This document shows, one piece after another, positions 1-62,397 of a DNA stretch of 62,397 bases. A program made the position numbers and the translations under genes. Source of the stretch: an uncultured Lachnospiraceae bacterium (lineage in GTDB: Bacteria; Bacillota; Clostridia; Lachnospirales; Lachnospiraceae); NCBI GenBank assembly GCA_902779575.1, contig CACZBW010000021.1:1-62397 (forward strand). Direction: 5' to 3'. Below the pieces are notes generated by a model that did no database searches, had not been told where the DNA came from, and was given only the letters and a program-made list of their open reading frames with translations. Each line of letters opens with the position of its first letter. Position 1 is the first letter of the stretch.

Positions 1-15
1 CGTTGTTCGTGCCAT
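1..15 (-). CDS. 5' end of a gene leaving the window
   Basis: Only the first five codons (MARTT) are present before the window edge. The start is supported by an AAAGGAG ribosome site eight bases upstream of the ATG. No function can be assigned from five residues. It lies downstream of the M42 fragment on the same strand. Confidence 0.55.
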
Positions 16-34
16 GATAGAAATCTCCTTTATA

Positions 35-49
35 ATGATATTTTATCAT
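35..49. promoter_or_regulatory. small palindrome before the edge gene
   Basis: ATGATA-ttt-TATCAT is a perfect inverted repeat with six-base arms, about 20 bases upstream of the MARTT start and just upstream of its ribosome site. It could be an operator or a small mRNA hairpin. No binding family can be named. Confidence 0.25.
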
Positions 50-78
50 GTTCACGATAAACTGTCTCATCTGTGGTC

Positions 79-189
79 CTACTTTACGGTACCATTATAT
101 TCAGCCTTAATGGCTTCCCTCACAGCCTTCTCATAGCCGGAAACTCCCCAGATCTGAGTCAGCTTCTCCAGGAGTTTTTCATCTCTCAT
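79..189 (-). pseudogene. N-terminal fragment of an M42-type aminopeptidase (36 aa)
   Basis: A short frame with a good ribosome site (GGGAG seven bases before ATG) encodes 36 residues and then stops at TAG. The start (EKLLEKLTQIWGVSGYEKAV) has the LLxxL...GVSGYE pattern typical of the first 30 residues of M42 glutamyl aminopeptidases (normally about 340-360 residues). None of the catalytic domain follows in any frame before the next gene starts at position 15. I infer a relic left by deletion of an M42 gene; a genuine small protein is the alternative. Confidence 0.45.
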
Positions 190-333
190 CCGTTATCTCC
201 CGATTTCATTATCCCCTTTTCACAGAGATTCCTGTCTGATCCGCAGTTATTGAGAATAATGATCCACTCTGCCGCATTAATTTGCTGAATCACAGAAAGA
301 GTATAAAGCATCCCCAGATCTGATGCAAGAAGA

Positions 334-371
334 AAACCCACAGGGCTGATACTGCTGTATCCTGTGGGTTT
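334..371 (-). terminator. intrinsic terminator after nifJ
   Basis: AAACCCACAGG and CCTGTGGGTTT form an 11-base perfect stem with a 16-base loop. On the minus strand it is followed by TTTTCTTCTT. It sits about 100 bases beyond the nifJ stop. Confidence 0.8.
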
Positions 372-467
372 CCTCATTCTTCCTTCTGCCGGAAATACTG
401 ATCCGGAAATGCTGATTCAAAGGCTTTGAAATCTGTAAGCTGTATAAACCAGCATTTCCCTGAGCAA

Positions 468-3400
468 TTATTCCGTCATGGATTTGTATTTCTCATAGCG
501 TTCCTTCGCGAGCGCCGCACCTTCCGCAAAGAGCTTCTTCGCGTTCTCCGGGAAGGTTCTTCTCAGAGAATTGTAGCGGACCTCTCCGTCCAGGAACTGC
601 TCGTAGTCGATCGAGGGCTCTTTGGAGTCGAGATGGAACTTCGGCGTCGTCTCCGGATTGTAGCGGTAGAGGAACCAGTATCCTGCGTCCACTGCCTTCT
701 TCATCTCATCCTGTACTTTGTCCGTACCGCATTTCAGGCCGTGCTCCTGGCAGGGCGCATAGGCGATGATCACGCTCGGTCCCTTGTAGTCCTGCGCCTC
801 GCGGACCGCCTTCAGCAGCTGGTTGTTGTCAGCGCCCATGGCGACCTGGGCCACATAGATGTTGCCGTAGGTCATCAGCATGCTGCCGATATCCTTCTTG
901 GGCTGCTTCTTGCCCGCTGCCGCGAACTGGGCGACTGCCCCGACCGGGGTCGCTTTCGAAGACTGCCCGCCGGTATTGGAATAGACTTCCGTGTCCACAA
1001 TCAGTACATTGACGTCCTCGCCGGTCGCAATGACATGGTCCAGGCCGCCGAAGCCGATGTCATAGGCCCAGCCGTCGCCGCCGTACATCCAGAAGGTCTT
1101 CTTCGCCAGCTGGTCTTTATAGCGGAGAATGGTGCGCGCTTCCGCGCTGTCCTGCGTTTCCAGGGCCGCGATCAGCTTCTGCGTCGCGGCTGCGGACTCC
1201 TCAAAGTTGTCATAGGTCTCCAGCCATGCGTCGATCGCTTCGCAGACTGCCGGATCTTCCGCCTGCTGCCTGTAGGCTGTCAGGCGCGCCTTCTGCGCTT
1301 CTCTCTGCTGGCGGACCGACAGAACCATGCCGAGGCTGAATTCGGCGTTATTTTCAAAGAGGGAATTGGACCAGGCAGGCCCGTGTCCCTTCTGATTGAC
1401 CGTATAGGGGATGCCCGGCATCGCGGAGCCCCATGCCTGGGAGCAGCCTGTGGCATTGGCCCAGTAGATCCGGTCTCCGTACAGCTGGGTCAGAAGCTTG
1501 GCGTACGGGGTCTCGCCGCAGCCTGCGCAGGCAGCGGAAAACTCCACAAGCGGTCTTCTGAACTGGCTTCCCTTGATGGTATAGGGATCGAAAACATCCG
1601 CCTTCTCAGGCAAATTCAGCGCGTATTCCCAGGAAGCGGAGCTGTCTTCCGCCTCCGCGACAGGCGTCATCGTGAGCGCCTTCTCCTTCGCCGGACATAC
1701 ATTCGCACAGCTTCCGCAGCCGGTGCAGTCCAGTTCGCTGATCTGCATCGTGAACCAGAGGCCTTCTGCCTGCTTTCCCTTTGCCTGAGCGATCTTCATG
1801 CCCTCCGGCATGCCTGCCTTTTCCTCCTCTGTCAGGAGGTAGGGGCGCACGACCGCGTGCGGACAGACATAGCTGCAGCGGTTGCACTGGATGCACTGCT
1901 CCGGATTCCAGACCGGAACCCTGGTCGCGATTCCGCGCTTCTCATAGGCCGTCAGGCCCATGTCCATGATACCGTCCTTGTATTTCGAAAGAAGGCTGAC
2001 CGGAAGGTCATCGCCCTTCTGTTCATTGATCGGATCCAGAATCTCCGTGACAACTGCCGGAACCTTTCTTTCCGGAGCCGGCGCGTCGACAGCGTCTTTC
2101 CAGGAAGCAGGAACCTCAATGCAGACAGAAGCGTTCACGCCCGCGTCGATGGCGGCCAGATTGCGGCTGACAACTTCCTCGCCCTTCGCGAAATAGGTCT
2201 TCTTCGCCGCTTCCTTCATGTAGCGGATCGCGTCTTCCTCCGGGATGACCGGCATCAGATGGAAAAATGCCGCCTGCAGGACCATGTTGAAATGGTTGCC
2301 GAGCCCCAGCTCCTGCGCGATCTTCGAAGCGTCGATGGTATAAAGCTGAATATTCTTTTTCGCGATCTCTCTCTTCGTCGCTGCCGGAAGATGCTTGTCC
2401 AGTTCCTCCGGTGACCAGGGGCAGTTCACCAGCAGGATGCCGTCCGGCTTGACCTCAGAAGCGATATCGTAGCGCTCGATGTAAGTCGGATTATGACATG
2501 CGATAAAATGAGCCGATTTTACATAGTAAGAAGAACGGATCGGCTTATCGGCGAAGCGCAGATGGCTCTTTGTGACGCCGTAGGATTTCTTCGCGTCGTA
2601 CTCAAAATAAGCCTGGGCGAATTTGTCGGTATGGGAGTTGATGATCTCAACCGTATTCTTGTTGGCGCCGACGGTACCGTCAGAACCGAGCCCCCAGAAC
2701 TTGCAGCTGACAAGGCCATTCTCCTCCGGATAAATGCGCTCCTTCTCCTCCAGGGAAAGGTGGGTCACATCGTCCGTAATGCCGATCGTGAAGCTGTTCA
2801 GCGGCTTTTCCGCAAGCAGGTTCTCATAGACCGCGGCGATCTGGGCCGGCGTCGTATCCTTGGAGGAAAGACCGTAGCGGCCGCCGACGATGGTAAGGTC
2901 GGAGCGTCCGCGCAGAGCCGTGCAGACATCCTGATAGAGCGGCTCGCCGGCGCTTCCCATTTCCTTGGTGCGGTCAAGCACCGCGATGGATTTGCAGCTT
3001 GCCGGGATCGCGTCAAGGAAACGGCGGATGTCGAAGGGACGGTACAGGTGAACCTGCAGGAAACCGACCTTCTCCCCGCGCGCGTTGAGATAATCCACAG
3101 TCTCTTTGATGCAGCCGGAAACGGACCCCATTGCGATGATGACGCGGTCCGCGTCCGGAGCACCGTAATAGTTGAAAATATGGTATTCCCGTCCGGTCAG
3201 CTCGCTGATGCGGGCCATGTAGCCTTCCACGATATCCGGAAGAACCGCGTAATCATTGTTGCTGGCCTCGCGGATCTGGAAGAAGATATCCGGGTTCTGG
3301 ACAGTCGCGCGGATCATCGGGTGCTCCGGGTTCAGGGCGTGGGCGCGGAAAGCGTCCAGCGCGTCATAGTCCAGAAGCGCACGCAGATCCTCGTAATCGA

Positions 3401-3965
3401 TCTGCTCCACCTTGTCGATCTCGTGGGAGGTGCGGAATCCGTCGAAAAAATGAAGGAAGGGAACGAGCCCCTTGACCGCGGACAGATGCGCCACGCCCGC
3501 CAGGTCCATAACCTCCTGGACGTCGCCGCTCGAAAGCAGGGCAAAGCCTGTGGTGCGGCAGTTCATAACGTCCGAATGGTCCCCGAAAATGGACAGCGCA
3601 TGCGCGCCCACCGTGCGGCTCGCGACATGGAGCACGCCCGGAAGACGTTCTCCCGCGATCCGGTGCATGGTGGGGATCATCAGCATCAGGCCCTGGGAAG
3701 AGGTGAAGCTGGTCGAAAGGGCTCCGGTCTCAAGCGCGCCGTGGACGGCGGAGATGGCTCCGGCTTCCGACTGCATCTCCACAAGGTGCACGGTCTGGCC
3801 GAACAGGTTTTTCTTTCCCTTCGCGGACCATACGTCCGTTTTTCCCGCCATGGGCGAGGAAGGCGTGATCGGATAGATCGCCGCGATTTCCGTGAAAGCG
3901 TAGGCGACGTAGGCTGCTGCCTCATTGCCGTCTACGGTCACATAGTGTTTCATTTTTTCAGACAT
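468..3965 (-). CDS. nifJ: pyruvate:ferredoxin (flavodoxin) oxidoreductase
   Basis: Single-chain enzyme of 1165 residues, the usual family length. It oxidises pyruvate with CoA to acetyl-CoA and CO2 and reduces ferredoxin or flavodoxin in the cytoplasm. Visible order: N-terminal TPP-type domain beginning KHYVTVDGNEA and YPITPSSPMA, the gamma-like domain, two 4Fe-4S ferredoxin motifs (CIQCNRC near residue 690 and CTGCGSC near 745), and the C-terminal TPP-binding domain with GDGWAYDIGFGG near 960 and a further cluster-ligand region CAACAGCGE. The start is set by AGGAGG nine bases upstream. It is 20 bases downstream of the amidohydrolase stop region on the same strand, so co-transcription is likely. 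This is the main anaerobic marker in the window. Confidence 0.97.
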   Translation of the reverse strand: MSEKMKHYVTVDGNEAAAYVAYAFTEIAAIYPITPSSPMAGKTDVWSAKGKKNLFGQTVHLVEMQSEAGAISAVHGALETGALSTSFTSSQGLMLMIPTMHRIAGERLPGVLHVASRTVGAHALSIFGDHSDVMNCRTTGFALLSSGDVQEVMDLAGVAHLSAVKGLVPFLHFFDGFRTSHEIDKVEQIDYEDLRALLDYDALDAFRAHALNPEHPMIRATVQNPDIFFQIREASNNDYAVLPDIVEGYMARISELTGREYHIFNYYGAPDADRVIIAMGSVSGCIKETVDYLNARGEKVGFLQVHLYRPFDIRRFLDAIPASCKSIAVLDRTKEMGSAGEPLYQDVCTALRGRSDLTIVGGRYGLSSKDTTPAQIAAVYENLLAEKPLNSFTIGITDDVTHLSLEEKERIYPEENGLVSCKFWGLGSDGTVGANKNTVEIINSHTDKFAQAYFEYDAKKSYGVTKSHLRFADKPIRSSYYVKSAHFIACHNPTYIERYDIASEVKPDGILLVNCPWSPEELDKHLPAATKREIAKKNIQLYTIDASKIAQELGLGNHFNMVLQAAFFHLMPVIPEEDAIRYMKEAAKKTYFAKGEEVVSRNLAAIDAGVNASVCIEVPASWKDAVDAPAPERKVPAVVTEILDPINEQKGDDLPVSLLSKYKDGIMDMGLTAYEKRGIATRVPVWNPEQCIQCNRCSYVCPHAVVRPYLLTEEEKAGMPEGMKIAQAKGKQAEGLWFTMQISELDCTGCGSCANVCPAKEKALTMTPVAEAEDSSASWEYALNLPEKADVFDPYTIKGSQFRRPLVEFSAACAGCGETPYAKLLTQLYGDRIYWANATGCSQAWGSAMPGIPYTVNQKGHGPAWSNSLFENNAEFSLGMVLSVRQQREAQKARLTAYRQQAEDPAVCEAIDAWLETYDNFEESAAATQKLIAALETQDSAEARTILRYKDQLAKKTFWMYGGDGWAYDIGFGGLDHVIATGEDVNVLIVDTEVYSNTGGQSSKATPVGAVAQFAAAGKKQPKKDIGSMLMTYGNIYVAQVAMGADNNQLLKAVREAQDYKGPSVIIAYAPCQEHGLKCGTDKVQDEMKKAVDAGYWFLYRYNPETTPKFHLDSKEPSIDYEQFLDGEVRYNSLRRTFPENAKKLFAEGAALAKERYEKYKSMTE

Positions 3966-3985
3966 GACTTGCGTCCTCCTGACAG

Positions 3986-4795
3986 TTATTTTACAGAAAT
4001 ATGATACAGCTCCGCGCAGCTGCGCCAGCTGATATTTTCCCGCTCCTCCTCACTCAGGTCCAGTTTCCGGAAAAAATCAAGGTCCGGTCTCTGGGTCCAC
4101 ATGGGATAGTCGGTCCCGAACATGACGCGCTCAGAACCGTAGGCGCGGATGATCTCAAGGGCCCTTTTCTCATCCATCCACGGGAAAGCGGAGGAGGTAT
4201 CCACCCGGATGTTCGGAAAATCCGGGAGCAGGCTCAGCGCCCTGTCCCAGACGCTCCAGCCGCCCAAATGCGCGCCGACGAATTTCAGTTCCGGAAATGC
4301 CTTCAGGACATTCACGACCCGCTCCGGATTGGAATAGTCAAAGCGGTAATCCCCCGTATGGACAAGAACCGGGAGATCATATTCCACGCAGAGTTCATAG
4401 ATACGGAAGGCTTTCGGGCTGTCCGCCTCAAAGCGCTGGAAGTCCGGATGGATCTTGACTCCCTTCAGGCCCAGCGCTGTCAGCTGTTCAAAATCCTCCC
4501 TCAGGCAGTCCGCGTCCGGATGAATGGCTCCAAGGCCGGTAAACGCGCCTTTTGCCCGCTCAACCGATTCAGCGATAAAACGGTTGATGCTCAGGACCTG
4601 CTCCGGTCTGGTCGCCACGGAATGGACGACAAAATGGGAGATTCCCTCCGCCGTCCCGCAGGCAAGCAGAGTTTCCGCCGTCCCGTCGTGCGGGCAGCCG
4701 GGCAGGCCGCCGTAAAAATGGTCTACCGATTCAATCGCCTTCTGCGCGACCTTCACGGGATAAATGTGACAATGGCTGTCGAAAATTCTCGTCAT
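3986..4795 (-). CDS. amidohydrolase-2 family metal-dependent hydrolase or decarboxylase
   Basis: 269 residues, a complete TIM-barrel protein of the Amidohydro_2 (PF04909) type. Visible metal or active-site signatures are the N-terminal DSHCHIY, GVKIHPDFQ in the middle, the histidine of VGAHLGG, and the late FGTDYPM aspartate. Members hydrolyse or decarboxylate small carboxylated substrates; the substrate here is unknown. The ribosome site is weak (GAAAG). It ends just before nifJ. The upstream gap is filled by 44-base tandem repeats that reach into the stop codon of the acyl-CoA synthetase fusion, so whether the three genes share one transcript is unclear. Confidence 0.85.
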   Translation of the reverse strand: MTRIFDSHCHIYPVKVAQKAIESVDHFYGGLPGCPHDGTAETLLACGTAEGISHFVVHSVATRPEQVLSINRFIAESVERAKGAFTGLGAIHPDADCLREDFEQLTALGLKGVKIHPDFQRFEADSPKAFRIYELCVEYDLPVLVHTGDYRFDYSNPERVVNVLKAFPELKFVGAHLGGWSVWDRALSLLPDFPNIRVDTSSAFPWMDEKRALEIIRAYGSERVMFGTDYPMWTQRPDLDFFRKLDLSEEERENISWRSCAELYHISVK

Positions 4796-4880
4796 AAAAA
4801 TCTTTCATTGCAGGCCGCGCCCGGGAACGCTCTGCCGGAGCCTGCGATTACCGCTTCCGGCCGTCCTGCTGACGGGAACG

Positions 4881-5114
4881 GCCTTGCGTTTTGGCTAAGG
4901 CCGGCTGTCCTTCCGCCGGGCGCGGCCTTGCGTTTTAGCTACGCCGGCTGTTCTGCCGCCGGGCACAGCCTTGCGTTTCAGCTAAAGCCGGTTGTTCTGC
5001 CGCCGGGCGCAGCCTTGTATTTTAGCTAAGACCCGCTGTTCTGCCGCCGGGCGCAGCCTTGCGTTTTAGCTAAGGCTGCTGTTTTGCCGCCGGGCGCGGC
5101 CATGCGTTTTACGC
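4881..5114. repeat. 44-base imperfect tandem repeat (5-6 units)
   Basis: Fills the 313-base gap between the amidohydrolase and the fusion gene. The anchor GCCTTGCGTTTTAGCTA recurs at about 4881, 4925, 4968, 5012, 5056 and, in altered form, 5099, giving a 43-44 base period. Each unit contains CCGGC-N9-GCCGG, able to form a short hairpin. The last unit overlaps the stop codon of the fusion gene (5109-5111). The period is not a multiple of three and no frame is read through it. Confidence 0.9.
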
Positions 5115-7607
5115 GGTCTCGATGCCCGCTGCCTTCTCAAGGCCCAGCTTCTTCACCGCTTCCTCGCGCATCTTGTATTTCTGGATCTTGCCGGCATCGT
5201 TCATCGGGAAGCCGTCGACAAAATCAATGTATTTTGGAACCTTGTGCTTCGCCATGTGGTCCAGGACGAACTGCTTCATCTCCTCGACGGTCATGGTCTC
5301 GCCTTCCTTGAGGATGATGCAGGCCATGATCTCCTCGCCCATCGCCTGGTCCGGTACGCCGATCACCTGCACGTCGCTCACCTTCGGATGGGTGTAGATG
5401 AATTCCTCGATTTCCTTCGGGTAGATATTCTCACCGCCGCGGATGATCATATCCTTCAGACGGCCGGTAATACGATAATTGCCCTCCGGCGTCCTGCAGG
5501 CAAGGTCGCCCGTGTGCAGCCAGCCGTCCTTGTCGATGGCGGAGGCGGTTGCCTTGGGCATCTTATAGTAACCCTTCATAATATTGTAGCCGCGGGCCAC
5601 AAACTCTCCGATTACGCCGTCCGGGCAGTCCTCTCCGGTTTCCGGGTCCACAATCTTGCACTCGATCTCCGGAAATGCGCTTCCGACGGTGGTAACTCTC
5701 ACTTCCAGAGAATCGGTCGTACGGCTCATGGTGCAGCCGGGCGAAGCCTCGGTCTGGCCGTAGACGATTACGATCTCGGACATGTGCATCTTGTCCACCA
5801 CGTCACGCATGACGGCGATCGGGCAGGGGCTTCCCGCCATGATGCCGGTCCGCATATGGCTGAAATCCGTCTTCGGGAAATCCGGATGCGAAAGCATGGC
5901 GATGAACATGGTCGGCACGCCGTGGAAGGCGGTGATATGCTCATTATTGATGCAGGCAAGCGACGATTTCGGCGAGAAATACGGAATCGGCAGGATCGTG
6001 CCGCCGTGGGTCATGGTGGCCGTCATGGCAAGGACCATGCCGAAGCAGTGGAACATGGGCACCTGGATCATCATCCGGTCTTCCGTGGACAGATCCATGC
6101 CGTCCCCGATGCTCTTTCCGTCGTTGACGATATTGTAATGGGTCAGCATGACGCCCTTGGGGAAACCTGTCGTTCCGGAAGTATACTGCATGTTGCAGAC
6201 GTCATTGACATCGACCGCGGCCGCCATCCTGCGGATTTCCTCCATGGGCGTGCGGGACGCGTACTCCAGCGACTCCTCCCAGGTCAGGGCTCCGTTCATG
6301 CGGAAACCGACCGTAATCACATTGCGCAGGAAGGGCAGACGCCTGCAGTGCAGCGGGGAACCGGGTTTATTTCCCTCGATCTCCGGGCAGAGTTCATTCA
6401 TAATCTGCCTGTAGTTCGAATCGCGGTATCCCTCGATCATAACCAGGGTATGCGTGTCCGACTGGCGCAGCAGATATTCCGCCTCATGGATCTTGTAGGC
6501 GGTGTTCATGGTCACAAGCACCGCGCCGATCTTGGTCGCCGCCCAGAAGGTCAGGAACCACTGGGGAACATTGGTCGCCCAGATCGTCACCTTGGATCCG
6601 GCTTTCACGCCCAGGGAAACCAGGGTGCGGGCAAATTCATCCACGTCGTCCCTGAACTGGCTGTAGGTCCTGGTATAATCCAGCGTCGTGAACTTGATCG
6701 CAAGCTGGTCCGGGAATTCTTCCACCATCGTGTCGAGCACCTGCGGGAAGGTCTTGTCAATCAGGTCGCCGTGTTTCCAGACATAGCGGCCCTTGCCGCG
6801 CTTGCTCCGGTATAAGTGCCGGCTGACCCTCCTGATATTGTCATAGGGACGCATCGTGTTCTCAAAATGCGTCAGAATGATTTCGATATCCTCCAGGCCT
6901 TCGATCCAGGCCGGATCCCAGACAAGAGAAACAAAGCCGTCGTAATTGACCGAGCGGAGTGCATTCGCAAGGTCGGTGAGCGGCAGCATGCCTTCGCCGA
7001 TCAGTTCCGGTCTGACAGCCCCGTCTTCCTTTCTGAAATCGTGGATGTGCACATGGCGCACATAAGCCCCGAGATTCGTGATCGTCTGCTCGGCGTCTTC
7101 CTTTCCCTCGACAACGGTCGCGTACATATCCCAGCAGGCGGCCAGGCTGTCATCGGAAAACTGATTGAGCAGGTCCCTCAGAAGCGCCGTATCCGCATAA
7201 GGACCGGTGGTCTCCACCACCACGGTAACAGGCTTTCCGCTGACCGCGTCCAGAATCTCCCGGAGTACGGAAACGTTTTTTTCCGTATCCGCGGACAGGG
7301 TATGAACGCCAAGGCAGCTGATTCCCAGATTCACCGCGACTTCAAGGCACTCACTGAATTCCCTCTTAAATCCGGGATCCGTGAAATCACATACCGTACT
7401 GATGCAGGGAAGCGCCAGCCCCTGGCCGATCAGCTTCCGGCGGACGCCCGCCGCACGCTCCGGATTGGCCGGGCTCGCCTTCCCCTGAAAGACAGGTCCC
7501 TGAATATCATAAAGTTCAATGCCGTTCATGCGCGTGCTGACGGCTGCGCTGCAGAATTCCTCCCAGCTGAAGGGATTCCAGTTCTGCATGGAGAATGACA
7601 GTTTCAA
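5109..7607 (-). CDS. TIM-barrel sugar isomerase/epimerase-like domain fused to an AMP-forming acyl-CoA synthetase
   Basis: 832 residues if translation starts at TTG (7607), which has AAGGAGG seven bases upstream; the frame stays open to an ATG at 7739 that lacks a ribosome site. Residues 1 to about 262 resemble the xylose-isomerase-like TIM barrel (AP_endonuc_2): start LSFSMQNWNPFSW, acidic VVVETTGPY, CWDMYAT, HVHIHDF and GEGMLPL, with the last strand reading LVWDP rather than the usual glutamate. Residues about 275-832 are a full ANL-superfamily acyl-CoA ligase: YTSGTTGFPKG near 470, YGQTEASP, LHTGDL, GRLKDMIIRGGENIYP and the C-terminal catalytic lysine in GKIQKYK. The ligase activates a carboxylate to acyl-AMP and then the CoA thioester. 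The barrel's substrate is unknown. A promoter precedes it. Confidence 0.88.
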   Translation of the reverse strand: MKLSFSMQNWNPFSWEEFCSAAVSTRMNGIELYDIQGPVFQGKASPANPERAAGVRRKLIGQGLALPCISTVCDFTDPGFKREFSECLEVAVNLGISCLGVHTLSADTEKNVSVLREILDAVSGKPVTVVVETTGPYADTALLRDLLNQFSDDSLAACWDMYATVVEGKEDAEQTITNLGAYVRHVHIHDFRKEDGAVRPELIGEGMLPLTDLANALRSVNYDGFVSLVWDPAWIEGLEDIEIILTHFENTMRPYDNIRRVSRHLYRSKRGKGRYVWKHGDLIDKTFPQVLDTMVEEFPDQLAIKFTTLDYTRTYSQFRDDVDEFARTLVSLGVKAGSKVTIWATNVPQWFLTFWAATKIGAVLVTMNTAYKIHEAEYLLRQSDTHTLVMIEGYRDSNYRQIMNELCPEIEGNKPGSPLHCRRLPFLRNVITVGFRMNGALTWEESLEYASRTPMEEIRRMAAAVDVNDVCNMQYTSGTTGFPKGVMLTHYNIVNDGKSIGDGMDLSTEDRMMIQVPMFHCFGMVLAMTATMTHGGTILPIPYFSPKSSLACINNEHITAFHGVPTMFIAMLSHPDFPKTDFSHMRTGIMAGSPCPIAVMRDVVDKMHMSEIVIVYGQTEASPGCTMSRTTDSLEVRVTTVGSAFPEIECKIVDPETGEDCPDGVIGEFVARGYNIMKGYYKMPKATASAIDKDGWLHTGDLACRTPEGNYRITGRLKDMIIRGGENIYPKEIEEFIYTHPKVSDVQVIGVPDQAMGEEIMACIILKEGETMTVEEMKQFVLDHMAKHKVPKYIDFVDGFPMNDAGKIQKYKMREEAVKKLGLEKAAGIETA

Positions 7608-7751
7608 AGCAGATTCCTCCTTGTCTTTCCCATTTATACCCACGGGTGGTCCATACTCATAGATCCGCGCGTTCAGCGCGGTGATGAGATCAGGGAAACT
7701 CCTTCGCCGCGGGATATACCTGCCGTCCCGGAAGATCAATTGGAACGAGAT

Positions 7752-7780
7752 TTTACAGTTCTCGAAATCAGGTTTGTCAA
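7752..7780 (-). promoter_or_regulatory. promoter of the isomerase/acyl-CoA synthetase fusion
   Basis: TTGACA (7775-7780), a 17-base spacer and TGTAAA (7752-7757) on the minus strand. It lies in the gap after the LeuA-like gene and leaves a leader of about 140 bases before the TTG start. So the fusion gene can be transcribed independently of the T-box. Confidence 0.55.
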
Positions 7781-7804
7781 ATGATCTTTCAGGAATCAGA
7801 CGCT

Positions 7805-9214
7805 TTATGCCTCCTCGTATACGATCTTGTTGAGGGCGCTCAGATAAGCCCGGATCGAAGCCCCGATAATATCGGTCGAGATTCCGTTGCCGGAATAGAC
7901 ACGTCCGCCGGAACGCAGCTTGACCAGCGCACTTCCCATGGCGTCACGTCCCTCGGTCACCGTCTGGATCTGGAAATCGTCCAGCTCATAGTGATGGCCG
8001 ATGATCTGCTCGATCGCCTGGAAGGCGGCGTCGATCGGTCCGTCGCCGATGCCTACGCCCCGCATCTCTTCCCCGTCCTTCTCCAGGAGGATATTGGCAG
8101 TCGCCGTGATGACATTTCCGCTGTTGATAACATAAGTGCGGATCCTGTAGGTGGAAGGCACCTGCATGGCGGTGCTCGCGATGATCGCGTCCAGCTCCTT
8201 GGTTCCGACGAAATGCTTCTTCTCCGCAACTCTCAGGAAGGACTCATACACCTTCGCGTTGTCTTCCTCGCTCAGGTCATAGCCCATCTGATGGATCACG
8301 CTGACCACTTCGCTGATCGGATCGCTGCTGTCCAGGCAGACACTGGAAATATCCTCCAGGCCCACATTCGAGAAGCGGGAAGTCTCTTCCTCTTCCGGCT
8401 GCAGGATACGGGCAAGCTGCCCGACCGCGCGGTGCAGCTCCGTCACGCGGACCTGCGTCGTGACGTCAAGCTCATTTCCCTTCACCTGGACAAAGGCCGC
8501 CAGCTCTTCCATGGTCGGATAGCCGACGTCGATCGCCGTGCACTTGACGCCTGTGGCGCCTTCCCTGACAGCCGCCGCCGCGCAGCCTACCGCCATGCTG
8601 ATGGTGTCATTGATCTCCACATAGAATTCCATCTCCGCGAGAGCCGGAACCTTCTCTTTTACAGCCGCGACAAATGCGCCGAATTCATCCGGAAGCATGA
8701 CGCCCGCCGTATCGCAGAGCGTGATCTTGTCCGCGCCCGCGTCGATCGCCGCCTGAACTGCCTGGCAGAGGAAATCCGGCTCCGCCCTGGTCGCGTCCAC
8801 TGCTGAGAACTCGACATGCTCGCTGTAGAAACGCGCCTTCTTAACCTGGCCGCTGATCAGCTCCAGCATGGCGGGCGCCTTCTTATGGCAGGCGTACTCC
8901 ATCTGAACGGTCGAAACCGGGGCGAGGATGTTAAGCTTCGGCTTTTTGGCCGGCCGCACGCTCTCCCATGTCTCCTCGATATTTCCGACTGAGATATCGA
9001 CAGCGGCGGAAATCCTGGTCGCCACCATGGACGCGATGGTCCGGTTGGCCAGCTGGTCCGCCTTGCTTCCAGAGATCGGGGCCAGCTCGATCGTATCCGC
9101 CCTGAGACGGTCAAGGCTCCTAGCAATCTCCAGTTTTTCCTTGAAGGAAAGCTCCCTGCCGCGAAGGACGGCTGCCTGCCGCAGCGTCATGTCGATAAAT
9201 TTCAGTGTTCTCAT
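7805..9214 (-). CDS. LeuA-like protein with allosteric domain but missing canonical metal ligands
   Basis: 469 residues from the ATG at 9214 (AAAGGAAA upstream); an in-frame ATG 14 codons earlier has no ribosome site. The fold matches the HMGL-like barrel of 2-isopropylmalate/homocitrate synthases followed by a C-terminal LeuA regulatory domain (GIGDGPIDAAFQAI; ITATANILLE). The hallmarks are altered. TLRDGEQ reads TLRQAAV (Q13 in place of the metal-binding Asp), the HTHDD metal motif reads EINDT near residue 200, and GERAGN is absent. The motif FSAVDATR is retained. I infer it either uses different chemistry or is a non-catalytic partner or sensor. The T-box leader with a likely leucine specifier ties it to branched-chain amino acid status. 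Confidence 0.8.
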   Translation of the reverse strand: MRTLKFIDMTLRQAAVLRGRELSFKEKLEIARSLDRLRADTIELAPISGSKADQLANRTIASMVATRISAAVDISVGNIEETWESVRPAKKPKLNILAPVSTVQMEYACHKKAPAMLELISGQVKKARFYSEHVEFSAVDATRAEPDFLCQAVQAAIDAGADKITLCDTAGVMLPDEFGAFVAAVKEKVPALAEMEFYVEINDTISMAVGCAAAAVREGATGVKCTAIDVGYPTMEELAAFVQVKGNELDVTTQVRVTELHRAVGQLARILQPEEEETSRFSNVGLEDISSVCLDSSDPISEVVSVIHQMGYDLSEEDNAKVYESFLRVAEKKHFVGTKELDAIIASTAMQVPSTYRIRTYVINSGNVITATANILLEKDGEEMRGVGIGDGPIDAAFQAIEQIIGHHYELDDFQIQTVTEGRDAMGSALVKLRSGGRVYSGNGISTDIIGASIRAYLSALNKIVYEEA

Positions 9215-9342
9215 GATTTTGTTTCCTTTCTGCTTGTCGGTAAAACGCTGACTCACGCCTCTCTTTCATTCCTGAAGTACCTGAGCCGGTATTTTTATGG
9301 ACCTGTCCCTTCCCTGTGACGCTCCCTGCCAGCGGGACGGCG

Positions 9343-9380
9343 AAAAAAGTCCCGGAGGCTCATCACTGAACCTCCGGGAC
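9343..9380 (-). terminator. T-box intrinsic terminator
   Basis: GTCCCGGAGG/CCTCCGGGAC stem (9349-9380) followed on the minus strand by six Ts. It is the terminator arm of the T-box leader; the 5' strand lies just downstream of the GGTACCGCG motif, the classic competing arrangement. Confidence 0.92.
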
Positions 9381-9690
9381 GACAAGATACGGAATCTGAT
9401 CGCGGTACCACCCGGATTGCTGCTTTCGCAGCCGCTTAGCTGTACTCAAGAAAGTACATGACCATGATAACGGGGTCTGCCGGACTTCCTTACACAGCCT
9501 TGACAAAACGGGAGAAGAGCAGGCTCCGGCAAATAGATGGAACCTCTCATATCCCGGAAAAAACCGGCCTTCCGGAAATCTGCTCAGGCATGAGACTGCT
9601 CCCTGTACTCACACCGGCTCACACCAGCCGCCGGCTCTCTGAAGTGGTGGATAGTTCGCATAGTGCCTTCATCGCATTTAATTATTTCGC
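9343..9690 (-). ncRNA. T-box riboswitch leader, probable leucine (CUC) specifier
   Basis: A complete T-box on the minus strand. The antiterminator motif GGGTGGTACCGCG is at 9401-9413. The stem I distal region AGAGAGCCGGCGGCTGGTG is at 9614-9640, read in reverse. The base helix of stem I pairs AGGCA (9664-9668) with TGCCT (9586-9590). Directly before that 3' strand is CTC (9592-9594) followed by a purine, the expected specifier position, read as leucine. Uncharged tRNA would favour antitermination and expression of the LeuA-like gene. The T-box call is firm; the specifier is my manual fold and less certain. Confidence 0.9.
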
Positions 9691-9698
9691 TGAAGACC

Positions 9699-9727
9699 AA
9701 TTTAATCGAAACAAAAAGCTTTGTCAA
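9699..9727 (-). promoter_or_regulatory. promoter of the T-box leader
   Basis: TTGACA (9722-9727), 17-base spacer, TAAATT (9699-9704) on the minus strand, directly upstream of stem I. Confidence 0.7.
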
Positions 9728-9814
9728 CCCTTATTTTCCTGATAAATTATCAACAAACTGTCAGGAATTCCCATGCGTTTCCGCCGCGGTGTACACACTG
9801 CAGCCGCGCCTTTC

Positions 9815-10246
9815 TCAGATACTCTTCTTCAGTCTCAGGATATTCTGTCCGTTCTTATATTCGTAATCCACGCTGTCCATCGTCTTTTTCGTCATGAATA
9901 TGCCCAGGCCTCCGATCCTCCGCTCCTCCGCAGAGAGCGTTACGTCCGGATCCCTCCTTTGCAGCGGATCAAACGGAATGCCATTATCCATAAAGGTAAT
10001 GGTTACTTCGACCGGTTCATCGGAAAATTCAATCCGCACGATCGCGTTTCCCTGATCCGGAGCATAGGCGTAGCTTGCGATGTTAACAAAGATCTCTTCC
10101 ACCGCCACAAGAATCTGCATCTTCTGCTTTATGGAAATGCTTGTCCCTTCCAGATGCCCTTCAATGAAATCCAGAACGCACGGAAGATTCTTCAGCTCCG
10201 CCGCTATGACCAGTTCATTGTTTTCAGGCTGCCCAGTCCTGTTCAT
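9815..10246 (-). CDS. RsbW/SpoIIAB-type anti-sigma factor serine kinase
   Basis: 143 residues, normal for the family. A GHKL ATPase domain is visible: N-box EEIFVNIASYAY, G1 box DNGIPFDP and G2 box GGLGIF. Such proteins bind a sigma factor and phosphorylate a STAS antagonist to control its release. The STAS gene lies 110 bases upstream and a sigma gene follows further upstream on the same strand, consistent with a partner-switching module. No clear terminator is seen after it, only a weak CGCGG/CCGCG hairpin near 9783. Confidence 0.88.
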   Translation of the reverse strand: MNRTGQPENNELVIAAELKNLPCVLDFIEGHLEGTSISIKQKMQILVAVEEIFVNIASYAYAPDQGNAIVRIEFSDEPVEVTITFMDNGIPFDPLQRRDPDVTLSAEERRIGGLGIFMTKKTMDSVDYEYKNGQNILRLKKSI

Positions 10247-10355
10247 ATCCTCTGTACCTCTGCCATCCTTCCTTCATGATCCAGAAGCTTTCCGCATCTG
10301 AAAAGCGAATGAATCAATTTCCCTCTCAACTGAGAACCGGCATGAGGCCAGCTGC

Positions 10356-10655
10356 TCACTCAACTGTAAGAATATCCGAGAAACCGGTAACCTCAAAGAT
10401 CTCCATGATCGTCTCGTTCACATGGATCACCTTCATGCTTCCCTGGTTGTTCATCGTCTTCTGGGCTGAAAGCAGCACACGCAGACCGGCAGAAGAGATA
10501 TACTCCAGTTTCTCAAAATCCATAATCAGTTCCGTCACACCGTCAAGAGAGGACTTCAGCTCGACCTCAAGAACGGGAGATGTAGTGGTATCCAGTCTTC
10601 CTTCCAGAGCAATGACAAGTTTTCCGTTCTCTGCCTGCTTGTTGATGTTCAGCAT
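10356..10655 (-). CDS. STAS-domain anti-sigma factor antagonist (RsbV/SpoIIAA type)
   Basis: 99 residues. The single STAS domain includes LEGRLDTTTSP and the phosphorylation-loop motif YISSAGLRVL; one of the paired serines is the expected target of the RsbW-type kinase. When dephosphorylated it would sequester the kinase. A strong AGGAGG ribosome site precedes the ATG. It sits between the sigma factor and the kinase genes. No phosphatase such as RsbU or SpoIIE is encoded nearby. Confidence 0.92.
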   Translation of the reverse strand: MLNINKQAENGKLVIALEGRLDTTTSPVLEVELKSSLDGVTELIMDFEKLEYISSAGLRVLLSAQKTMNNQGSMKVIHVNETIMEIFEVTGFSDILTVE

Positions 10656-10815
10656 GTTCTACCTCCTAAATTTGCCAATTCCGTTTTCTTTCTCCGCCGG
10701 ACGATCCTCCGGTCCTGTTTTTATAATAAGATCTGCTGTCCTTCTTCACTCCAACAAATGATCTGTCAATAAAGCACCTTAACACAGATAGAGCCAAATT
10801 TCAACCCGTGTTTCC

Positions 10816-11328
10816 TCAGAAGCGCCCGATCAGTTTCCTGCATTTCATCAGGACCCTGCGGTGCCGTTCGCTGACCGCTTTCGCGTTGATCCCCAGCACT
10901 GCTCCGATCTCTTCATTCTTCATCTTCTGGAAATAGATCATGGTGATGAGCTCTCTCTCATTGTCCGACAGCTTAGTCAGAAGATCATAGACCTCCCGCT
11001 GGTCCTCCTGCTGAAAGATCTCATACTCATCTTCATAGGAAGGTTCGATCACATTCTCCTCGTCATCCAGCGAGACATGGTTCCGCAGACTGCCCTTGCG
11101 GTATTCGTCAATGAGGGCATTCCTGGCGATATTGGTCAGCCAGGTCTTCACGGAAGCCCGCGCGGGATCAAACTGTTCATAGTGTGTCATCGCCTTGATA
11201 AAAATATCGCTGACAAGGTCCTCCGCCCGTTCCCTGTGCAGGATCTGGCCGTATATAAAGTTGTAGATATTCGAGAAATATTTTTCATAGACCGTTTCAA
11301 ACGGTTCTTTTACCCTGTTTGTCTCCAT
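10816..11328 (-). CDS. ECF-like RNA polymerase sigma-70 family factor
   Basis: 170 residues with a sigma region 2 (YFSNIYNFIYGQI, RAEDLVSDIFIKAM, VKTWLTNIARNALIDEYRK) and a region 4 helix-turn-helix (ERELITMIYFQKMKNEEIGA). No region 3 is visible, which is the ECF layout. An acidic linker rich in D and E joins the two parts. GGGAG lies ten bases before the ATG. It heads a likely sigma-STAS-kinase operon. It might be held by the downstream RsbW-like kinase, but that pairing is inferred only from position. Confidence 0.88.
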   Translation of the reverse strand: METNRVKEPFETVYEKYFSNIYNFIYGQILHRERAEDLVSDIFIKAMTHYEQFDPARASVKTWLTNIARNALIDEYRKGSLRNHVSLDDEENVIEPSYEDEYEIFQQEDQREVYDLLTKLSDNERELITMIYFQKMKNEEIGAVLGINAKAVSERHRRVLMKCRKLIGRF

Positions 11329-11374
11329 AAGCTATGTTCTCCCGTCCTTCTGCCCTGGCAGCAGATGATTTCTG

Positions 11375-11380
11375 ATTATA
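11375..11380 (-). promoter_or_regulatory. -10 box upstream of the sigma factor
   Basis: A perfect TATAAT on the minus strand, 47 bases before the sigma start codon. No convincing -35 box is seen at 17 bases, so an alternative sigma or an activator may be used. Confidence 0.4.
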
Positions 11381-11679
11381 CAACATATCGGAAGAAACCG
11401 CCAGTGATCAGAGCCCTTCCCCGCGAAAACATTGCTTTCTTTTTCTTATTTTTTTGCCAGTTTTTTTCTGTAAATTTCTACAATGGAAAAGTTGCAAAAC
11501 CGCGTGGATCGTCCCGTCTTTTTTCGTATAACAAGATATAGCACATCAACGCCGCAGAAAGCGGATGTGTTCTATGATCGAATAAGCAGCTTCCTCCGGT
11601 GCGGATCAGTCCGGAGCATCCTGCAGACTATATAGTTACCGATTGATTCAGACAGAAGAACAAAGAAAGGCAGAAAGAG
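11381..11679. promoter_or_regulatory. divergent intergenic region with an imperfect palindrome
   Basis: Gap between the sigma factor (minus) and the 69-residue gene (plus). It is AT-rich with T-tracts near 11440-11475. At 11542-11569 CACAT...ATGTG encloses CCGC-agaaa-GCGG, a possible operator or leader hairpin for the plus-strand gene. A further imperfect inverted repeat, CTCCGGTGCGGATCAGTCCGGAG, is near 11594. No clear plus-strand promoter hexamers were found. Confidence 0.4.
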
Positions 11680-11889
11680 ATGATGAAAGATTTAGAGCAG
11701 ACACTGTATGATACTGATTTTTCGAAGGATACGGATTTAAAGAGCCGTCTGGCCGCAAGGCTGTTCGGTTCCGCATCTTCTTCCAAGGTCAGATCCATCG
11801 CTTACAGGCAGCTTACCGATGAGGAGACAGAGCTTGTAAACGCGGCGCAGGGCATCTGGGTCGATGACAAAGACAAAAACCTCTTCTGA
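11680..11889 (+). CDS. small conserved-looking protein of unknown function (69 aa)
   Basis: 69 residues with a spaced AAAGG ribosome site and its own strong terminator, so I regard it as a real gene. It is soluble and charged, starting MKDLEQTLYDTDFSKDTDLK and ending QGIWVDDKDKNLF. It has no signal peptide or membrane segment. Features include a leucine-spaced N-terminal helix and a RQLTDEETELVNAAQG segment. I do not recognise a family with a known role. It is divergent from the sigma factor and could be one of its targets, but nothing in the sequence proves this. Confidence 0.7.
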   Translation: MMKDLEQTLYDTDFSKDTDLKSRLAARLFGSASSSKVRSIAYRQLTDEETELVNAAQGIWVDDKDKNLF

Positions 11890-11954
11890 GGAAACACTGG
11901 TTTATCAGAATCCCTCTAAGTATAGATGTTGTCCGGCATACAGCTGAAACGGAC

Positions 11955-11990
11955 AAAGAGACGGTATCAGTCTCCCTGTACCGTCTCTTT
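11955..11990. terminator. bidirectional intrinsic terminator
   Basis: AAAGAGACGGTA and TACCGTCTCTTT form a perfect 12-base stem with a 12-base loop. It ends the 69-residue gene on the plus strand and could also act against read-through from the minus side. Confidence 0.85.
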
Positions 11991-12037
11991 TGTGTACACA
12001 TTTCACATAGACTCGCTTATTCCAAAGGTTTTCAGAT

Positions 12038-12071
12038 GAAACGGCGGCCCCGTACAGTTACAGGGCCGCCG
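12038..12071 (-). terminator. terminator after the peptide-binding protein gene
   Basis: CGGCGGCCC/GGGCCGCCG perfect nine-base stem with a 12-base loop, followed on the minus strand by TTTCATC. The U-tract is short, so efficiency may be partial. Confidence 0.6.
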
Positions 12072-12099
12072 ATCCTGTTTCATGGAGCTGCAATCATTT

Positions 12100-13701
12100 T
12101 TACTTCAGTACAACATCCGCCGCGTAATAATCCGAGAAGCCTGCCCACTGCGGGGTGAAGCTCTCCACCCTGCTGCCCAGGCAGTACAGGTGCAGTTCCT
12201 CACAGATCGGAATCCATGCGGCGTCCTCCCCGATCAGCTTCTTCTCAAGAGCCTGGTACTCCGCCTCGCGCTCTCCGTCGTCCACGATCGCGGAAGCTGC
12301 GGCAACTCTTGCCATGACTTCGGCATCCGGATAATTCAGGCTGCGCTGCGTCGTATTCTCTTTATTACCGAAGAAAGAATACATGATGTTCGCCGGATCA
12401 TTGTAATCCATGCCCCAGCGGGCGACGAAAGAGTCCATGTTTCCGCTGATGCGCAGATCCAGCCAGGCCGAGTGATCATAGGTCTTGATCTGCGCTTTGA
12501 TGCCGACTGCCTTCAGCATCTCGCTGATCGTCTGGTAAACCAGGACCGTATTTGTATTGGCGGAAGAATCCATAGCCAGTTCAAAGCTGACTTCCCCGTC
12601 TTTGTATCCGGCTTCCTTCAGCAGAGCTTTCGCGCCTGCCGGATCATAGGTAAATCCTTCCAGATTGTCATTGTGTCCCCAGATTCCGGTAGGAATAATT
12701 CCGTTTTCACGGATGGCATTGCCGCTGTAAATGCTGCCGATGATGGTATCCACGTCGATCGCCATGCCGAGGGCTTTGCGGACATTGACGTCCTTCAGAT
12801 ATTCCTGATTCTCATTTACCGCAAGATAAGTCAGGCCGACCTTCGGCGTGCTGACGATCTGGTCCGGATACTGTGTCTTATAAGAAGACTCCACGAGCAC
12901 GCTGTCCAGGGACTGAAGGTCGATGATATCCAGCTCTCCGTTCTGGAACATCAGATTCTGCGTACCCGCGTCCGGAATGACGCTGACGATGACCTTCTTT
13001 ACAGAAGGCTCCTCTCCCCAGTATTCCGGATTATACTCCAGGGTATAGTGATCGTTGGCAACCCATTCGGTAATCCGGTAGGGACCGCTTCCGATCGTAT
13101 CCGCGGGCTCGCTCCCGAAATTCTTCACCTCAGCCATGGTCTCGGCGTCCACAATCGACATCGCCGCGGCGGAAAGCTCAGCCGTAAAGCCGGCGTTCGG
13201 AGCGCTCAGCGTAATGGAAAAATGGGTATCGTCGTCTACCCGGAAGCCTTCCAGAGAATCCGCCTCACCGTTTCTGAGAGCCTCCGCGCCGGCGACCTCC
13301 AGCGGAATATCCATGTTCTCGCGGTTCGCGATGAGGAGTCTTTCAAAACTGTACTGTACGTCGGACGCTGTAAGCGCATTTCCGTTGGAGAAAACGACGC
13401 CGTCCCGGAGGACAAAATCATAAGTCAGGCCGTCCTCGCTCACCGAATAATCCGTGCAGAGGCTGCCGACTACCTGGGCGGTTCCGTCCACGATTCTGGT
13501 CTCAAAAAGCCGGTCAAACACATTCATGGGGACCATGTAGTCATCGGTCGTCCGGCTGACGTCCATCGTGGAAATGTCATACAGAACCGCAGTCCGGAGG
13601 AGTCCCTCCTGAACGCCGGCTGCGGATGCCGCGACCGTCAGAGAGGCTGCCGTGCCGAAAGTGAGCGCGGCTGCTGTAATCAGAGATACTGCCTTTTTCA
13701 T
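12100..13701 (-). CDS. family-5 peptide/nickel-type ABC substrate-binding lipoprotein or secreted protein
   Basis: 533 residues from ATG 13701 (GGGAAGGA upstream). The N-terminus KKAVSLITAAALTFGTAA is a signal peptide ending at ...VAASAAG; there is no lipobox cysteine, unusual for a Gram-positive binding protein. The mature part is SBP_bac_5 (DppA/OppA type): YDISTMDVSRTTDDYMVPMN, SYKTQYPD, IDVDTIIGSIYSGNA, WGMDYNDPANIMYSFF. It binds peptides or similar ligands outside the membrane. It stands alone with its own terminator, but is near dppBCDF (20-24 kb), which has no binding protein beside it, so it is a plausible partner. Confidence 0.9.
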   Translation of the reverse strand: MKKAVSLITAAALTFGTAASLTVAASAAGVQEGLLRTAVLYDISTMDVSRTTDDYMVPMNVFDRLFETRIVDGTAQVVGSLCTDYSVSEDGLTYDFVLRDGVVFSNGNALTASDVQYSFERLLIANRENMDIPLEVAGAEALRNGEADSLEGFRVDDDTHFSITLSAPNAGFTAELSAAAMSIVDAETMAEVKNFGSEPADTIGSGPYRITEWVANDHYTLEYNPEYWGEEPSVKKVIVSVIPDAGTQNLMFQNGELDIIDLQSLDSVLVESSYKTQYPDQIVSTPKVGLTYLAVNENQEYLKDVNVRKALGMAIDVDTIIGSIYSGNAIRENGIIPTGIWGHNDNLEGFTYDPAGAKALLKEAGYKDGEVSFELAMDSSANTNTVLVYQTISEMLKAVGIKAQIKTYDHSAWLDLRISGNMDSFVARWGMDYNDPANIMYSFFGNKENTTQRSLNYPDAEVMARVAAASAIVDDGEREAEYQALEKKLIGEDAAWIPICEELHLYCLGSRVESFTPQWAGFSDYYAADVVLK

Positions 13702-13725
13702 ATTCCTTCCCTCAATCCTTTCCTT

Positions 13726-13759
13726 GTTTCTTTCTGTTTCCGTTTCTTTCTGTTTCTGC
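13726..13759. repeat. short direct repeat in the leader of the binding-protein gene
   Basis: GTTTCTTTCTGTTTC occurs twice in tandem, 16-base period, giving a purine-only AGAAAC-rich stretch on the minus-strand mRNA before the ribosome site. Confidence 0.6.
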
Positions 13760-13877
13760 ATTTCCGCAGAGGAAACCCTGCATAGAACTGCGATGGCGCA
13801 CGCCAGGCAAAGGTTTGTCCGTGCCTGTGTACCTGCCGGCCGGGAACAGGATCGTCCGTCCGGCTGTTAGTTGAAAA

Positions 13878-13911
13878 GGGAAGCTGCCGGTTCAAATTCC
13901 TCGGCAGCTCC
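13878..13911 (-). terminator. hairpin after the SH3-repeat gene
   Basis: AGCTGCCG/CGGCAGCT stem with an 11-base loop, followed on the minus strand by TCCCTTTTC. A second inverted repeat, CAGCTGCT...AGCAGCTG (13923-13950), lies between it and the stop codon. Confidence 0.5.
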
Positions 13912-13954
13912 CCTTCTTTCAGCAGCTGCTTCTGTCATCGACAGCAGCTGGTTC

Positions 13955-14707
13955 TTACCTGAAATTACCGCTCTTGATCCATCCCGACATACCCTGGTAC
14001 ACGATATTGTCCCAGCCGTTGGCGCTTGACACATACTGCACCACTGTTCCCGAAGGAATCACGCTCAGAACAGAACCTGTAAGTGCAGGCGCGGAGCGGA
14101 AGTTCATCGTATTCTTAAGCGTGCCTGCAACCGAACCTGTCGGTGCGGCTGCCGGTACCGCCGCAGCTGTTCCGGCTGCCGCTGCAGGTGCTGCGGAATT
14201 CTGGATCGTGATACGCCCTCCGGCGATCCATCCCTGGACTCCGTTGTAAATGATCTGATCCCATCCGTTGCTGGAACCGATATAAGGAACCGTAGTACCG
14301 GCGGGAACCGTATTGAGAATCTGTCCGCTCATGCTCGGCTGCGCGCGGAAATTCATCCCGGCATTGACAACCGCCGTCTTTGTAACGCCTGCAGTCTGTG
14401 CTGTCCCGGCTGCAGTCTGCGCTCCGGCCTGGAATGCCGCCGCCGCTGCCGCCTGCTCCGCTGTCATCAGGTTGCCGCCATGAATCCAGCCGGTCACGCC
14501 GCGGTAGGTTACGTTATCCCATCCGTTCATCTCGCCGATTTTCGACACTACAGCGCCCTTCGGCACGGAACCGATCCGCTGGCCCGTCACTGCCGGCGCC
14601 GCGCGGAAGTTCATATCGCGGGCAACCGTAAAATCCGCTGCCCAGGCGGAAGACGCCATCATTAACATGCTAAGCAAAACCCCTAAAAAAGCGGCTTTCT
14701 TTTTCAT
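13955..14707 (-). CDS. secreted protein with three bacterial SH3 domains
   Basis: 250 residues from ATG 14707 (GGGGAGGG upstream). A signal peptide (KKKAAFLGVLLSMLMMASSAWA) is followed by three SH3b/SH3_3 repeats. Each has the same pattern, MNFRxxPxxxGxxxxxxPxGxxxxxIGxxNGWDxxxYxGxxGWI, and starts near residues 29, 110 and 195. They are joined by alanine-rich linkers (AAAAAFQAGAQTAAGTAQ; AAPAAAAGTAAAVPAAAP). Bacterial SH3 domains bind cell-wall peptides. There is no catalytic domain, so it is a wall-associated binding protein, possibly targeting or scaffolding. It lies downstream of the sensor-MscS and deacetylase genes, separated by palindromic element A. Confidence 0.88.
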   Translation of the reverse strand: MKKKAAFLGVLLSMLMMASSAWAADFTVARDMNFRAAPAVTGQRIGSVPKGAVVSKIGEMNGWDNVTYRGVTGWIHGGNLMTAEQAAAAAAFQAGAQTAAGTAQTAGVTKTAVVNAGMNFRAQPSMSGQILNTVPAGTTVPYIGSSNGWDQIIYNGVQGWIAGGRITIQNSAAPAAAAGTAAAVPAAAPTGSVAGTLKNTMNFRSAPALTGSVLSVIPSGTVVQYVSSANGWDNIVYQGMSGWIKSGNFR

Positions 14708-14848
14708 AATATTTCCCTCCCCTGAAAACATTATCCCTTATTAATTATAGTTTCTTATTTTCTGCCCTGCTCTTCCTGAAAACAGCAAGGCATTATTATT
14801 ATAAATAGAACCGAATGGAAAGTCTATAAATTTTTATTTCAAATGAAA

Positions 14849-15009
14849 CCTGTGAAACAGGAACTCCACACACAGCCTCAGACCGGAGCATCGCAGATGC
14901 GGCAAACATGGAAAGCACGGATGGTCTGCTCTGTACGCTATTCCACTAAGGCAGCAATTCTGCCAAGTGGAATATGCGTGTGGCCTTCTATGTGGAGAGC
15001 CATAAACAG
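14849..15009. repeat. nested-palindrome intergenic element, copy A
   Basis: Occupies the gap right after the MscS stop codon. Hairpins visible: CCTGT-gaa-ACAGG, GCATC-gca-GATGC, CAGACC...GGTCTG, and TTCCACT-aa-GGCAG-caatt-CTGCC-a-AGTGGAA, all enclosed by CTCCACA (14864) and TGTGGAG (14991). Positions 14857-14928 match copy D (49575-49646) at roughly 60 of 72 bases by eye. Positions 14949-15009 resemble copy B (31031-31089). No open frame is present. Confidence 0.85.
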
Positions 15010-15026
15010 CAACGTTCCTTATCCTG

Positions 15027-18008
15027 TTATTTTTCCGTTTCTCCAGCTTCCTTCTTCTCCTCCGGCGGCGCGGCATGCGTAGTGAGCTGCGGATACGGAA
15101 TCGTGATGCCGTTCCGCTTGAACATCACATAGATCCTGCGGTTGACCAGCCGCTCCACGGGCATGCGGAACGCTTCGTGGCAGCGGGTGGCTACTTTCAG
15201 GACCACGCCGTTGCTGTCAAGCAGGCTCACGCCCAGATAGCGGGGATTTTCCCGGATATAGGGGACATTCCCGGCCATAGTTGACAGCTCCTCTTTCAGA
15301 AGCTTTTCTACTCTCTCCAGATCCTCTTCATAGCTGATCATGAAGGTGCTGTAAACGATCGCCGTATGCATGGTCATATGGACAACGTTCTGCACCTCCT
15401 TGTTGGGGATAATCTTGACGTCGTAGGTCTCCATATCGAACAGCTTTGTCATACGGATGCCCATCTCCTGGATGTAGCCTCTGAAATCGCCGATCTTCAC
15501 CACATCCCCGACCTGGATATTCCCTTCCATCAGCAGGAAGATTCCGGCCAGAATATCTCCTACCAGGCTGTTCGCCCCGATACCGATCACCACGGATACA
15601 ATACCGGCGGAAGCCATCAGGGCGGTCGGATTCAGACCGAAGCAGACCATGCAGCGGTAACCCAGGAAGGCAAAACCGATATAGGTCACCAGGCTGCCCA
15701 GCATGCGGAGAATCGTTCCGCCGCGGATCGGCAGGATGCCGGCCATTGCGTTTACAAACATCCTTCCGAGAAAGAGCAGGATTCCCCCTTTGCTCAGAAT
15801 GATAACGGATGCGGTCAGGGAAAATACATTAAAGCCGTGCTGCCAGTTCCCGTCCATCACATAGTCCAGAACGTTGAAGGAACCTGCCCGCAGAGTACTG
15901 TAGAGTGCGAACAGGGCGGCCGCGGCGGCGGCATAATAAAACATAAGCCGGAATATTTTGTATTCCGCGGAGTCCCCTTTCTTTCTGTTTTCCGGATGAT
16001 CTTCATCCGGCTTCACCCTTTCCGGCTGTCCTTTCGTGGTATAAAGCGGAAGGCCTGTCAGCAGGAAGAGCAGGAGAGCCGCCGCCGTACTCATGCAGCT
16101 GATCGGAAGCCTCGTGCGAAGCAGGCTTGTTTTCGGTATCGCATAGTAGATCAGGTCATCCCCGATCATATCTGTGACCGCATAATAGGAAACATTGTCG
16201 ACCGAAATATAATCACAGAAATGATCCCGGATCTGGTTCTCCGTAAGCCCGTACTCAAGCGGAGCTCTTCCTGTAAGGGTTCCTCCCGGATAGTAGATGA
16301 ATCTGCTGCCCCCCCTGTCTACAACAAAGACAAGGCCGTTCTTTCCCGGATGAACCGTGTCCAGTGTTCCCTCCAGGGAGAAACTGTCCAGGACATTCGC
16401 AACATTTTCCGAATAATACCCGGCACACAGATATCCGTCCTGACCCACGTTCTGACCCTTATACGGTACCAGGATCATCCTTTCGTCCGTCATCCATTGG
16501 AAAATGTTCTTTCCCTCATCCTGGGCGGCAACATACGAGAGGAGGCTCACATTGGCTCCCTGGGCGGTTCCGGCAGTCGGATTCCTCCAGGCGTAACCCG
16601 AACTGCTCAGTCTGGTGTCTCCCCAGAAATCCAGAGTCTTCAGTTCCAGAAGAGACAGCAGTCCGCAGGCGTCATCCAGAAGGAGTACACTTTCCTGCTC
16701 CTGATTTTTCTCCAGATACCAGGAAAAAAGCGCCAGCTGACCCTTTTTTTCTTCATCATAGTTATCGCAGAAGATTCTCAGGGCTCTTTCATTCTCCTGC
16801 ATCCTCAGCTCAATCCTGCCGGTCTGCCTTCCGGCGGAGTCCGCCCAGCCGGACATTAGAACCAGCGTCTGAAGGTAGAAAGCGATCAGGAACATGAGCA
16901 GTCCGCCGAAAATGGTGAACACCAGCAGTTTATACTGCCTGCTGCGCTCTGCCGTCAGTTTCCCGCTCCCGGTAAAATCCATGATGGCCCTGACCTTCTT
17001 CTGTCTCAGAAGCAGGATGGTATAGTAAATCAGATCGACCGCTGTCAGGGTAAAAACAGCCCAGAGTGAGCTGCGGATCACACGCCTGGGTGAGACAAGC
17101 TCATTCTCCGGAACCGCGCAGCAGATCCAGACGTCCTCATCCTCATAATAATCGGGATACAGGTACATCCGCTGACCGTTCACATTGTCCCACAGAAAAT
17201 TCTCTGTCTGTATCCGGTCCATATTCATCCCGAGAACGGATACTGGCTCATACTTCAGATTCTCGTCCGGATAATAGAGCAGGCGCCCGTTCTCCCCGCT
17301 CCAGGCAAAGGCATAACCATGTACGCCGATAATCTCATTCTTCAGAATTCCTGTCCAGGACCCAGCATATTCTTCCTGCGTTTTCTGAATGACTGCGTCA
17401 GTCTCGATGACAAAAGCAAGTTCGTCGCTGACCGCGTATGCGTAAAACGCGCTGTCCGGCACAATCCTGCTGTCAGGATCCTCCTCCTCCCCGGCATTGG
17501 CCATCTCCCACGCCTGTTCCTCGGAAAGTGCGGAGAACTCCGTTACGCCTCCCTCATTAAAACATTCGCGCAGAGGCGTATATCTCTGGGATTTCAGACT
17601 GATTCTGCTGCCGGAAGCAGAGATCAGGATCTCTCCCTTCCTGTCGGCGACCATCAGGTCTTTCAGTTCCAGCCGGTCGTTCAGTTCCTTCAGATAATCC
17701 TGCGTCAGCACAAAATCAGGATCATTCTTCATGAGATATTCCAGCAGGTAAAGATCCTGTTCATAAAGTTCCCGGAAACTCTTCCGGGTACTCAGATAGA
17801 CCTCATGCCGGGACAGAAAGATCTCCTTCAGATATTCGGCGTTCTCCGCCATCTCCTTCCGGATATCCTCCATCGTATAGCGAACCTGAATGCGTTCCAG
17901 AAAAATGCCGAACAGGACAATACTGACCACGCCGAACAGGACAGCGAGAACACTCCTGGCTTTAATGCCGGCTGTAGTTTTGGCTGAACCACTGGCTGTT
18001 TTTTTCAT
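15027..18008 (-). CDS. mechanosensitive-channel (MscS) protein with two extracytoplasmic sensor-like regions
   Basis: 993 residues, three to four times a minimal MscS. Layout: membrane helix near 18-40, an extracytoplasmic region of about 265 residues, helices near 322 and 367, a second extracytoplasmic region of about 240 residues, helices near 642, 692, 736 and 779. The MscS pore helix follows (ALMASAGIVSVVIGIGANSL near 803), then the beta domain (GDVVKIGDFRGYIQEMGIR) and C-terminal alpha/beta domain. Both outer regions have Cache-like features (e.g. GYAFAWSGENGRLLYYP; GLVFVVDRGGSRFIYYPGG), two long helices then a beta sheet. I infer ligand- or tension-tuned gating. The deacetylase-like gene ends 32 bases upstream, so they probably share a transcript. 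Confidence 0.88.
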   Translation of the reverse strand: MKKTASGSAKTTAGIKARSVLAVLFGVVSIVLFGIFLERIQVRYTMEDIRKEMAENAEYLKEIFLSRHEVYLSTRKSFRELYEQDLYLLEYLMKNDPDFVLTQDYLKELNDRLELKDLMVADRKGEILISASGSRISLKSQRYTPLRECFNEGGVTEFSALSEEQAWEMANAGEEEDPDSRIVPDSAFYAYAVSDELAFVIETDAVIQKTQEEYAGSWTGILKNEIIGVHGYAFAWSGENGRLLYYPDENLKYEPVSVLGMNMDRIQTENFLWDNVNGQRMYLYPDYYEDEDVWICCAVPENELVSPRRVIRSSLWAVFTLTAVDLIYYTILLLRQKKVRAIMDFTGSGKLTAERSRQYKLLVFTIFGGLLMFLIAFYLQTLVLMSGWADSAGRQTGRIELRMQENERALRIFCDNYDEEKKGQLALFSWYLEKNQEQESVLLLDDACGLLSLLELKTLDFWGDTRLSSSGYAWRNPTAGTAQGANVSLLSYVAAQDEGKNIFQWMTDERMILVPYKGQNVGQDGYLCAGYYSENVANVLDSFSLEGTLDTVHPGKNGLVFVVDRGGSRFIYYPGGTLTGRAPLEYGLTENQIRDHFCDYISVDNVSYYAVTDMIGDDLIYYAIPKTSLLRTRLPISCMSTAAALLLFLLTGLPLYTTKGQPERVKPDEDHPENRKKGDSAEYKIFRLMFYYAAAAAALFALYSTLRAGSFNVLDYVMDGNWQHGFNVFSLTASVIILSKGGILLFLGRMFVNAMAGILPIRGGTILRMLGSLVTYIGFAFLGYRCMVCFGLNPTALMASAGIVSVVIGIGANSLVGDILAGIFLLMEGNIQVGDVVKIGDFRGYIQEMGIRMTKLFDMETYDVKIIPNKEVQNVVHMTMHTAIVYSTFMISYEEDLERVEKLLKEELSTMAGNVPYIRENPRYLGVSLLDSNGVVLKVATRCHEAFRMPVERLVNRRIYVMFKRNGITIPYPQLTTHAAPPEEKKEAGETEK

Positions 18009-18040
18009 CCGTAATCCTCTTCTGCCTAATCTGTTTCCCC

Positions 18041-19822
18041 TTACTCGCTGTCAATCGGCGTCGGCCTGTACTGATTGAAGAAGGACGCCACATCATGAAT
18101 TCCCAGCTTCTCGTAGTCGTTTGCGTAAATCGAGTGAACCGCAGCGGATTCCGTCATGGCCTGGTACATCGTGAAGCCGTCGAGCGCCACGCGGCCGGTC
18201 CGCATAAAGGTATCGCCGAACTCGGTCCAGCCGATATTTCCGTCGACGTTGCAGAAAATATTGATTCCCTGCCCCTTGAAATACTGGAACTTCGCATTGT
18301 CAGGAGTATATCCGCCCACGCCGCCGATATCGGCGCCGAAAGCAAATATGATCTTGTCTATATCTCCCAGAATCGGGGAATTGACGGTCTTCCAGCGCTC
18401 ATGGTCGTTCATGAGGCGGTCCAGGTCGCTGCTTGTCGCGTTCAGATGGCCGTAGGTATGGCTGGCAAAGGTCCAGCCCTCCGCCTTCATCGCGTCCGCA
18501 ACCGCCTTCGCGTCCCTGCAGTCCTGCTCCCAGTCAAAGTCGGGATGCTCCTGAAGCCAGAGAATCTGGTCCGGATCCAGGTGCGGATCATTGATATCCT
18601 TGTAATAGTTGTTGGTACGGTAGCCGAACACGCCGTTATAGCCCGTCATGGCGACGGTGCCTCTTGCGCCGTGATAGGCGAAATCCGGATGCTGCTCGAT
18701 AAAGGTATCCATGCGGGGAACCACGTCATAATCTCCGACAGAAGTGTTTCCGTTCTCATCCGTATATACGCACTTCGGTTTTCCGTTCTCATCCACCACC
18801 ATCTTTGTGGCGTAGCCCTGGGTGCCGATTCCGTAGGAATGATAATAGCTCAGGTCGTCTATGGAAAGAACAAAAGGCTTCTTATCCGGAGGCAGCATCA
18901 GGGAGCTGTTGCGCTCAATATGTACAAGTCCGTCCGCGCCGGTACTCTTTACGCACATGTCGTCCAGGCTCACCAGGACGTAGCCGGCTTCATACATATC
19001 CTCAATCATGTGGTCAAATTCCACAGTCGTGGTCATGGCCGCATTGTTCTGGCGTACTCTGTCCGCGCCGAGCGTATTCACATCGAAAGCGCGGTCGTCA
19101 TTGATCAGGGAATGGAAAAAGATATGCGGTACGGTATTCACATCCACCGCCACGCAGGCGCTCTTCGCGCTCTCCCATTCCGAGACAGCCTGCCGCATCT
19201 CTTCCGTCATCTCCGATCCGGAAAGCAGGGCAATCGCCCCGTCATAATCATAGCCGGCAGCCAGAAGCCTGGCCTGGCTCATAAGATCCGCGGATGCCGC
19301 GCTGCCGGAGGCAGTCTCCTGCTTATCCGTTCCGGCTGCCTGAACGTCAGATCCGGAAGCCTGGTTCCCTTCCTGACCGTCAGTACCTTCCACATCGGGG
19401 GCAGACGTTTCCTTGATTACGGATACCGCGGGCGTGCTGCCCGGGTCCGCTCCGGGACCATCCCCCGGCCTGTTGCTGCGCGTCTTCCGGAACATCTGCA
19501 CGCCGAACCAGACAGCCAGTCCGATCAGAAGGACAAGGACGGCGGCGATCGCTATCTTGAGCCGGCGGATCCGTTTTCTCCGGGCGATCATCTCCTCCCG
19601 CCTTCTTCTCTCACGGGCCCTCTGCCTCTCGTCCATCATCGCCCTGTTCTCCGGCCTGCTTACAGGTCTTCCTTCCGCTCTGCCTGCAGATCTGCTTTCC
19701 GGCCTTGCCGCAGTTCTGCCTTCCGGCCTGCTTACAGGTCTGCTTTCCGGCCTTGCTGTCTGCCGCGTTGTCCCGCGGCCGGAGTTTCCCTGGCTGTTTC
19801 TGTTAGAATAATCGCTTCCCAT
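18041..19822 (-). CDS. membrane-anchored polysaccharide-deacetylase-like protein
   Basis: 593 residues from ATG 19822 (GAGGGGGAG upstream). The first 110 residues are cytoplasmic, basic and repetitive, built on RPESRPVSRPEGR and RPESRSAGRAEGR. They end in an ERRRREEMIARRKRIRRLK cluster before one membrane helix (AIAAVLVLLIGLAVWFGVQ). A serine/glycine/acidic linker follows, then a large NodB-like domain: FVLSIDDLSYYHSYG, GYNGVFGYRTN and FASHTYGHLN. The TYGH motif fits a metal-binding deacetylase; the first Asp pair is in SIDD rather than TFDD. The likely role is deacetylation of a wall or exopolysaccharide, catalysis uncertain. It heads the operon with the sensor-MscS gene. Confidence 0.8.
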   Translation of the reverse strand: MGSDYSNRNSQGNSGRGTTRQTARPESRPVSRPEGRTAARPESRSAGRAEGRPVSRPENRAMMDERQRARERRRREEMIARRKRIRRLKIAIAAVLVLLIGLAVWFGVQMFRKTRSNRPGDGPGADPGSTPAVSVIKETSAPDVEGTDGQEGNQASGSDVQAAGTDKQETASGSAASADLMSQARLLAAGYDYDGAIALLSGSEMTEEMRQAVSEWESAKSACVAVDVNTVPHIFFHSLINDDRAFDVNTLGADRVRQNNAAMTTTVEFDHMIEDMYEAGYVLVSLDDMCVKSTGADGLVHIERNSSLMLPPDKKPFVLSIDDLSYYHSYGIGTQGYATKMVVDENGKPKCVYTDENGNTSVGDYDVVPRMDTFIEQHPDFAYHGARGTVAMTGYNGVFGYRTNNYYKDINDPHLDPDQILWLQEHPDFDWEQDCRDAKAVADAMKAEGWTFASHTYGHLNATSSDLDRLMNDHERWKTVNSPILGDIDKIIFAFGADIGGVGGYTPDNAKFQYFKGQGINIFCNVDGNIGWTEFGDTFMRTGRVALDGFTMYQAMTESAAVHSIYANDYEKLGIHDVASFFNQYRPTPIDSE

Positions 19823-19922
19823 GGCTCCCCCTCTGCTCTGTTCTCTTGTCTGCGCTCCCCTGTTTCTGTTCTTTCCGATGGTTTCATGCTGCATCGCCAA
19901 AAAAAAATGGTTCACTAGTCAA

Positions 19923-19951
19923 AGTATGGCCTGCAAAAATCGCATAAACAA
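19923..19951 (-). promoter_or_regulatory. possible promoter of the deacetylase-MscS operon
   Basis: TTGTTT (19946-19951), 17-base spacer, CATACT (19923-19928) on the minus strand, about 100 bases before the start codon. Both boxes are four-of-six matches. Confidence 0.35.
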
Positions 19952-20084
19952 TTCTGACGGCTTCCGCGTGCCTGATTCTTGGTGTCGCACTTGTGTTTTC
20001 AATAATAAATAATCACACTCTAAATTATTATCTTATCCTGTCCTGTAAATGTCCAGTCCAACTTTACTATACTGTAGGCTCTTA

Positions 20085-21047
20085 TCACTTAAATACGCCC
20101 GGATAATGGCAGGCGACTTCCCTGCCGCCAATCTGCTGCATCGCCGGCTCCTTTGACTTACAGAGATCCGTGGCATAAGGACAGCGGGTATGAAAGCGGC
20201 ATCCGGAAGGCAGATCGACCGGGCTGGGCAGTTCCCCTTTCAGAAGCTCGGCCGAATCACTTCGCCGGTGCGGGTCCGGAACAAGCACCGCATTGATCAG
20301 AAATCGTGTGTATGGATGAAGCGGATCCTGAAAAAGCTCCTCCACAGGTCCGGATTCGCAGATCTTTCCCAGAAACATGATGCAGACCCGGTTCGAAATA
20401 TGACGCACCACCGAGAGGTCGTGACTGATAAACAGATAAGTCAGGCCCCGCTGCGTCTGCAGCTCTCTCAGCAGATTCAGGATCTGGTTCTGTACCGAGA
20501 CGTCCAGGGCTGAAACCGGTTCATCGCAGATGATCAGATCAGGATCTGCCGCGATGGCTCTCGCGATCCCGATCCTCTGCCTCTGTCCCCCCGAAAACTG
20601 ATGGGGATAACGGTGGAGGAATTCCCCCGGAACGCCGACCGCTTTCATCAGCTCCAGCACCCTTTCGGTCGTCTCTTCCTTCGATCCGCAGACTTTATAG
20701 GTTTTCAGCGGCTCCGCGATCAGATCCCGGACCGTCATACGTGGGTTCAGGGACGCGTAAGGATCCTGGAAAATCAGCTGGAATTTTCGCCTGTAGCTGC
20801 TGAATTCTTTCTCTTTCAGACCGGTGACAGGCTTTCCCCGCACCAGGACCTCCCCGGAATCCGGCTCAATCAGGCGGATCAGGAGGCGTCCGAGGGTGGA
20901 TTTGCCGCAGCCCGACTCCCCCACAAGTCCCAGGGTCTCCCCCTCACAGATCCGGAGGGATACATCCGAGACCGCGTGTATTTTTTTCTTTCTGCCGGCA
21001 GGAAATTCCCTGTTCAGATTCCTGGCTTCCAGCAATACTTCACTCAT
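20085..21047 (-). CDS. dppF: dipeptide/oligopeptide ABC transporter ATP-binding protein, DppF/OppF type
   Basis: 320 residues, normal length. Walker A GESGCGKSTLG, signature FSGGQRQRIGIA, Walker B LIICDEPVSALDVS and the H-loop ISHDL are all intact. The C-terminal oligo_HPY region carries a Cys-rich segment (GCRFHTRCPYATDLC) typical of this subfamily and consistent with a cluster site. It powers import by the DppBC membrane pair together with DppD. Its ATG overlaps the dppD stop codon by four bases (ATGA), so translation is probably coupled. It is the last gene of the operon. Confidence 0.93.
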   Translation of the reverse strand: MSEVLLEARNLNREFPAGRKKKIHAVSDVSLRICEGETLGLVGESGCGKSTLGRLLIRLIEPDSGEVLVRGKPVTGLKEKEFSSYRRKFQLIFQDPYASLNPRMTVRDLIAEPLKTYKVCGSKEETTERVLELMKAVGVPGEFLHRYPHQFSGGQRQRIGIARAIAADPDLIICDEPVSALDVSVQNQILNLLRELQTQRGLTYLFISHDLSVVRHISNRVCIMFLGKICESGPVEELFQDPLHPYTRFLINAVLVPDPHRRSDSAELLKGELPSPVDLPSGCRFHTRCPYATDLCKSKEPAMQQIGGREVACHYPGVFK

Positions 21048-22021
21048 GCCGGCTCCTCCTTATCAAAGAGGTGGCAGCGCACCCGGTGTCCGGGCTCCGT
21101 CTCATGAAGCTCCGGAAGAAGATCCGCGCATTTCTCCATACAGCAGCCGCAGCGCATGGAAAAGCTGCATCCCGCGGGAAGATGGAGCAGATTCGGCACA
21201 ACGCCCGGAATCGTATCCAGAACCTGCGCCCCGCTTCGCAGCGAGGAGACAGAATCCAGCAGCCCTTTTGTATACGGGTGGCAGGGATTGTCAAAAAGGG
21301 TAAAAGTGTCCGCCTGTTCCACGATCCGGCCTGCGTACATGACATACACATAGTCACAGACCTGCGCGATGACGCCCAGATTGTGGCTGATCAGCAGAAT
21401 ACTCGTTCCCGACCCGCAGAGCTTTTTCATCAGTCTGAGAATCTGCGCTTCCACGGTTACATCCAGCGCGGTCGTCGGCTCATCCGCGATCAGAAGCTTC
21501 GGTCTGCAGATCATGGCCATGGCGATCAGCACTCTCTGCCGCAGGCCTCCTGAGAGCTGATGGGGGTAGGAGCGAAGGCGCTTCTTTGCGTCCGGGATCC
21601 CCACAGCCTCGAAGATTTCAACCGCCCGCGCCTCCGCCTCCTGTTTCTTCACGTGTTCATGCAGAAGAAGCGCTTCCTCCACCTGATGCCCGACTCTCAC
21701 GACCGGATTCAGACTCGTCATCGGTTCCTGAAAAATCATGGATATCTCGGACCCGCGGATGGCGCAGCGCTCGTGCTCCGAAAGGCGGACTATGTCACGG
21801 CCGTCCAGCAGGATTTCTCCGCTTTTGATTTTCCCCGGCGCACGCACAAGCCCCATAACCGACCGGGCCGTCATGCTCTTTCCGCAGCCGGATTCCCCGA
21901 CAATGCCCACGATCTTCCCTGCAGGCACTTCCAGGGACACGTCGTCCACAGCCCTGACCTCTCCTTTATCTGTGAAAAAGCTGGTACACAGATGATTCAC
22001 CTGCAGCATTGCCTGTTCCAT
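21044..22021 (-). CDS. dppD: dipeptide/oligopeptide ABC transporter ATP-binding protein, DppD/OppD type
   Basis: 325 residues. Walker A GESGCGKSMTAR, signature LSGGLRQRVLIA (Gly-Leu in place of Gly-Gln, a common OppD variant), Walker B LLIADEPTTALDVT and H-loop ISHNL. The C-terminal oligo_HPY region contains GCSFSMRCGCCMEKCADL with several cysteines. It pairs with DppF as the ATPase heterodimer. The ribosome site before this start is weak; the first 15 residues could begin at the second methionine. Confidence 0.93.
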   Translation of the reverse strand: MEQAMLQVNHLCTSFFTDKGEVRAVDDVSLEVPAGKIVGIVGESGCGKSMTARSVMGLVRAPGKIKSGEILLDGRDIVRLSEHERCAIRGSEISMIFQEPMTSLNPVVRVGHQVEEALLLHEHVKKQEAEARAVEIFEAVGIPDAKKRLRSYPHQLSGGLRQRVLIAMAMICRPKLLIADEPTTALDVTVEAQILRLMKKLCGSGTSILLISHNLGVIAQVCDYVYVMYAGRIVEQADTFTLFDNPCHPYTKGLLDSVSSLRSGAQVLDTIPGVVPNLLHLPAGCSFSMRCGCCMEKCADLLPELHETEPGHRVRCHLFDKEEPA

Positions 22022-22107
22022 TTTATTTACCCATATGATTAAGTTTCGGATTATCTATATAAGCCCGGTCTCTGCGCTCTCTGCCGCAAGACCGGAATTC
22101 TGAAAAA

Positions 22108-23022
22108 TCACTGCTTCTTCTGGTGAGGATCCAGGACGTCCCTCAGCCCGTCTCCCAGGAAATTGAAAGCCATCACAATCAGCATGATCGCCGCGCTGGG
22201 CACCAGGCTCAGCCAGGGCGCGTTATAAAAATACTGCCTTCCCGCGTTGACCATCTGGCCCCAGGACGCGTCGGGCGGCTGGATGCCGAGCCCCAGAAAG
22301 CTGAGGCTGCTCTCCGTGAGAATGGCGGAGGGTACATTCAGGGTAAACAGGACGATCAAAGTCGGCAGGCAGTTCGGAAGGATATGCCGGAAAATGATGA
22401 CAGCCTTCGAAACGCCGATTACGCGCGCCGCCTCCACATATTCTTTCTTTTTCAGCTGCAGCGTCTCCGAACGGACGATGCGCGCCACGCTCGCCCAGTT
22501 CACCAGGGCAAGGGTCAGAAAGACATTGATCAGCCCGTCGCCCAGCATATACATGATCACCATGGCAAGCAGCATGGATGGAAATGCAAGCATAATATCC
22601 GCCAGACGCATGATAAGGGCGTCAATCTTTCCCCCTGCATAGCCGGACGCCAGCCCCAGCAGGGCGCCGATCACCATGCTCAGCAGGGTCGGAACCACGC
22701 CGACCAGCAGCGAAATGCGGGCGCCGTAAAGCAGACGGGTCAGAATATCCCTTCCCCCCTCGTCCGTACCGAAAAGATGCCCCGAAGAAGGCGGGGACAG
22801 GCGGTGCAGCAGGTCCATGTCACTGTAGCTGTATCTGGTCAGGAAAGGCGCGAAAATGGCGGCAAGGATAAAGACGAGAATCAGAATCGCGGAAGCAGCC
22901 GCGAGCTTGTTTTCTCTCGCCATACGGCCCATCAGGCTGAAAAAGCTCTCCTCCTCATCGATCTGGCTCGCCAGGCGGATGTCCTGCGCCTGCTCCTTCT
23001 CTTTTTTCTTCTTTCGGAACAT
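22108..23022 (-). CDS. dppC: dipeptide/oligopeptide ABC transporter permease, DppC/OppC type
   Basis: 304 residues. The long cytoplasmic N-terminus carries a lysine run (FRKKKKEKEQ). One helix follows, then five further membrane helices in the BPD_transp_1 domain. The EAA-loop signature EYVEAARVIGVSKAVIIFRH contacts the ATPases. The sequence LFGTDEGGRDILTRLLYGAR is typical of DppC. The stop of dppB is four bases upstream. Pairs with DppB to form the channel. Confidence 0.93.
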   Translation of the reverse strand: MFRKKKKEKEQAQDIRLASQIDEEESFFSLMGRMARENKLAAASAILILVFILAAIFAPFLTRYSYSDMDLLHRLSPPSSGHLFGTDEGGRDILTRLLYGARISLLVGVVPTLLSMVIGALLGLASGYAGGKIDALIMRLADIMLAFPSMLLAMVIMYMLGDGLINVFLTLALVNWASVARIVRSETLQLKKKEYVEAARVIGVSKAVIIFRHILPNCLPTLIVLFTLNVPSAILTESSLSFLGLGIQPPDASWGQMVNAGRQYFYNAPWLSLVPSAAIMLIVMAFNFLGDGLRDVLDPHQKKQ

Positions 23023-23025
23023 GCC

Positions 23026-23949
23026 TCACCCCTCCTTCCTGACTCTCGGATCCAGGACGGAATACAGGCAGTCCGCCAAAAAATTGCCGAGGATTACGAC
23101 CAGGGTGGAAAAAAGAACCGTTCCCTGAAGAAGCGGGATGTCCCGGCCGGAGATGCCCTGTACAGCGAGGCGGCCGATCCCGTTGATGGAGAAGACACTC
23201 TCCGTGATCACCGCGCCGGAAAGCAGGCTGGAAAACTGGACCGCCATCATGGTGATGACAGGAAGCATGGCATTCCGGAGCGCATGCAGCACAAGCACGC
23301 CCAGCTGGCCGCGGCCTTTGGCACGGGCCGTATCGATATAATCCTCCTCGAGAATCTCCAGCAGGGTGGACCGCACGAGGCGCGCGACGCTTCCCGCCGA
23401 GTTCCAGCCGAGAGCGACTGCGGGCAGGATAAAGCCCTTCCAGCTGCTGACTCCCGCAATGGGAAGCCAGTGGAGATGATAGGCAAATACATACTGCAGC
23501 AGCATGGCCACCATAAAAACCGGCATGGAAACGCCCAGAAGGGAAGCTCCCATGAAAAGATGGTCAAGAAGCCCGTTTTTCCGGACCGCAGCGATCACGC
23601 CGCTGGTAATGCCCAGAATCCAGGCAAAGAGAGCCGCCAGGACAGCCAGCTTCAGGGTATTCCCGAAAGCGGCGCCCATCAGCGCGGCCACAGGTTTTCC
23701 GAGCGAATAGCTGGTGCCGAAATCCCCCCGCAGCGCGTCCGCCAGATACCGGATAAACTGTCTGAGAATCGGCTGGTCCAGCCCGAGTTCCGCTGTCATC
23801 CGTTCTATGACGGCGCGGTCCGCATGCTCCCCCATCAGAGTCGCGATCGGGTTGCCGGGAACGATCCGCAGCATGATAAAGATCAGGAGCGCCACTCCCA
23901 GCAGTACGCAGACCGCCTGCAGCAGCCTGCTAAGAATATTGCGTACCAT
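23026..23949 (-). CDS. dppB: dipeptide/oligopeptide ABC transporter permease, DppB/OppB type
   Basis: 307 residues with the DppB N-terminus (NILSRLLQAVCVLLGVALLI), PGNPIATLMG, six predicted helices and the coupling loop DYIDTARAKGRGQLGVLVLH. It begins the dppBCDF operon. No binding-protein gene adjoins it; the nearest candidate is the unlinked family-5 binding protein at 12-13.7 kb. The membrane phosphoesterase gene ends about 100 bases upstream, so read-through from it is possible. Confidence 0.93.
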   Translation of the reverse strand: MVRNILSRLLQAVCVLLGVALLIFIMLRIVPGNPIATLMGEHADRAVIERMTAELGLDQPILRQFIRYLADALRGDFGTSYSLGKPVAALMGAAFGNTLKLAVLAALFAWILGITSGVIAAVRKNGLLDHLFMGASLLGVSMPVFMVAMLLQYVFAYHLHWLPIAGVSSWKGFILPAVALGWNSAGSVARLVRSTLLEILEEDYIDTARAKGRGQLGVLVLHALRNAMLPVITMMAVQFSSLLSGAVITESVFSINGIGRLAVQGISGRDIPLLQGTVLFSTLVVILGNFLADCLYSVLDPRVRKEG

Positions 23950-24051
23950 GGTTTATCTCCCTGTCTCCCTCTCCATCCTGCAGAGTCATACCTCTTAAGA
24001 TCAGCCTCTGCGCCTGCCATCCGGCCGGCAGCGCAAAGCGCTTTGCACAGA

Positions 24052-25251
24052 TCATGAAAAATGTATGGTAATCATCATTATCTCGCTGTCTGTTCCGACC
24101 CTGAGCGGCGGACCGTAAAAGCCGACGCCGGAAGTCACCACAGACTGAACGCCGTACAGAGTCTTCAGACCGTAATTGTTGGCGTTAAAGTAAGGCGTAA
24201 TCAGATTGCCGGGAAAAAACTGCCCCGCATGGGTGTGGCCGCTCAGAACCAGATCCGCTCCGGCCTCCCCCAGATTCTCGAAATCCACGGGTTCATGCTC
24301 CAGCACCAGGACCGGTTTTGTCCGGTCGATCCCATCCATCAGTTCCTGCGCCGGAAGACGCTTCTGCGTCCCGTTTCCGGATTTTTCTCCGTCCTCGCGT
24401 CCGACAAACACGATCGCTCCTCCGACGATCTCCTCCACTTCATCCGACAGAACTTCAAACCCGCAGCTGTCGATAAAAGAAACCACCTCATCGCTCCGGT
24501 AAGCTTCGCTTATGGGAGTCATCGGGAAGCCTCCGAGAAGGGGTTCCTCCACATCATGGTTTCCATAGACCGCGTAAGAGCCGTACCTGGAGCGGATTCC
24601 CCTGAGGATTTCCGCGTAAACTTCGGGATTTTCAAGGCCATGATAGGTGCTGGTCAGGAAATCTCCCGCGGCGAAAACCAGATCGGGGTCCTGTTCATTA
24701 ATCAGATCCACCATGCGCTGTATGGTTTCCGGCCTGGAATTGACGCTCATATGAAAATCCGCTACCAGAGCGACCCTCAGGCTGTCCTTCCCGTCTTCTG
24801 TCCGCAGCTTTTTATCCAGAGTTACTTCAAGCTCATGCACTTTCACATCGCGGGCATGCCTTATGCCGTAAAGATTGACGCTGCAGGCTCCCGCAAGGGA
24901 AATGATCAGGCAGAGCCGGGCGGTAATCCGGTTTCTCCTCGTATTCTCTCCGCGCATCAGCCCCGAAACGCCTGCTATAATCGACAGCGGGACTGCAATG
25001 ATCCCGATGTAGAGGAAATACCCGAGCCAGATATTTCCGACTGCCGTCAGGACAAATTTTACTTTGCTGTCAGGCAGGAAGCAGCCGAGAATCGGAGGCG
25101 CAGCCAGCACATAGACTATGAAGAAAAAGATTCTGCGCCATCTCTTCATTTCCAGATATCCGGCAAACGCGTTACCCAGCCACCAGTTCAGTATGAGGAA
25201 AAAAAGCAGGTATGCCAGCAGATAAAGCGATGGAATTAAGTACAGATACAT
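24052..25251 (-). CDS. membrane-anchored metallophosphoesterase
   Basis: 399 residues. Four membrane helices occupy the first 130 residues (YLIPSLYLLAYLLFFLILNW; IFFFIVYVLAAPPILGCFL and others). They are followed by a calcineurin-like domain with complete two-metal motifs: VADFHM, AAGDFL, YGNHDVE, LEHEP and LSGHTHAGQFFPG. This matches the YkuE/YaeI-like membrane phosphoesterases; the substrate (a phospholipid or nucleotide in that family) is not determinable here. It sits between the DUF975/CmpB-like gene and dppB on the same strand. Confidence 0.87.
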   Translation of the reverse strand: MYLYLIPSLYLLAYLLFFLILNWWLGNAFAGYLEMKRWRRIFFFIVYVLAAPPILGCFLPDSKVKFVLTAVGNIWLGYFLYIGIIAVPLSIIAGVSGLMRGENTRRNRITARLCLIISLAGACSVNLYGIRHARDVKVHELEVTLDKKLRTEDGKDSLRVALVADFHMSVNSRPETIQRMVDLINEQDPDLVFAAGDFLTSTYHGLENPEVYAEILRGIRSRYGSYAVYGNHDVEEPLLGGFPMTPISEAYRSDEVVSFIDSCGFEVLSDEVEEIVGGAIVFVGREDGEKSGNGTQKRLPAQELMDGIDRTKPVLVLEHEPVDFENLGEAGADLVLSGHTHAGQFFPGNLITPYFNANNYGLKTLYGVQSVVTSGVGFYGPPLRVGTDSEIMMITIHFS

Positions 25252-25346
25252 ATGCCTTACGCCCTTTCATTTATGCCGCCGATACCGCTTTTCCCGGTTG
25301 TTTCTGTGTATCCGGCCAAAAGAGTTTTTCTAAGCCGCCAAAATCC

Positions 25347-27287
25347 TTACGCTTCCGTCATCGCGGCACTGTCGTTATTCTGCGACGGCGCTCTTCCGGC
25401 TGTGTTTTCTTCCTCCGGAGCCTCCCCGCTCTCCGCTGTCACCGCAGCCTTACCCGGCTCAATGGCGCCTTCCGTCATATTGGGATGGAAGATGGCGTGG
25501 ATCTGGTCAACTCCGAACAGCACAGCCAAGGTCACGCAGAAGGGAATCAGGATCCCCTTTTTCACCTTCGAAAGCAGGAAGTCAAATACCGGCGCGATCA
25601 GATAGACAACAATGCAGCAGCCGACGCCGAAAACCAGCAGGCCTTCCGCGCAGATTCTTCCGTGCAGATTCAGGAAATATCCGTCATAAGACCACCATCT
25701 CTGGTGGAATTTCGTCTCCAGATACCAGCCGGAAAAATACTCCAGCGTGCCGCAGAGCAGGATCGAGAGGAAAAACTCCGTCACCGGCTGCCTGCGGAAT
25801 CTGCTGCAGAGTATAAGCGCAATCACGCCGCCGGTTCCGTAGATCGGAAGCCAGGGACCGAAAAGTGTCCCGCGGTTCGCAATTGCTCCTGTCTGCATAA
25901 AATGCAGGGCGACCTCCCAGCTCCATCCCAGGAAAGAAAAACTGATGAAGAGGAGGAAAAGTGTCCAGATGGAATAATTGTTCAGGAAGGAGAAATTGTT
26001 ATACTTCGCGATCTCCCTCTTCCTCCAGAGCGGATCCAGCCAGTCAGGAAAAGACTGGCCTTCCATGCACCGTTTCAGATGGCGGATGGTATACGCTCTT
26101 CCCTCCATCTCATCATATTTCCTCTTCTCGTCCAGCGTGCCGAGCCAGACGCCGAACCAGTCAGCGGCTATTTTCTTTGCCCCTGTCAGCTCAACCCGGT
26201 TCTCATGGAGAAGCGTAATCTCATCCACAACATCAAAGTAGGTTTCATAGAGCAGAATGCGGTCAGCCTTGTCAAAGAGGTAAGGATTATTCAGCTTCTC
26301 CCAGCCTTCAACCTTCCTGCGGATGGCGTCCTCACGGATTCTCGCGTAGAATTCCGCCTTGCAGGCGCTGCGGAAGGCGACTCCCCAGACGATCTCGGAT
26401 ATTCCGAAGGTCACAATCCCAAGCGCGACCCAGCCGAGCATCGACAGTTCAAAGAGAAACTGCTCCATCTTGTGGCCGTCCATGATTTTTCTGGAAAGCG
26501 TAACGGTCTCCGGGCCTTTCAGATCCGGGTTTTCCGCCACGATATAAGGTACCGCGGCATAGGAAAAGCGCTTGATAAAACCGCCGACAATGGTAAACGA
26601 CCAGAGAGTAAGCCAGAGCTCTGAAATCAGCATGGTAATGCTGGCCCTGATCCATCTGCGGACAGCAAGCAGATGCAGGGCGTCCGCCGGGGTTACCTTT
26701 TCATATGTACGCGCCTCCAGAAACACCCTGCAATAGACGGCGGTAAACACATTTTTGACAAATACAAAAATCAGGGTATACCAGATAAAACTCAGTACGA
26801 TGAATATGACCGCCACGGCTTCCTCAGACCGCACAATGGAATAAACCGTGTTTCCGAACATGGCTATAAAGCGTTCAGAGACAATCCCGTTCACGAATTG
26901 GGCCAGGATCCCGTTGGTCGTTCCCAGCACCGGGTTCTCATCGCCTTTCTCCCGGATCATCGCGGCGATTTTAAGTGATTTTTTCTGTGCGTCAAACAGC
27001 CGTCCGGACATAATATCTGTCAGAACCGCGTCATCACCGTCTGTAATTCTTGAAAAAACAGTCGCTCTGTCCAGAACAGAACCGACTTCATCATCCTGTG
27101 CGGACTCACTGACGCTCTCTCCCCAGCCCGCCGTGGCAAGTCTGTACTCCCTTCCGAAGAGAATCATGACCAGGGCAACGAAAAACAAGAGGAAGTAGTG
27201 GCTTTTCACCACTGCTCTCCCCTTCGCTTTAATCTCTTTTCTTTGTCTGAGTATTGCGCCTTTCTCTGCAGCTGTTTCTGACTCCAT
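25347..27287 (-). CDS. polytopic membrane protein: DUF975-like region joined to a CmpB-type putative transporter domain
   Basis: 646 residues from ATG 27287; AAGGAG lies 12 bases upstream and a TTG two codons earlier is an alternative. An N-terminal helix (SHYFLLFFVALVMILFG) is followed by an outer segment. Residues about 145-330 are a DUF975-like membrane block (FVFVKNVFTAVYCRVFLEAR; SELWLTLWSFTIVGGFIKR). From about 440 a CmpB-like domain (putative ABC-transporter type IV) is seen: FLGWSWEVALHFMQTGAI, GTLFGPWLPIYGTGG and EYFSGWYLETKFHQRWW. The tail is hydrophilic and Ala/Glu-rich. Function unknown. It is co-directional with the acidic secreted protein and the FHA-ABC gene. Confidence 0.72.
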   Translation of the reverse strand: MESETAAEKGAILRQRKEIKAKGRAVVKSHYFLLFFVALVMILFGREYRLATAGWGESVSESAQDDEVGSVLDRATVFSRITDGDDAVLTDIMSGRLFDAQKKSLKIAAMIREKGDENPVLGTTNGILAQFVNGIVSERFIAMFGNTVYSIVRSEEAVAVIFIVLSFIWYTLIFVFVKNVFTAVYCRVFLEARTYEKVTPADALHLLAVRRWIRASITMLISELWLTLWSFTIVGGFIKRFSYAAVPYIVAENPDLKGPETVTLSRKIMDGHKMEQFLFELSMLGWVALGIVTFGISEIVWGVAFRSACKAEFYARIREDAIRRKVEGWEKLNNPYLFDKADRILLYETYFDVVDEITLLHENRVELTGAKKIAADWFGVWLGTLDEKRKYDEMEGRAYTIRHLKRCMEGQSFPDWLDPLWRKREIAKYNNFSFLNNYSIWTLFLLFISFSFLGWSWEVALHFMQTGAIANRGTLFGPWLPIYGTGGVIALILCSRFRRQPVTEFFLSILLCGTLEYFSGWYLETKFHQRWWSYDGYFLNLHGRICAEGLLVFGVGCCIVVYLIAPVFDFLLSKVKKGILIPFCVTLAVLFGVDQIHAIFHPNMTEGAIEPGKAAVTAESGEAPEEENTAGRAPSQNNDSAAMTEA

Positions 27288-27372
27288 CAACAAAATAGTC
27301 TCCTTCTGTCCCCTGCTCCTCAATCGGTCACATCTGAAATCTGCTTATGAGCCGGTCTCCCGGAGCATTCTC

Positions 27373-28116
27373 TCATCTCGCCGCGCCAGCCTCTGTCTGC
27401 GCCGCGAAACCGTCTTCCGTTTCCTCTGCGAAATCCGTCTCAGTCTCCGCGGCGACATCTGCCTCAGTCTCAGCAGGGAAGTCCGCCTCAGTCTGAGCGG
27501 CCTTATCCCTCCCGGTCTCAGCGGCAGGATCCGCTTCGGTCTCAGACAGCAGATCCTCTAATGCCTGGTAAACGGCTTCTGCCTCCGGCTCATCAGTTTT
27601 CGCATAATGTCCCAGAATAAATTCCAGCAGGGCCTTTGTCAAGGCTTCTCTGTCCACGTCAACAGATACATTCAGACTGTCCAGAATGGCTTTTCCTTCT
27701 TCGCTCTGCTTAAAGGCTTCCAGCGCTTCTCCGGCTTTGCTCCCTTTCTCCAGCAGTAAAGGCAGAAGAGACACAATCTTTTCATCCATCCCTGCCGTGA
27801 TCAGGATCTTCTGTGCCAGATCAGGATCTTCTATCGCAAAATCCACGCCCTTGTCCACCAGGGCCGTGATCAGATCCCGGACTTCTTCATATTCAATCAG
27901 GTTCTGAAATTCATCAGACTGGATCACGGATTCAAACTGCCGGTAATACTCCCTGAGTTCTTCCACATCCAGGTCCTGGGCAAGCAGTCCGGCATTCTCC
28001 AGAAGAATTTCCAGAGAGCTCTTCTCCTCCGCGGCTGTCTTCCCTGCAGGCGCAGCGGCAAGAAGCACTGCAAACAGGCACAGCATGATCCATTTCCCAA
28101 ATATTCTTCTCTTCAT
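27373..28116 (-). CDS. secreted acidic protein with repeated C-terminal tail, unknown function
   Basis: 247 residues. A signal peptide (KRRIFGKWIMLCLFAVLLAAAPAG) leads into a mostly helical, acidic domain (about residues 30-185; LEILLENAGLLAQDLDVEE, LKEYYRQ-like helices). A low-complexity tail of some 50 residues is built on (A/P)AETEAD and related eight-residue units such as AAQTEADF and PAETEADV. GGGAG lies before the ATG. I do not recognise the family. It lies between the FHA-ABC transporter and the DUF975/CmpB-like gene and may be an extracytoplasmic partner of that pair. Confidence 0.72.
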   Translation of the reverse strand: MKRRIFGKWIMLCLFAVLLAAAPAGKTAAEEKSSLEILLENAGLLAQDLDVEELREYYRQFESVIQSDEFQNLIEYEEVRDLITALVDKGVDFAIEDPDLAQKILITAGMDEKIVSLLPLLLEKGSKAGEALEAFKQSEEGKAILDSLNVSVDVDREALTKALLEFILGHYAKTDEPEAEAVYQALEDLLSETEADPAAETGRDKAAQTEADFPAETEADVAAETETDFAEETEDGFAAQTEAGAAR

Positions 28117-28286
28117 TTCTCTCCCTGCCTTTCATTGCTTCTTTCTGTGTATCCGGCTGCTGCCGCATGCGTTCCCCGAAGGGCTCCGCGATGCGCAGGT
28201 TATCCAGACGATGCGCGGCGGCCATACGGGTTCCTCCGTTGTCCGGCGTATCCTCTTTCGGAAAGCCGGCCGCTTCTTTTTGCATA

Positions 28287-28310
28287 TCCGGGCGGCACTG
28301 CCGCCCCGGA
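28287..28310. repeat. GC-rich hairpin abutting the FHA-ABC stop codon
   Basis: TCCGGGCGGC-act-GCCGCCCCGGA, a near-perfect ten-base stem with a three-base loop, immediately after the stop codon on the minus strand. There is no T-tract, so it is more likely an mRNA-stabilising or REP-like hairpin than a terminator. The rest of 28117-28286 holds no gene I can support. Confidence 0.6.
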
Positions 28311-30788
28311 TCAGCGTTTATCCTGGTCAATCATCTCCAGGAACAGCAGCCCGATAAAGGCGTAAATTCCTGAAAACAGGAGCAAAACCCCCCATGACTG
28401 CAGCAGATTGGGCTTCGTATAAGCGAAAGATTCCTCCTGCAGTTTCGACGCCGTATAGGTTTCCACCTTGTCTTTGACTTCTTCCAGCTCCATCACATTC
28501 TGGATCTTCACCATCATATCGTCCGAAGAATCCTTCATGCTGCTGAGGGCGGTATAGAGAATGGAAGATTTCTGACTGTTGTAATCAGATGCGATGTTGA
28601 CGGCTTTTATCCCCCAGCTGCTGACCGTATACCTTGACAGAATCCTCGAGCCCGGCCTGTTCAGCGGGAAGATCCCTCCCGCGAATACCAGCTGCACAAC
28701 CAGCAGAAACGGCATGATCGTCATGGCCGTCGTGGTCGTGTGCGCGATGCAGGATACCATAAGCGCCAGCATATCCGCAGCGTAGGTCGTAAGGAACATG
28801 GTGATGGCCAGATCAATCATGAAGGATCCGGTAATCAGGCCCGTATCCGGGAAATACATCCCGAAAAACCTGAAAATAAACAGACTGATCGCGACCTGGA
28901 GAATACAGATAACAGCCTGGTAGATCATATGGGCCGCCAGATAGGCGCTGATATGCAGTCCTGCCCTGTGTTCCCTCTTGATAATGCTGCGCTCCTTGCA
29001 GACCACCTGAATCGAATTAAACATTCCGTTCCAGATACACACGCAGACTACAGCCAGCGAGCCGTACTTGGTATATTCCATATTGCGGAACATGCTGCTG
29101 CCAAGCACATATACCACAAGATAGGCAATGATGGCGGCCATGGGAAGAACTTTCCAGTTCATCTCCCCGATCAGCATGCGGAACTGTTTCCCCAGATAGA
29201 TCGGAATCTGTTCCAGCCGGCTCTTATAGCGCACGGACCGGCCTTTCTCACGGGCTTTTTCCACGCTTTTGCGCAGGCGTTCTCCCGCTCCTTCCGCTTC
29301 CTTTTCCGGTTCGAATACCCGGAATTCCTTCTTCTCACGCTCCGCGCTGTAGGCTTTGTATTTTTCAATAAACTCATCAGCCCGGCCTTCGCCGCCCTCA
29401 TTTTTCGCGTTGATCCGCTTGACCACGTCCTCCATGGTCTGGACGCCGAAAAAGTCTCTGGCCTCCTGGATCCCGCCGTAGAAGGCAAGCTGTCCCACAT
29501 GGGTCTCCGTGCTCTTGGCAAGGACGATCACCTTGTCAAAGAGATCGGCCACACGGTCCGGCGCATGGGTAATAACCATGACGATCTTGCCCTGGCAGGC
29601 GATCAGGCGGAGATTCTCCATCAGTTCCTTCGCCATAATGCCGTCCAGTCCGGAATCCGGCTCGTCAAGAATGAAAAGGGACGGAGAGGCAATGAACTCC
29701 ATACAGATGGAGAGCCTCTTTTTCTGCCCGCCGGAAAGTTTGGAAACCTGTTCCTTCTCTCTGCCGGAAAGACCGAAGGTCTCCAGAACAGCCGCGATCC
29801 GCTTCTGCTTCTCCTCCGAACCCATATCTTTGGGCAGGCGCATATCGGCGGCGTTTTTTACCGTACTTCCGACCGTATCCTCCTCCCTCATCAGATTGTC
29901 CTGCGGGACAAATCCGATCCGGTGTTTGATCTGGCCGTAGTCACGGTAATAATCGTATTCGCCTTCCTTGATCGTGGCCTTCGCCTTCTCGTACCCGGTA
30001 ACCGCGTTGACGAAGGTGCTCTTGCCCGCCCCGGAGCCTCCGAGGATCAGTACCATCTCTCCGGGCTCCACGGACAGATTGATATCCTTCAGAAGGGTGA
30101 TCTTACTGAGCGCCTTATGGGCGGAACGTTCGTCAATCTGAATGCTCAGACCGCGCTCGCGGATCGGATAGCCGTAGACCAGTCCGGAACCTTCAAAGAA
30201 AAAGCGGGTATCCCCGATCTGGATAAAATCGTCTATGCGGATCTTGACCTTCTGATCTACTTCTTTGCCGTTGTGCAGAACGTTCGCACCGTTCATTTCC
30301 CGCAGTGTCCAGATACCGGAATCATAATCCAGCGAAAGGAAAGCGCCTCCCTCTCCTTTTCCGTTTTCCGTGATGCTCACATGGTGCAGGCCGTTGTCCA
30401 TGTCCAGGAAACGCCAGTCTCTGCCGCTGACGTAATTCTCCAGGAAGACGGCCGTCAGCATGCGGTCGTTGATCAGACGTATGACAGCGCCGTCGTGAAG
30501 ATGCGCCTCCTGCCCTTCCCCGATGTGTTTCCCTCCTACAAAGGTAAAAACATTCTCAGACAGGTTCTTATAAAACCACTCTCCGTCCCGCTGATAAATC
30601 TCACACTGTTCTTTATCCAGGAAAGAATACTCCAGCTGGAGGGAAGTTGTGGTGAAAACCTCCATGCTGCACTGTCCCTTGACAAGGGCGCGCTGAAAAA
30701 TCACATACTGGCGCGGCTTTTCCTTTCCCTCAAAGAAGATCAGGCCTGCCGCCTTTTTCTTCCCGCTGTAGCTGTTCTTATCTGCCAT
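28311..30788 (-). CDS. FHA-domain ABC transporter, ATPase and ABC2-type permease in one chain
   Basis: 825 residues. Residues about 1-110 and 125-200 look like two FHA-type beta domains; the second is clearer, with HVSITENGKG, SGIWTLREMNGANVLHNG and FIQIGDTRFFF. FHA domains bind phosphothreonine. The ABC domain follows: Walker A GGSGAGKSTF, signature KLSGGQKKRLSI, Walker B LFILDEPDSGLDG. A charged linker (EREKKEFRVFEPEKEAEGAG) then leads to a six-helix ABC2 permease of the ABCG/White type. It is probably an exporter or a membrane-remodelling half-transporter gated by Ser/Thr phosphorylation. No kinase is in the window. GGAGG precedes the start. Confidence 0.9.
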   Translation of the reverse strand: MADKNSYSGKKKAAGLIFFEGKEKPRQYVIFQRALVKGQCSMEVFTTTSLQLEYSFLDKEQCEIYQRDGEWFYKNLSENVFTFVGGKHIGEGQEAHLHDGAVIRLINDRMLTAVFLENYVSGRDWRFLDMDNGLHHVSITENGKGEGGAFLSLDYDSGIWTLREMNGANVLHNGKEVDQKVKIRIDDFIQIGDTRFFFEGSGLVYGYPIRERGLSIQIDERSAHKALSKITLLKDINLSVEPGEMVLILGGSGAGKSTFVNAVTGYEKAKATIKEGEYDYYRDYGQIKHRIGFVPQDNLMREEDTVGSTVKNAADMRLPKDMGSEEKQKRIAAVLETFGLSGREKEQVSKLSGGQKKRLSICMEFIASPSLFILDEPDSGLDGIMAKELMENLRLIACQGKIVMVITHAPDRVADLFDKVIVLAKSTETHVGQLAFYGGIQEARDFFGVQTMEDVVKRINAKNEGGEGRADEFIEKYKAYSAEREKKEFRVFEPEKEAEGAGERLRKSVEKAREKGRSVRYKSRLEQIPIYLGKQFRMLIGEMNWKVLPMAAIIAYLVVYVLGSSMFRNMEYTKYGSLAVVCVCIWNGMFNSIQVVCKERSIIKREHRAGLHISAYLAAHMIYQAVICILQVAISLFIFRFFGMYFPDTGLITGSFMIDLAITMFLTTYAADMLALMVSCIAHTTTTAMTIMPFLLVVQLVFAGGIFPLNRPGSRILSRYTVSSWGIKAVNIASDYNSQKSSILYTALSSMKDSSDDMMVKIQNVMELEEVKDKVETYTASKLQEESFAYTKPNLLQSWGVLLLFSGIYAFIGLLFLEMIDQDKR

Positions 30789-30892
30789 ACCGTAGTTTCC
30801 TCCGTATCCAGATCTCTCTGTAAAACCACAATCTTTTTTGTATCTCCTGTATAAATGAGGCTGCCCCCATCATAAATAACAAAATCCATATA

Positions 30893-30898
30893 ATTATA
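30893..30898 (-). promoter_or_regulatory. -10 box upstream of the FHA-ABC gene
   Basis: Perfect TATAAT on the minus strand about 105 bases before the start codon. No good -35 at 17 bases. The leader between is AT-rich. Confidence 0.35.
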
Positions 30899-31000
30899 CT
30901 ACAATCTTTCCTCCAGTTGTTCAGGAAAAGGAGGATGAAGTCCTATTTTTTTCTTAAAAGTTAAGATTCACACCCAATCTGATAGAAGCTGTGAAGAAAG

Positions 31001-31089
31001 GCTCCACACAAAGCCATACGCGAATCCGCCAGGCAGCAAAGCTGTTCAGCAGAATATGAGCGTGGCTTTATGTGGAGCGCCGTGAACAG
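31001..31089. repeat. nested-palindrome intergenic element, copy B
   Basis: GCTCCACACAAAGCCA (31001-31016) and TGGCTTTATGTGGAGC (31063-31078) are inverted copies matching at 15 of 16 positions. They enclose GGCAGCAAAGCTG. The right half resembles copy A (14949-15009). It lies in the 381-base gap between the FHA-ABC start and the PTY-repeat protein stop, beyond that gene's terminator. I see no gene in this gap. Confidence 0.85.
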
Positions 31090-31098
31090 TCACCCTAT

Positions 31099-31128
31099 GA
31101 AAAAAGGCAGCAGGAAAACCCTGCTGCC
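31099..31128 (-). terminator. terminator after the PTY-repeat protein
   Basis: GGCAGCAGG/CCTGCTGCC stem (31106-31114 with 31120-31128) with a five-base loop, followed on the minus strand by seven bases mostly T. Confidence 0.88.
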
Positions 31129-31169
31129 TATCGGAATCAATTTGAAAACCCGGTCTGTATCAGTTCAGA

Positions 31170-31817
31170 TCAGCCTGCTGCGTTATAACCCGGAACGATA
31201 GACGGAACCGAAGGCGTATAAGTCGGATAAGTCGGATAAGTCGGTGTTGTCGGGTAAGTCGGTGTCGTGGGAACAGTCGGCGTCGTCGGTGTGCCGATCG
31301 GTGCTCCGGAGGTCGTACCGATCGAATTTACCAGCTCCAGTGCCTCAGATGCGCCGAAGGGGCAATTTCCGTTCTTATAATCGAAGCTTATGACATCCGT
31401 CGCGATAACATACATACTGGTGTTCTTGATAGGCGCATAGACAGCAAGCGTATATTCGCAGTCATCGTCAAAATCTGCAGCGATGAAATAATAAGCGATT
31501 CTTCCGTCGGTAGCAACGATCTGCTTCACGCGGCGCAGAAGCTGGTATCCGTCCTGCCTGTACTCCTTCATCCCCTGTTTCGCTTTTTTCTTCAGTTTCC
31601 CGCTGAGATACGCGGCTTCATAGTCCAGATCCTCATCAAAATTACCGCCGTCTCTTGAGCAGTCAAGATCCGTCGTGCTGCTCTCTACAGAGGTAAAACG
31701 TGCCGGCGGGGTAATGTTGATCCCGTTAAGCTGATAGGTTGCCGCAAACGCGGAAATCGCGGAAGATGCGGAAATCGCGGCCGCAAGCAGCAGAGTTGCA
31801 ATTTTCTTCATTTTCAT
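31170..31817 (-). CDS. secreted protein with Pro-Thr-Tyr repeat tail, unknown function
   Basis: 215 residues. A signal peptide (KKIATLLLAAAISASSAISAFA) is followed by a compact domain of about 140 residues (YQLNGINITPPARF, GRIAYYFIAADFDDDCEYTL) and then a wall-spanning-like tail of PTTPTYPTTPTYPTYP repeats ending near VPGYNAAG. Two cysteines of the mature domain (DCSRDGG and DDDCEY) could form a disulfide. No sortase motif is present. I do not recognise the family. It has its own promoter and terminator. RBS GGGGGAC precedes the ATG. Confidence 0.75.
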   Translation of the reverse strand: MKMKKIATLLLAAAISASSAISAFAATYQLNGINITPPARFTSVESSTTDLDCSRDGGNFDEDLDYEAAYLSGKLKKKAKQGMKEYRQDGYQLLRRVKQIVATDGRIAYYFIAADFDDDCEYTLAVYAPIKNTSMYVIATDVISFDYKNGNCPFGASEALELVNSIGTTSGAPIGTPTTPTVPTTPTYPTTPTYPTYPTYTPSVPSIVPGYNAAG

Positions 31818-31880
31818 AATCAGGTCCCCCTTATTCAGACAGAAATATTTGCCGTTTTGCTCCCCGGCAATTCACTCTTT

Positions 31881-31908
31881 ATTATACCTATAAAAATAAG
31901 AAAGTCAT
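31881..31908 (-). promoter_or_regulatory. promoter of the PTY-repeat protein
   Basis: TATAAT (31881-31886) with ATGACT (31903-31908) at a 16-base spacing on the minus strand. Confidence 0.55.
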
Positions 31909-31942
31909 CCGTTTTTTTTCATTTTTCCACACAAAAAGTTAC

Positions 31943-32012
31943 GATTCACGGCTTATTTGAAATCAGGTTCTGCCCTGTCGTGCCCGTACCTTTGTATGGA
32001 GAGCCGTGAATC
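31943..32012. repeat. nested-palindrome intergenic element, copy C
   Basis: GATTCACGGC (31943-31952) and GCCGTGAATC (32003-32012) are perfect ten-base terminal inverted repeats. The right end, read inwards, is GATTCACGGCTCTCCATAC, closely matching the same ends of copies A and B. Confidence 0.8.
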
Positions 32013-32018
32013 ATTCAG

Positions 32019-32073
32019 AAAAAACACCGCCCAGAACCCGTCCCGGAAAACTCCGGCCGGCTATCTGAGCGGT
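32019..32073 (-). terminator. terminator after the 104-residue membrane protein
   Basis: ACCGCCCAGA/TCTGAGCGGT arms (one mismatch) with an inner CCGG/CCGG stem, followed on the minus strand by GTGTTTTTTCTG. Confidence 0.7.
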
Positions 32074-32089
32074 ATTAAAATGAACCATA

Positions 32090-32404
32090 TCAGGTCCGCG
32101 GCGAGCCCGTCATAATCCCGTAAATCAGCAGGACAACGATCAGGACCGCAGAGATAATGATAATCGCGTCTACAGCCCGGAGGGAAACATGATCCTTGAT
32201 CCGGTCATAGATCTTATAGCGGGCATAGGTTTTTTCTCCAGAAGAAGCCGCACCGCCCGCCACGTCTTCTCCCTGCTCCGCGGCAGACTCCGTCTGCTCT
32301 GAGAGCAGTTCTCCCTGTCCGGCAGCTGAATCCGCCTGCCCTGAGAGCAGTCCCGCCTCTTCTGTCGCCGGTGAACTGTCCCGGACTGTTGTGAAATCTT
32401 CCAT
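32090..32404 (-). CDS. small single-pass membrane protein with repetitive cytoplasmic part
   Basis: 104 residues. The hydrophilic N-terminal two thirds hold imperfect ten-residue repeats (SGQADSAAGQGELL / SEQTESAAEQGEDV). A charged stretch, KTYARYKIYDRIKDHVSL, comes before one C-terminal helix (AVDAIIIISAVLIVVLLIYG) and a short tail. The hydrophobic end looks like a tail-anchored membrane protein. AGGAAA precedes the ATG. Function unknown; it lies downstream of the mgl operon beyond a hairpin. Confidence 0.65.
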   Translation of the reverse strand: MEDFTTVRDSSPATEEAGLLSGQADSAAGQGELLSEQTESAAEQGEDVAGGAASSGEKTYARYKIYDRIKDHVSLRAVDAIIIISAVLIVVLLIYGIMTGSPRT

Positions 32405-32463
32405 AGTTTCCTCTGCTTAAAGCCTTCGCTGTGCCATAGCGGCAGGCAGGAAAGCGGAACATA

Positions 32464-32514
32464 AAACGCCAGCGCTAAGGCTCTGGCAACTGAAAACCGA
32501 AGCAGCCGGCGTTT
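32464..32514 (-). terminator. possible terminator of mglBAC
   Basis: AAACGCC (32464-32470) and GGCGTTT (32508-32514) pair across a structured loop containing GCCAG...CTGGC; on the minus strand the stem ends GGCGTTTTA. The loop is long, so it is only a moderate candidate. Confidence 0.45.
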
Positions 32515-32523
32515 CCCTCACAA

Positions 32524-34194
32524 TTACTTCTTGACAATATACTTCCGTACGTCGATGGACACGGCGAGAATAATAATCAGACCGCGGATGATGTACTGGA
32601 TATACGGGTTGACGCCCAGGAACTGCAGGGCGTAAACAATCGCCTGCATGATAACCGCACCGATGACGACACCCTGGATAGTACCGACACCGCCTGAGAA
32701 GCTGACGCCGCCGACGACAACGGCGCTGATGGCGTCTGTCTCATAGTTAAGGCCTGTGCTGGCGCCGACCGCTGTGATACGGGCTGCCTCCAGGAAGGAA
32801 GCGATTCCGTAAAGGATACCTGCCATCAGATAAACCAGCATGATGGTCTTCGCAACATTAACGCCAGATACGGCAGCAGCTTCGGTATTGCCGCCGACCG
32901 CGAACATGTTCTTGCCAAGCTTTGTCTTGTTCCAGATTACCCAGACGATCGCGGACGCGATGATGAAATAGATAACCACGAGCGGAACACGGATCGATCC
33001 GATGTAGAAAGCGCCGGCAGCCACATTCAGGAACATGGGATCGAAGGTGGACAGAGCCTGCGCCGTTCCGGACGGCTGAGACTCAATATACAGGCAGTTG
33101 GCGCCGTAGGCGATCAGCTGCGTGCCCAGGGTAACGATGAAAGCGTGAAGATGCAGCTTCGCGACACCGAAACCGTTGATCATGCTGAATACAACCGCAA
33201 CCGCGATGGAAGCGGCCAGCGGGATCAGCAGTCCGAACATGCCGAGCGGTTTCACCATCGTCGGGAACATCCTGCTGGCGTAGGTGGTGGACTGTACCAG
33301 GGAAGCCGTTACTGCCGCGGAGATACCGAGCACACGGCCGATGGAAAGGTCCGTACCGGCGAGGACGATCAGGCCCGCGCAGCCCAGCGCCAGGATACCC
33401 TTAGTGGAAGCATTCTGGAGAATATTCAGAATGTTGCTCATCGACAGGAAGTCGATTCGGATAATCGATACGATAACCAGAATCAGGCCGAGGATAATGA
33501 ACAGCGCGTAGTTCAGCAGGAAGCCGGTCACTTTCGCCGTTTTCGGATTGACCGCTTTCGTCTTGGCGCGCGGCCTGATATCCATAGCCTGGATCAGGAA
33601 ATAAGCCAGGGCGGCTACGATCAGCACGATACCCAGGAACTGGACCGGGACCGCGTTCGCCATATGCTTGTTTTCCAGAAGGCTGGGCAGTCCGTCGCGG
33701 TACATGCCGAGCAGGACTTCATTGCCGGCGACAGCCTTGAAGGCTTCTTCGTCAAGGCCAAGCTCTTCCATGGCCATGGCTTCCTTCATCGGGTCGCTGC
33801 GGGCGTGATCCTTGATCAGATCGTTCAGGTTGTCTTCCGTCACGGTCTCATCCACGCTCTGTGCATATTCCAGGAATTTTGCCCGGTCCTTCGTGTTCTC
33901 CACAGCCGCTTCATAAGCCTGCCGCTCACTCACGGCGGCTTCCACCTTCGCGGAATCTTCGCCGAGGCTCGTCAGGAAAGCCTTCATCTTCTCCGCGCCG
34001 ATCTTTTCAACTGTGCCAAGTTCCGTCAGTGAAGACGGATCCTGGATATAAGTCATGGCAGTCTTCTCGTCGCTGCCCATCAGTGCCGCCGCGTTTTTAT
34101 AGATTTTCGTTCCGGTAACACCGTAACCCACGCAGGCGATGCCGGCCGCAAGCAGGACCAGCATGATGATTCTGACGATATTTTTCTTAGTCAT
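32524..34194 (-). CDS. mglC: galactose/methyl-galactoside ABC transporter permease, MglC type
   Basis: 556 residues, versus about 336 in enterobacterial MglC. The C-terminal 350 residues are the standard BPD_transp_2 permease (GLIVLAGTDLSIGRVLGISA, AVGGNTEAAAVSGVNV, GGVSFSGGVGTIQGVVIGA). The extra 200 N-terminal residues comprise a first helix (IIMLVLLAAGIACVGYGVTG) and a helical, acidic extracytoplasmic insertion before the second helix (FLGIVLIVAALAYFLIQAMD). It forms the membrane channel for sugar delivered by MglB, driven by MglA. The gene starts 15 bases after mglA and has GGAG upstream. Confidence 0.93.
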   Translation of the reverse strand: MTKKNIVRIIMLVLLAAGIACVGYGVTGTKIYKNAAALMGSDEKTAMTYIQDPSSLTELGTVEKIGAEKMKAFLTSLGEDSAKVEAAVSERQAYEAAVENTKDRAKFLEYAQSVDETVTEDNLNDLIKDHARSDPMKEAMAMEELGLDEEAFKAVAGNEVLLGMYRDGLPSLLENKHMANAVPVQFLGIVLIVAALAYFLIQAMDIRPRAKTKAVNPKTAKVTGFLLNYALFIILGLILVIVSIIRIDFLSMSNILNILQNASTKGILALGCAGLIVLAGTDLSIGRVLGISAAVTASLVQSTTYASRMFPTMVKPLGMFGLLIPLAASIAVAVVFSMINGFGVAKLHLHAFIVTLGTQLIAYGANCLYIESQPSGTAQALSTFDPMFLNVAAGAFYIGSIRVPLVVIYFIIASAIVWVIWNKTKLGKNMFAVGGNTEAAAVSGVNVAKTIMLVYLMAGILYGIASFLEAARITAVGASTGLNYETDAISAVVVGGVSFSGGVGTIQGVVIGAVIMQAIVYALQFLGVNPYIQYIIRGLIIILAVSIDVRKYIVKK

Positions 34195-34209
34195 CTGTTT
34201 TTCACTCCA

Positions 34210-35727
34210 TCATACATACTTGGCCGCGAGAGCCATGATTGTTTCCTGTTCACCCGGAATATCTCCGAAATCCCTGCCTCGCTCCACGATACCGGCGAGC
34301 TGTCCGTTGGACATAACCAGGATTCTGTCGCAGATTCCCAGAAGCTCCGGCATCTCGGAGGACACCATCATAACGCCTTTTCCCTGCCCTGCCAGCTCCA
34401 GAATCAGCTGATAGATCTCATACTTGGCTCCGACGTCGATTCCGCGGGTCGGCTCGTCAAGAAGCAGGACGTCCGGCTGGGTAAGAAGCCAGCGGCCGAT
34501 AATGACCTTCTGCTGGTTTCCGCCGGAGAGACTCTTGATATGGGTCTTCTTGGACGGAGTCTTGACGCGGATGGAGTCGATTACCCAGTCGGTATCCTTA
34601 TCCATCTGCTTCCCGTTGAGCAGCGGCTTGCCATAGGCGTCCAGGTTGGCGATAACGGAATTGAACAGAATGGTGTTCTCACCGAATATTCCGGTTGCAC
34701 GGCGCTCCTCCGTGATCAGGGCGAAACCATTCTTACACGCTTCATCCGTAGTCACGTTCTGGATCGGCTGTCCGTTCATGAGCACTTCGCCCCCGCCCTT
34801 GGTGAAATACCCGAAGAGCGTGTTGAGCAGCTCTGTCCGTCGGGAACCTACCAGGCCTGCCACGCCGAGAACCTCACCGCGGTGAAGCTCGAAATTGACA
34901 TTATGACAGGTCGGTTCATAGCGTCCGGAGAAATCCTTCACTTGCAGGAGGACCTCTCCTACCTTGTTGGTCTTCGGCGGGAACTGGTTGGTCATCTCGC
35001 GTCCGACCATCAGGCGGATAATCTCTGCCTTTGTCAGCTCTTTCGCGCTCTTCGTCGCGATCCACTGGCCGTCGCGCATGATGGTTACGTCATCGGAAAT
35101 CCTCAGAATCTCATCCATCTTATGGCTGATATAGATGATGCCGACGCCTTCTTTCGTCAGCTGCGTCATAATGCGGAAGAGATGGTCAACCTCGTCCTCT
35201 GTCAGCGAGCTGGTAGGCTCATCCAGCACGAGGATTCTGGCGTTATAGGATACAGCCTTGCAGATCTCGACCATCTGTCTCTTGGAGACAGACAGGTCAC
35301 CGATGGTCTGGCGCGGATCAACGTCAATCTCCAGCCGGTCGAAAACTTCCTTGGTTTCTCTATACATTCTCTTGCTGTCCACGATTCCCAGCTTATTCGT
35401 CGGGAAACGTCCCAGCCATACATTCTCCATAACATTGCGGCGCAGAACCTGGTTGAGTTCCTGGTGCACCATCGCAACGCCGTTCTCCAGCGCGTCTTTC
35501 GGGCTGGTAAATGTAACCGGTTTGCCGTTCATGGTGACCGTTCCGCCGTCTCTGGTATAGATGCCGAACAGACATTTCATCAGTGTGGACTTGCCGGCGC
35601 CGTTTTCCCCCATCAGGGCGTGCACCGTGCCGGGCCGCAGCTGCAGTTTCGCGTGATCCAGCGCTTTTACGCCGGGGAACTGCTTCTCAATGTCCAGCAT
35701 CTCCAGCAGGTATTGATTTTCGGACAT
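34210..35727 (-). CDS. mglA: galactose/methyl-galactoside ABC transporter ATP-binding protein, MglA type
   Basis: 505 residues, two tandem ABC domains. The first is intact: Walker [13 protein letters not shown], signature [11 protein letters not shown], Walker [11 protein letters not shown]. The second has a degenerate Walker A ([12 protein letters not shown]) but a good signature [14 protein letters not shown] and Walker [14 protein letters not shown]. This asymmetry is characteristic of sugar importers such as MglA and RbsA. GGGGATAAG precedes the ATG. A 234-base spacer with strong secondary structure separates it from mglB. Confidence 0.95.
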
Positions 35728-35759
35728 ATCTTATCCCCACCATTTTTCTGCAATAACAT

Positions 35760-35834
35760 GAATACAGCACCTGAAGCCTGCTCACAGGTCGTGCCTGCAC
35801 GCATGTGAGAGCAAGACTTTCCGGCGCTGTATTC
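35760..35834. repeat. nested palindrome between mglB and mglA (related to the element family)
   Basis: GAATACAGC (35760-35768) and GCTGTATTC (35826-35834) enclose GCTCACA...TGTGAGaGC and an inner GTGC-ct-GCAC. The termini resemble those of copies C and D, but the resemblance is weaker than among copies A, B and D, so membership is tentative. Confidence 0.55.
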
Positions 35835-35858
35835 ACAGTATATCTGTCGCTCAAAAGA

Positions 35859-35882
35859 TTCCGGCAGCCGAAGCCGCCGGAA
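35859..35882 (-). terminator. UUCG-capped hairpin after mglB
   Basis: On the minus strand TTCCGGCGGC-TTCG-GCTGCCGGAA followed by TCTTTT. It is a stable tetraloop hairpin with a short T-run. It could be a partial terminator or a 3' stabiliser giving more binding protein than transporter mRNA. Confidence 0.6.
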
Positions 35883-35961
35883 CCGGATTCTTAATTGCCT
35901 ATTGCGCTCCTCCCGTGATCAGAGCCGCAGGACGGAACGCGATGATTTTTACAGCTGTCTC

Positions 35962-37014
35962 TTATTCAGCCAGGCTCTCAGCAGTGATCTTCGCATACGG
36001 AATGTATACGGAGCAGCCGTCCTCGTTCAGAGTGTACTTGTCCTCAAGGCCGTCGAACCATGTGCCGTTCAGCAGATAGTTCATGGCAAAACGGATATTG
36101 GCTTCGCCCATGGCATCGCCGTCCTGCTTGACGGTAGCGGTCATCGTTCCGCCCTTGATTGCCTCGATCGCGGCGTCAGTAGCGTCGACACCGATAACAG
36201 CGATGGAAGGATCACCCTCGTTGCCGGTATTGTAGCCGTCTTCCTTCAGAGCAGCGATAACGCCGATCGCCATGTCGTCATTGTTAGCGAAGACCAGCTC
36301 GATCTCCTTGTGGCTCTGCCAGGTAGCCTTCATAGCGTCGTTTGCCTTACCGGTATCCCAGTCAGCAACGATAACGTCGGTAACCATCTCAAGCGGAACG
36401 CCCAGCTCTTTTGCGGTCTCTTCGGAATACTGGGTACGTGCAATCGCTTCCGGGTTGTTGGCAACGCCCTTGAACTCAACGAACTGGATGGTGCCGTCGC
36501 CGTTCAGGTCGATGGATTCAGGATCATTCTCCCAGATATCAGCCAGGATCTCGCCCTGCATGTCGCCCGCTTCACGCGGAAGGGTTCCTACGAAGAAAGA
36601 ACCGGAATCCTTAACGACGGATTCATAGGTCTCCTCTGAAGGCGGAATATTGTAGAACAGGAAGGGGATGCCCGCTTCGGTGAACTTGTCCACCAGAGTC
36701 TGGCCGCCTGCCGGCTCGGCAAGGTTGATGATAACGAAATCATAATTCTGGCCCAGTGCCAGGTCAGCCTGCTCAACCTGTTTCGCCATGTCGTCCTGCG
36801 CATCATCCATCGTCAGGTTAATCGTCACGCCAAGCTCCTCGCCGACAGTCTCTGCCCACTTGAGCATACCCTGACGGACTGTTGAACCATAAGTATCATC
36901 AAACTTCCATACCAGTACATGAATGTTGTACTCATCCTTTGCTTCATCCGCAAACACCGCGGTTCCGGACAATGCAAGCGTCAGAGCAAGAATCAGCGCG
37001 AAAAACTTTTTCAT
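35962..37014 (-). CDS. mglB: galactose/glucose-type ABC transporter substrate-binding protein, MglB type
   Basis: 350 residues from ATG 37014 (AAAGGAGG upstream). A signal peptide (KKFFALILALTLALSGTAVFA) leads to a periplasmic-binding-protein type 1 fold: YNIHVLVWKFDDTYGSTVRQ, DFVIINLAEPAGGQTLVDK, VFANNDDMAIGVIAAL and VIGVDATDAAIEAI. The motif NNDDMAIG and the order B-A-C identify the Mgl class. There is no lipobox cysteine, so membrane attachment is not by lipidation. First gene of the operon with a near-consensus promoter. Confidence 0.94.
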   Translation of the reverse strand: MKKFFALILALTLALSGTAVFADEAKDEYNIHVLVWKFDDTYGSTVRQGMLKWAETVGEELGVTINLTMDDAQDDMAKQVEQADLALGQNYDFVIINLAEPAGGQTLVDKFTEAGIPFLFYNIPPSEETYESVVKDSGSFFVGTLPREAGDMQGEILADIWENDPESIDLNGDGTIQFVEFKGVANNPEAIARTQYSEETAKELGVPLEMVTDVIVADWDTGKANDAMKATWQSHKEIELVFANNDDMAIGVIAALKEDGYNTGNEGDPSIAVIGVDATDAAIEAIKGGTMTATVKQDGDAMGEANIRFAMNYLLNGTWFDGLEDKYTLNEDGCSVYIPYAKITAESLAE

Positions 37015-37099
37015 AGGGCTTTCCTCCTTTGAACGTACGGCTGAGCCGCGTATTATAGAAACACTTCCCGCTCCTTCTCTCATACGGGATCACATCCCT

Positions 37100-37128
37100 T
37101 TTATAACACAAAATGGTTTTTATGTCTA
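37100..37128 (-). promoter_or_regulatory. promoter of mglBAC
   Basis: TAGACA (37123-37128), 17-base spacer, TATAAA (37100-37105) on the minus strand, about 86 bases before the mglB start. I saw no cre-like catabolite site overlapping it. Confidence 0.75.
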
Positions 37129-37171
37129 GCAATCATTCTCTTTCAGGCAGATTATTTGTGGGAATCGACAA

Positions 37172-37199
37172 AGGCAAAAGGCGTATCTCCCGATACGCC
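37172..37199 (-). terminator. terminator of the AmmeMemoRadiSam-EamA gene group
   Basis: GGCGTATC-tccc-GATACGCC, perfect eight-base stem with a four-base loop, followed on the minus strand by TTTTGCCTTT. It separates the group from the mgl promoter. Confidence 0.85.
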
Positions 37200-37241
37200 C
37201 CGTCATTTTTCAGCATTGTTCAGTTTGCCGGGCATGCGGCG

Positions 37242-37369
37242 TACCGCATGGAGCAAAATTTGAATCTCATCGCGCAGGAACGCTTTCGGCCGCACCCGGC
37301 TTACGTCATACCGCATGCAGCGAGATTTGAATCTCATCGCGCCGGAGCGCCTTCGGCCGCACCCGGCTT
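37242..37369. repeat. 67-base direct repeat straddling the EamA stop codon
   Basis: Two imperfect copies (37242-37302 and 37309-37369) share TACCGCATG, TTTGAATCTCATCGCGC and TTCGGCCGCACCCGGCTT. The second copy encodes the last residues of the EamA protein (KPGAAEGAPAR) and its stop; the first lies wholly outside the gene. Confidence 0.85.
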
Positions 37370-38227
37370 CAGGTTCAGCAGCAGAATCGCAGACAGCACC
37401 AGCAGCACGCCGGCGGCGGAGGCGAGTGTCATTTTCTCATGATACACGAACACCCCGAGCAGGGAAGCGACGACCGGCTCGACCGAAGCCAGGATTGACG
37501 CCCTTCCGTTTTCCAGCCCGGTCAGGCTGTAGGTATAAAGCATATAGGGCACAAAGCAGCTCAGCACGCCTGTTCCGAGACACCAGAGAAAGGCAGGGAG
37601 CGAGGCCGTCATCAGTCCCGGCAGTCCCTGCGGCCTTTTAAGAAAAAATGCTCCCACAGCGGCCAGAAGGCAGGAATAGAAATTGATGGTACTGCTGCTG
37701 TAACCCCTCTGGAGCGCAAAGCGGGAAAAAATTGTATAGAGAGCGTAGCCGATTCCGGCCCCAAGACCATACAACAGGCCTATGGCAGTCAGAGAGGTTC
37801 CTGTCCCGATCCCGGAGACAAGGCAGCAGCCCGCAAACGCAAGCGCAACCGCTGCCATCTTGACCCAGGTGATCTTCTCATGAAACAGGATGGCTGACAG
37901 AATCATGACAAATGTCGGCGCCGTATAAAGAAGGATCGCGGCGGTCGAGAGACTCATCATGCTGATCGCGCGGAAATAGCATACCGTGAAGAAAAGGAGG
38001 CTGAAAAGGCCGGTCCCGATAAAACACCAGAGGTCTTTTGCGCGGACACGGAACTGCCCCGGGTCCGTGAGAAGAATCAGGATGCCGAAACAGACGGCGG
38101 CAATCCCGCATCGCACGATCACCGCCCCGTCCGAATCAATCCCGTATTCCGCCAGGTGCCTGGTAAAAAAACCCATGAAGCCCCAGCAGAAACCTCCGCC
38201 CAAAACCGCTGCCGTATACTTGTTCAT
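37334..38227 (-). CDS. EamA/DMT-family membrane transporter
   Basis: 297 residues from ATG 38227 (a GTG four codons earlier is possible). Ten predicted helices in two EamA repeats: GGGFCWGFMGFFTRHLAEYG, LSAILFHEKITWVKMAAVAL, ASILASVEPVVASLLGVFVY and HEKMTLASAAGVLLVLSAIL. DMT transporters export amino acids, sugars or other metabolites. It follows the radical SAM gene by about 100 bases on the same strand and shares its terminator, so it could export or import a compound tied to that system. Its C-terminal tail is encoded in the 67-base repeat. Confidence 0.88.
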   Translation of the reverse strand: MNKYTAAVLGGGFCWGFMGFFTRHLAEYGIDSDGAVIVRCGIAAVCFGILILLTDPGQFRVRAKDLWCFIGTGLFSLLFFTVCYFRAISMMSLSTAAILLYTAPTFVMILSAILFHEKITWVKMAAVALAFAGCCLVSGIGTGTSLTAIGLLYGLGAGIGYALYTIFSRFALQRGYSSSTINFYSCLLAAVGAFFLKRPQGLPGLMTASLPAFLWCLGTGVLSCFVPYMLYTYSLTGLENGRASILASVEPVVASLLGVFVYHEKMTLASAAGVLLVLSAILLLNLKPGAAEGAPAR

Positions 38228-38326
38228 TCTGTCACACACTCTCCATTCACAGTATCTGATTTTTGGGAAACGCTGAAATAATCAGTGTTTCCTTAGAATT
38301 CACCAGCCAAAAGTATGGCAGTTTTT

Positions 38327-39160
38327 TTATACATTTCCAAGCAGAACCTTTGCGAGATGTCTCTCCGCGACCCGCTTAAGATCCTTAAGAAGGGAAATAT
38401 CCGTCGCGCCTTTACGCATTTTGTAACGCGGGAAATATCTTGTGATATGCAGCGGAATCTCAGGGTTGACCGACGCAATCCATGCTGCCTCTCTCTCCAT
38501 ATCTTCCGGATCGTCGTTCATACCCGGAACAATCAGAGAAGTAAGCTCCACATGGCAGGCTTCCGCCGCCCGGGCAATAAAGGCTTTCACGGTCTCAAAA
38601 TCACCGCCGAGATACCGGTAGATTTCCGGCCGGAAGCCCTTGAGATCGATATTCATGGCATCCATATAGGGGAGCAGCTCTTCCAGGACCGGAAGCTCCG
38701 CCATCCCGTTCGTCACCAGAACATTCTTCATTCCCGCCTGGTGTACCAGCTTTGCGCTGTCTCTCACATATTCATATCCAACCAGAGCCTCGTTATAGGT
38801 ATAGGCGACTCCAATATTTCCCCTGCTGCGCTCCCGCCTGGCAAGAGCGCAGAGTTCTTCCGGAGAAATCCGGTAAAGCTTCTGAAAATCCGCCTCTTTC
38901 GCCGCCGCGATCTCATAATTCTGGCAGAAAGGACAGGACAGATTGCATCCGAAACTTCCGACAGACAGGATCATGCTGCCCGGATAAAAGAAGGCAAGCG
39001 GTTTCTTCTCGATCGGATCCAGCGCGATGGAGCTGACCTTGCCATAATTTGCGCTGACAACTTTTCCCTCAATGTTTTTCCTGGCCCGGCATCTCCCGTA
39101 AGCCCCCTCCGGAAGCCTGCAGTGATGCGGGCAGACCGGGCAAACAGCCTCAGCGCTCAT
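38327..39160 (-). CDS. AmmeMemoRadiSam system radical SAM enzyme
   Basis: 277 residues. The N-terminus has a cysteine cluster, CPVCPHHCRLPEGAYGRC. The radical SAM motif is CNLSCPFCQ (CX3CX2C), binding a 4Fe-4S cluster and SAM to generate a 5'-deoxyadenosyl radical. Further on are GVAYTYNEALVGYEYV, VTNGMAELPVLEELLPYMDA and LIVPGMNDDPEDM, as in the PflA-like family linked to this system. Substrate unknown. Its ATG lies inside the AMMECR1 gene, an 11-base overlap, with GAGG upstream, so expression is coupled. Confidence 0.93.
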   Translation of the reverse strand: MSAEAVCPVCPHHCRLPEGAYGRCRARKNIEGKVVSANYGKVSSIALDPIEKKPLAFFYPGSMILSVGSFGCNLSCPFCQNYEIAAAKEADFQKLYRISPEELCALARRERSRGNIGVAYTYNEALVGYEYVRDSAKLVHQAGMKNVLVTNGMAELPVLEELLPYMDAMNIDLKGFRPEIYRYLGGDFETVKAFIARAAEACHVELTSLIVPGMNDDPEDMEREAAWIASVNPEIPLHITRYFPRYKMRKGATDISLLKDLKRVAERHLAKVLLGNV

Positions 39161-39668
39161 GGCGGATCACCTCAAAACGGTACAGACGCACGCCCTTCTC
39201 ATGCTCTCCGATCCCCGCTTTTCTCTTCGCGATGGAGATCTGATATTCCACCGTATCCACTCCCTCAAGGTCCGGAAGAAGCAGCCCCCGGCGATATCCT
39301 TTCTCCACGATAACCCCGTAGCGCTTCACATCCAGTTCTTCCGGAGACCCGACTGGCTCCGCTTCCCCGAGCACATCCACGCTGATTTCAAGCAGATCCA
39401 GCTCGTCCTCCCGGATGGGCAGAAAACGCGGATCCCTGGTCGACGCGGCGATCGCGTTGGAGATAATCTCGTCAGCCAGCGTCTGCTTTGTCGGAGCAAT
39501 TGTTCCGATGCAGCCGCGCAGCTCACCCTTCTCATGAATCGAAACAAAGGCGCCCGCCCTGGAAGAAGCCATCTCCGGCGTCAGTTCTTCCGCCGTTGGC
39601 TTATATACTTCACGCTTTCTGATATAGCGGTCAATCGTATTTGCCGCCAGCTGTACATAAAGATCCAT
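39150..39668 (-). CDS. AmmeMemoRadiSam system protein A (AMMECR1 domain)
   Basis: 172 residues, the usual single-domain length. The family hallmark LRGCIGTI is present, with DPRFLPI, ELDLLEISVDVL and YGVIVEKGYRRGLLLPDLEG. Human AMMECR1 shares the domain, and its biochemical role in bacteria is unknown. The gene lies between memo and the radical SAM gene and overlaps the latter. GGTG at eight bases is a weak ribosome site. Confidence 0.94.
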   Translation of the reverse strand: MDLYVQLAANTIDRYIRKREVYKPTAEELTPEMASSRAGAFVSIHEKGELRGCIGTIAPTKQTLADEIISNAIAASTRDPRFLPIREDELDLLEISVDVLGEAEPVGSPEELDVKRYGVIVEKGYRRGLLLPDLEGVDTVEYQISIAKRKAGIGEHEKGVRLYRFEVIRHER

Positions 39669-39764
39669 ACTTTCACCTGCCTCCGCTGATAAATGTATGA
39701 GAAATCCGCCGTCCGCACTCCATATGCAGACAGAGGTCCCATTTCCTTGTTATATTGCCGCCTG

Positions 39765-40565
39765 TCATAGCGGATGATAGATGCAGAAACCGTATCCCAC
39801 TCCGAATGTCGCCTCGTGCGAGAGCATCCTGCTCTCCACTTCCATCCCTTCAAAGACGCCGCCCATAATGGTAAAGGACCTGTGCCCGCACTCCATACTG
39901 TCCTCCAGCAGCCTTTCATCAAAGAGAGGCAGCGAGCGGAAATCCCCCTTCCCCATAGTTTCCATGATCTTTTCATCATAGCGGGGACCTTCCGGACGGT
40001 AACCGTAAGGCCCGTCTTTCTTCTGACAGTGGCTCAGATCTCCGCTGGCAAGAAAGACACATTTCCTCCCCGTCCTGTCAACGGCTTTCCGGATCAGCTT
40101 TCCGAACTCCCAGTGGCTCTGCAGCGGCAGGCCGGACAGACCGATTCGTACCAGCTTATAATCCCGGTAACACTGGTTGATAAAATACAGCGGAACCATT
40201 GTCCCGTGATCCAGCTGCGGATCCCGTTCTCCCAACGTGCCTGCCGGGAACCCTGTCTCATCCGCGGCATCCGCAATCGCGTCGGCAAGTTCTCTGTCAT
40301 AATCGACGGAAAAGCGTACCTTCCCCGCCCTGAAGCGGCTGAAATCCCCCTCCGCGTGCGTTCCCGGGGAAATGTGGAAATAATCGCGGTACATCAGCGC
40401 GTGCGGCGACGTCACTAGAATCGTCTCCGGCTCCAGGGCCGCGATATCTTCCGCTATCTCCCGGAAAGAATCCAGCGTAGCCTGTATTTTCAGTTCCTCT
40501 CCACGGCCGATCTCATGAACCGCAATCGGCGGATGCGGCACCATATATCCGGCAATAATCGGCAT
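39765..40565 (-). CDS. AmmeMemoRadiSam system protein B (Memo family)
   Basis: 266 residues. Memo proteins have the fold of class III (LigB-type) extradiol dioxygenases. The metal or active-site-like histidines are visible in MVPHPPIAV, VTSPHALMY, PQLDHGTMVPLYF and ASGDLSHCQ. Human MEMO1 shares this fold. With AMMECR1 and the radical SAM protein it completes the three-gene system. A strong AGGGGG ribosome site precedes the ATG. It is the first gene of the group and is divergent from the patatin gene. Confidence 0.93.
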   Translation of the reverse strand: MPIIAGYMVPHPPIAVHEIGRGEELKIQATLDSFREIAEDIAALEPETILVTSPHALMYRDYFHISPGTHAEGDFSRFRAGKVRFSVDYDRELADAIADAADETGFPAGTLGERDPQLDHGTMVPLYFINQCYRDYKLVRIGLSGLPLQSHWEFGKLIRKAVDRTGRKCVFLASGDLSHCQKKDGPYGYRPEGPRYDEKIMETMGKGDFRSLPLFDERLLEDSMECGHRSFTIMGGVFEGMEVESRMLSHEATFGVGYGFCIYHPL

Positions 40566-40716
40566 CTTCTCACACCCCCTCGTATATTTTCTTCTGAAAA
40601 AGATGTGTCTTTATACTTATCCCATTTACTGAATGCTGCTCTTTAACTGTAACCATACTATCACGCAGCCTTCCAAAATTCCATAAAACATTCCGCCTGG
40701 CCATTTTCAAAAATGA

Positions 40717-40745
40717 TTGAATTCAAACAGACCGCCTGCTAAAAT
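40717..40745 (+). promoter_or_regulatory. promoter of the patatin-EamA pair
   Basis: TTGAAT (40717-40722), 17-base spacer, TAAAAT (40740-40745) on the plus strand, 55 bases before the patatin start. It lies in the divergent gap shared with memo. Confidence 0.7.
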
Positions 40746-40799
40746 CAACACATCTGCGATCCGAAAAATCAATATGGCTTTTAAAGGATGGTTGGAAAT

Positions 40800-41645
40800 A
40801 TGAAGAGCGGACTGATTATGGAAGGCGGCGCCATGAGGGGCATGTTCACCTGCGGCGTGATAGATGTATTTATGGAAGAGGGGATTGCGTTCGACGGGGC
40901 AGCTGGCATCTCGGCAGGCGCGGTATTCGGCTGCAACTTCAAATCCCGCCAGATCGGAAGGCCAATCCGCTATAATAAAAATTACTGCAGAGACCCAAGG
41001 TACTGCAGCATGCGTTCCCTGTTAAAAACAGGGGATCTGTATGGTGTGGACTTCTGCTATCATGAATTGCCGGACATTCTGGATCCCTTTGACGCGGCTG
41101 CCTTTAAGGAAAATCCCATGGATTTCTATGTTGGCGCGACCAATGTTGAGACAGGAAAAATCCTGTTTCACAACTGCCGAGACGGCGGAGAAAATGACAT
41201 CCAGTGGATGCGCGCTTCCGCTTCCATGCCGATCGTCTCAAGACCAGTTCAGATCGGAAAATACACACTGCTCGACGGAGGAATCGCCGATCCGATTCCC
41301 TTCCGATTCATGGAAAAGAAAGGCTACGACCGCAATGTCATCGTCCTGACGCAGCCTTTGGGATACCGCAAAAAGAAAAGCGCTCCTGCCATACAGGCTC
41401 TGCTGCGCCGCTATCCTGCAGTCGTAAAAACGATGGCTGTGCGGCACAAAATCTATAACTGGCAGCTTGATCAGATCCGCGAGCGGGAACTTGCCGGAAA
41501 AGCGATCGTCATCCGGCCGGCGGGAGACCTACGGATCGGGCATACGGAAAAGAATCCCAGAGAGCTGGAACGGGTCTATCAGGCCGGCCGCAGTGAGGCG
41601 AAAAGACAGCTGGATAAAATCCGTACCTTTTTAGCTTCCATCTGA
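40800..41645 (+). CDS. patatin-like phospholipase / acyl hydrolase
   Basis: 281 residues from ATG 40800 (AAAGGA upstream; an ATG four codons earlier overlaps that ribosome site). Visible catalytic pieces are the oxyanion loop EGGAMRG at 8-14, the nucleophile elbow GISAG with Ser38 and the Asp of DGG (Asp159) in YTLLDGGIADPIPF. These form the Ser-Asp dyad of the patatin family, which hydrolyses acyl ester bonds in lipids. There is no signal peptide, so it acts in the cytosol, perhaps at the inner leaflet. The EamA gene starts 73 bases downstream. Confidence 0.92.
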   Translation: MKSGLIMEGGAMRGMFTCGVIDVFMEEGIAFDGAAGISAGAVFGCNFKSRQIGRPIRYNKNYCRDPRYCSMRSLLKTGDLYGVDFCYHELPDILDPFDAAAFKENPMDFYVGATNVETGKILFHNCRDGGENDIQWMRASASMPIVSRPVQIGKYTLLDGGIADPIPFRFMEKKGYDRNVIVLTQPLGYRKKKSAPAIQALLRRYPAVVKTMAVRHKIYNWQLDQIRERELAGKAIVIRPAGDLRIGHTEKNPRELERVYQAGRSEAKRQLDKIRTFLASI

Positions 41646-41718
41646 CAGCTCCTGCCAGATATCACGATAACTGCGAACGCTCCGCATTAAAAAAAGACAA
41701 CAGGGAAGGAGATTTCAG

Positions 41719-42648
41719 ATGAATTCAGAAAGCAGCAGGCTCAGCATAAAAGATACCCGGAAGGCTTACATTTTCCTGCTTCTCACTTTTGTTCTCTGGG
41801 GAAGTCTGTACGTTGTCAGTAAATACGTCCTTGGAAAACTGCCTGCCTTCACGATCGCTTTTCTCCGCTTCTTTTTTGCTTTCGCAGCCCTGTCCCTGTT
41901 TGACCGGCATCCCGGAAAAAAGCTTGAAAAACAACACATTCCATACATCCTGCTGATCGGATTCGGCGGTTATTTCATTGCTGTAGGCGCACAGCTTCTG
42001 GGGACAAAATACGCGGGAGCTTCCACTGCATCGCTTATAAATTCGATGAACCCGGTCACAATGACCCTCTTCGGAGCCATTATTCTGCATGAACAGCTGA
42101 CCATTCGAAAAATTCTGGGCATCGCGCTCTCAATTCTCGGCGTTTTTGTAATCCTGGGCGGCGGGATCAACGGAACAGGAACCGCCGGTATCCTCTTCTC
42201 CCTGTTTTCCGTGCTGCTCTGGTCCCTGGTCTCCGTTCTGACCCGGAAGGTCACACAGCTCTATGCGCCCCTCCACATCTCGAGGCTGGCCATCGGGCTC
42301 GCGGCTGTCTGCTATCTGCCCGCCGCCCTGATCGAAAGCGGAGTCAGTCACGCTCCTGTTCTCAACACTCTGGCCCATGATCCTTCCTGCACTCTTTCCC
42401 TGCTCTATATGGGAATCATCTGCACCGGAGTGGGTTACTCACTCTGGAACAAGAGCCTGTCCATACTGGATGCCGGTGTATGCTCTTCTTTCTATCCTGT
42501 CCAGCCCGCCGTATCCACCCTTCTTGGAATCCTCCTGCTGGGCGAAACCCTGACAGTGCATTTTCTGCTCGGCTCCGCACTGATTGTCTGCGGCGTGCTT
42601 CTTGGTCTGTCCTCCTCATTCAGGCGCTCATCCCCGGACGTTTCCTGA
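41719..42648 (+). CDS. EamA/DMT-family membrane transporter (second copy)
   Basis: 309 residues, ten predicted helices in two EamA repeats (LLLTFVLWGSLYVVSKYVLG; GTKYAGASTASLINSMNPV; GVGYSLWNKSLSILDAG; FYPVQPAVSTLLGILLLGE). GGAAGGAG precedes the ATG. Probably a metabolite exporter co-transcribed with the patatin gene. It is not a recent duplicate of the EamA gene at 37-38 kb, from which it differs clearly in sequence. It converges on the GH10-GH5 gene with only 18 bases between the stops and no obvious terminator. Confidence 0.88.
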   Translation: MNSESSRLSIKDTRKAYIFLLLTFVLWGSLYVVSKYVLGKLPAFTIAFLRFFFAFAALSLFDRHPGKKLEKQHIPYILLIGFGGYFIAVGAQLLGTKYAGASTASLINSMNPVTMTLFGAIILHEQLTIRKILGIALSILGVFVILGGGINGTGTAGILFSLFSVLLWSLVSVLTRKVTQLYAPLHISRLAIGLAAVCYLPAALIESGVSHAPVLNTLAHDPSCTLSLLYMGIICTGVGYSLWNKSLSILDAGVCSSFYPVQPAVSTLLGILLLGETLTVHFLLGSALIVCGVLLGLSSSFRRSSPDVS

Positions 42649-42666
42649 GAAGATTTTACTCCCGCC

Positions 42667-45594
42667 TCAGCTGCAGGCGTTCATCGCCTCCGCAATCTCC
42701 GGATAGACGAAGCTGCAGTTCTTTCTGTCAATGATCGCGAAATTCTCCCCTTCTCCGCTGACGGACCCGTTGTCCCACCAGATACAGGGGATGCCGTGCG
42801 CTTTCGCGTAAGCGGTAAAATACGCGGCAAATTCCACGCGGGCTCTCAGATTTTCATCCCGGTTGGTGGCTCCGAATTCGCCGACCACAACCGGAATCCC
42901 GTTCTGAATAAACTTCTTATAGAGCTGATTGATAAACCAGTCAATGTCTTTCGTATCGCCCTTATTCGATGCGAAAAAGGCGGAAGTTCCGCCCGGCTCC
43001 AGCGCAAAATTGTAAGGCCGATAGGCATGTACGGAAAGGATAATGCGGTTTTCCGCCTCCCCAGGATCCTGCGGCAGAGCAAAATCATCCGTCAGGACGC
43101 CCTCCGGGCAGGCGCAGTAGCCCGGACACATCAGATAGCGGGAAGTATTGTATCCGCCTGCTGCCCGGACCGTATCCACAAAGAGCTGGTTCAGGGCGTT
43201 GATATTCCGGACCGCTTCCTCCTGATCCGGATCCCCTTCCATGATGTACCATTCATAACGGTGACCCACCAGGCGCGGCTCGTTCATCGCCTCAAAAATC
43301 AGATGCCCGTCATAATCTGCGAAGCGCTCCGCGAGCTGTTCCCAGATATGCTTTACAAATTCCGAAGAGCGTTCCATATGCGCCTCATCCGGATACAGAG
43401 CGTTCGAGGACGGGTCATTGTCGTGATGGATGTTCAGGATCACATACATCCCTTCCTCCATGCACATATCCGTGATCTCCTGCACCCGGTCCAGCCAGAC
43501 GTCATGGATTTTGTCATCTTCCCCCAGATGGCCATGCCATGTAACCGGAATCCGCACTGTTTCAAAACCGGCCTCGTGCACCGCGTGAATCAGCTCCGGC
43601 GTCGTCTTCACTTTCTGCCAGGCAGTCTCCGCGCTCAGGTCATCCTTGATGGAATCGTTGAAGGCGTCCATCGTATTTCCAAGGTTCCAGCCCATCTTCA
43701 TGCTCTGCGTGAATGCCAGCCCCTCGTTCTTGGGGATCTCCTCCATCGGGATGGAAAGTTCCGGTATCATTGTCTCTGCTTCCTTTTCCGCAGTCCCTCC
43801 CTCTCCCGCAAGAGTTTCGATCAGCACGTCGTCGATAAAAATGTCCGCTGTCCCGTCCGTCTCCACATAGAGCGAAGCGCTGCTCCAGTCCGCCGGGATC
43901 TCACAGACCGCATCCAGCAGGGTCCAGTCCCCGTCCGAAGCCGTCCGGACAAGTTCCTGAGTCTCTCCGCCGTCCAGCCCGAAACGGATCTCATTGTCAG
44001 CCGTCTTGACATAATACTGTACATGGATCTTCTTTCCAATCCAGGAATTGATCTCCTGCTTTACAGTCGCGTCCTGCTCACTTCTCTGCACCCGAAGGGC
44101 AAAGCCCAGAGCGGCTCCCTCCGTATGATTCTCGCTGTGTACCAGCACGAGCACAGACTGATGTCCGCTGCCCCGGCTGTAAAATCCTGCAGAATCCGGC
44201 GGAACAGTCATCGTCGTCCCGCCCTCTTTATAGGGCTCGAAATCGATCATTTTCGATCCGGCGGAAGCTGCCGCAGCAGTCTCAGCAGCGCTGAACTCCT
44301 CGCCCTTCACCGCTGCGAGCACTGCGTCAAAGGAAGGTTTTGTCTCAAGATTTCCTCTAAAAAGCAGCGGATTCGCGCCCCTTCTCCAGGAAGCGTCATC
44401 CGTCAGCCCCCAGAAGGTCACGGAAGTCAGATTGACTCCGTTTCTGCGCTCCTGAAGCAATGCCTTGAAGAAATCATAATAGAACTCCGCCTGATGGGGC
44501 TCCGCCATGCTGCCGGAAGCCGTCTCCCCGACGTCCAGCTCTGTGATATGAACCAGATGCACCGCCTCATCATACTTTCTGAGCGCCCTGACATACTGGT
44601 CCAGGTTCTGGGTATCATCCAGGTGTCCCTGCATGCCGATCCCATCCAGCAGACCGTCCCCGAAAATGGTTCCGTCCCCGTCCTCCCGGATTGCGAAACT
44701 CTCCGCCATGGACTGGCCGGCATTGTACACGTCCTCCGTCAGGAAACGGATGATGGAGCTGCAGCGCTTTTCATACCATTCATTGTAATCATTATAAAAG
44801 AGCAGCGGGCGGATCGAAGACAGATCGTCCGTTTCCGGGTTCAGTCCGTAAAGCTCCGCGTATTTTTCAGAAAATGTAAGCTCCGCCTCCCGGGCAAAGA
44901 GGAAGCTGTAATAGAGATATTCCGGTCCGATGATCCGATACCAGAGGCTTCTCCTCAGACCATCCGCCTGCCCCTCATCCGCAGCCTCATTTACCACATC
45001 CCAGGCATAGATCACATCTGCAAAGCCATTTGCGTAGGTATATTCCAGCACCCCGTAAATATAGGTGCGGAGCCGCTCAATCAGGGTTTCCCGGTCTACA
45101 AGGCAGTCTTCATCCAGCTCTGCCTGATCGGAGTAATTGACCTTTCCGCCCGACATGGGCTGAAAATCTTTCGCGAAAATGGCAGGATTCACCTGGCTGT
45201 GCCAGACCAGCACATGGCCGCGCACGGGCATCCCGTTATCCCTGGCCCAGGTCAGAAGCTCCTCCGCTGCCGGGTCCACCTTGAACAGGGTCGGGGAAGA
45301 AGGATCAAAATTGTAGGCAGGCTTCAGCTCATTTCCGAAGGTCATGCTGTTGAAACTGCGCCGGATCAGATCCTCCTTCGCCTCATTTCCGATCTCCGCC
45401 GTCGGGTCATTCCAGTGGTCGATCGCCTGCACCGCCACGCCGATCCGGAAATCATCCCCGTACGCTTCCGCCAGTGACTCATAGGCCGTCGTATCCACGT
45501 ATTCCGCCGCCTCAGCACGCATCGCAGCTCCTCCCGGAAACAGTCCCGCCAAAAACGCTGCCGAAAGCAGCCCCGCCAAAATCTGCCTTATCAT
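42667..45594 (-). CDS. secreted bifunctional GH10 xylanase - CBM - GH5 endoglucanase
   Basis: 975 residues from ATG 45594. A signal peptide ends near AMRAEAAEY. A GH10 domain (about 35-430) follows, with acid/base Glu203 in DVVNEA and nucleophile Glu352 in HITELDV. Residues about 448-597 are a carbohydrate-binding-like beta sandwich of the CBM4_9 type (KMIDFEPYKEG... ADIFIDDVLIETL). The GH5 domain (about 615-975) has acid/base Glu772 in FEAMNEPR and nucleophile Glu906 in VVGEFGATN. One secreted chain therefore attacks both xylan and beta-glucan. No sortase signal, dockerin or S-layer domain is visible. Linkers are short. Confidence 0.95.
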   Translation of the reverse strand: MIRQILAGLLSAAFLAGLFPGGAAMRAEAAEYVDTTAYESLAEAYGDDFRIGVAVQAIDHWNDPTAEIGNEAKEDLIRRSFNSMTFGNELKPAYNFDPSSPTLFKVDPAAEELLTWARDNGMPVRGHVLVWHSQVNPAIFAKDFQPMSGGKVNYSDQAELDEDCLVDRETLIERLRTYIYGVLEYTYANGFADVIYAWDVVNEAADEGQADGLRRSLWYRIIGPEYLYYSFLFAREAELTFSEKYAELYGLNPETDDLSSIRPLLFYNDYNEWYEKRCSSIIRFLTEDVYNAGQSMAESFAIREDGDGTIFGDGLLDGIGMQGHLDDTQNLDQYVRALRKYDEAVHLVHITELDVGETASGSMAEPHQAEFYYDFFKALLQERRNGVNLTSVTFWGLTDDASWRRGANPLLFRGNLETKPSFDAVLAAVKGEEFSAAETAAAASAGSKMIDFEPYKEGGTTMTVPPDSAGFYSRGSGHQSVLVLVHSENHTEGAALGFALRVQRSEQDATVKQEINSWIGKKIHVQYYVKTADNEIRFGLDGGETQELVRTASDGDWTLLDAVCEIPADWSSASLYVETDGTADIFIDDVLIETLAGEGGTAEKEAETMIPELSIPMEEIPKNEGLAFTQSMKMGWNLGNTMDAFNDSIKDDLSAETAWQKVKTTPELIHAVHEAGFETVRIPVTWHGHLGEDDKIHDVWLDRVQEITDMCMEEGMYVILNIHHDNDPSSNALYPDEAHMERSSEFVKHIWEQLAERFADYDGHLIFEAMNEPRLVGHRYEWYIMEGDPDQEEAVRNINALNQLFVDTVRAAGGYNTSRYLMCPGYCACPEGVLTDDFALPQDPGEAENRIILSVHAYRPYNFALEPGGTSAFFASNKGDTKDIDWFINQLYKKFIQNGIPVVVGEFGATNRDENLRARVEFAAYFTAYAKAHGIPCIWWDNGSVSGEGENFAIIDRKNCSFVYPEIAEAMNACS

Positions 45595-45790
45595 CTTCCT
45601 TCCACGCTCCCGTCCTATTTTCGAATCCGTCCTCACCCAATCCGGCTAACCGCTGACACACTTTCAATTGCAACTCCTTCGGCTTCTAAACGTCTGCCGG
45701 ATCGACCTCTCCGCCTCGGCAAACTTCTATGCCGCATCGTTTATTTCTCCATTGCAAGCATTTCTGTCCCCTGTCAACCCGGCAGGCTTT

Positions 45791-46693
45791 CTAACGAACC
45801 TTCCCTGTCAGCCTTGCCAGAGTCTTTTCCAGCCTGTCCTTGATAAAAGGTCTGTCCTTCTCCTTCACCAGATAGTAAAGGTAGGATTCCTTCACCAGCT
45901 CAAGCGGCAGTCCGCGGCCCACCAGCTTAAAGTTGCGGTAGCCCCGCTCCGCGTAACTCTCGATCTCATCCGCCGTCAGGAATGCCGGGCGCTTTTTAAT
46001 CTCCGAAAAGCTCGGCTTTGCCGTCCGGTTCGGGCAGGGGAAGACCGTGCCTTTTTCAAATTCCAGCTGCATACGGGATTCGTCGGCGTAATGATCCTTG
46101 CGCTTCGGACATCCCGGAAAACAGATCTCATCCACCAGAATCTCGATCCGTCCGGCATACGGTTCAAGTGCCTTCAGCACTTCTTCATTGTGGTTCAGGT
46201 CATAATCCAGTACCACCAGCAGATAATCCCTTTCAAGCTCCTTTTCCAGTTCCTCCAGCGTGGTGATCCGCTTAGTAGTTGAAGAAATATAGGCAAAGTC
46301 CGGATACTTTCTCCTCAGGTAGTCTTCCAGCAGCTGCGTATTCACCAAAACCTGGTTTTTGCCATTGTCCGCCAGACGCATAATCAGATTGCAGTAGGTA
46401 TCCTGCAGGTGCTCCTGCTGCAGCAGAGAATTCGTCCAGGTAAAGCGCACAGGGACGTCCATCCGGTTGTAGGTGGAGATGATCTTCTCCATATCCCCTT
46501 TCGAAGTCAGGCCGAATACGGCGCGGCCGCCGTTCCAGATCGCGCCCGGAAAGGTCCCATATACACTGCCGATCCGGTAATTCTCGCGAAACTTTTCCGG
46601 ATAATCCTTCATCAGCTTTATGATGATCTGGTTCATGTAAAAGAAAACGTAGAATCCCGGCAGGTGCCAGTAGATTAGTCTCTTATCCTCCAT
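45791..46693 (-). CDS. uncharacterised protein resembling U32-type TIM-barrel proteins
   Basis: 300 residues, cytoplasmic, no signal peptide. AAGGAG precedes the ATG. The pattern suggests an alpha/beta barrel: GSVYGTFPGAIWNGGRAVFG, VRFTWTNSLL, QVLVNTQLLEDYL, EILVDEICFPGCPKRKDHYA and NFKLVGRG. The cluster of cysteines (FPGCPKR and FPCPNR) and the late LVGRG motif recall the peptidase-U32-like family, where Cys residues may bind a cofactor. I cannot name a substrate. It stands alone upstream of the xylanase gene; whether it is in the same transcript is unclear. Confidence 0.6.
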   Translation of the reverse strand: MEDKRLIYWHLPGFYVFFYMNQIIIKLMKDYPEKFRENYRIGSVYGTFPGAIWNGGRAVFGLTSKGDMEKIISTYNRMDVPVRFTWTNSLLQQEHLQDTYCNLIMRLADNGKNQVLVNTQLLEDYLRRKYPDFAYISSTTKRITTLEELEKELERDYLLVVLDYDLNHNEEVLKALEPYAGRIEILVDEICFPGCPKRKDHYADESRMQLEFEKGTVFPCPNRTAKPSFSEIKKRPAFLTADEIESYAERGYRNFKLVGRGLPLELVKESYLYYLVKEKDRPFIKDRLEKTLARLTGKVR

Positions 46694-46755
46694 TTGAAGT
46701 TTCTCCTTATGGATTTATCTGTTTGCTGCACTGTTAATGAGATCATATCATAGCA

Positions 46756-46784
46756 TTGCATCTGAAACTACAAACCGTTATAAT
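46756..46784 (+). promoter_or_regulatory. promoter of the PD-(D/E)XK protein
   Basis: TTGCAT (46756-46761), 17-base spacer, TATAAT (46779-46784) on the plus strand, about 40 bases before the start codon. Confidence 0.7.
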
Positions 46785-46822
46785 TTATATATCCAAAATA
46801 CACTGAATCAGGAGCTGACAGA

Positions 46823-47812
46823 ATGAATATTATGACTCAAACCGGCAAACGCATTATTGCAGCCGGAGAAAGAGCTCCATATGATACGGAAGCTATAAAC
46901 ATCGTAAAAGACAAGCAATACCTTGCCTCTATTCTTCGTGAATGCACGACAGAATTTGCAGACATGGGCATTGACGAGATTATTCCATGTATCGAAGAAC
47001 CGCTGGTTGGTACAGTCCCTGTGGAGCCAGGCTTGACCAATACGGCTATAGCCGGACTACCAACCGAAAGCAAAATTCCTGGTGAAGGAGTTTTGACATA
47101 TGATATCCGTTTTTTGGCCAGGAAACCTAATACAGATACCATCGAAGTATGGCTGATGATTGATGTGGAAATCCAGAACGATAACGATCCCGGATACGAT
47201 CTGGTTCCTCGTGCTGTTCTGAATGCCGGAAGAATGCTGTCAGAACAGATGGGCCAAAACGTAACCGGTAAGAATTATGATACTCTGCAAAAAGTCTACT
47301 CAATCTGGTTGTGTGTAAACAGTGCATTGAAAAGAGCCAATACAATTTCAAGATATTCCATTAAGCATGAAGCATTGCATGGAGAATTTGAGGATGTCTC
47401 CAGGTCAGATCTGCTGCAGGTTATCATGGTTCGTCTGCCGAATGAATCTCTTGAAGGAGTACCGAAAAATAAACCAACTAAGCTGATAGAACTTCTGTCG
47501 ACCACTTTCTCCCAAAAAATTGATATAAAGGAGAAACTTGAACGTTTACAGCAGATGGGTATACAAATAACGGAGGAACTCCGGGAAAGGATGGGAGTTA
47601 TGTGTAATCTAAGCCAGGAAATTCTAAAAGAAGGGCTTGAGCAGGGTATTAAACAGGGTATCAAACAAGGCCTGGATTTATCTTTAGATATCCTTGACAG
47701 GCGAGATGAATTTCCAGGTGAATCCCTCGAGGATACTGCTGCTGCAGTCGGTTGTACATTAGAGGAAGTCCAGGCGGTGGTGAACCGCAGAAAACGCTCA
47801 TGGAAAAAATAA
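46823..47812 (+). CDS. PD-(D/E)XK nuclease family transposase-like (Rpn/PDDEXK_2) protein
   Basis: 329 residues. The nuclease core is visible as YDIRFLARKP followed by WLMIDVEIQNDNDPGYDLVPRA (split here as IDVEIQN and GYDLVPRA), with D-x...E-x-Q in place of EXK. A C-terminal helical part carries the EGLEQGIKQGIKQGLDL repeats usual for this family. It ends in a helix-turn-helix-like AAAVGCTLEEVQAVV. Members encourage RecA-independent recombination or may be relics of mobile elements. It is visibly more AT-rich than its neighbours and is the only such gene, which suggests lateral acquisition. It has its own promoter and terminator. Confidence 0.82.
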   Translation: MNIMTQTGKRIIAAGERAPYDTEAINIVKDKQYLASILRECTTEFADMGIDEIIPCIEEPLVGTVPVEPGLTNTAIAGLPTESKIPGEGVLTYDIRFLARKPNTDTIEVWLMIDVEIQNDNDPGYDLVPRAVLNAGRMLSEQMGQNVTGKNYDTLQKVYSIWLCVNSALKRANTISRYSIKHEALHGEFEDVSRSDLLQVIMVRLPNESLEGVPKNKPTKLIELLSTTFSQKIDIKEKLERLQQMGIQITEELRERMGVMCNLSQEILKEGLEQGIKQGIKQGLDLSLDILDRRDEFPGESLEDTAAAVGCTLEEVQAVVNRRKRSWKK

Positions 47813-47822
47813 GCTGTTACCC

Positions 47823-47853
47823 AGCGGAGAATCCTCAATAAGGATTCTCCGCT
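47823..47853 (+). terminator. terminator after the PD-(D/E)XK protein
   Basis: AGCGGAGAATCCT and AGGATTCTCCGCT, perfect 13-base arms with a five-base loop, followed by GTTTCTCC. Confidence 0.8.
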
Positions 47854-48016
47854 GTTTCTCCTCATAGAATATACAGATAGCAGGGGCGATTCGCAAGCCG
47901 GACCGCTCCTGCCATCTCCCGCGGCAGGAAGCATGCTTCCTACCGCATTTCATTTCTTTCGAAAACAGTTCTATCCGGATTTCTGCTATCCGGAATCAGC
48001 TCGTGATTTTCCAGGA

Positions 48017-49384
48017 TTATTTATTCGCCTCATCAACATAAGCCTTCCAGGTATCACGGATTGCTTCCACCTGCTCGGAGACGACAGAACCCGGAGCGAT
48101 GTTCCAAACGAACTGCTCGCCAAGGCTCAGGTTCGGGATCAGGCCGTGATAAGCGACTGTTCCATGATCTTCATCCATCATCATCGGGATGGTCTCATCG
48201 ATCGCGCGCATATCAAAGATGCCTGCCGCGGCATTGGAAAGATCCATGTAATCCTCATAGCCGGCCGGCTGATCGGTATAGAGGTTCCATGCAAATGCCA
48301 GCTTCCATGCCTTGTCGGCGTCATAGCAAGCGGGGATGGCAACCGGGTTGTTGGACCAGACGTTGATATAATCGTCTCTCTGCGGTCCCTTCGGGAACAT
48401 GACAAATCCGACTTCATCTTCCATATCCTGCAGGAAGTTTCCGGGAGTTCCGGCATATTCATCTTCTACCATGAATGCTGCCTGGCCGTTGATGAAAGCT
48501 TCCTTGTAGTAATCCCACTCTGCGCCTTCCGGATCCGGCAGGTCATACTTGGTGAACATATCGACGGTCCACTCCAGAGCCTCCAGAGTCTCCGGGCTCT
48601 CCAGATTGTAGAAATATCCGTCGTCATTCTTGCCGATGTAGGAACCGTTGTTGGAGAAGACGGCGATGGTGGTCATATTGCCTTCATTCAGAGTAAGGCC
48701 GTAAATGTCGATCACGCCGTCATTGTCGATATCGCGCTGGACAGCAGCCATCATTTCCTCAAATGCATCCCAGGTCCAGGTGCCGTCCGCCTGCATGTCA
48801 TAGATGGTCTCGGGATCGATCCCCGCGTCATTCAGCAGTCTCTTGTTGAAATATACGCCGGTACGCGGCTCTGAATAGCCTGCATACATCGCATAGATCG
48901 AATCCCCCTTGGCGTACTGCTCATGGAGCTTGTTTCTCTGGAATTTCGGAAGTGAGAAATCCAGGCAGTCCAGCGTCGCCAGGTCATACATCAGGCCGCT
49001 TGAGAGAGCTGAAGTAATCGCCGGGTCGTCACGCAGGATCCAGATATAGTTCTCATCGCCGCCCGTTGTGGCGTAATCGACAAAGTCAGCCGGTGTGGAA
49101 GTCCAGTCTGAGATCGCCTGCTGGCTGATCGTGAAATTATAAGTTTCCTGGATCCATTCCCGGTACTCATCGCGGGCTTCTTCATAGTCATTGGTCGGCT
49201 CCGCAGGATCGCCGCTCCACCAGTCACGGATTACGATGTCCATACCGCCCAGGTCAATCGGGTCGCCGTTCTCATCCGTAATCACCGTGTAGTCTTCCTC
49301 GTCGGCCATGACTGCCGATGCGCTCATCACCATCGCAGCCGCTGTAATCGCCAACAGAGCTTTTGTGAACATCTTCTGCCTCAT
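48017..49384 (-). CDS. carbohydrate ABC transporter family-1 substrate-binding protein
   Basis: 455 residues. A signal peptide (FTKALLAITAAAMVMSASAVMA) leads to an SBP_bac_1-like fold: MDIVIRDWWSGDPAEPTNDY, GVYFNKRLLNDAGIDPETIY, DGTWTWDAFEEMMAAV, AFMVEDEYAGTPGNF and MFPKGPQRDDYINVWSNNP. There is no lipobox cysteine. It captures a sugar or oligosaccharide at the cell surface for the adjacent permease pair, whose second gene ends 300 bases upstream. Palindromic element D lies between. It is the last gene of the nine-gene locus; a strong AAGGAGGG ribosome site precedes it. Confidence 0.9.
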   Translation of the reverse strand: MRQKMFTKALLAITAAAMVMSASAVMADEEDYTVITDENGDPIDLGGMDIVIRDWWSGDPAEPTNDYEEARDEYREWIQETYNFTISQQAISDWTSTPADFVDYATTGGDENYIWILRDDPAITSALSSGLMYDLATLDCLDFSLPKFQRNKLHEQYAKGDSIYAMYAGYSEPRTGVYFNKRLLNDAGIDPETIYDMQADGTWTWDAFEEMMAAVQRDIDNDGVIDIYGLTLNEGNMTTIAVFSNNGSYIGKNDDGYFYNLESPETLEALEWTVDMFTKYDLPDPEGAEWDYYKEAFINGQAAFMVEDEYAGTPGNFLQDMEDEVGFVMFPKGPQRDDYINVWSNNPVAIPACYDADKAWKLAFAWNLYTDQPAGYEDYMDLSNAAAGIFDMRAIDETIPMMMDEDHGTVAYHGLIPNLSLGEQFVWNIAPGSVVSEQVEAIRDTWKAYVDEANK

Positions 49385-49486
49385 AATAAACCCTCCTTCT
49401 GTTTTGCCGCTCCTGCAGCACCTTTAACGCTATGTTAATCTGCCGGGTCTGCTCCCGGGCAGGAATAACCTTGAATATTAACAGGT

Positions 49487-49677
49487 TACTATTCACAGCT
49501 TGTCTGACGAAAAATATGGATGCGTCATGCTTGCATGTAAGCAGCCATATTTTTCATCAGGCAAAGCCTGCGAAGCAGGAACCGTCCCCACAGCCTCAGA
49601 CAGGAGCATCGAAGATGCGGCATACGTGCGCAGCACGGATGGTCTGAGGTCTGATGGGTACGGGGCTGTGAATAGTA
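49487..49677. repeat. nested-palindrome intergenic element, copy D (191 bases)
   Basis: Perfect 13-base terminal inverted repeats TACTATTCACAGC (49487-49499) and GCTGTGAATAGTA (49665-49677). Inside are AAAAATATGG/CCATATTTTT (49510-49519 with 49545-49554), CCTGC-gaa-GCAGG, and CAGAC...GTCTG enclosing GCATC-gaa-GATGC and CGTGC-gca-GCACG. So a multi-arm fold is possible, several arms having three-base loops. It ends three bases from the permease stop codon and lies 100 bases upstream of the binding-protein gene. Confidence 0.92.
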
Positions 49678-49679
49678 CA

Positions 49680-50702
49680 CTACATCTTGATTCCGCTTGT
49701 ACTGATACTCTCTACAAATGCCCTCTGCGCGAACAGATACAGAATAATCAGGGGCATAATAATCATCAGTGTTCCCGTCGCCAGGATACAGTTGGAATAC
49801 GCAATCGACACCGTCGTCAGCACCCCCGTCATTCTCTGGATATAGGCACTGAGCGAGTCGACCAGGCGGGCAAGCCCCGTACTGACCAGCTTGATATTGC
49901 CCAGGAACATCTTGGAATAAAATCCGTCGGTCCACTGCCAGACAAATGCGAACAGGAAACAGGAAGTCACGATCGGTTTCGTCTGCGGCAGCATGACGCG
50001 GGTAAATGTCCGCAGCATCCCGCAGCCGTCCACATAAGCCGCCTCCTCCAGATCCACCGGGATATTCCGGAAGAACTGGCGGATCATAAAGATATACAGG
50101 CCGTTCTTCAGTCCCATGCAGCCCGCGCTCATCAGATAATAAGGTATGACCGAGCCGCGCAGGTTCAGCGTTCCCCCATGCACCAGCTTCACGATTCCCA
50201 GAAAATCAAAGAAGCGGAAATGCAGATGCAGGGAGCTTGCGATGGTCTGCGGCGGGATCAGGATAACCAGGATCACGCAGGCAAACCATAAACGCTTGAG
50301 CGGAAACTCAAAGCGGGCAAATCCGTAGCCAACAAGCAGGCAGACCGTGACCTGCAGAAGCGCGATCGTAAAAGAGATCACCAGCGAATTCACCAGCGCC
50401 TGCCCGTAGCTCATCAGCTCCGCCGCCAGCCTGTAATTTTCCGTTGTAAAATGCTCCGGAATCGCGATGACAATGGGATTATACAGGTCCGCCTCCGTCA
50501 TGAAGCTGACCGATATCTTGTTCAGGATCGGCTGCAGAATCATGAAGCACATCCCAAACAGCAGCAGAAATCTGCAGATCGAGACCAGATACTTGCGCAG
50601 GGTGCTCTTCAGCAAATAGCCGCCAGACAGCCGGTTGCGCTCCCGGAAACTCATTTTCTTTACGTCTGTAACAAGCTCCTTATTCGAACGGCTTTTACTC
50701 AT
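49680..50702 (-). CDS. carbohydrate ABC transporter permease, MalG type
   Basis: 340 residues with six predicted helices of the BPD_transp_1 fold. The coupling loop reads EEAAYVDGCGMLRTFTRVMLP (first 20 of these are diagnostic EAA residues). The N-terminus is extended and charged (SKSRSNKELVTDVKKMSFRE). It pairs with the MalF-type permease encoded upstream, whose stop overlaps this start by eight bases. GAGGAG precedes the ATG. No ATP-binding gene is nearby, so a shared MsmX-like ATPase elsewhere is expected. Confidence 0.9.
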   Translation of the reverse strand: MSKSRSNKELVTDVKKMSFRERNRLSGGYLLKSTLRKYLVSICRFLLLFGMCFMILQPILNKISVSFMTEADLYNPIVIAIPEHFTTENYRLAAELMSYGQALVNSLVISFTIALLQVTVCLLVGYGFARFEFPLKRLWFACVILVILIPPQTIASSLHLHFRFFDFLGIVKLVHGGTLNLRGSVIPYYLMSAGCMGLKNGLYIFMIRQFFRNIPVDLEEAAYVDGCGMLRTFTRVMLPQTKPIVTSCFLFAFVWQWTDGFYSKMFLGNIKLVSTGLARLVDSLSAYIQRMTGVLTTVSIAYSNCILATGTLMIIMPLIILYLFAQRAFVESISTSGIKM

Positions 50703-51600
50703 AATAGTAAACTCCTCTCGATATGACAGCGGACGTGATTCCGATGAAAGCCAGGATCAGGAGGAAATAGACCCAGCTCATGGCGGAAGCCAGTCCGTAA
50801 TTCATCTGCTCGATCATGACCTTCTGGATCTTTTCGATGACCGCATTGTCGGAATGCATGGAGAAATCCACGACTGTGTAGATCCAGCAGACCAGGAAGA
50901 GCGGGCTGATCATCGGAAATGTGATCTTCCACAGGCTCTCCCATTTTGTACAGCCCTCGATATCCGCCGCCTCATACATGTTGGATGGGATGCTCTGCAG
51001 GCCTGACAGAAAAATGATGATCGGAATACCCGAGGCAATCGCCACATCGTAGATATTGTCGATGATCTCGAAAAGCTTCTCGAAAGCTCTCGTGCCGACT
51101 CCGGAGGTTCTGAGGATATTCTCCAGAACCGCCGTGATGCTGATCCCCTGCGTCGTCTGTTCAATTGTATTTGCCAGATTGGCCATCAACTGGTTATTCG
51201 ATTCCAGACCGATGATAACACCCGAGGACAGGATCACCGGAAGGAAGAAAATAGCCCTCACCAGCGCTCTCCCGTGAAATTCCTGGTTCAGAATCAGAGA
51301 TACAAAGAAGCTGAACACGATGATCGCCACAGAATACAGCATCATACGGACAATCTCTTCCGTAAGCAGGCGGTTGTATTCCGGATCAACCCGGAAGGCA
51401 TGGATATAATTCGCGATCCCGGCCCAGATCGGGTTATAGTTTCCCGCGGACAGCTCCACATTGCAGAAACTCATATAGAACGACTGGGCGAGAGGTTTGA
51501 CCATGAACAGCAGAAAGCCGAGGATGAAAGGCATGATAAATAAAATCCCGGCCTTTGCCTTCTTTCTCTGAAGTCCCACATATCTCTTCCGTTGCTTCAT
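50695..51600 (-). CDS. carbohydrate ABC transporter permease, MalF type
   Basis: 301 residues from ATG 51600, which has AGGAG nine bases upstream; ATG 51618, six codons earlier, has no ribosome site. It has six predicted helices (ILFIMPFILGFLLFMVKPLA; YSVAIIVFSFFVSLILN; IIFLSGLQSIPSNM). The coupling loop is YEAADIEGCTKWESLWKITF. It forms the importer channel with the next permease gene. It lies about 220 bases downstream of the DUF5696 gene. The gap between holds a GGACAC/GTGTCC hairpin near 51624 and GC-rich sequence but no gene. Confidence 0.9.
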   Translation of the reverse strand: MKQRKRYVGLQRKKAKAGILFIMPFILGFLLFMVKPLAQSFYMSFCNVELSAGNYNPIWAGIANYIHAFRVDPEYNRLLTEEIVRMMLYSVAIIVFSFFVSLILNQEFHGRALVRAIFFLPVILSSGVIIGLESNNQLMANLANTIEQTTQGISITAVLENILRTSGVGTRAFEKLFEIIDNIYDVAIASGIPIIIFLSGLQSIPSNMYEAADIEGCTKWESLWKITFPMISPLFLVCWIYTVVDFSMHSDNAVIEKIQKVMIEQMNYGLASAMSWVYFLLILAFIGITSAVISRGVYYYE

Positions 51601-51822
51601 AAACTGCATCTCCTGCATAACCGGACACAGCAGCGTGTCCTGTATATCTCCGCGGCCTGCCGCCTCTCTTCAGGCTGGCCGGTCACCTCATGGCCAGATC
51701 TTCTCTGGCCGCACCCGGCAGTCCTCTTCTCCGGCTGACCAGCCCCGCCGGGGACCCCTTTTGCCCGCGCCCGGCCGCAACACCGCTCCGGCAGGCCTCC
51801 GCGCTCAGTTCAGCCCTGCCGC

Positions 51823-54423
51823 TTACCGGACAACCAGGTAGTCTCTGGCCGGGACCGTAATCCCGTCCGCCTGCGCGTCGCTGAACCCGTAGTTTACATA
51901 GACCTTCGTCCCGTCCGCGTACTCCGTGCGCGACAGCACCGGCGTCAGGTTCTTGTGCCCCGTCATCTCCTGATTGAAGGTATGGCCGAGCTCCTCGTCA
52001 TAACGCGCGCAGATTTCCTTCATTTCCCCGTTCCAGGCGTCGTAATCCGCCGCGTAATATTCGGTATAAAGGGTCTTCTGCAGCGCAAAGGCTGATTCCT
52101 TCATGAAGGTGAAGGACAGCCCCGCTCCGTATTCCGCTGAATACAGCAGCTCCTCCCCGGTATTCCCGCATATGTTGAGCGGCCTTCCGGTATAATTGAC
52201 TCTTCCGTGCACTGCCAGCTGCCAGAAGGGGACGCACTCGTCCAGGATCGTGTACTCGCTGCCGCGCAGATCCATGTTCGTCACCATCGAGCAGTAGGGA
52301 ACCGCATAGTCATTACCCATATTGACGCAGACCTTCGTTCCGCCTTCCGAGATCTCTTTCAGCTGCTCCTCCTGGAGCCTGCGCACCGCCTGCCGGCTGT
52401 ATGTCTTCTTCCGGTCAAAGTCCGAGGACAGGTCCATGCCCGTATCCTCAAAGGACACGCCCGTGCCGAGGGAGGAAGCCGTATTCGCCAGCCTGTCCCC
52501 CATCTTCATAGCCAGGTCCGTGTGCAGCAGATAATAGGGGTCCAGGTCATCCCGCTCGGAATAGGTCACCGTACTGTATTCCAGAAGCTTTGCCCGCTCC
52601 TTGCTGATCCGCTTCGCCGCGTCCCGGAAGGAGAAAAATCCGTCCGTAAGGCCGCTGTCAACCGCGTACTGGGTGATCCCGTTCAGGTAGAGATCCACGT
52701 CCAGATCCTCCGCGGTCTGCGACAGCTGCTTCAGTCCCTTCTTTCCGCCCATTTTAGAGAGCGGTTTGACGGAATTCAGCATCTTCTGCTTCACGCCGCC
52801 GTTGCACCAGCCGGCCAGGCGGACGGACAGGTCACCGACTCCCGCCTCGTTCAGGTCCCGGATGATTCCGTCAGCCTCGTCAAAAGTCGTCAGGACCAGA
52901 GGCCTGGAAACCGGCACGCCGGCGATCTGCTTCACCTTGTCTACCGCACCGACGATCTCGACCATCACAGGCGTCCGCTCTTCCCCGGTCAGGTCCATGG
53001 CTGCGCCGTATCTCTCCTGCAGATAGCCGCCGTAGCATTTCGCCATATCGGTGTAGTCCCCGGAATCCACAAAGCGGTAGCGCTGTACTAATGATTCGTC
53101 CGGAAGCTTCTCGATATACTGGTAAATATCACTGTTGGCGATATCACCCACGTCATATTTCTCTCTCTGGCTCACGCTGTAGACAGCATTTACATAATTA
53201 TAACTGTTGCTCCGACCGCTGATATCGGCGCGCACCGCCGCATAGGGACTTCCGTCCTCCAGAATGCAGATAAAGGAATCGTCGCCGGAAGAAATGCCGA
53301 ACACACCGCAGGTCGCCCTTGTATTGTGCACGACCGCGTCTCTTCCAAGGCACATATCCCAGCCGTAGACATTCGTATAATAGCTGCTCTGGGAAATCTT
53401 CCCGTTATTGAAATTGATGATGGCTCCGCCGCCCTCCGGCACCAGGAGATAGCCCTCGTCCATCTTTCCGCCTGCGCCGAAATAAGGCAGCGGCGTGACT
53501 GTATACATCGGGTACTCCTCTTTATACTCCATGGAGTCAAATGGAATCTCCACCACCAGATCCCCGTCCTCCAGGCGGTAAATCACCGAGACATTGAAGA
53601 TCGGCTTGTCGGACTCCTTCACGGACAGGTCCAGTTCCTTATCCGCCTCGAAATCCTCGTAAGTATAGCCGGCTTCCTCAAAATACTCCTCCATCGCCAC
53701 ACGCACATTCCCCTTTGTGGTATCGCGCAGCACATAGATCACTTCGGTTTCCAGGATCGGATACTGGGCCAGCAGTTCTTCCTCGTTATCCTTCTTTCCC
53801 AGCTTGTTGCGGTCATATTTTTTATAATACTGTCCGAGGAGCTTGACGCCCTTCTCCGCCATGGCGGAGGACCATTTCTCATATTTCTCCGCAGTCATGA
53901 CAGGCGGAATCACATATTCCCGCTCCACATCGCCCAGGGAATAATTGACCCTTACGTAATCATCCCCCTGCTCGATCTCGTAGATCCCGTTCTTCACGCT
54001 GTAGGCGTCCGTATTGAAGGCCACTTCCAGACCGGAAACAATGGAATAGGACATCAGCAGCGTGGATTCCAGACGGTTCTTCTCCTCGCTCAGCGCCAGG
54101 GTATCTGCCGCCACGCCTTCCGGGTTGGAGTTCCATACCTTGCCGCTGCTCTTCACCTCCACAGAAAACTGGGTGTCAGTGGGATCCATGGTAAACAGCA
54201 GCTTGTCATTTTCCATCACAATGGGAGCCTTGTCGCCTTCAAAGCCATAGATCCGGATAGGCTCTTCCTCCTCCGGGACAGCCCGGTAGTTCAGAATCAG
54301 CAGAATTCCCCCGGCGATCACAGCCAGAAGAATCAGCGGAAACAGCAGGCTTTTCAGCATACTGCGGACAGCCTGCTCCCTCTCGGTCTGTCGTTCAGTT
54401 TTTTGCCTTACCCCGTCCTTCAT
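51823..54423 (-). CDS. DUF5696 protein: membrane-anchored, probable glycoside-hydrolase-like enzyme
   Basis: 866 residues. A basic cytoplasmic start (KDGVRQKTERQTEREQAVR) is followed by one helix (LLFPLILLAVIAGGILLILN) and a long extracytoplasmic part. Residues about 60-480 are beta-rich (MENDKLLFTMDPTDTQFSVE; YLLVPEGGGAIINFNNGK; YTNVYGWDMCLG). Residues about 480-720 look like a TIM barrel with alternating strands and helices (RPLVLTTFDEADGIIRDLNE; VDLYLNGITQYAVDSGLTD). A beta C-terminal domain follows (TKVYVNYGFSDAQADGITV). The overall plan, a beta sandwich then a barrel, is that of several glycoside hydrolases. I cannot identify catalytic residues with certainty. The YIP1 gene ends nine bases upstream. 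Confidence 0.75.
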   Translation of the reverse strand: MKDGVRQKTERQTEREQAVRSMLKSLLFPLILLAVIAGGILLILNYRAVPEEEEPIRIYGFEGDKAPIVMENDKLLFTMDPTDTQFSVEVKSSGKVWNSNPEGVAADTLALSEEKNRLESTLLMSYSIVSGLEVAFNTDAYSVKNGIYEIEQGDDYVRVNYSLGDVEREYVIPPVMTAEKYEKWSSAMAEKGVKLLGQYYKKYDRNKLGKKDNEEELLAQYPILETEVIYVLRDTTKGNVRVAMEEYFEEAGYTYEDFEADKELDLSVKESDKPIFNVSVIYRLEDGDLVVEIPFDSMEYKEEYPMYTVTPLPYFGAGGKMDEGYLLVPEGGGAIINFNNGKISQSSYYTNVYGWDMCLGRDAVVHNTRATCGVFGISSGDDSFICILEDGSPYAAVRADISGRSNSYNYVNAVYSVSQREKYDVGDIANSDIYQYIEKLPDESLVQRYRFVDSGDYTDMAKCYGGYLQERYGAAMDLTGEERTPVMVEIVGAVDKVKQIAGVPVSRPLVLTTFDEADGIIRDLNEAGVGDLSVRLAGWCNGGVKQKMLNSVKPLSKMGGKKGLKQLSQTAEDLDVDLYLNGITQYAVDSGLTDGFFSFRDAAKRISKERAKLLEYSTVTYSERDDLDPYYLLHTDLAMKMGDRLANTASSLGTGVSFEDTGMDLSSDFDRKKTYSRQAVRRLQEEQLKEISEGGTKVCVNMGNDYAVPYCSMVTNMDLRGSEYTILDECVPFWQLAVHGRVNYTGRPLNICGNTGEELLYSAEYGAGLSFTFMKESAFALQKTLYTEYYAADYDAWNGEMKEICARYDEELGHTFNQEMTGHKNLTPVLSRTEYADGTKVYVNYGFSDAQADGITVPARDYLVVR

Positions 54424-54432
54424 AACATCTCC

Positions 54433-55242
54433 TTACAACCGGAAAAGCAGCTCCCTTGCCAGCGAAATGAAATAGCCGACTCCCTGCGAGATCATGCTGA
54501 AGAAAATCATCAGAATAAAAATCATGACCAGCATGGCGAACAGGGAAGCAACAGTGAAAAGGATATTCTTTCCGGCTGAATACTCATGAATCTGCCCCAT
54601 CGCCGCAACAATCAGAAGACCTGCCCAGATCAGGGAAATCGCCGAAAGCACAGCGTAAAACTCCGCCTCCTCCACGGTAAATCCATTGCTCAGGATCATC
54701 AGCGGAAACTGGATCAGCGGATACGGCGTCAGCGCGTAGCAGGTCGCCATATAGACCTGGTTGAGCCGTCCTTTTCCGTCAAATAGCGTCGTGAGCCCCC
54801 AGTTGCCGACAACCCAGAGGATCAGCGGAAAGAGTACGCTGGCGATATAAAGGAAAATGTTCAGCCCTTCCCAGTAAACCGTAAGGATCACAAAGCTTGT
54901 GTAGCGCAGTTTCAGAACCCGCACCAGCAGGGTCAGAAACAGAATCGTATTCGCCGCGGCCATGGTTCCCCGCTTTTCATGGGTCAGATCCCAGAAGCCG
55001 TCCAGGGGATGCGTCGCGCAGTAGAGGGCAAATTTCAGGGAATCCCAGTATTTTGCCAGACGCTCACGGCGCGCTGCTTTCGCGGACTCTCCATTTTCCA
55101 GACGCCCGCCGCGTGCTCCGCCCGCGAATCCGCCATCTGTCAGGCTCTCCCCGCGCGCTCCGCCCACGAATCCGCCATCTTCCGGCTGACCGCTGTACGC
55201 CACGCCCGCAGTTCCGCCCTTTGCGGAAGCAATCGTATCCAT
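54433..55242 (-). CDS. YIP1-family polytopic membrane protein with repeat N-terminus
   Basis: 269 residues. Residues about 18-65 contain three 14-residue repeats: GGFVGGARGESLTD, GGFAGGARGGRLEN and GESAKAARRERLAK. A juxtamembrane KYWDSLKFALYCATHPLDGF, seen in many YIP1 proteins, is followed by five predicted helices (TILFLTLLVRVLKL; TVYWEGLNIFLYIASVLFPL; ATCYALTPYPLIQF). YIP1 proteins are of unknown role in bacteria; eukaryotic relatives act in membrane traffic. The repeat units are also near-identical at DNA level (42-base period). GGAGG precedes the start. It is tightly linked to the DUF5696 gene. Confidence 0.82.
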   Translation of the reverse strand: MDTIASAKGGTAGVAYSGQPEDGGFVGGARGESLTDGGFAGGARGGRLENGESAKAARRERLAKYWDSLKFALYCATHPLDGFWDLTHEKRGTMAAANTILFLTLLVRVLKLRYTSFVILTVYWEGLNIFLYIASVLFPLILWVVGNWGLTTLFDGKGRLNQVYMATCYALTPYPLIQFPLMILSNGFTVEEAEFYAVLSAISLIWAGLLIVAAMGQIHEYSAGKNILFTVASLFAMLVMIFILMIFFSMISQGVGYFISLARELLFRL

Positions 55243-55296
55243 CCGTCCCTCCTCCCAAAACGTAGTTTGAACTTTGACTAAATGCCCCGGATGACT

Positions 55297-55345
55297 ATTT
55301 TGCTGCCACGTCTGCTGCGCTGACGCTTACATCCGTGGGCAAAAT
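55297..55345. repeat. hairpin after the NHL-repeat gene
   Basis: ATTTTGCtGCCACG and CGTGGGCAAAAT pair with one bulge around a 23-base loop, eight bases past the stop codon on the minus strand. There is no T-tract. Its position just after a stop codon matches elements A and D and the hairpin at 28287. Confidence 0.5.
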
Positions 55346-55352
55346 ATGTCTC

Positions 55353-56888
55353 CTACTTCCCGTCCCGGGATTCTTTGCCGTATTCGTAAATAAAGAAGTC
55401 ATCCGTCCGGAGCTCCTCCCTGATTTTGCGGACCCGTTTGAACACAAAAGGCACCAGGAACAGAATCAGCACCGCCGCGATGATCCAGCCAATGTGCTCC
55501 TCCACCCACTCTTTCCGGTACTGCTTGTAAGCCTTCGAGTAATTCTCGGCGTCGTACTTGACCTCGAAGTAGTCCATCGCCTCGCGGTATTTCTCCTGCC
55601 TGAGGAGGGCGCGGCCAATCCCGATATAGGCCAGGTCATAGTTACCGTCCATGACCATGACCTGCTCCCAGGCCTCCCTGGAAGCCTCATAATCGCCCTT
55701 GTCAAATTCCTCTACGGCGGTATAGACCAGCTCTCCAAAGAGTGTGGGCACAAAGCTGGTCACCGAGCAGTCCAGAGCATCCAGCACATAGAGCTCGTGC
55801 CCCATATGTTCGATGCCGACCGGCCGGCGGAAATATCCGTCCATATTGCCGTTTCCGCCGAAGGCAAATACCATGCGGCCCTGGTCGTCATAGCCGAAGA
55901 GGCGCCCGCGGTTCCGGTCCAGGCAGACGAAGATATCATTTTCCATGCAGGTTACGTCCGAGAAATAGGACGGTCCCTCATATCCGCCGCCGGAGCCCAT
56001 GTAAAGATCCCCGTAGATTCCCCATTCTCCGTTGCGGACCAGGATATCATTCCCCATCAGGTTCAGCTTGCGGACCGCGTCGGCGTTTCCGGCGCGCAGA
56101 TCATCCGCGGTAACCGCACCCGTACAGGCGTAGATAAATCCCTCATAATCCATGTACAGATTGTCATATTCCGTCGGGACAAAGGATTCCATCTGCGCCC
56201 GCTGCGCCTGAGTTGCGAAGCGTTTCCAGAGGTAATCCATAAAGTCGAAGGTTACCTTCGTAGCCCCCACAAAGCCGGAGAAAACCCCGTCATTTTCATA
56301 TTTCACAAGGCCTTTGTTGATACCGGTCGCCACGCAGTATACCCGCTCCGCCGAATCCACGGCGATCTTGTCCGGCTGAAAGGCGATCGCCGGATCCAGG
56401 GTATTGTCCACCGGTTTGTCAAACTGCATCAGATAATGAAGATCCGGATCCAGCTTGAGAATACGGGCGTTGCCCTTGTCCGCGATAAAGAAATTGCCTG
56501 CCTCGGAGACCGCGACATCCGTCGGCGCCAGAAAAGAGGTGTTCTCCACATCCCCGGTAAAGCTGTCGATAATCCGCACAATCTCCAGATTCTCCGCGGA
56601 ATGCCTGCGGATCTCAAGGATGCGGTTGTTACCGGTATCGCAGACATAGATCAGATCCCCGCTCACATAGAGACCCTGCGGGTTGTTCATGCGGGTCTCC
56701 AGACCCAGATCCGCGGAAGTAAAGACTTTGCTGACCGTGTAAAGGTCCGGGCAGTCCTGCACATCCCCCCAGTAATCATAATTGTATGTATAGGAAATAT
56801 CCTCCGCCTGAGCGGCCGCGGGAATTCCGAAAAGAATCCCGGCAAGGAACAGAAACGCTCCGGTTTTTTTCCAAAATCTCATACTCAT
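55353..56888 (-). CDS. secreted/membrane NHL-repeat protein with TPR-like segment
   Basis: 511 residues. A signal peptide (RFWKKTGAFLFLAGILFGIP) is followed by NHL-type beta-propeller repeats: NPQGLYVSGDLIYVCDTGNN, APTDVAVSEAGNFFIADKGN, KIAVDSAERVYCVATG and YFRRPVGIEHMGHELYVLDA. Then comes a short helical TPR-like stretch (DYEASREAWEQVMVMDGNYD; LLRQEKYREAMDYFEVKYD). One C-terminal helix (WIIAAVLILFLVPFVFKRV) and a charged cytoplasmic tail end it. It is therefore an outward-facing propeller anchored at its C-terminus, likely binding a ligand or partner protein. It sits between the first permease pair and the YIP1 gene. Confidence 0.85.
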   Translation of the reverse strand: MSMRFWKKTGAFLFLAGILFGIPAAAQAEDISYTYNYDYWGDVQDCPDLYTVSKVFTSADLGLETRMNNPQGLYVSGDLIYVCDTGNNRILEIRRHSAENLEIVRIIDSFTGDVENTSFLAPTDVAVSEAGNFFIADKGNARILKLDPDLHYLMQFDKPVDNTLDPAIAFQPDKIAVDSAERVYCVATGINKGLVKYENDGVFSGFVGATKVTFDFMDYLWKRFATQAQRAQMESFVPTEYDNLYMDYEGFIYACTGAVTADDLRAGNADAVRKLNLMGNDILVRNGEWGIYGDLYMGSGGGYEGPSYFSDVTCMENDIFVCLDRNRGRLFGYDDQGRMVFAFGGNGNMDGYFRRPVGIEHMGHELYVLDALDCSVTSFVPTLFGELVYTAVEEFDKGDYEASREAWEQVMVMDGNYDLAYIGIGRALLRQEKYREAMDYFEVKYDAENYSKAYKQYRKEWVEEHIGWIIAAVLILFLVPFVFKRVRKIREELRTDDFFIYEYGKESRDGK

Positions 56889-56908
56889 ATCCTGTTCTCC
56901 GGATATTT

Positions 56909-57808
56909 TTAATCTTTCAGTCCGGAACTTGCCATGGTTTCCAGTATCTGGCTTTCCGAGAAAATGAAAATCGCGATCGGTACAATCATAACCACGACCA
57001 GAACCGCCGCGCCCTGTCCGGTGCGGGCGATTCCGCCGCTCTGGATCTGCTGCAGGGCGTAGACCAGCGTCTTGCGCTCCTCAGAATAGATGTAAATGGA
57101 GGCACGGTTATTCCAGAGCGCCTGCACAGAGAAAATAATCAGGGTCATCCAGGCCGGCTTTACGTTAGGCATGACGATATTTGTAAATACCGTCCACTCG
57201 CTGGCTCCGTCAATCTTCGCCGCCTCGATCAGCGCCGAAGGCAGGCCTTCCATGAACTGCTTCATCAGGAAAAGGCCCATGGGCGACGCGAAAGCGGGAA
57301 CGATAATGGCCCAGTATGTGTCGATCCAGCCCAGTTTGTTCAGAATCAGATAGTTCGGAATCTGGGTCACATAGCCGGTGAACATCATGGCCACGGTGAC
57401 AAGCTTGAAAAATGTATTTCCGCCCGGAAATTCATATTTGGCTAGCACAAAGGCCGCCATGGACGCGACCAGCAGGTGCCCGAAGGTTCCCATAAAGGTA
57501 ATGAATACCGTGTTAAACAGATACCTGGTAAAAGTCACCCAGGATTTCCCCATGGTCACGAACAGGTCGGAGAAATTGTCCAGCGTCGGATGCTTCGGCA
57601 GAATCGTCGGAGGAAATTTAAACAGCTCGTCCAGCGGCTTCAGCGCGCTGCCGACCGCGTAGACGATCGGGAAAGCCATGATCAGGGCTACCAGCACAAG
57701 GAACAGGTACAGCACGATGTCCCCCGCAATGGAGCGGTTTGGTTTCCGCCTCCGCAGGAGCTTTTTCCGGTAAACCTCCTGGGAAGGATTCGTCTTCTTC
57801 TTACTCAC
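56909..57808 (-). CDS. carbohydrate ABC transporter permease, MalG type (first pair)
   Basis: 299 residues with a basic N-terminus (LLRRRKPNRSIAGDIVLYLF), six predicted helices and the coupling loop IEAAKIDGASEWTVFTNIVM. The helices include LVLVALIMAFPIVYAVGSAL and LLVASMAAFVLAKYEFPG. It pairs with the MalF-type protein encoded just upstream; the ATG overlaps that gene's stop by four bases. No ATPase is encoded in the locus. Confidence 0.92.
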   Translation of the reverse strand: MSKKKTNPSQEVYRKKLLRRRKPNRSIAGDIVLYLFLVLVALIMAFPIVYAVGSALKPLDELFKFPPTILPKHPTLDNFSDLFVTMGKSWVTFTRYLFNTVFITFMGTFGHLLVASMAAFVLAKYEFPGGNTFFKLVTVAMMFTGYVTQIPNYLILNKLGWIDTYWAIIVPAFASPMGLFLMKQFMEGLPSALIEAAKIDGASEWTVFTNIVMPNVKPAWMTLIIFSVQALWNNRASIYIYSEERKTLVYALQQIQSGGIARTGQGAAVLVVVMIVPIAIFIFSESQILETMASSGLKD

Positions 57809-58743
57809 GTGCCAACCCTCCTTAACAGACTCTGGATTGCCTTATTGCAGAGGATCATGATCAGGAACAGGATCGTCGCGATCGCGCAGGCGTATCCCAT
57901 CTCAAATCTCGAAAAACCGTAGTCAAACAGATGCGTGACGATCGTCCGTGCCGCGTAGTCGGTACTCGGATAACCGCACAGCGCCATCGTGACATCGCAT
58001 ACGCCGAATGCCTGCGTGATCGACATGACGGCGCCGAACAGGAGCATCGGCTTCATGCTCGGGAGGGTAATGTACCAGAGCTCCTGCCAGCGGTTTTTTA
58101 TGCCGTCCATACAGCCCGCTTCAAGCAGGGTGCGGTCCACACCCTGAAGGCCTGCGACAAAAGACAGGAAGCCCTGGCCCAGGCTCATCCAGAGGATGAC
58201 CAGCATACAGATCGGAAGCATGTAGGTGGGATCAATCAGCCAGAGCTTCGGTGCGTCGATGATACCCATATTCATCAGGAGCGCGTTCGCATGTCCGTAG
58301 GCGTCGCCCCGGAAAAATACAGAGAAGATTACGTAGCAGTTGCCCGCAATCGACGGCGCGTAAAAGACAATAACAGCAACCGAGCGCACCCAGCGGGGCA
58401 GCTCATTGATCAGCCAGGCAAAAATGAAGGACAGAATATATCCCAGCGGCCCCGTAATGATAGCGATCATGAAGGTATTCTTGATACTGATCAGGAAGAT
58501 ATCATCCTCCAGAATCAGCTTGATATAATTCTGGAAGCCCACAAAGCGCGGCGTCTCCAGAATATTGTAATAAGTGAAGCTCAGGCAGATCGAGGCGACC
58601 ACCGGAAATACAAAGAACATGGCGAAAAGAATGGCATAGGGCGCCAGGAAGAGATAGCACATCTTCCTCTGCTTCGCCTTTTTCAGCATGACCCGGAAAT
58701 TATGCCTGCGCAGGGCTATATATTTCTTGAAAAATTCACTCAT
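57805..58743 (-). CDS. carbohydrate ABC transporter permease, MalF type (first pair)
   Basis: 312 residues from ATG 58743; a GTG three codons earlier is an alternative. Six predicted helices (YLFLAPYAILFAMFFVFPVV; FMIAIITGPLGYILSFIFAW; YMLPICMLVILWMSLGQGFL). The coupling loop is LEAGCMDGIKNRWQELWYI. It forms a channel with the adjacent MalG-type permease. It follows the large binding-protein gene across a gap that contains 71-base repeats. Confidence 0.92.
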   Translation of the reverse strand: MSEFFKKYIALRRHNFRVMLKKAKQRKMCYLFLAPYAILFAMFFVFPVVASICLSFTYYNILETPRFVGFQNYIKLILEDDIFLISIKNTFMIAIITGPLGYILSFIFAWLINELPRWVRSVAVIVFYAPSIAGNCYVIFSVFFRGDAYGHANALLMNMGIIDAPKLWLIDPTYMLPICMLVILWMSLGQGFLSFVAGLQGVDRTLLEAGCMDGIKNRWQELWYITLPSMKPMLLFGAVMSITQAFGVCDVTMALCGYPSTDYAARTIVTHLFDYGFSRFEMGYACAIATILFLIMILCNKAIQSLLRRVGT

Positions 58744-58790
58744 ATATATCACTCTCTCGCCAAATCGTCATCTTGCTGCTATCGTCTGTG

Positions 58791-58960
58791 ATCCAGCGGA
58801 ATGCCGGTTTCCCGGCTCCAGACTCTGTTTCTCACAGCGCGTCCGGCACTGCTGCCATCTCATCCGTCGGCATACCGGACTCCCGTCTCCCGTCTCCGTT
58901 TCCTCACAACTCTCCCGACACTTTCTTCGCTCAATCCACCGGCATGCCGAATTCCAGTCT
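58791..58960. repeat. 71-base imperfect tandem repeat overlapping a gene end
   Basis: Three units anchored at TCCAGCGG (58792), TCCGTCGG (58863) and TCCACCGG (58935). On the minus strand each begins GGA-N3-CGG(T/C)AT(G/T)CCG-N2-GGAT. The first unit encodes the end of the 984-residue binding protein (EFGMPVD and stop); the other two lie outside the gene and fill the gap to the permease start. Confidence 0.8.
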
Positions 58961-61885
58961 CTTCTTGCGGATCTCCTCATCGATCTTGATGGAATAATCG
59001 ATGATCGTCTCACGCGAATCTTCCTTGAAGGTCAGCACGCGCCGGATGGCGTTCGAAATATGGCGTCCGGTAAAATAGCCGCCGGGCACTTCGCGGATCC
59101 CGCGGGTCCAGTCCCACTGCCTGTTCAGCACGTCGATATCGTCCATGCTCCAGGACAGATTGGAAAATGCGTCCCGGTTCGCTGTCGCATATCTTGCGGA
59201 AGAGCCAAGCAGGGCCTCAATTTCCCGCCCGAACTGGATCTGCGTATCCGGGGCTGCCCACCATTTCATGAACTCCCAGGATTTCTGCCGAAGCGCTTCA
59301 TCCTCCGTGGAAATCATCATGGTCGCCGAGCCGGTTATGAAATCCGACCGGTCGATATAAGTTTCCCCGTTCTCATCCACCCGCTCGGTCCCGGGAATCA
59401 GGGTGAAATCCCACAAGCCGCGGATTTCCGGAGCGGAAACCATCAGCGTATTGTAGGTGGAATAAGCCGCGATACCGATGGGCATCTCCCCGGAACGGAA
59501 ACGGCTCACAAAATCGTAAACCGTGGGAATTCCGTAGTCATTGAAATAGCGGACATAATCGTCAAATGCCCTGATGCCTGCCTCATTGTCCACCGTAGTC
59601 CGCGTCCCCGCCTCGTTGTACAGATCTCCTCCGTACTGGAAGAGCAGAGCGAAATACAGCGACAAATCCGGCACATTGGACATGATAGCGGTCGTCGCCG
59701 CGGCAGAAGCACTGCTGCCTGCCGCCGTCGGGATGCCGACCGAGAGGTTATTCCCCTGAATCGTCGGGAACATCTCAATCAGTTCGCGGAAGGTCTGCGG
59801 GACGGTAAGTTCCAGATCCTCCAGCACATCCTTCCGGTAGAACATGACATTGAAGGTCTGCGTCTCCGGGATGGCGTAAATGTGCTCATCCAGCCGGTAC
59901 TGCTCATAGGAGCTCTCCGAATAGTGGGAAAGCACCTCCTCCCAGCCGTCAAACTGTGTGAGATCCTCGACAGCGTTTCGCAGCGCGTAGTTAACCGGCT
60001 GGTCCGCGCCGGCGGAAAGCACCACATTCGGTCCCCGCCCCGCAAGAACTGCGTTCAGAAGAGCCGAAGGATCGACGATCTCCACATTTACTTTGACGCC
60101 GGTATCCGGCGTGAAGCTCTCATCCACCAGCGACTTCAGGATCGTACCCTGGTCACGGCCGGTGAGGATCCAGACTTTGACGACTTCGTCCTTCGCTTCA
60201 TCCTTGTAGACATCGCCCACCGAATTGTAATCGACAAAGAAGGAGGCGATGAAGGAACGAAGCTCATGCTTCAGGTTCCGGAAGAAATTCGTCTTTTCCT
60301 TCTTCGGCGTGACGTCCGCGCCGCTGACCACCAGATAATCCACGTCCAGCTGCGTATCGCGCATGTTCAGGGCAGCGGTGCCCAGGGCAGTGATATTGTC
60401 CTTGAAATTGATAAATTCCAGCGTAATCTTGTTCGGCTTTTCGCAGAAGCGCTCCATCTGCTGGGCAACGGTCTGGGCGGCGGCGATATTGCCGGCCTTC
60501 TGGCCGCTGTAGGCCACCATGTCGTCCACGATCTTGTACAGGCGCTTCGACTCCAGATCCATGGCTTCCATGATCTCCGGATACATATTTTCAATATGAT
60601 AATCACGGTAGACGTCCGGATTCGGTCCGGTATAGACCAGAATCCGGCGGTAAATCTGATTCAGCCTGAAAGTGGAGTCCTCGAGGTCCTCCAGGATCTG
60701 GCCCATGCCGCCCAGAGTCGCCTCCAGCCGGATCGTATGCTTTCCTTCGGTCAGGAAAAAACGGTAAGGTGTACCATCTTCATCCGCCAGTTCCTTGCAT
60801 TCCCAGTCATTCCGGAAATCGAAGGAAACCTCCCGCATCGCATCGAATGGAACCTTCCCGTCCAGCAGCACCGTCCTGCTCGAGACACTGCCTCGGGAAT
60901 AATTCTGCCGGCCCTTGATCAGGAGATTGTAATAGCCGTCCGCCGGCACCTCAAATTCCCATTCGATCCACTGTCCGCTGCTTCTCCAGGGCTCACCGCC
61001 GATATAATTCAGCACCGTATGGGTGACGGAATTCGGAACGGTAGTTGGCGAAGAACGGTCATATTTCGCATAAAGGGAAGACTCCGAGCGGTTCGTCGAT
61101 TCCTCCCCCTGGACATTCAGAAGAAATTCCGCAGCAGCCGGATTCCCAGGATCCGCCGGCTGCTCCGCCAGGTACTCCTCATAGCTCTTATCTTTGGCCG
61201 GTGCCGCGAGAGTCAGCTTCCGGATCACCATCGGCTCATTCTCCGCGCGCAGGGCGATCGTATTCTTCCCCTTCTCACACCAGAAAAGATAAGGTTCAAT
61301 AATATATCCCATATCATCCCGGAACAGAGCGCTCTGCCAGTCATAGACCTCCACCTGGCGGGCACGGATCTGGTTCCCCTGATTGTCCGTGCGGACCGGG
61401 CCGCCGTCCGTCCAGATTCTGGAAAATGCAATGCTCCTGGCGTCCTCAAACGGCAGCTCGCCGTTCACATAGACCGCCCGCTCCGCCGCGACGCCGCGCG
61501 ATTCGGGCAGCAGATACTCTATATACAGATTGTAAAAACCTTCCTCCGGAATATCGGCCGTCCAGGTAACCATGGATCCTGTATCCGTAAACAGGGCCTT
61601 CTCCTCGTCATGAAAATTCTCACGGACCTCGACCGTACCTTCGCTGTCGTAGTCAAAGAGGTCCAGATCGACAGAAGCCTCCGCTTCCTGCCCGCCCTCA
61701 TGTTCCGCCAGATAGCCGCCATAAGTCCCTTCCCGCTTCAGTCCGACCACATCCTGCGTCAGATCCGTATCGGCATACTTATAGGCAAAGCTTTCCACAC
61801 GGTTCATGGACATGGCAATACCCGCCCCGGCCACTGCAGCCGCCGCGAGTACCCCGATGAGAATTTTCGTTCCGGTCTTATTCAT
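58931..61885 (-). CDS. large extracellular substrate-binding protein with two N-terminal carbohydrate-binding-like modules
   Basis: 984 residues, over twice a normal sugar-binding protein. A signal-anchor-like start (TKILIGVLAAAAVAGAGIAM) has no lipobox cysteine. Two galactose-binding-like beta modules follow: about 80-240 (MVTWTADIPEEGFYNLYIEY, ERAVYVNGELPFEDARSIAF) and about 270-400 (QWIEWEFEVPADGYYNLLIK, SSRTVLLDGKVPFDAMREVS). A helical linker (about 400-570) precedes an SBP_bac_1 domain: VVKVWILTGRDQGTILKSLV, VNVEIVDPSALLNAVLAGRG, QTFNVMFYRKDVLEDLELTV, GEMPIGIAAYSTYNTL and IMKWWAAPDTQ-like end. It is first in the locus with its own promoter. The modules would tether a polysaccharide while the lobes capture the released sugar. 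Confidence 0.88.
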   Translation of the reverse strand: MNKTGTKILIGVLAAAAVAGAGIAMSMNRVESFAYKYADTDLTQDVVGLKREGTYGGYLAEHEGGQEAEASVDLDLFDYDSEGTVEVRENFHDEEKALFTDTGSMVTWTADIPEEGFYNLYIEYLLPESRGVAAERAVYVNGELPFEDARSIAFSRIWTDGGPVRTDNQGNQIRARQVEVYDWQSALFRDDMGYIIEPYLFWCEKGKNTIALRAENEPMVIRKLTLAAPAKDKSYEEYLAEQPADPGNPAAAEFLLNVQGEESTNRSESSLYAKYDRSSPTTVPNSVTHTVLNYIGGEPWRSSGQWIEWEFEVPADGYYNLLIKGRQNYSRGSVSSRTVLLDGKVPFDAMREVSFDFRNDWECKELADEDGTPYRFFLTEGKHTIRLEATLGGMGQILEDLEDSTFRLNQIYRRILVYTGPNPDVYRDYHIENMYPEIMEAMDLESKRLYKIVDDMVAYSGQKAGNIAAAQTVAQQMERFCEKPNKITLEFINFKDNITALGTAALNMRDTQLDVDYLVVSGADVTPKKEKTNFFRNLKHELRSFIASFFVDYNSVGDVYKDEAKDEVVKVWILTGRDQGTILKSLVDESFTPDTGVKVNVEIVDPSALLNAVLAGRGPNVVLSAGADQPVNYALRNAVEDLTQFDGWEEVLSHYSESSYEQYRLDEHIYAIPETQTFNVMFYRKDVLEDLELTVPQTFRELIEMFPTIQGNNLSVGIPTAAGSSASAAATTAIMSNVPDLSLYFALLFQYGGDLYNEAGTRTTVDNEAGIRAFDDYVRYFNDYGIPTVYDFVSRFRSGEMPIGIAAYSTYNTLMVSAPEIRGLWDFTLIPGTERVDENGETYIDRSDFITGSATMMISTEDEALRQKSWEFMKWWAAPDTQIQFGREIEALLGSSARYATANRDAFSNLSWSMDDIDVLNRQWDWTRGIREVPGGYFTGRHISNAIRRVLTFKEDSRETIIDYSIKIDEEIRKKRLEFGMPVD

Positions 61886-62094
61886 TCCGGCCCTCCGGCA
61901 TTCGATAAAAGAAAGTGTGTATGCGGTCTCTTCCCACCAACAGCAAAGCTGGGGTCAAGCCGTCGGTATGAGAAACGCCACGCCGAGTTTCCTCCCGCCA
62001 GCTGCAGAGCTGGGGGAATTCCTGCTATGTAATGCAAAAAATCAGAAAGCAAAAAAGAAAAAGAAAAAAAGAAAAAGCGAAATAGAAAATCTAC

Positions 62095-62109
62095 GGTGCA
62101 CGATGCACC
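62095..62109. promoter_or_regulatory. palindrome in the leader, candidate operator
   Basis: GGTGCA-cga-TGCACC, perfect six-base arms, about 65 bases downstream of the -10 box of the nine-gene locus. LacI/DeoR-like or other regulators bind sites of this shape; no regulator is encoded in the window. Confidence 0.4.
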
Positions 62110-62173
62110 ATACTATGATTGAATTGGCGCCCGAACTGTCCAATCTGCCATAAAAATCCAATAATCCCTAGCT

Positions 62174-62202
62174 ATTATAGAACTTTTTCACAAGCAAGTA
62201 AA
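62174..62202 (-). promoter_or_regulatory. promoter of the nine-gene DUF5696/ABC locus
   Basis: TATAAT (62174-62179) and TTTACT (62197-62202) with a 17-base spacer on the minus strand, about 290 bases before the start of the large binding protein. Confidence 0.65.
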
Positions 62203-62397
62203 GGCAGCTTGCCGGAGCCGCTTATGAATTCTTGCTAAATTTCTTCCGATTATTGCGATTTTTCTGACTTCGGATACAGCCGGGCGGCTCAGATATTTAT
62301 CCTTAAATGATAGCAAAAGTAGCACTACATTTTTGCAGTCATAACAGTTGACGTAAACTTACCCAAATCTATATGGGCCGGTACATCTGTATGAAGC

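Follow-up and report, generated by a model that had tools for sequence, protein, structure and literature searches.

Nine genes, all on the minus strand, occupy positions 48017-61885 of the window, by which we mean the whole 62,397-nucleotide stretch of DNA that was analysed. They stand in the order first described, with the parts of two importers on either side of an NHL-repeat protein, a YIP1 protein and a DUF5696 protein (Table 1). ORF coordinates and Pfam matches, among them BPD_transp_1 above cut-off in four proteins, bear out this layout and its families. The genes had been called closely spaced or overlapping; several intergenic gaps measure 100-300 bp, with 204 bp between the DUF5696 gene and the next permease gene and 295 bp ahead of the last binding-protein gene. 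A chance neighbourhood of nine genes is ruled out, as the same order recurs across the phylum. Rfam and tRNA scans of the window gave no match. Elsewhere in the window, both on the minus strand, lie an 876-aa ORF (5109-7739) with xylose-isomerase-like TIM barrel and AMP-binding enzyme domains, and a gene (28311-30788) for an 825-aa protein with an FHA domain, an ABC ATPase and an ABC-2 membrane domain.

Table 1 Genes of the nine-gene unit and its downstream neighbours in the window
Feature	Positions	Strand	Family evidence
Giant solute-binding protein (SBPg), 984 aa, XloE-like	58931..61885	-	SBP_bac_8/1 Pfam match
Importer 1 permease a (P1a), XloF-like	57805..58752	-	BPD_transp_1 1.6e-10; EAA loop EAGCMDG
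Importer 1 permease b (P1b), XloG-like	56909..57808	-	BPD_transp_1 7.9e-14; EAA loop EAAKIDG
NHL-repeat propeller, part 1 of 'X'	55353..56888	-	NHL 9.9e-13, 47.9 bits, cut-off 20
YIP1-domain membrane protein, part 2 of 'X'	54433..55242	-	Yip1 9.4e-11, 42.3 bits, cut-off 28.6
DUF5696 protein, membrane anchor and GH129-fold ectodomain	51823..54423	-	644 bits, cut-off 25.6
Importer 2 permease a (P2a), AxoF-like	50695..51618	-	BPD_transp_1 5.1e-8; EAA loop EAADIEG
Importer 2 permease b (P2b), AxoG-like	49680..50702	-	BPD_transp_1 1e-9; EAA loop EAAYVDG
Second, small solute-binding protein (SBPs), 455 aa, AxoE-like	48017..49384	-	SBP_bac_1 7.6e-13
Companion protein, no family assigned, flanked by the unit and the GH10-GH5 gene; not claimed as a unit member	45791..46693	-	
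GH10-GH5 protein, downstream of the unit	42667..45636	-	Pfam GH10 4.3e-55, GH5 6.6e-64

Each importer consists of a MalE-type solute-binding protein (SBP) and two MalF/MalG-type permeases, the composition of the CUT1 class. Pfam finds no ABC ATPase among the nine proteins, in agreement with the initial description of two ATPase-less importers of carbohydrate type. In NCBIfam, the giant SBP and the permeases match known importers of sugars at scores below the equivalog cut-offs. All four window permeases carry the ATPase-docking EAA loop, the core of which is present in relatives of P1a (168/168), P1b (141/168), P2a (144/197) and P2b (177/192). On another contig of the same genome, two OB_MalK matches lie close together, one above the curated cut-off (G000:C11, 17920) and one below it (19101); these MalK/MsmX-type proteins are candidates for the ATPase of both importers. 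CUT1 importers with a shared MsmK/MsmX ATPase are likewise made of an SBP and two permeases without their own ATPase, whereas here two importers are held in one unit and one SBP is about twice the usual size. This giant SBP comprises an N-terminal membrane helix, two beta-sandwich regions that are CBM35-like in many relatives, a helical bundle and a maltose-binding-protein-type SBP domain; among the matches listed, which the SBP domain filled, its N-terminal half had no fold match of its own. The lipobox pattern is without a match in 139 of 150 copies of the giant SBP and is present in 100 of 139 small SBPs encoded directly after P2b. The window's small SBP (start 49384) has a hydrophobic, signal-like N-terminus and no lipobox match.

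The DUF5696 protein had been proposed to be a membrane-tethered glycosidase, and both an N-terminal anchor and a GH129 fold spanning residues 67-866 are found; a fold unrelated to sugar enzymes is thereby ruled out. The Lys/Arg-rich N-terminus suggests that the ectodomain faces outward. Homology to characterised GH129 proteins is evident from profile matches to 5opq (5.5e-14) and 5wzn (1.1e-10), with 98.5% in hhalign to a NagBb-like pair. In GH129 enzymes an Asp acts as nucleophile and a Glu as acid/base. When these columns are read from NagBb-aligned positions, the window protein keeps the Asp (D660) and has the Glu replaced (N701). Among 200 DUF5696 proteins (204 less four near-identical rows), the Asp is kept in 130, the window included, and the Glu in 29; both acids occur together in 8, or 18 on a lenient count. 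By conservation the acid/base column comes 163rd among the 273 columns of the barrel, and other barrel residues remain conserved. Most window-like proteins have Asn at this position (60 of 70), most of the next group have Lys (13 of 21), and 26 of the 109 proteins in the distant group have Glu; the homologues of the Anaerocellum bescii type (L241 and six others of that genus) have neither acid. The earlier proposal of a working glycosidase fares badly against a Glu missing from 171 of 200 proteins, and the window protein is probably a former sugar-cutting enzyme without its cutting residues, although the Asp in 130/200 and the Glu in 26/109 of the distant group leave activity possible in some members. 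DUF5696 proteins thus differ from the GH129 glycosidases NagBb (5wzn) and ZgGH129 (5opq) in their N-terminal membrane anchor and in the widespread loss of the catalytic pair. A search with Pfam GH129 (PF11308) at E 1e-20 gave no match in 199 genomes and likewise none in controls, and is therefore uninformative on absence.

PF18952, the DUF5696 profile, matches at E <= 1e-50 in 41 of 398 genomes of the phylum and 63 of 299 genomes of the family; up to three candidates per genome were scored in the phylum set and four in the family set, so that copy numbers are lower bounds. A weak cross-match below the cut-off appeared in 2 of 14 control genomes. All 64 rows of the phylum set were examined, and of the 105 in the family set one is the window, 64 were examined and 40 middle-to-low-scoring rows were left out; locus L073 is common to both sets. 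A third set of named loci, the best 80 of at least 580 and hence biased towards close relatives, comes mostly from Lachnospiraceae including Butyrivibrio, and also from other Clostridia, a Christensenella bin and a Treponema bin. The Treponema bin holds a complete nine-gene unit (L207:3079-15923); the unit may have crossed phyla, and a binning error is also possible. Of the 19 genomes of the window's genus that were searched, two give a strong PF18952 match, one of them being the window's own, so the unit is dispensable. Genome G416 has three DUF5696 copies (L138, L139 and L140); after the latter two come very large ORFs, of 1611 and 1864 aa. None of 14 pattern matches in viral_contigs encodes a relative. 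Of 120 family genomes, 22 have an NHL protein of the window type (E <= 1e-60), and every one of these is DUF5696-positive; at least one DUF5696-positive genome (G441) has no NHL at this threshold, and one NHL match (G468:C143) lies on a contig without a listed DUF5696.

The linkage of DUF5696 to YIP1, NHL and ABC genes, on which the first-pass annotation was built, appears as nearly constant adjacency across all three locus sets. A YIP1 or fused NHL-YIP1 gene lies directly upstream (<300 bp) in 62 of 64 phylum loci, the two misses being a locus cut by a contig end (L233) and one with YIP1 302 bp away (L249), and a permease gene lies directly downstream in 62 of 64, with contig ends at both misses. 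Corresponding counts are 62/64 and 60/64 in the family set, where L273 (upstream) and L268 and L274 (downstream) miss at contig ends, and 80/80 and 77/80 among the named loci (best 80 of at least 580), whose three misses are contig or stretch ends. Real exceptions are L275, in which a divergent, shorter DUF5696 has importer genes nearby and neither NHL nor YIP1, and L272, in which the importer 2 permeases sit at the opposite end of the unit. The exact order SBPg-P1a-P1b-NHL/YIP1-DUF5696-P2a-P2b is kept in 31/64 phylum, 50/64 family and 60/80 named loci, again the best 80 of at least 580. In 21 of the 64 phylum loci the stretch that was fetched does not include SBPg, so the importers are not always adjacent, and SBPg genes are found elsewhere in 8/8 genomes tested that have SBPg-less DUF5696 loci.

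Besides its propeller, the NHL protein has a TPR-like stretch (TPR_16 3.2e-4, below the Pfam cut-off) and a C-terminal membrane helix (hydrophobic segment 465-483); the YIP1 protein has four hydrophobic segments. The two form a single polypeptide in 57 ORFs of relatives, a fusion seen in 42/64 phylum loci, 15/64 family loci and 0/80 of the named loci, themselves the best 80 of at least 580. Pfam detects no signalling domain in either protein at E up to 0.1, and we know of no scaffold function for YIP1 or for an NHL protein of the present type. The ligand-sensing propeller, the membrane-organising YIP1 and the single physical machine of the first-pass annotation are conjectural.

To follow inheritance of the parts, identities were compared among 80 complete units, giving 1540 unit pairs with all nine parts. 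Between parts, pairwise identities are correlated at 0.87-0.97 for all nine, and eight parts still correlate at 0.90-0.97 once genome-pair means are removed, so that species relatedness cannot account for the remaining correlation. When one part was shuffled among the units within each of 16 genomes that carry two or three complete ones, the observed co-inheritance was reached in 0 of 300 shuffles for each of four part pairs tried. Neither the correlations nor the shuffles show a sign of part exchange between paralogous units. Operon linkage explains part of this co-inheritance, which tight linkage alone also predicts. The parts diverge at unequal rates: median identity is highest for the importer 1 permeases (P1a 0.53, P1b 0.50), followed by SBPg (0.37), P2a and P2b (0.36), NHL (0.34) and YIP1 (0.30), and lowest for the two most variable parts, DUF5696 (0.26) and the small SBP (0.21).

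For the substrate we turned to flanking genes within ~10 kb of DUF5696, which were clustered, with one representative of each of 20 clusters scanned; the grouping by DUF5696 identity started from 156 rows (160 less four near-identical rows). Of the 68 loci with a DUF5696 at least 45% identical to that of the window, 24 have GH10 nearby, 17 GH43, 5 a second GH43 cluster, 8 GH5, 5 GH115 and 1 GH67, with no GH26, CBM65 or GH130. At 35-45% identity (18 loci) the counts are GH10 5 and GH43, GH5, GH67 and GH130 2 each; below 35% (69 loci) they are CBM65 17, GH26 16, GH130 12 and GH10, GH43 and GH67 2 each. Xylan enzymes therefore accompany the window branch, and mannan enzymes accompany many of the distant units. 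This split is unclean: Anaerocellum-type units, at 26% DUF5696 identity, sit in a xylan locus, and of two loci in that genus L126 has a GH43 protein after it and L127 a GH26 protein. In the window itself, the GH10-GH5 gene, whose GH10 cluster recurs at related loci, points to a xylan or glucan substrate. AraC-type regulators flank 27 of the 68 window-like loci.

Two further features of these flanks are recorded here in their own right. The 300-aa companion protein, without a Pfam match and with chance-level NCBIfam matches, belongs to a family found 70 times across 42 of the 209 loci scanned, often with more than one copy beside the unit at a given locus. The family conserves a CxxxC motif along with other Cys/His residues and is possibly a metal or Fe-S enzyme. 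A MacAB-like set lies downstream in 18-19 of the 68 window-like loci (for example L148:9568-10698, L086:16679-18832 and L202:19613-22414), with a 930-aa FtsX-type permease and two HlyD-like families, one representative of which is above the Pfam cut-off and one just below.

For one genus, part of the unit is already known. The xylan degradation locus (XDL) of Caldicellulosiruptor (Anaerocellum) bescii, Athe_0174-0185, contains two CUT1 importers in an operon xloEFG-X-GH129-axoFGE-xynF... that is controlled by XynR and AraR and responsive to xylan and Avicel (PMC8579813, Table 3; publications are cited here from excerpts). Proximal XDL genes are among those raised ~10- to 100-fold on xylan versus cellobiose in RNA-seq, and MsmK (Athe_1803) is the shared ATPase (PMC8579813), used also by other A. 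bescii oligosaccharide importers (PMC12838199, PMC12710961). A XynR operator sits upstream of Athe_0174 (PMC12285236, Table 3). We find the exact published operator, a 20-mer, once each in three of seven genomes of one genus having the unit, at ~150 bp (two genomes) or 90 bp (one) from the longest ORF of the first gene; the reversed operator occurs in none of the seven. The operator-bearing loci (L240-L242) read SBPg, P1a, P1b, NHL-YIP1, DUF5696, P2a, P2b, SBPs, and operator and matching gene order together identify X as the NHL-YIP1 protein and 'GH129' as DUF5696.

The window has the gene order xloEFG-X-GH129-axoFGE with X split into two genes: the transport half of the XDL has the same parts in the same order, and xylan-enzyme genes lie downstream in both. 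They differ in that NHL and YIP1 form one gene in the XDL, and in that the XDL DUF5696, 26% identical, lacks both catalytic acids whereas that of the window retains the Asp. The excerpted text of PMC8579813 leaves X unnamed and treats the importers as two systems. Its Table 3 already lists the A. bescii DUF5696 homologue as GH129 in a xylan operon, so that the earlier statement that the middle trio has no assigned function gives way for this member. Our literature search found no paper on DUF5696, nor on YIP1 or NHL in a glycan-importer context. Two other A. bescii loci were considered as the present unit and rejected: in athe_0595-0598, a cello-oligosaccharide locus, a GH5 gene adjoins (PMC12838199), and in Athe_0085-0091, Athe_0089 is an endoxylanase (PMC5865380). 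Within the 512 bases between the first gene of the window unit and the contig end at 62397, the XynR site, in a degenerate reading, has no match; it has three matches elsewhere in the window against 1.35 expected, and another regulator may act here. From the enzyme neighbours, the operator in relatives and the A. bescii operon (PMC8579813), the glycan handling first proposed for this locus can be narrowed to xylan.

We propose, with a probability of roughly 0.55, that the locus is a member of a conserved nine-gene glycan-uptake unit for xylan oligosaccharides in which DUF5696 is a glycan-binding part and NHL-YIP1 a scaffold. Extracellular xylanases would release oligosaccharides from xylan, and the sandwich domains of the giant SBP, together with a DUF5696 pocket that has mostly lost its catalytic pair and would bind rather than cut, would hold the fragments near the membrane. 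The two SBP domains would then hand fragments to the two permease pairs, a shared MsmX/MsmK-type ATPase would power both importers, and the NHL-YIP1 protein would keep the tethered parts and both importers together. Protein families, neighbouring genes and published induction underlie the claims of import and substrate class; the receptor and scaffold roles we infer.

Three other accounts deserve weighing. The two importers may be independent and ordinary, merely co-transcribed, with DUF5696 and NHL-YIP1 in a separate role such as envelope upkeep on fibre; CUT1 importers do function alone elsewhere (PMC12838199), and the SBPg-permease module lies away from the DUF5696 core in 21/64 loci. The near-unbroken adjacency of NHL/YIP1, DUF5696 and the importer 2 permeases (real exceptions are L272 and L275), the co-inheritance among paralogous units and the NHL-YIP1 fusion make this unlikely in our view. 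DUF5696 may instead be an active GH129-type retaining alpha-glycosidase, tethered to the membrane and trimming oligosaccharide side groups at the surface, as the GH129 label in A. bescii implies and as would suit the fold over residues 67-866, the Asp in 130/200 proteins and the window, both acids in 8 (leniently 18) of 200 and the glycan-degrading neighbours. An acid/base Glu in only 29/200, at a column of rank 163 of 273 that is Asn in 60/70 window-like proteins and Lys in 13/21 of the next group, and the lack of either acid in the A. bescii-type homologues (L241 and six others) render such an enzyme distinctly unlikely.

It is very improbable that the unit serves for sensing, with the NHL propeller and a dead glycosidase detecting glycan and signalling through YIP1 to transport or transcription. 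A pocket mostly without its catalytic pair and a propeller on a membrane helix would fit that role, but Pfam assigns no signalling domain to the NHL or YIP1 protein at E up to 0.1, AraC-type regulators stand at 27/68 window-like loci, and the control known in A. bescii is the LacI-family XynR (PMC12285236).

A wider version is offered more tentatively, as a possibility that we do not favour outright: an unrecognised fibre-uptake machine, carried by many Firmicutes, in which an NHL-YIP1 scaffold joins two importers sharing one distant ATPase and a GH129 fold has turned into a tethered receptor, with the receptor and small SBP evolving fastest and setting the polysaccharide (xylan or mannan) and importer 1 staying constant. 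Sus-type uptake in Bacteroidetes is likewise a multi-part surface system for glycan capture and import, with units per polysaccharide; the present unit differs in using ABC importers at the cytoplasmic membrane only, and we know of no protein family common to the two. If the proposal is true, this surface machine would be the single-membrane equivalent of Sus. Accounts of how Gram-positive fibre degraders take up glycans usually treat importers singly; a conserved unit that couples two of them with a little-explored NHL-YIP1 membrane protein and a GH129 fold mostly unfit for catalysis would account for the unnamed X and for the questionable GH129 label in a well-studied cellulolytic thermophile, and DUF5696 would serve annotators as a marker of hemicellulose uptake loci.
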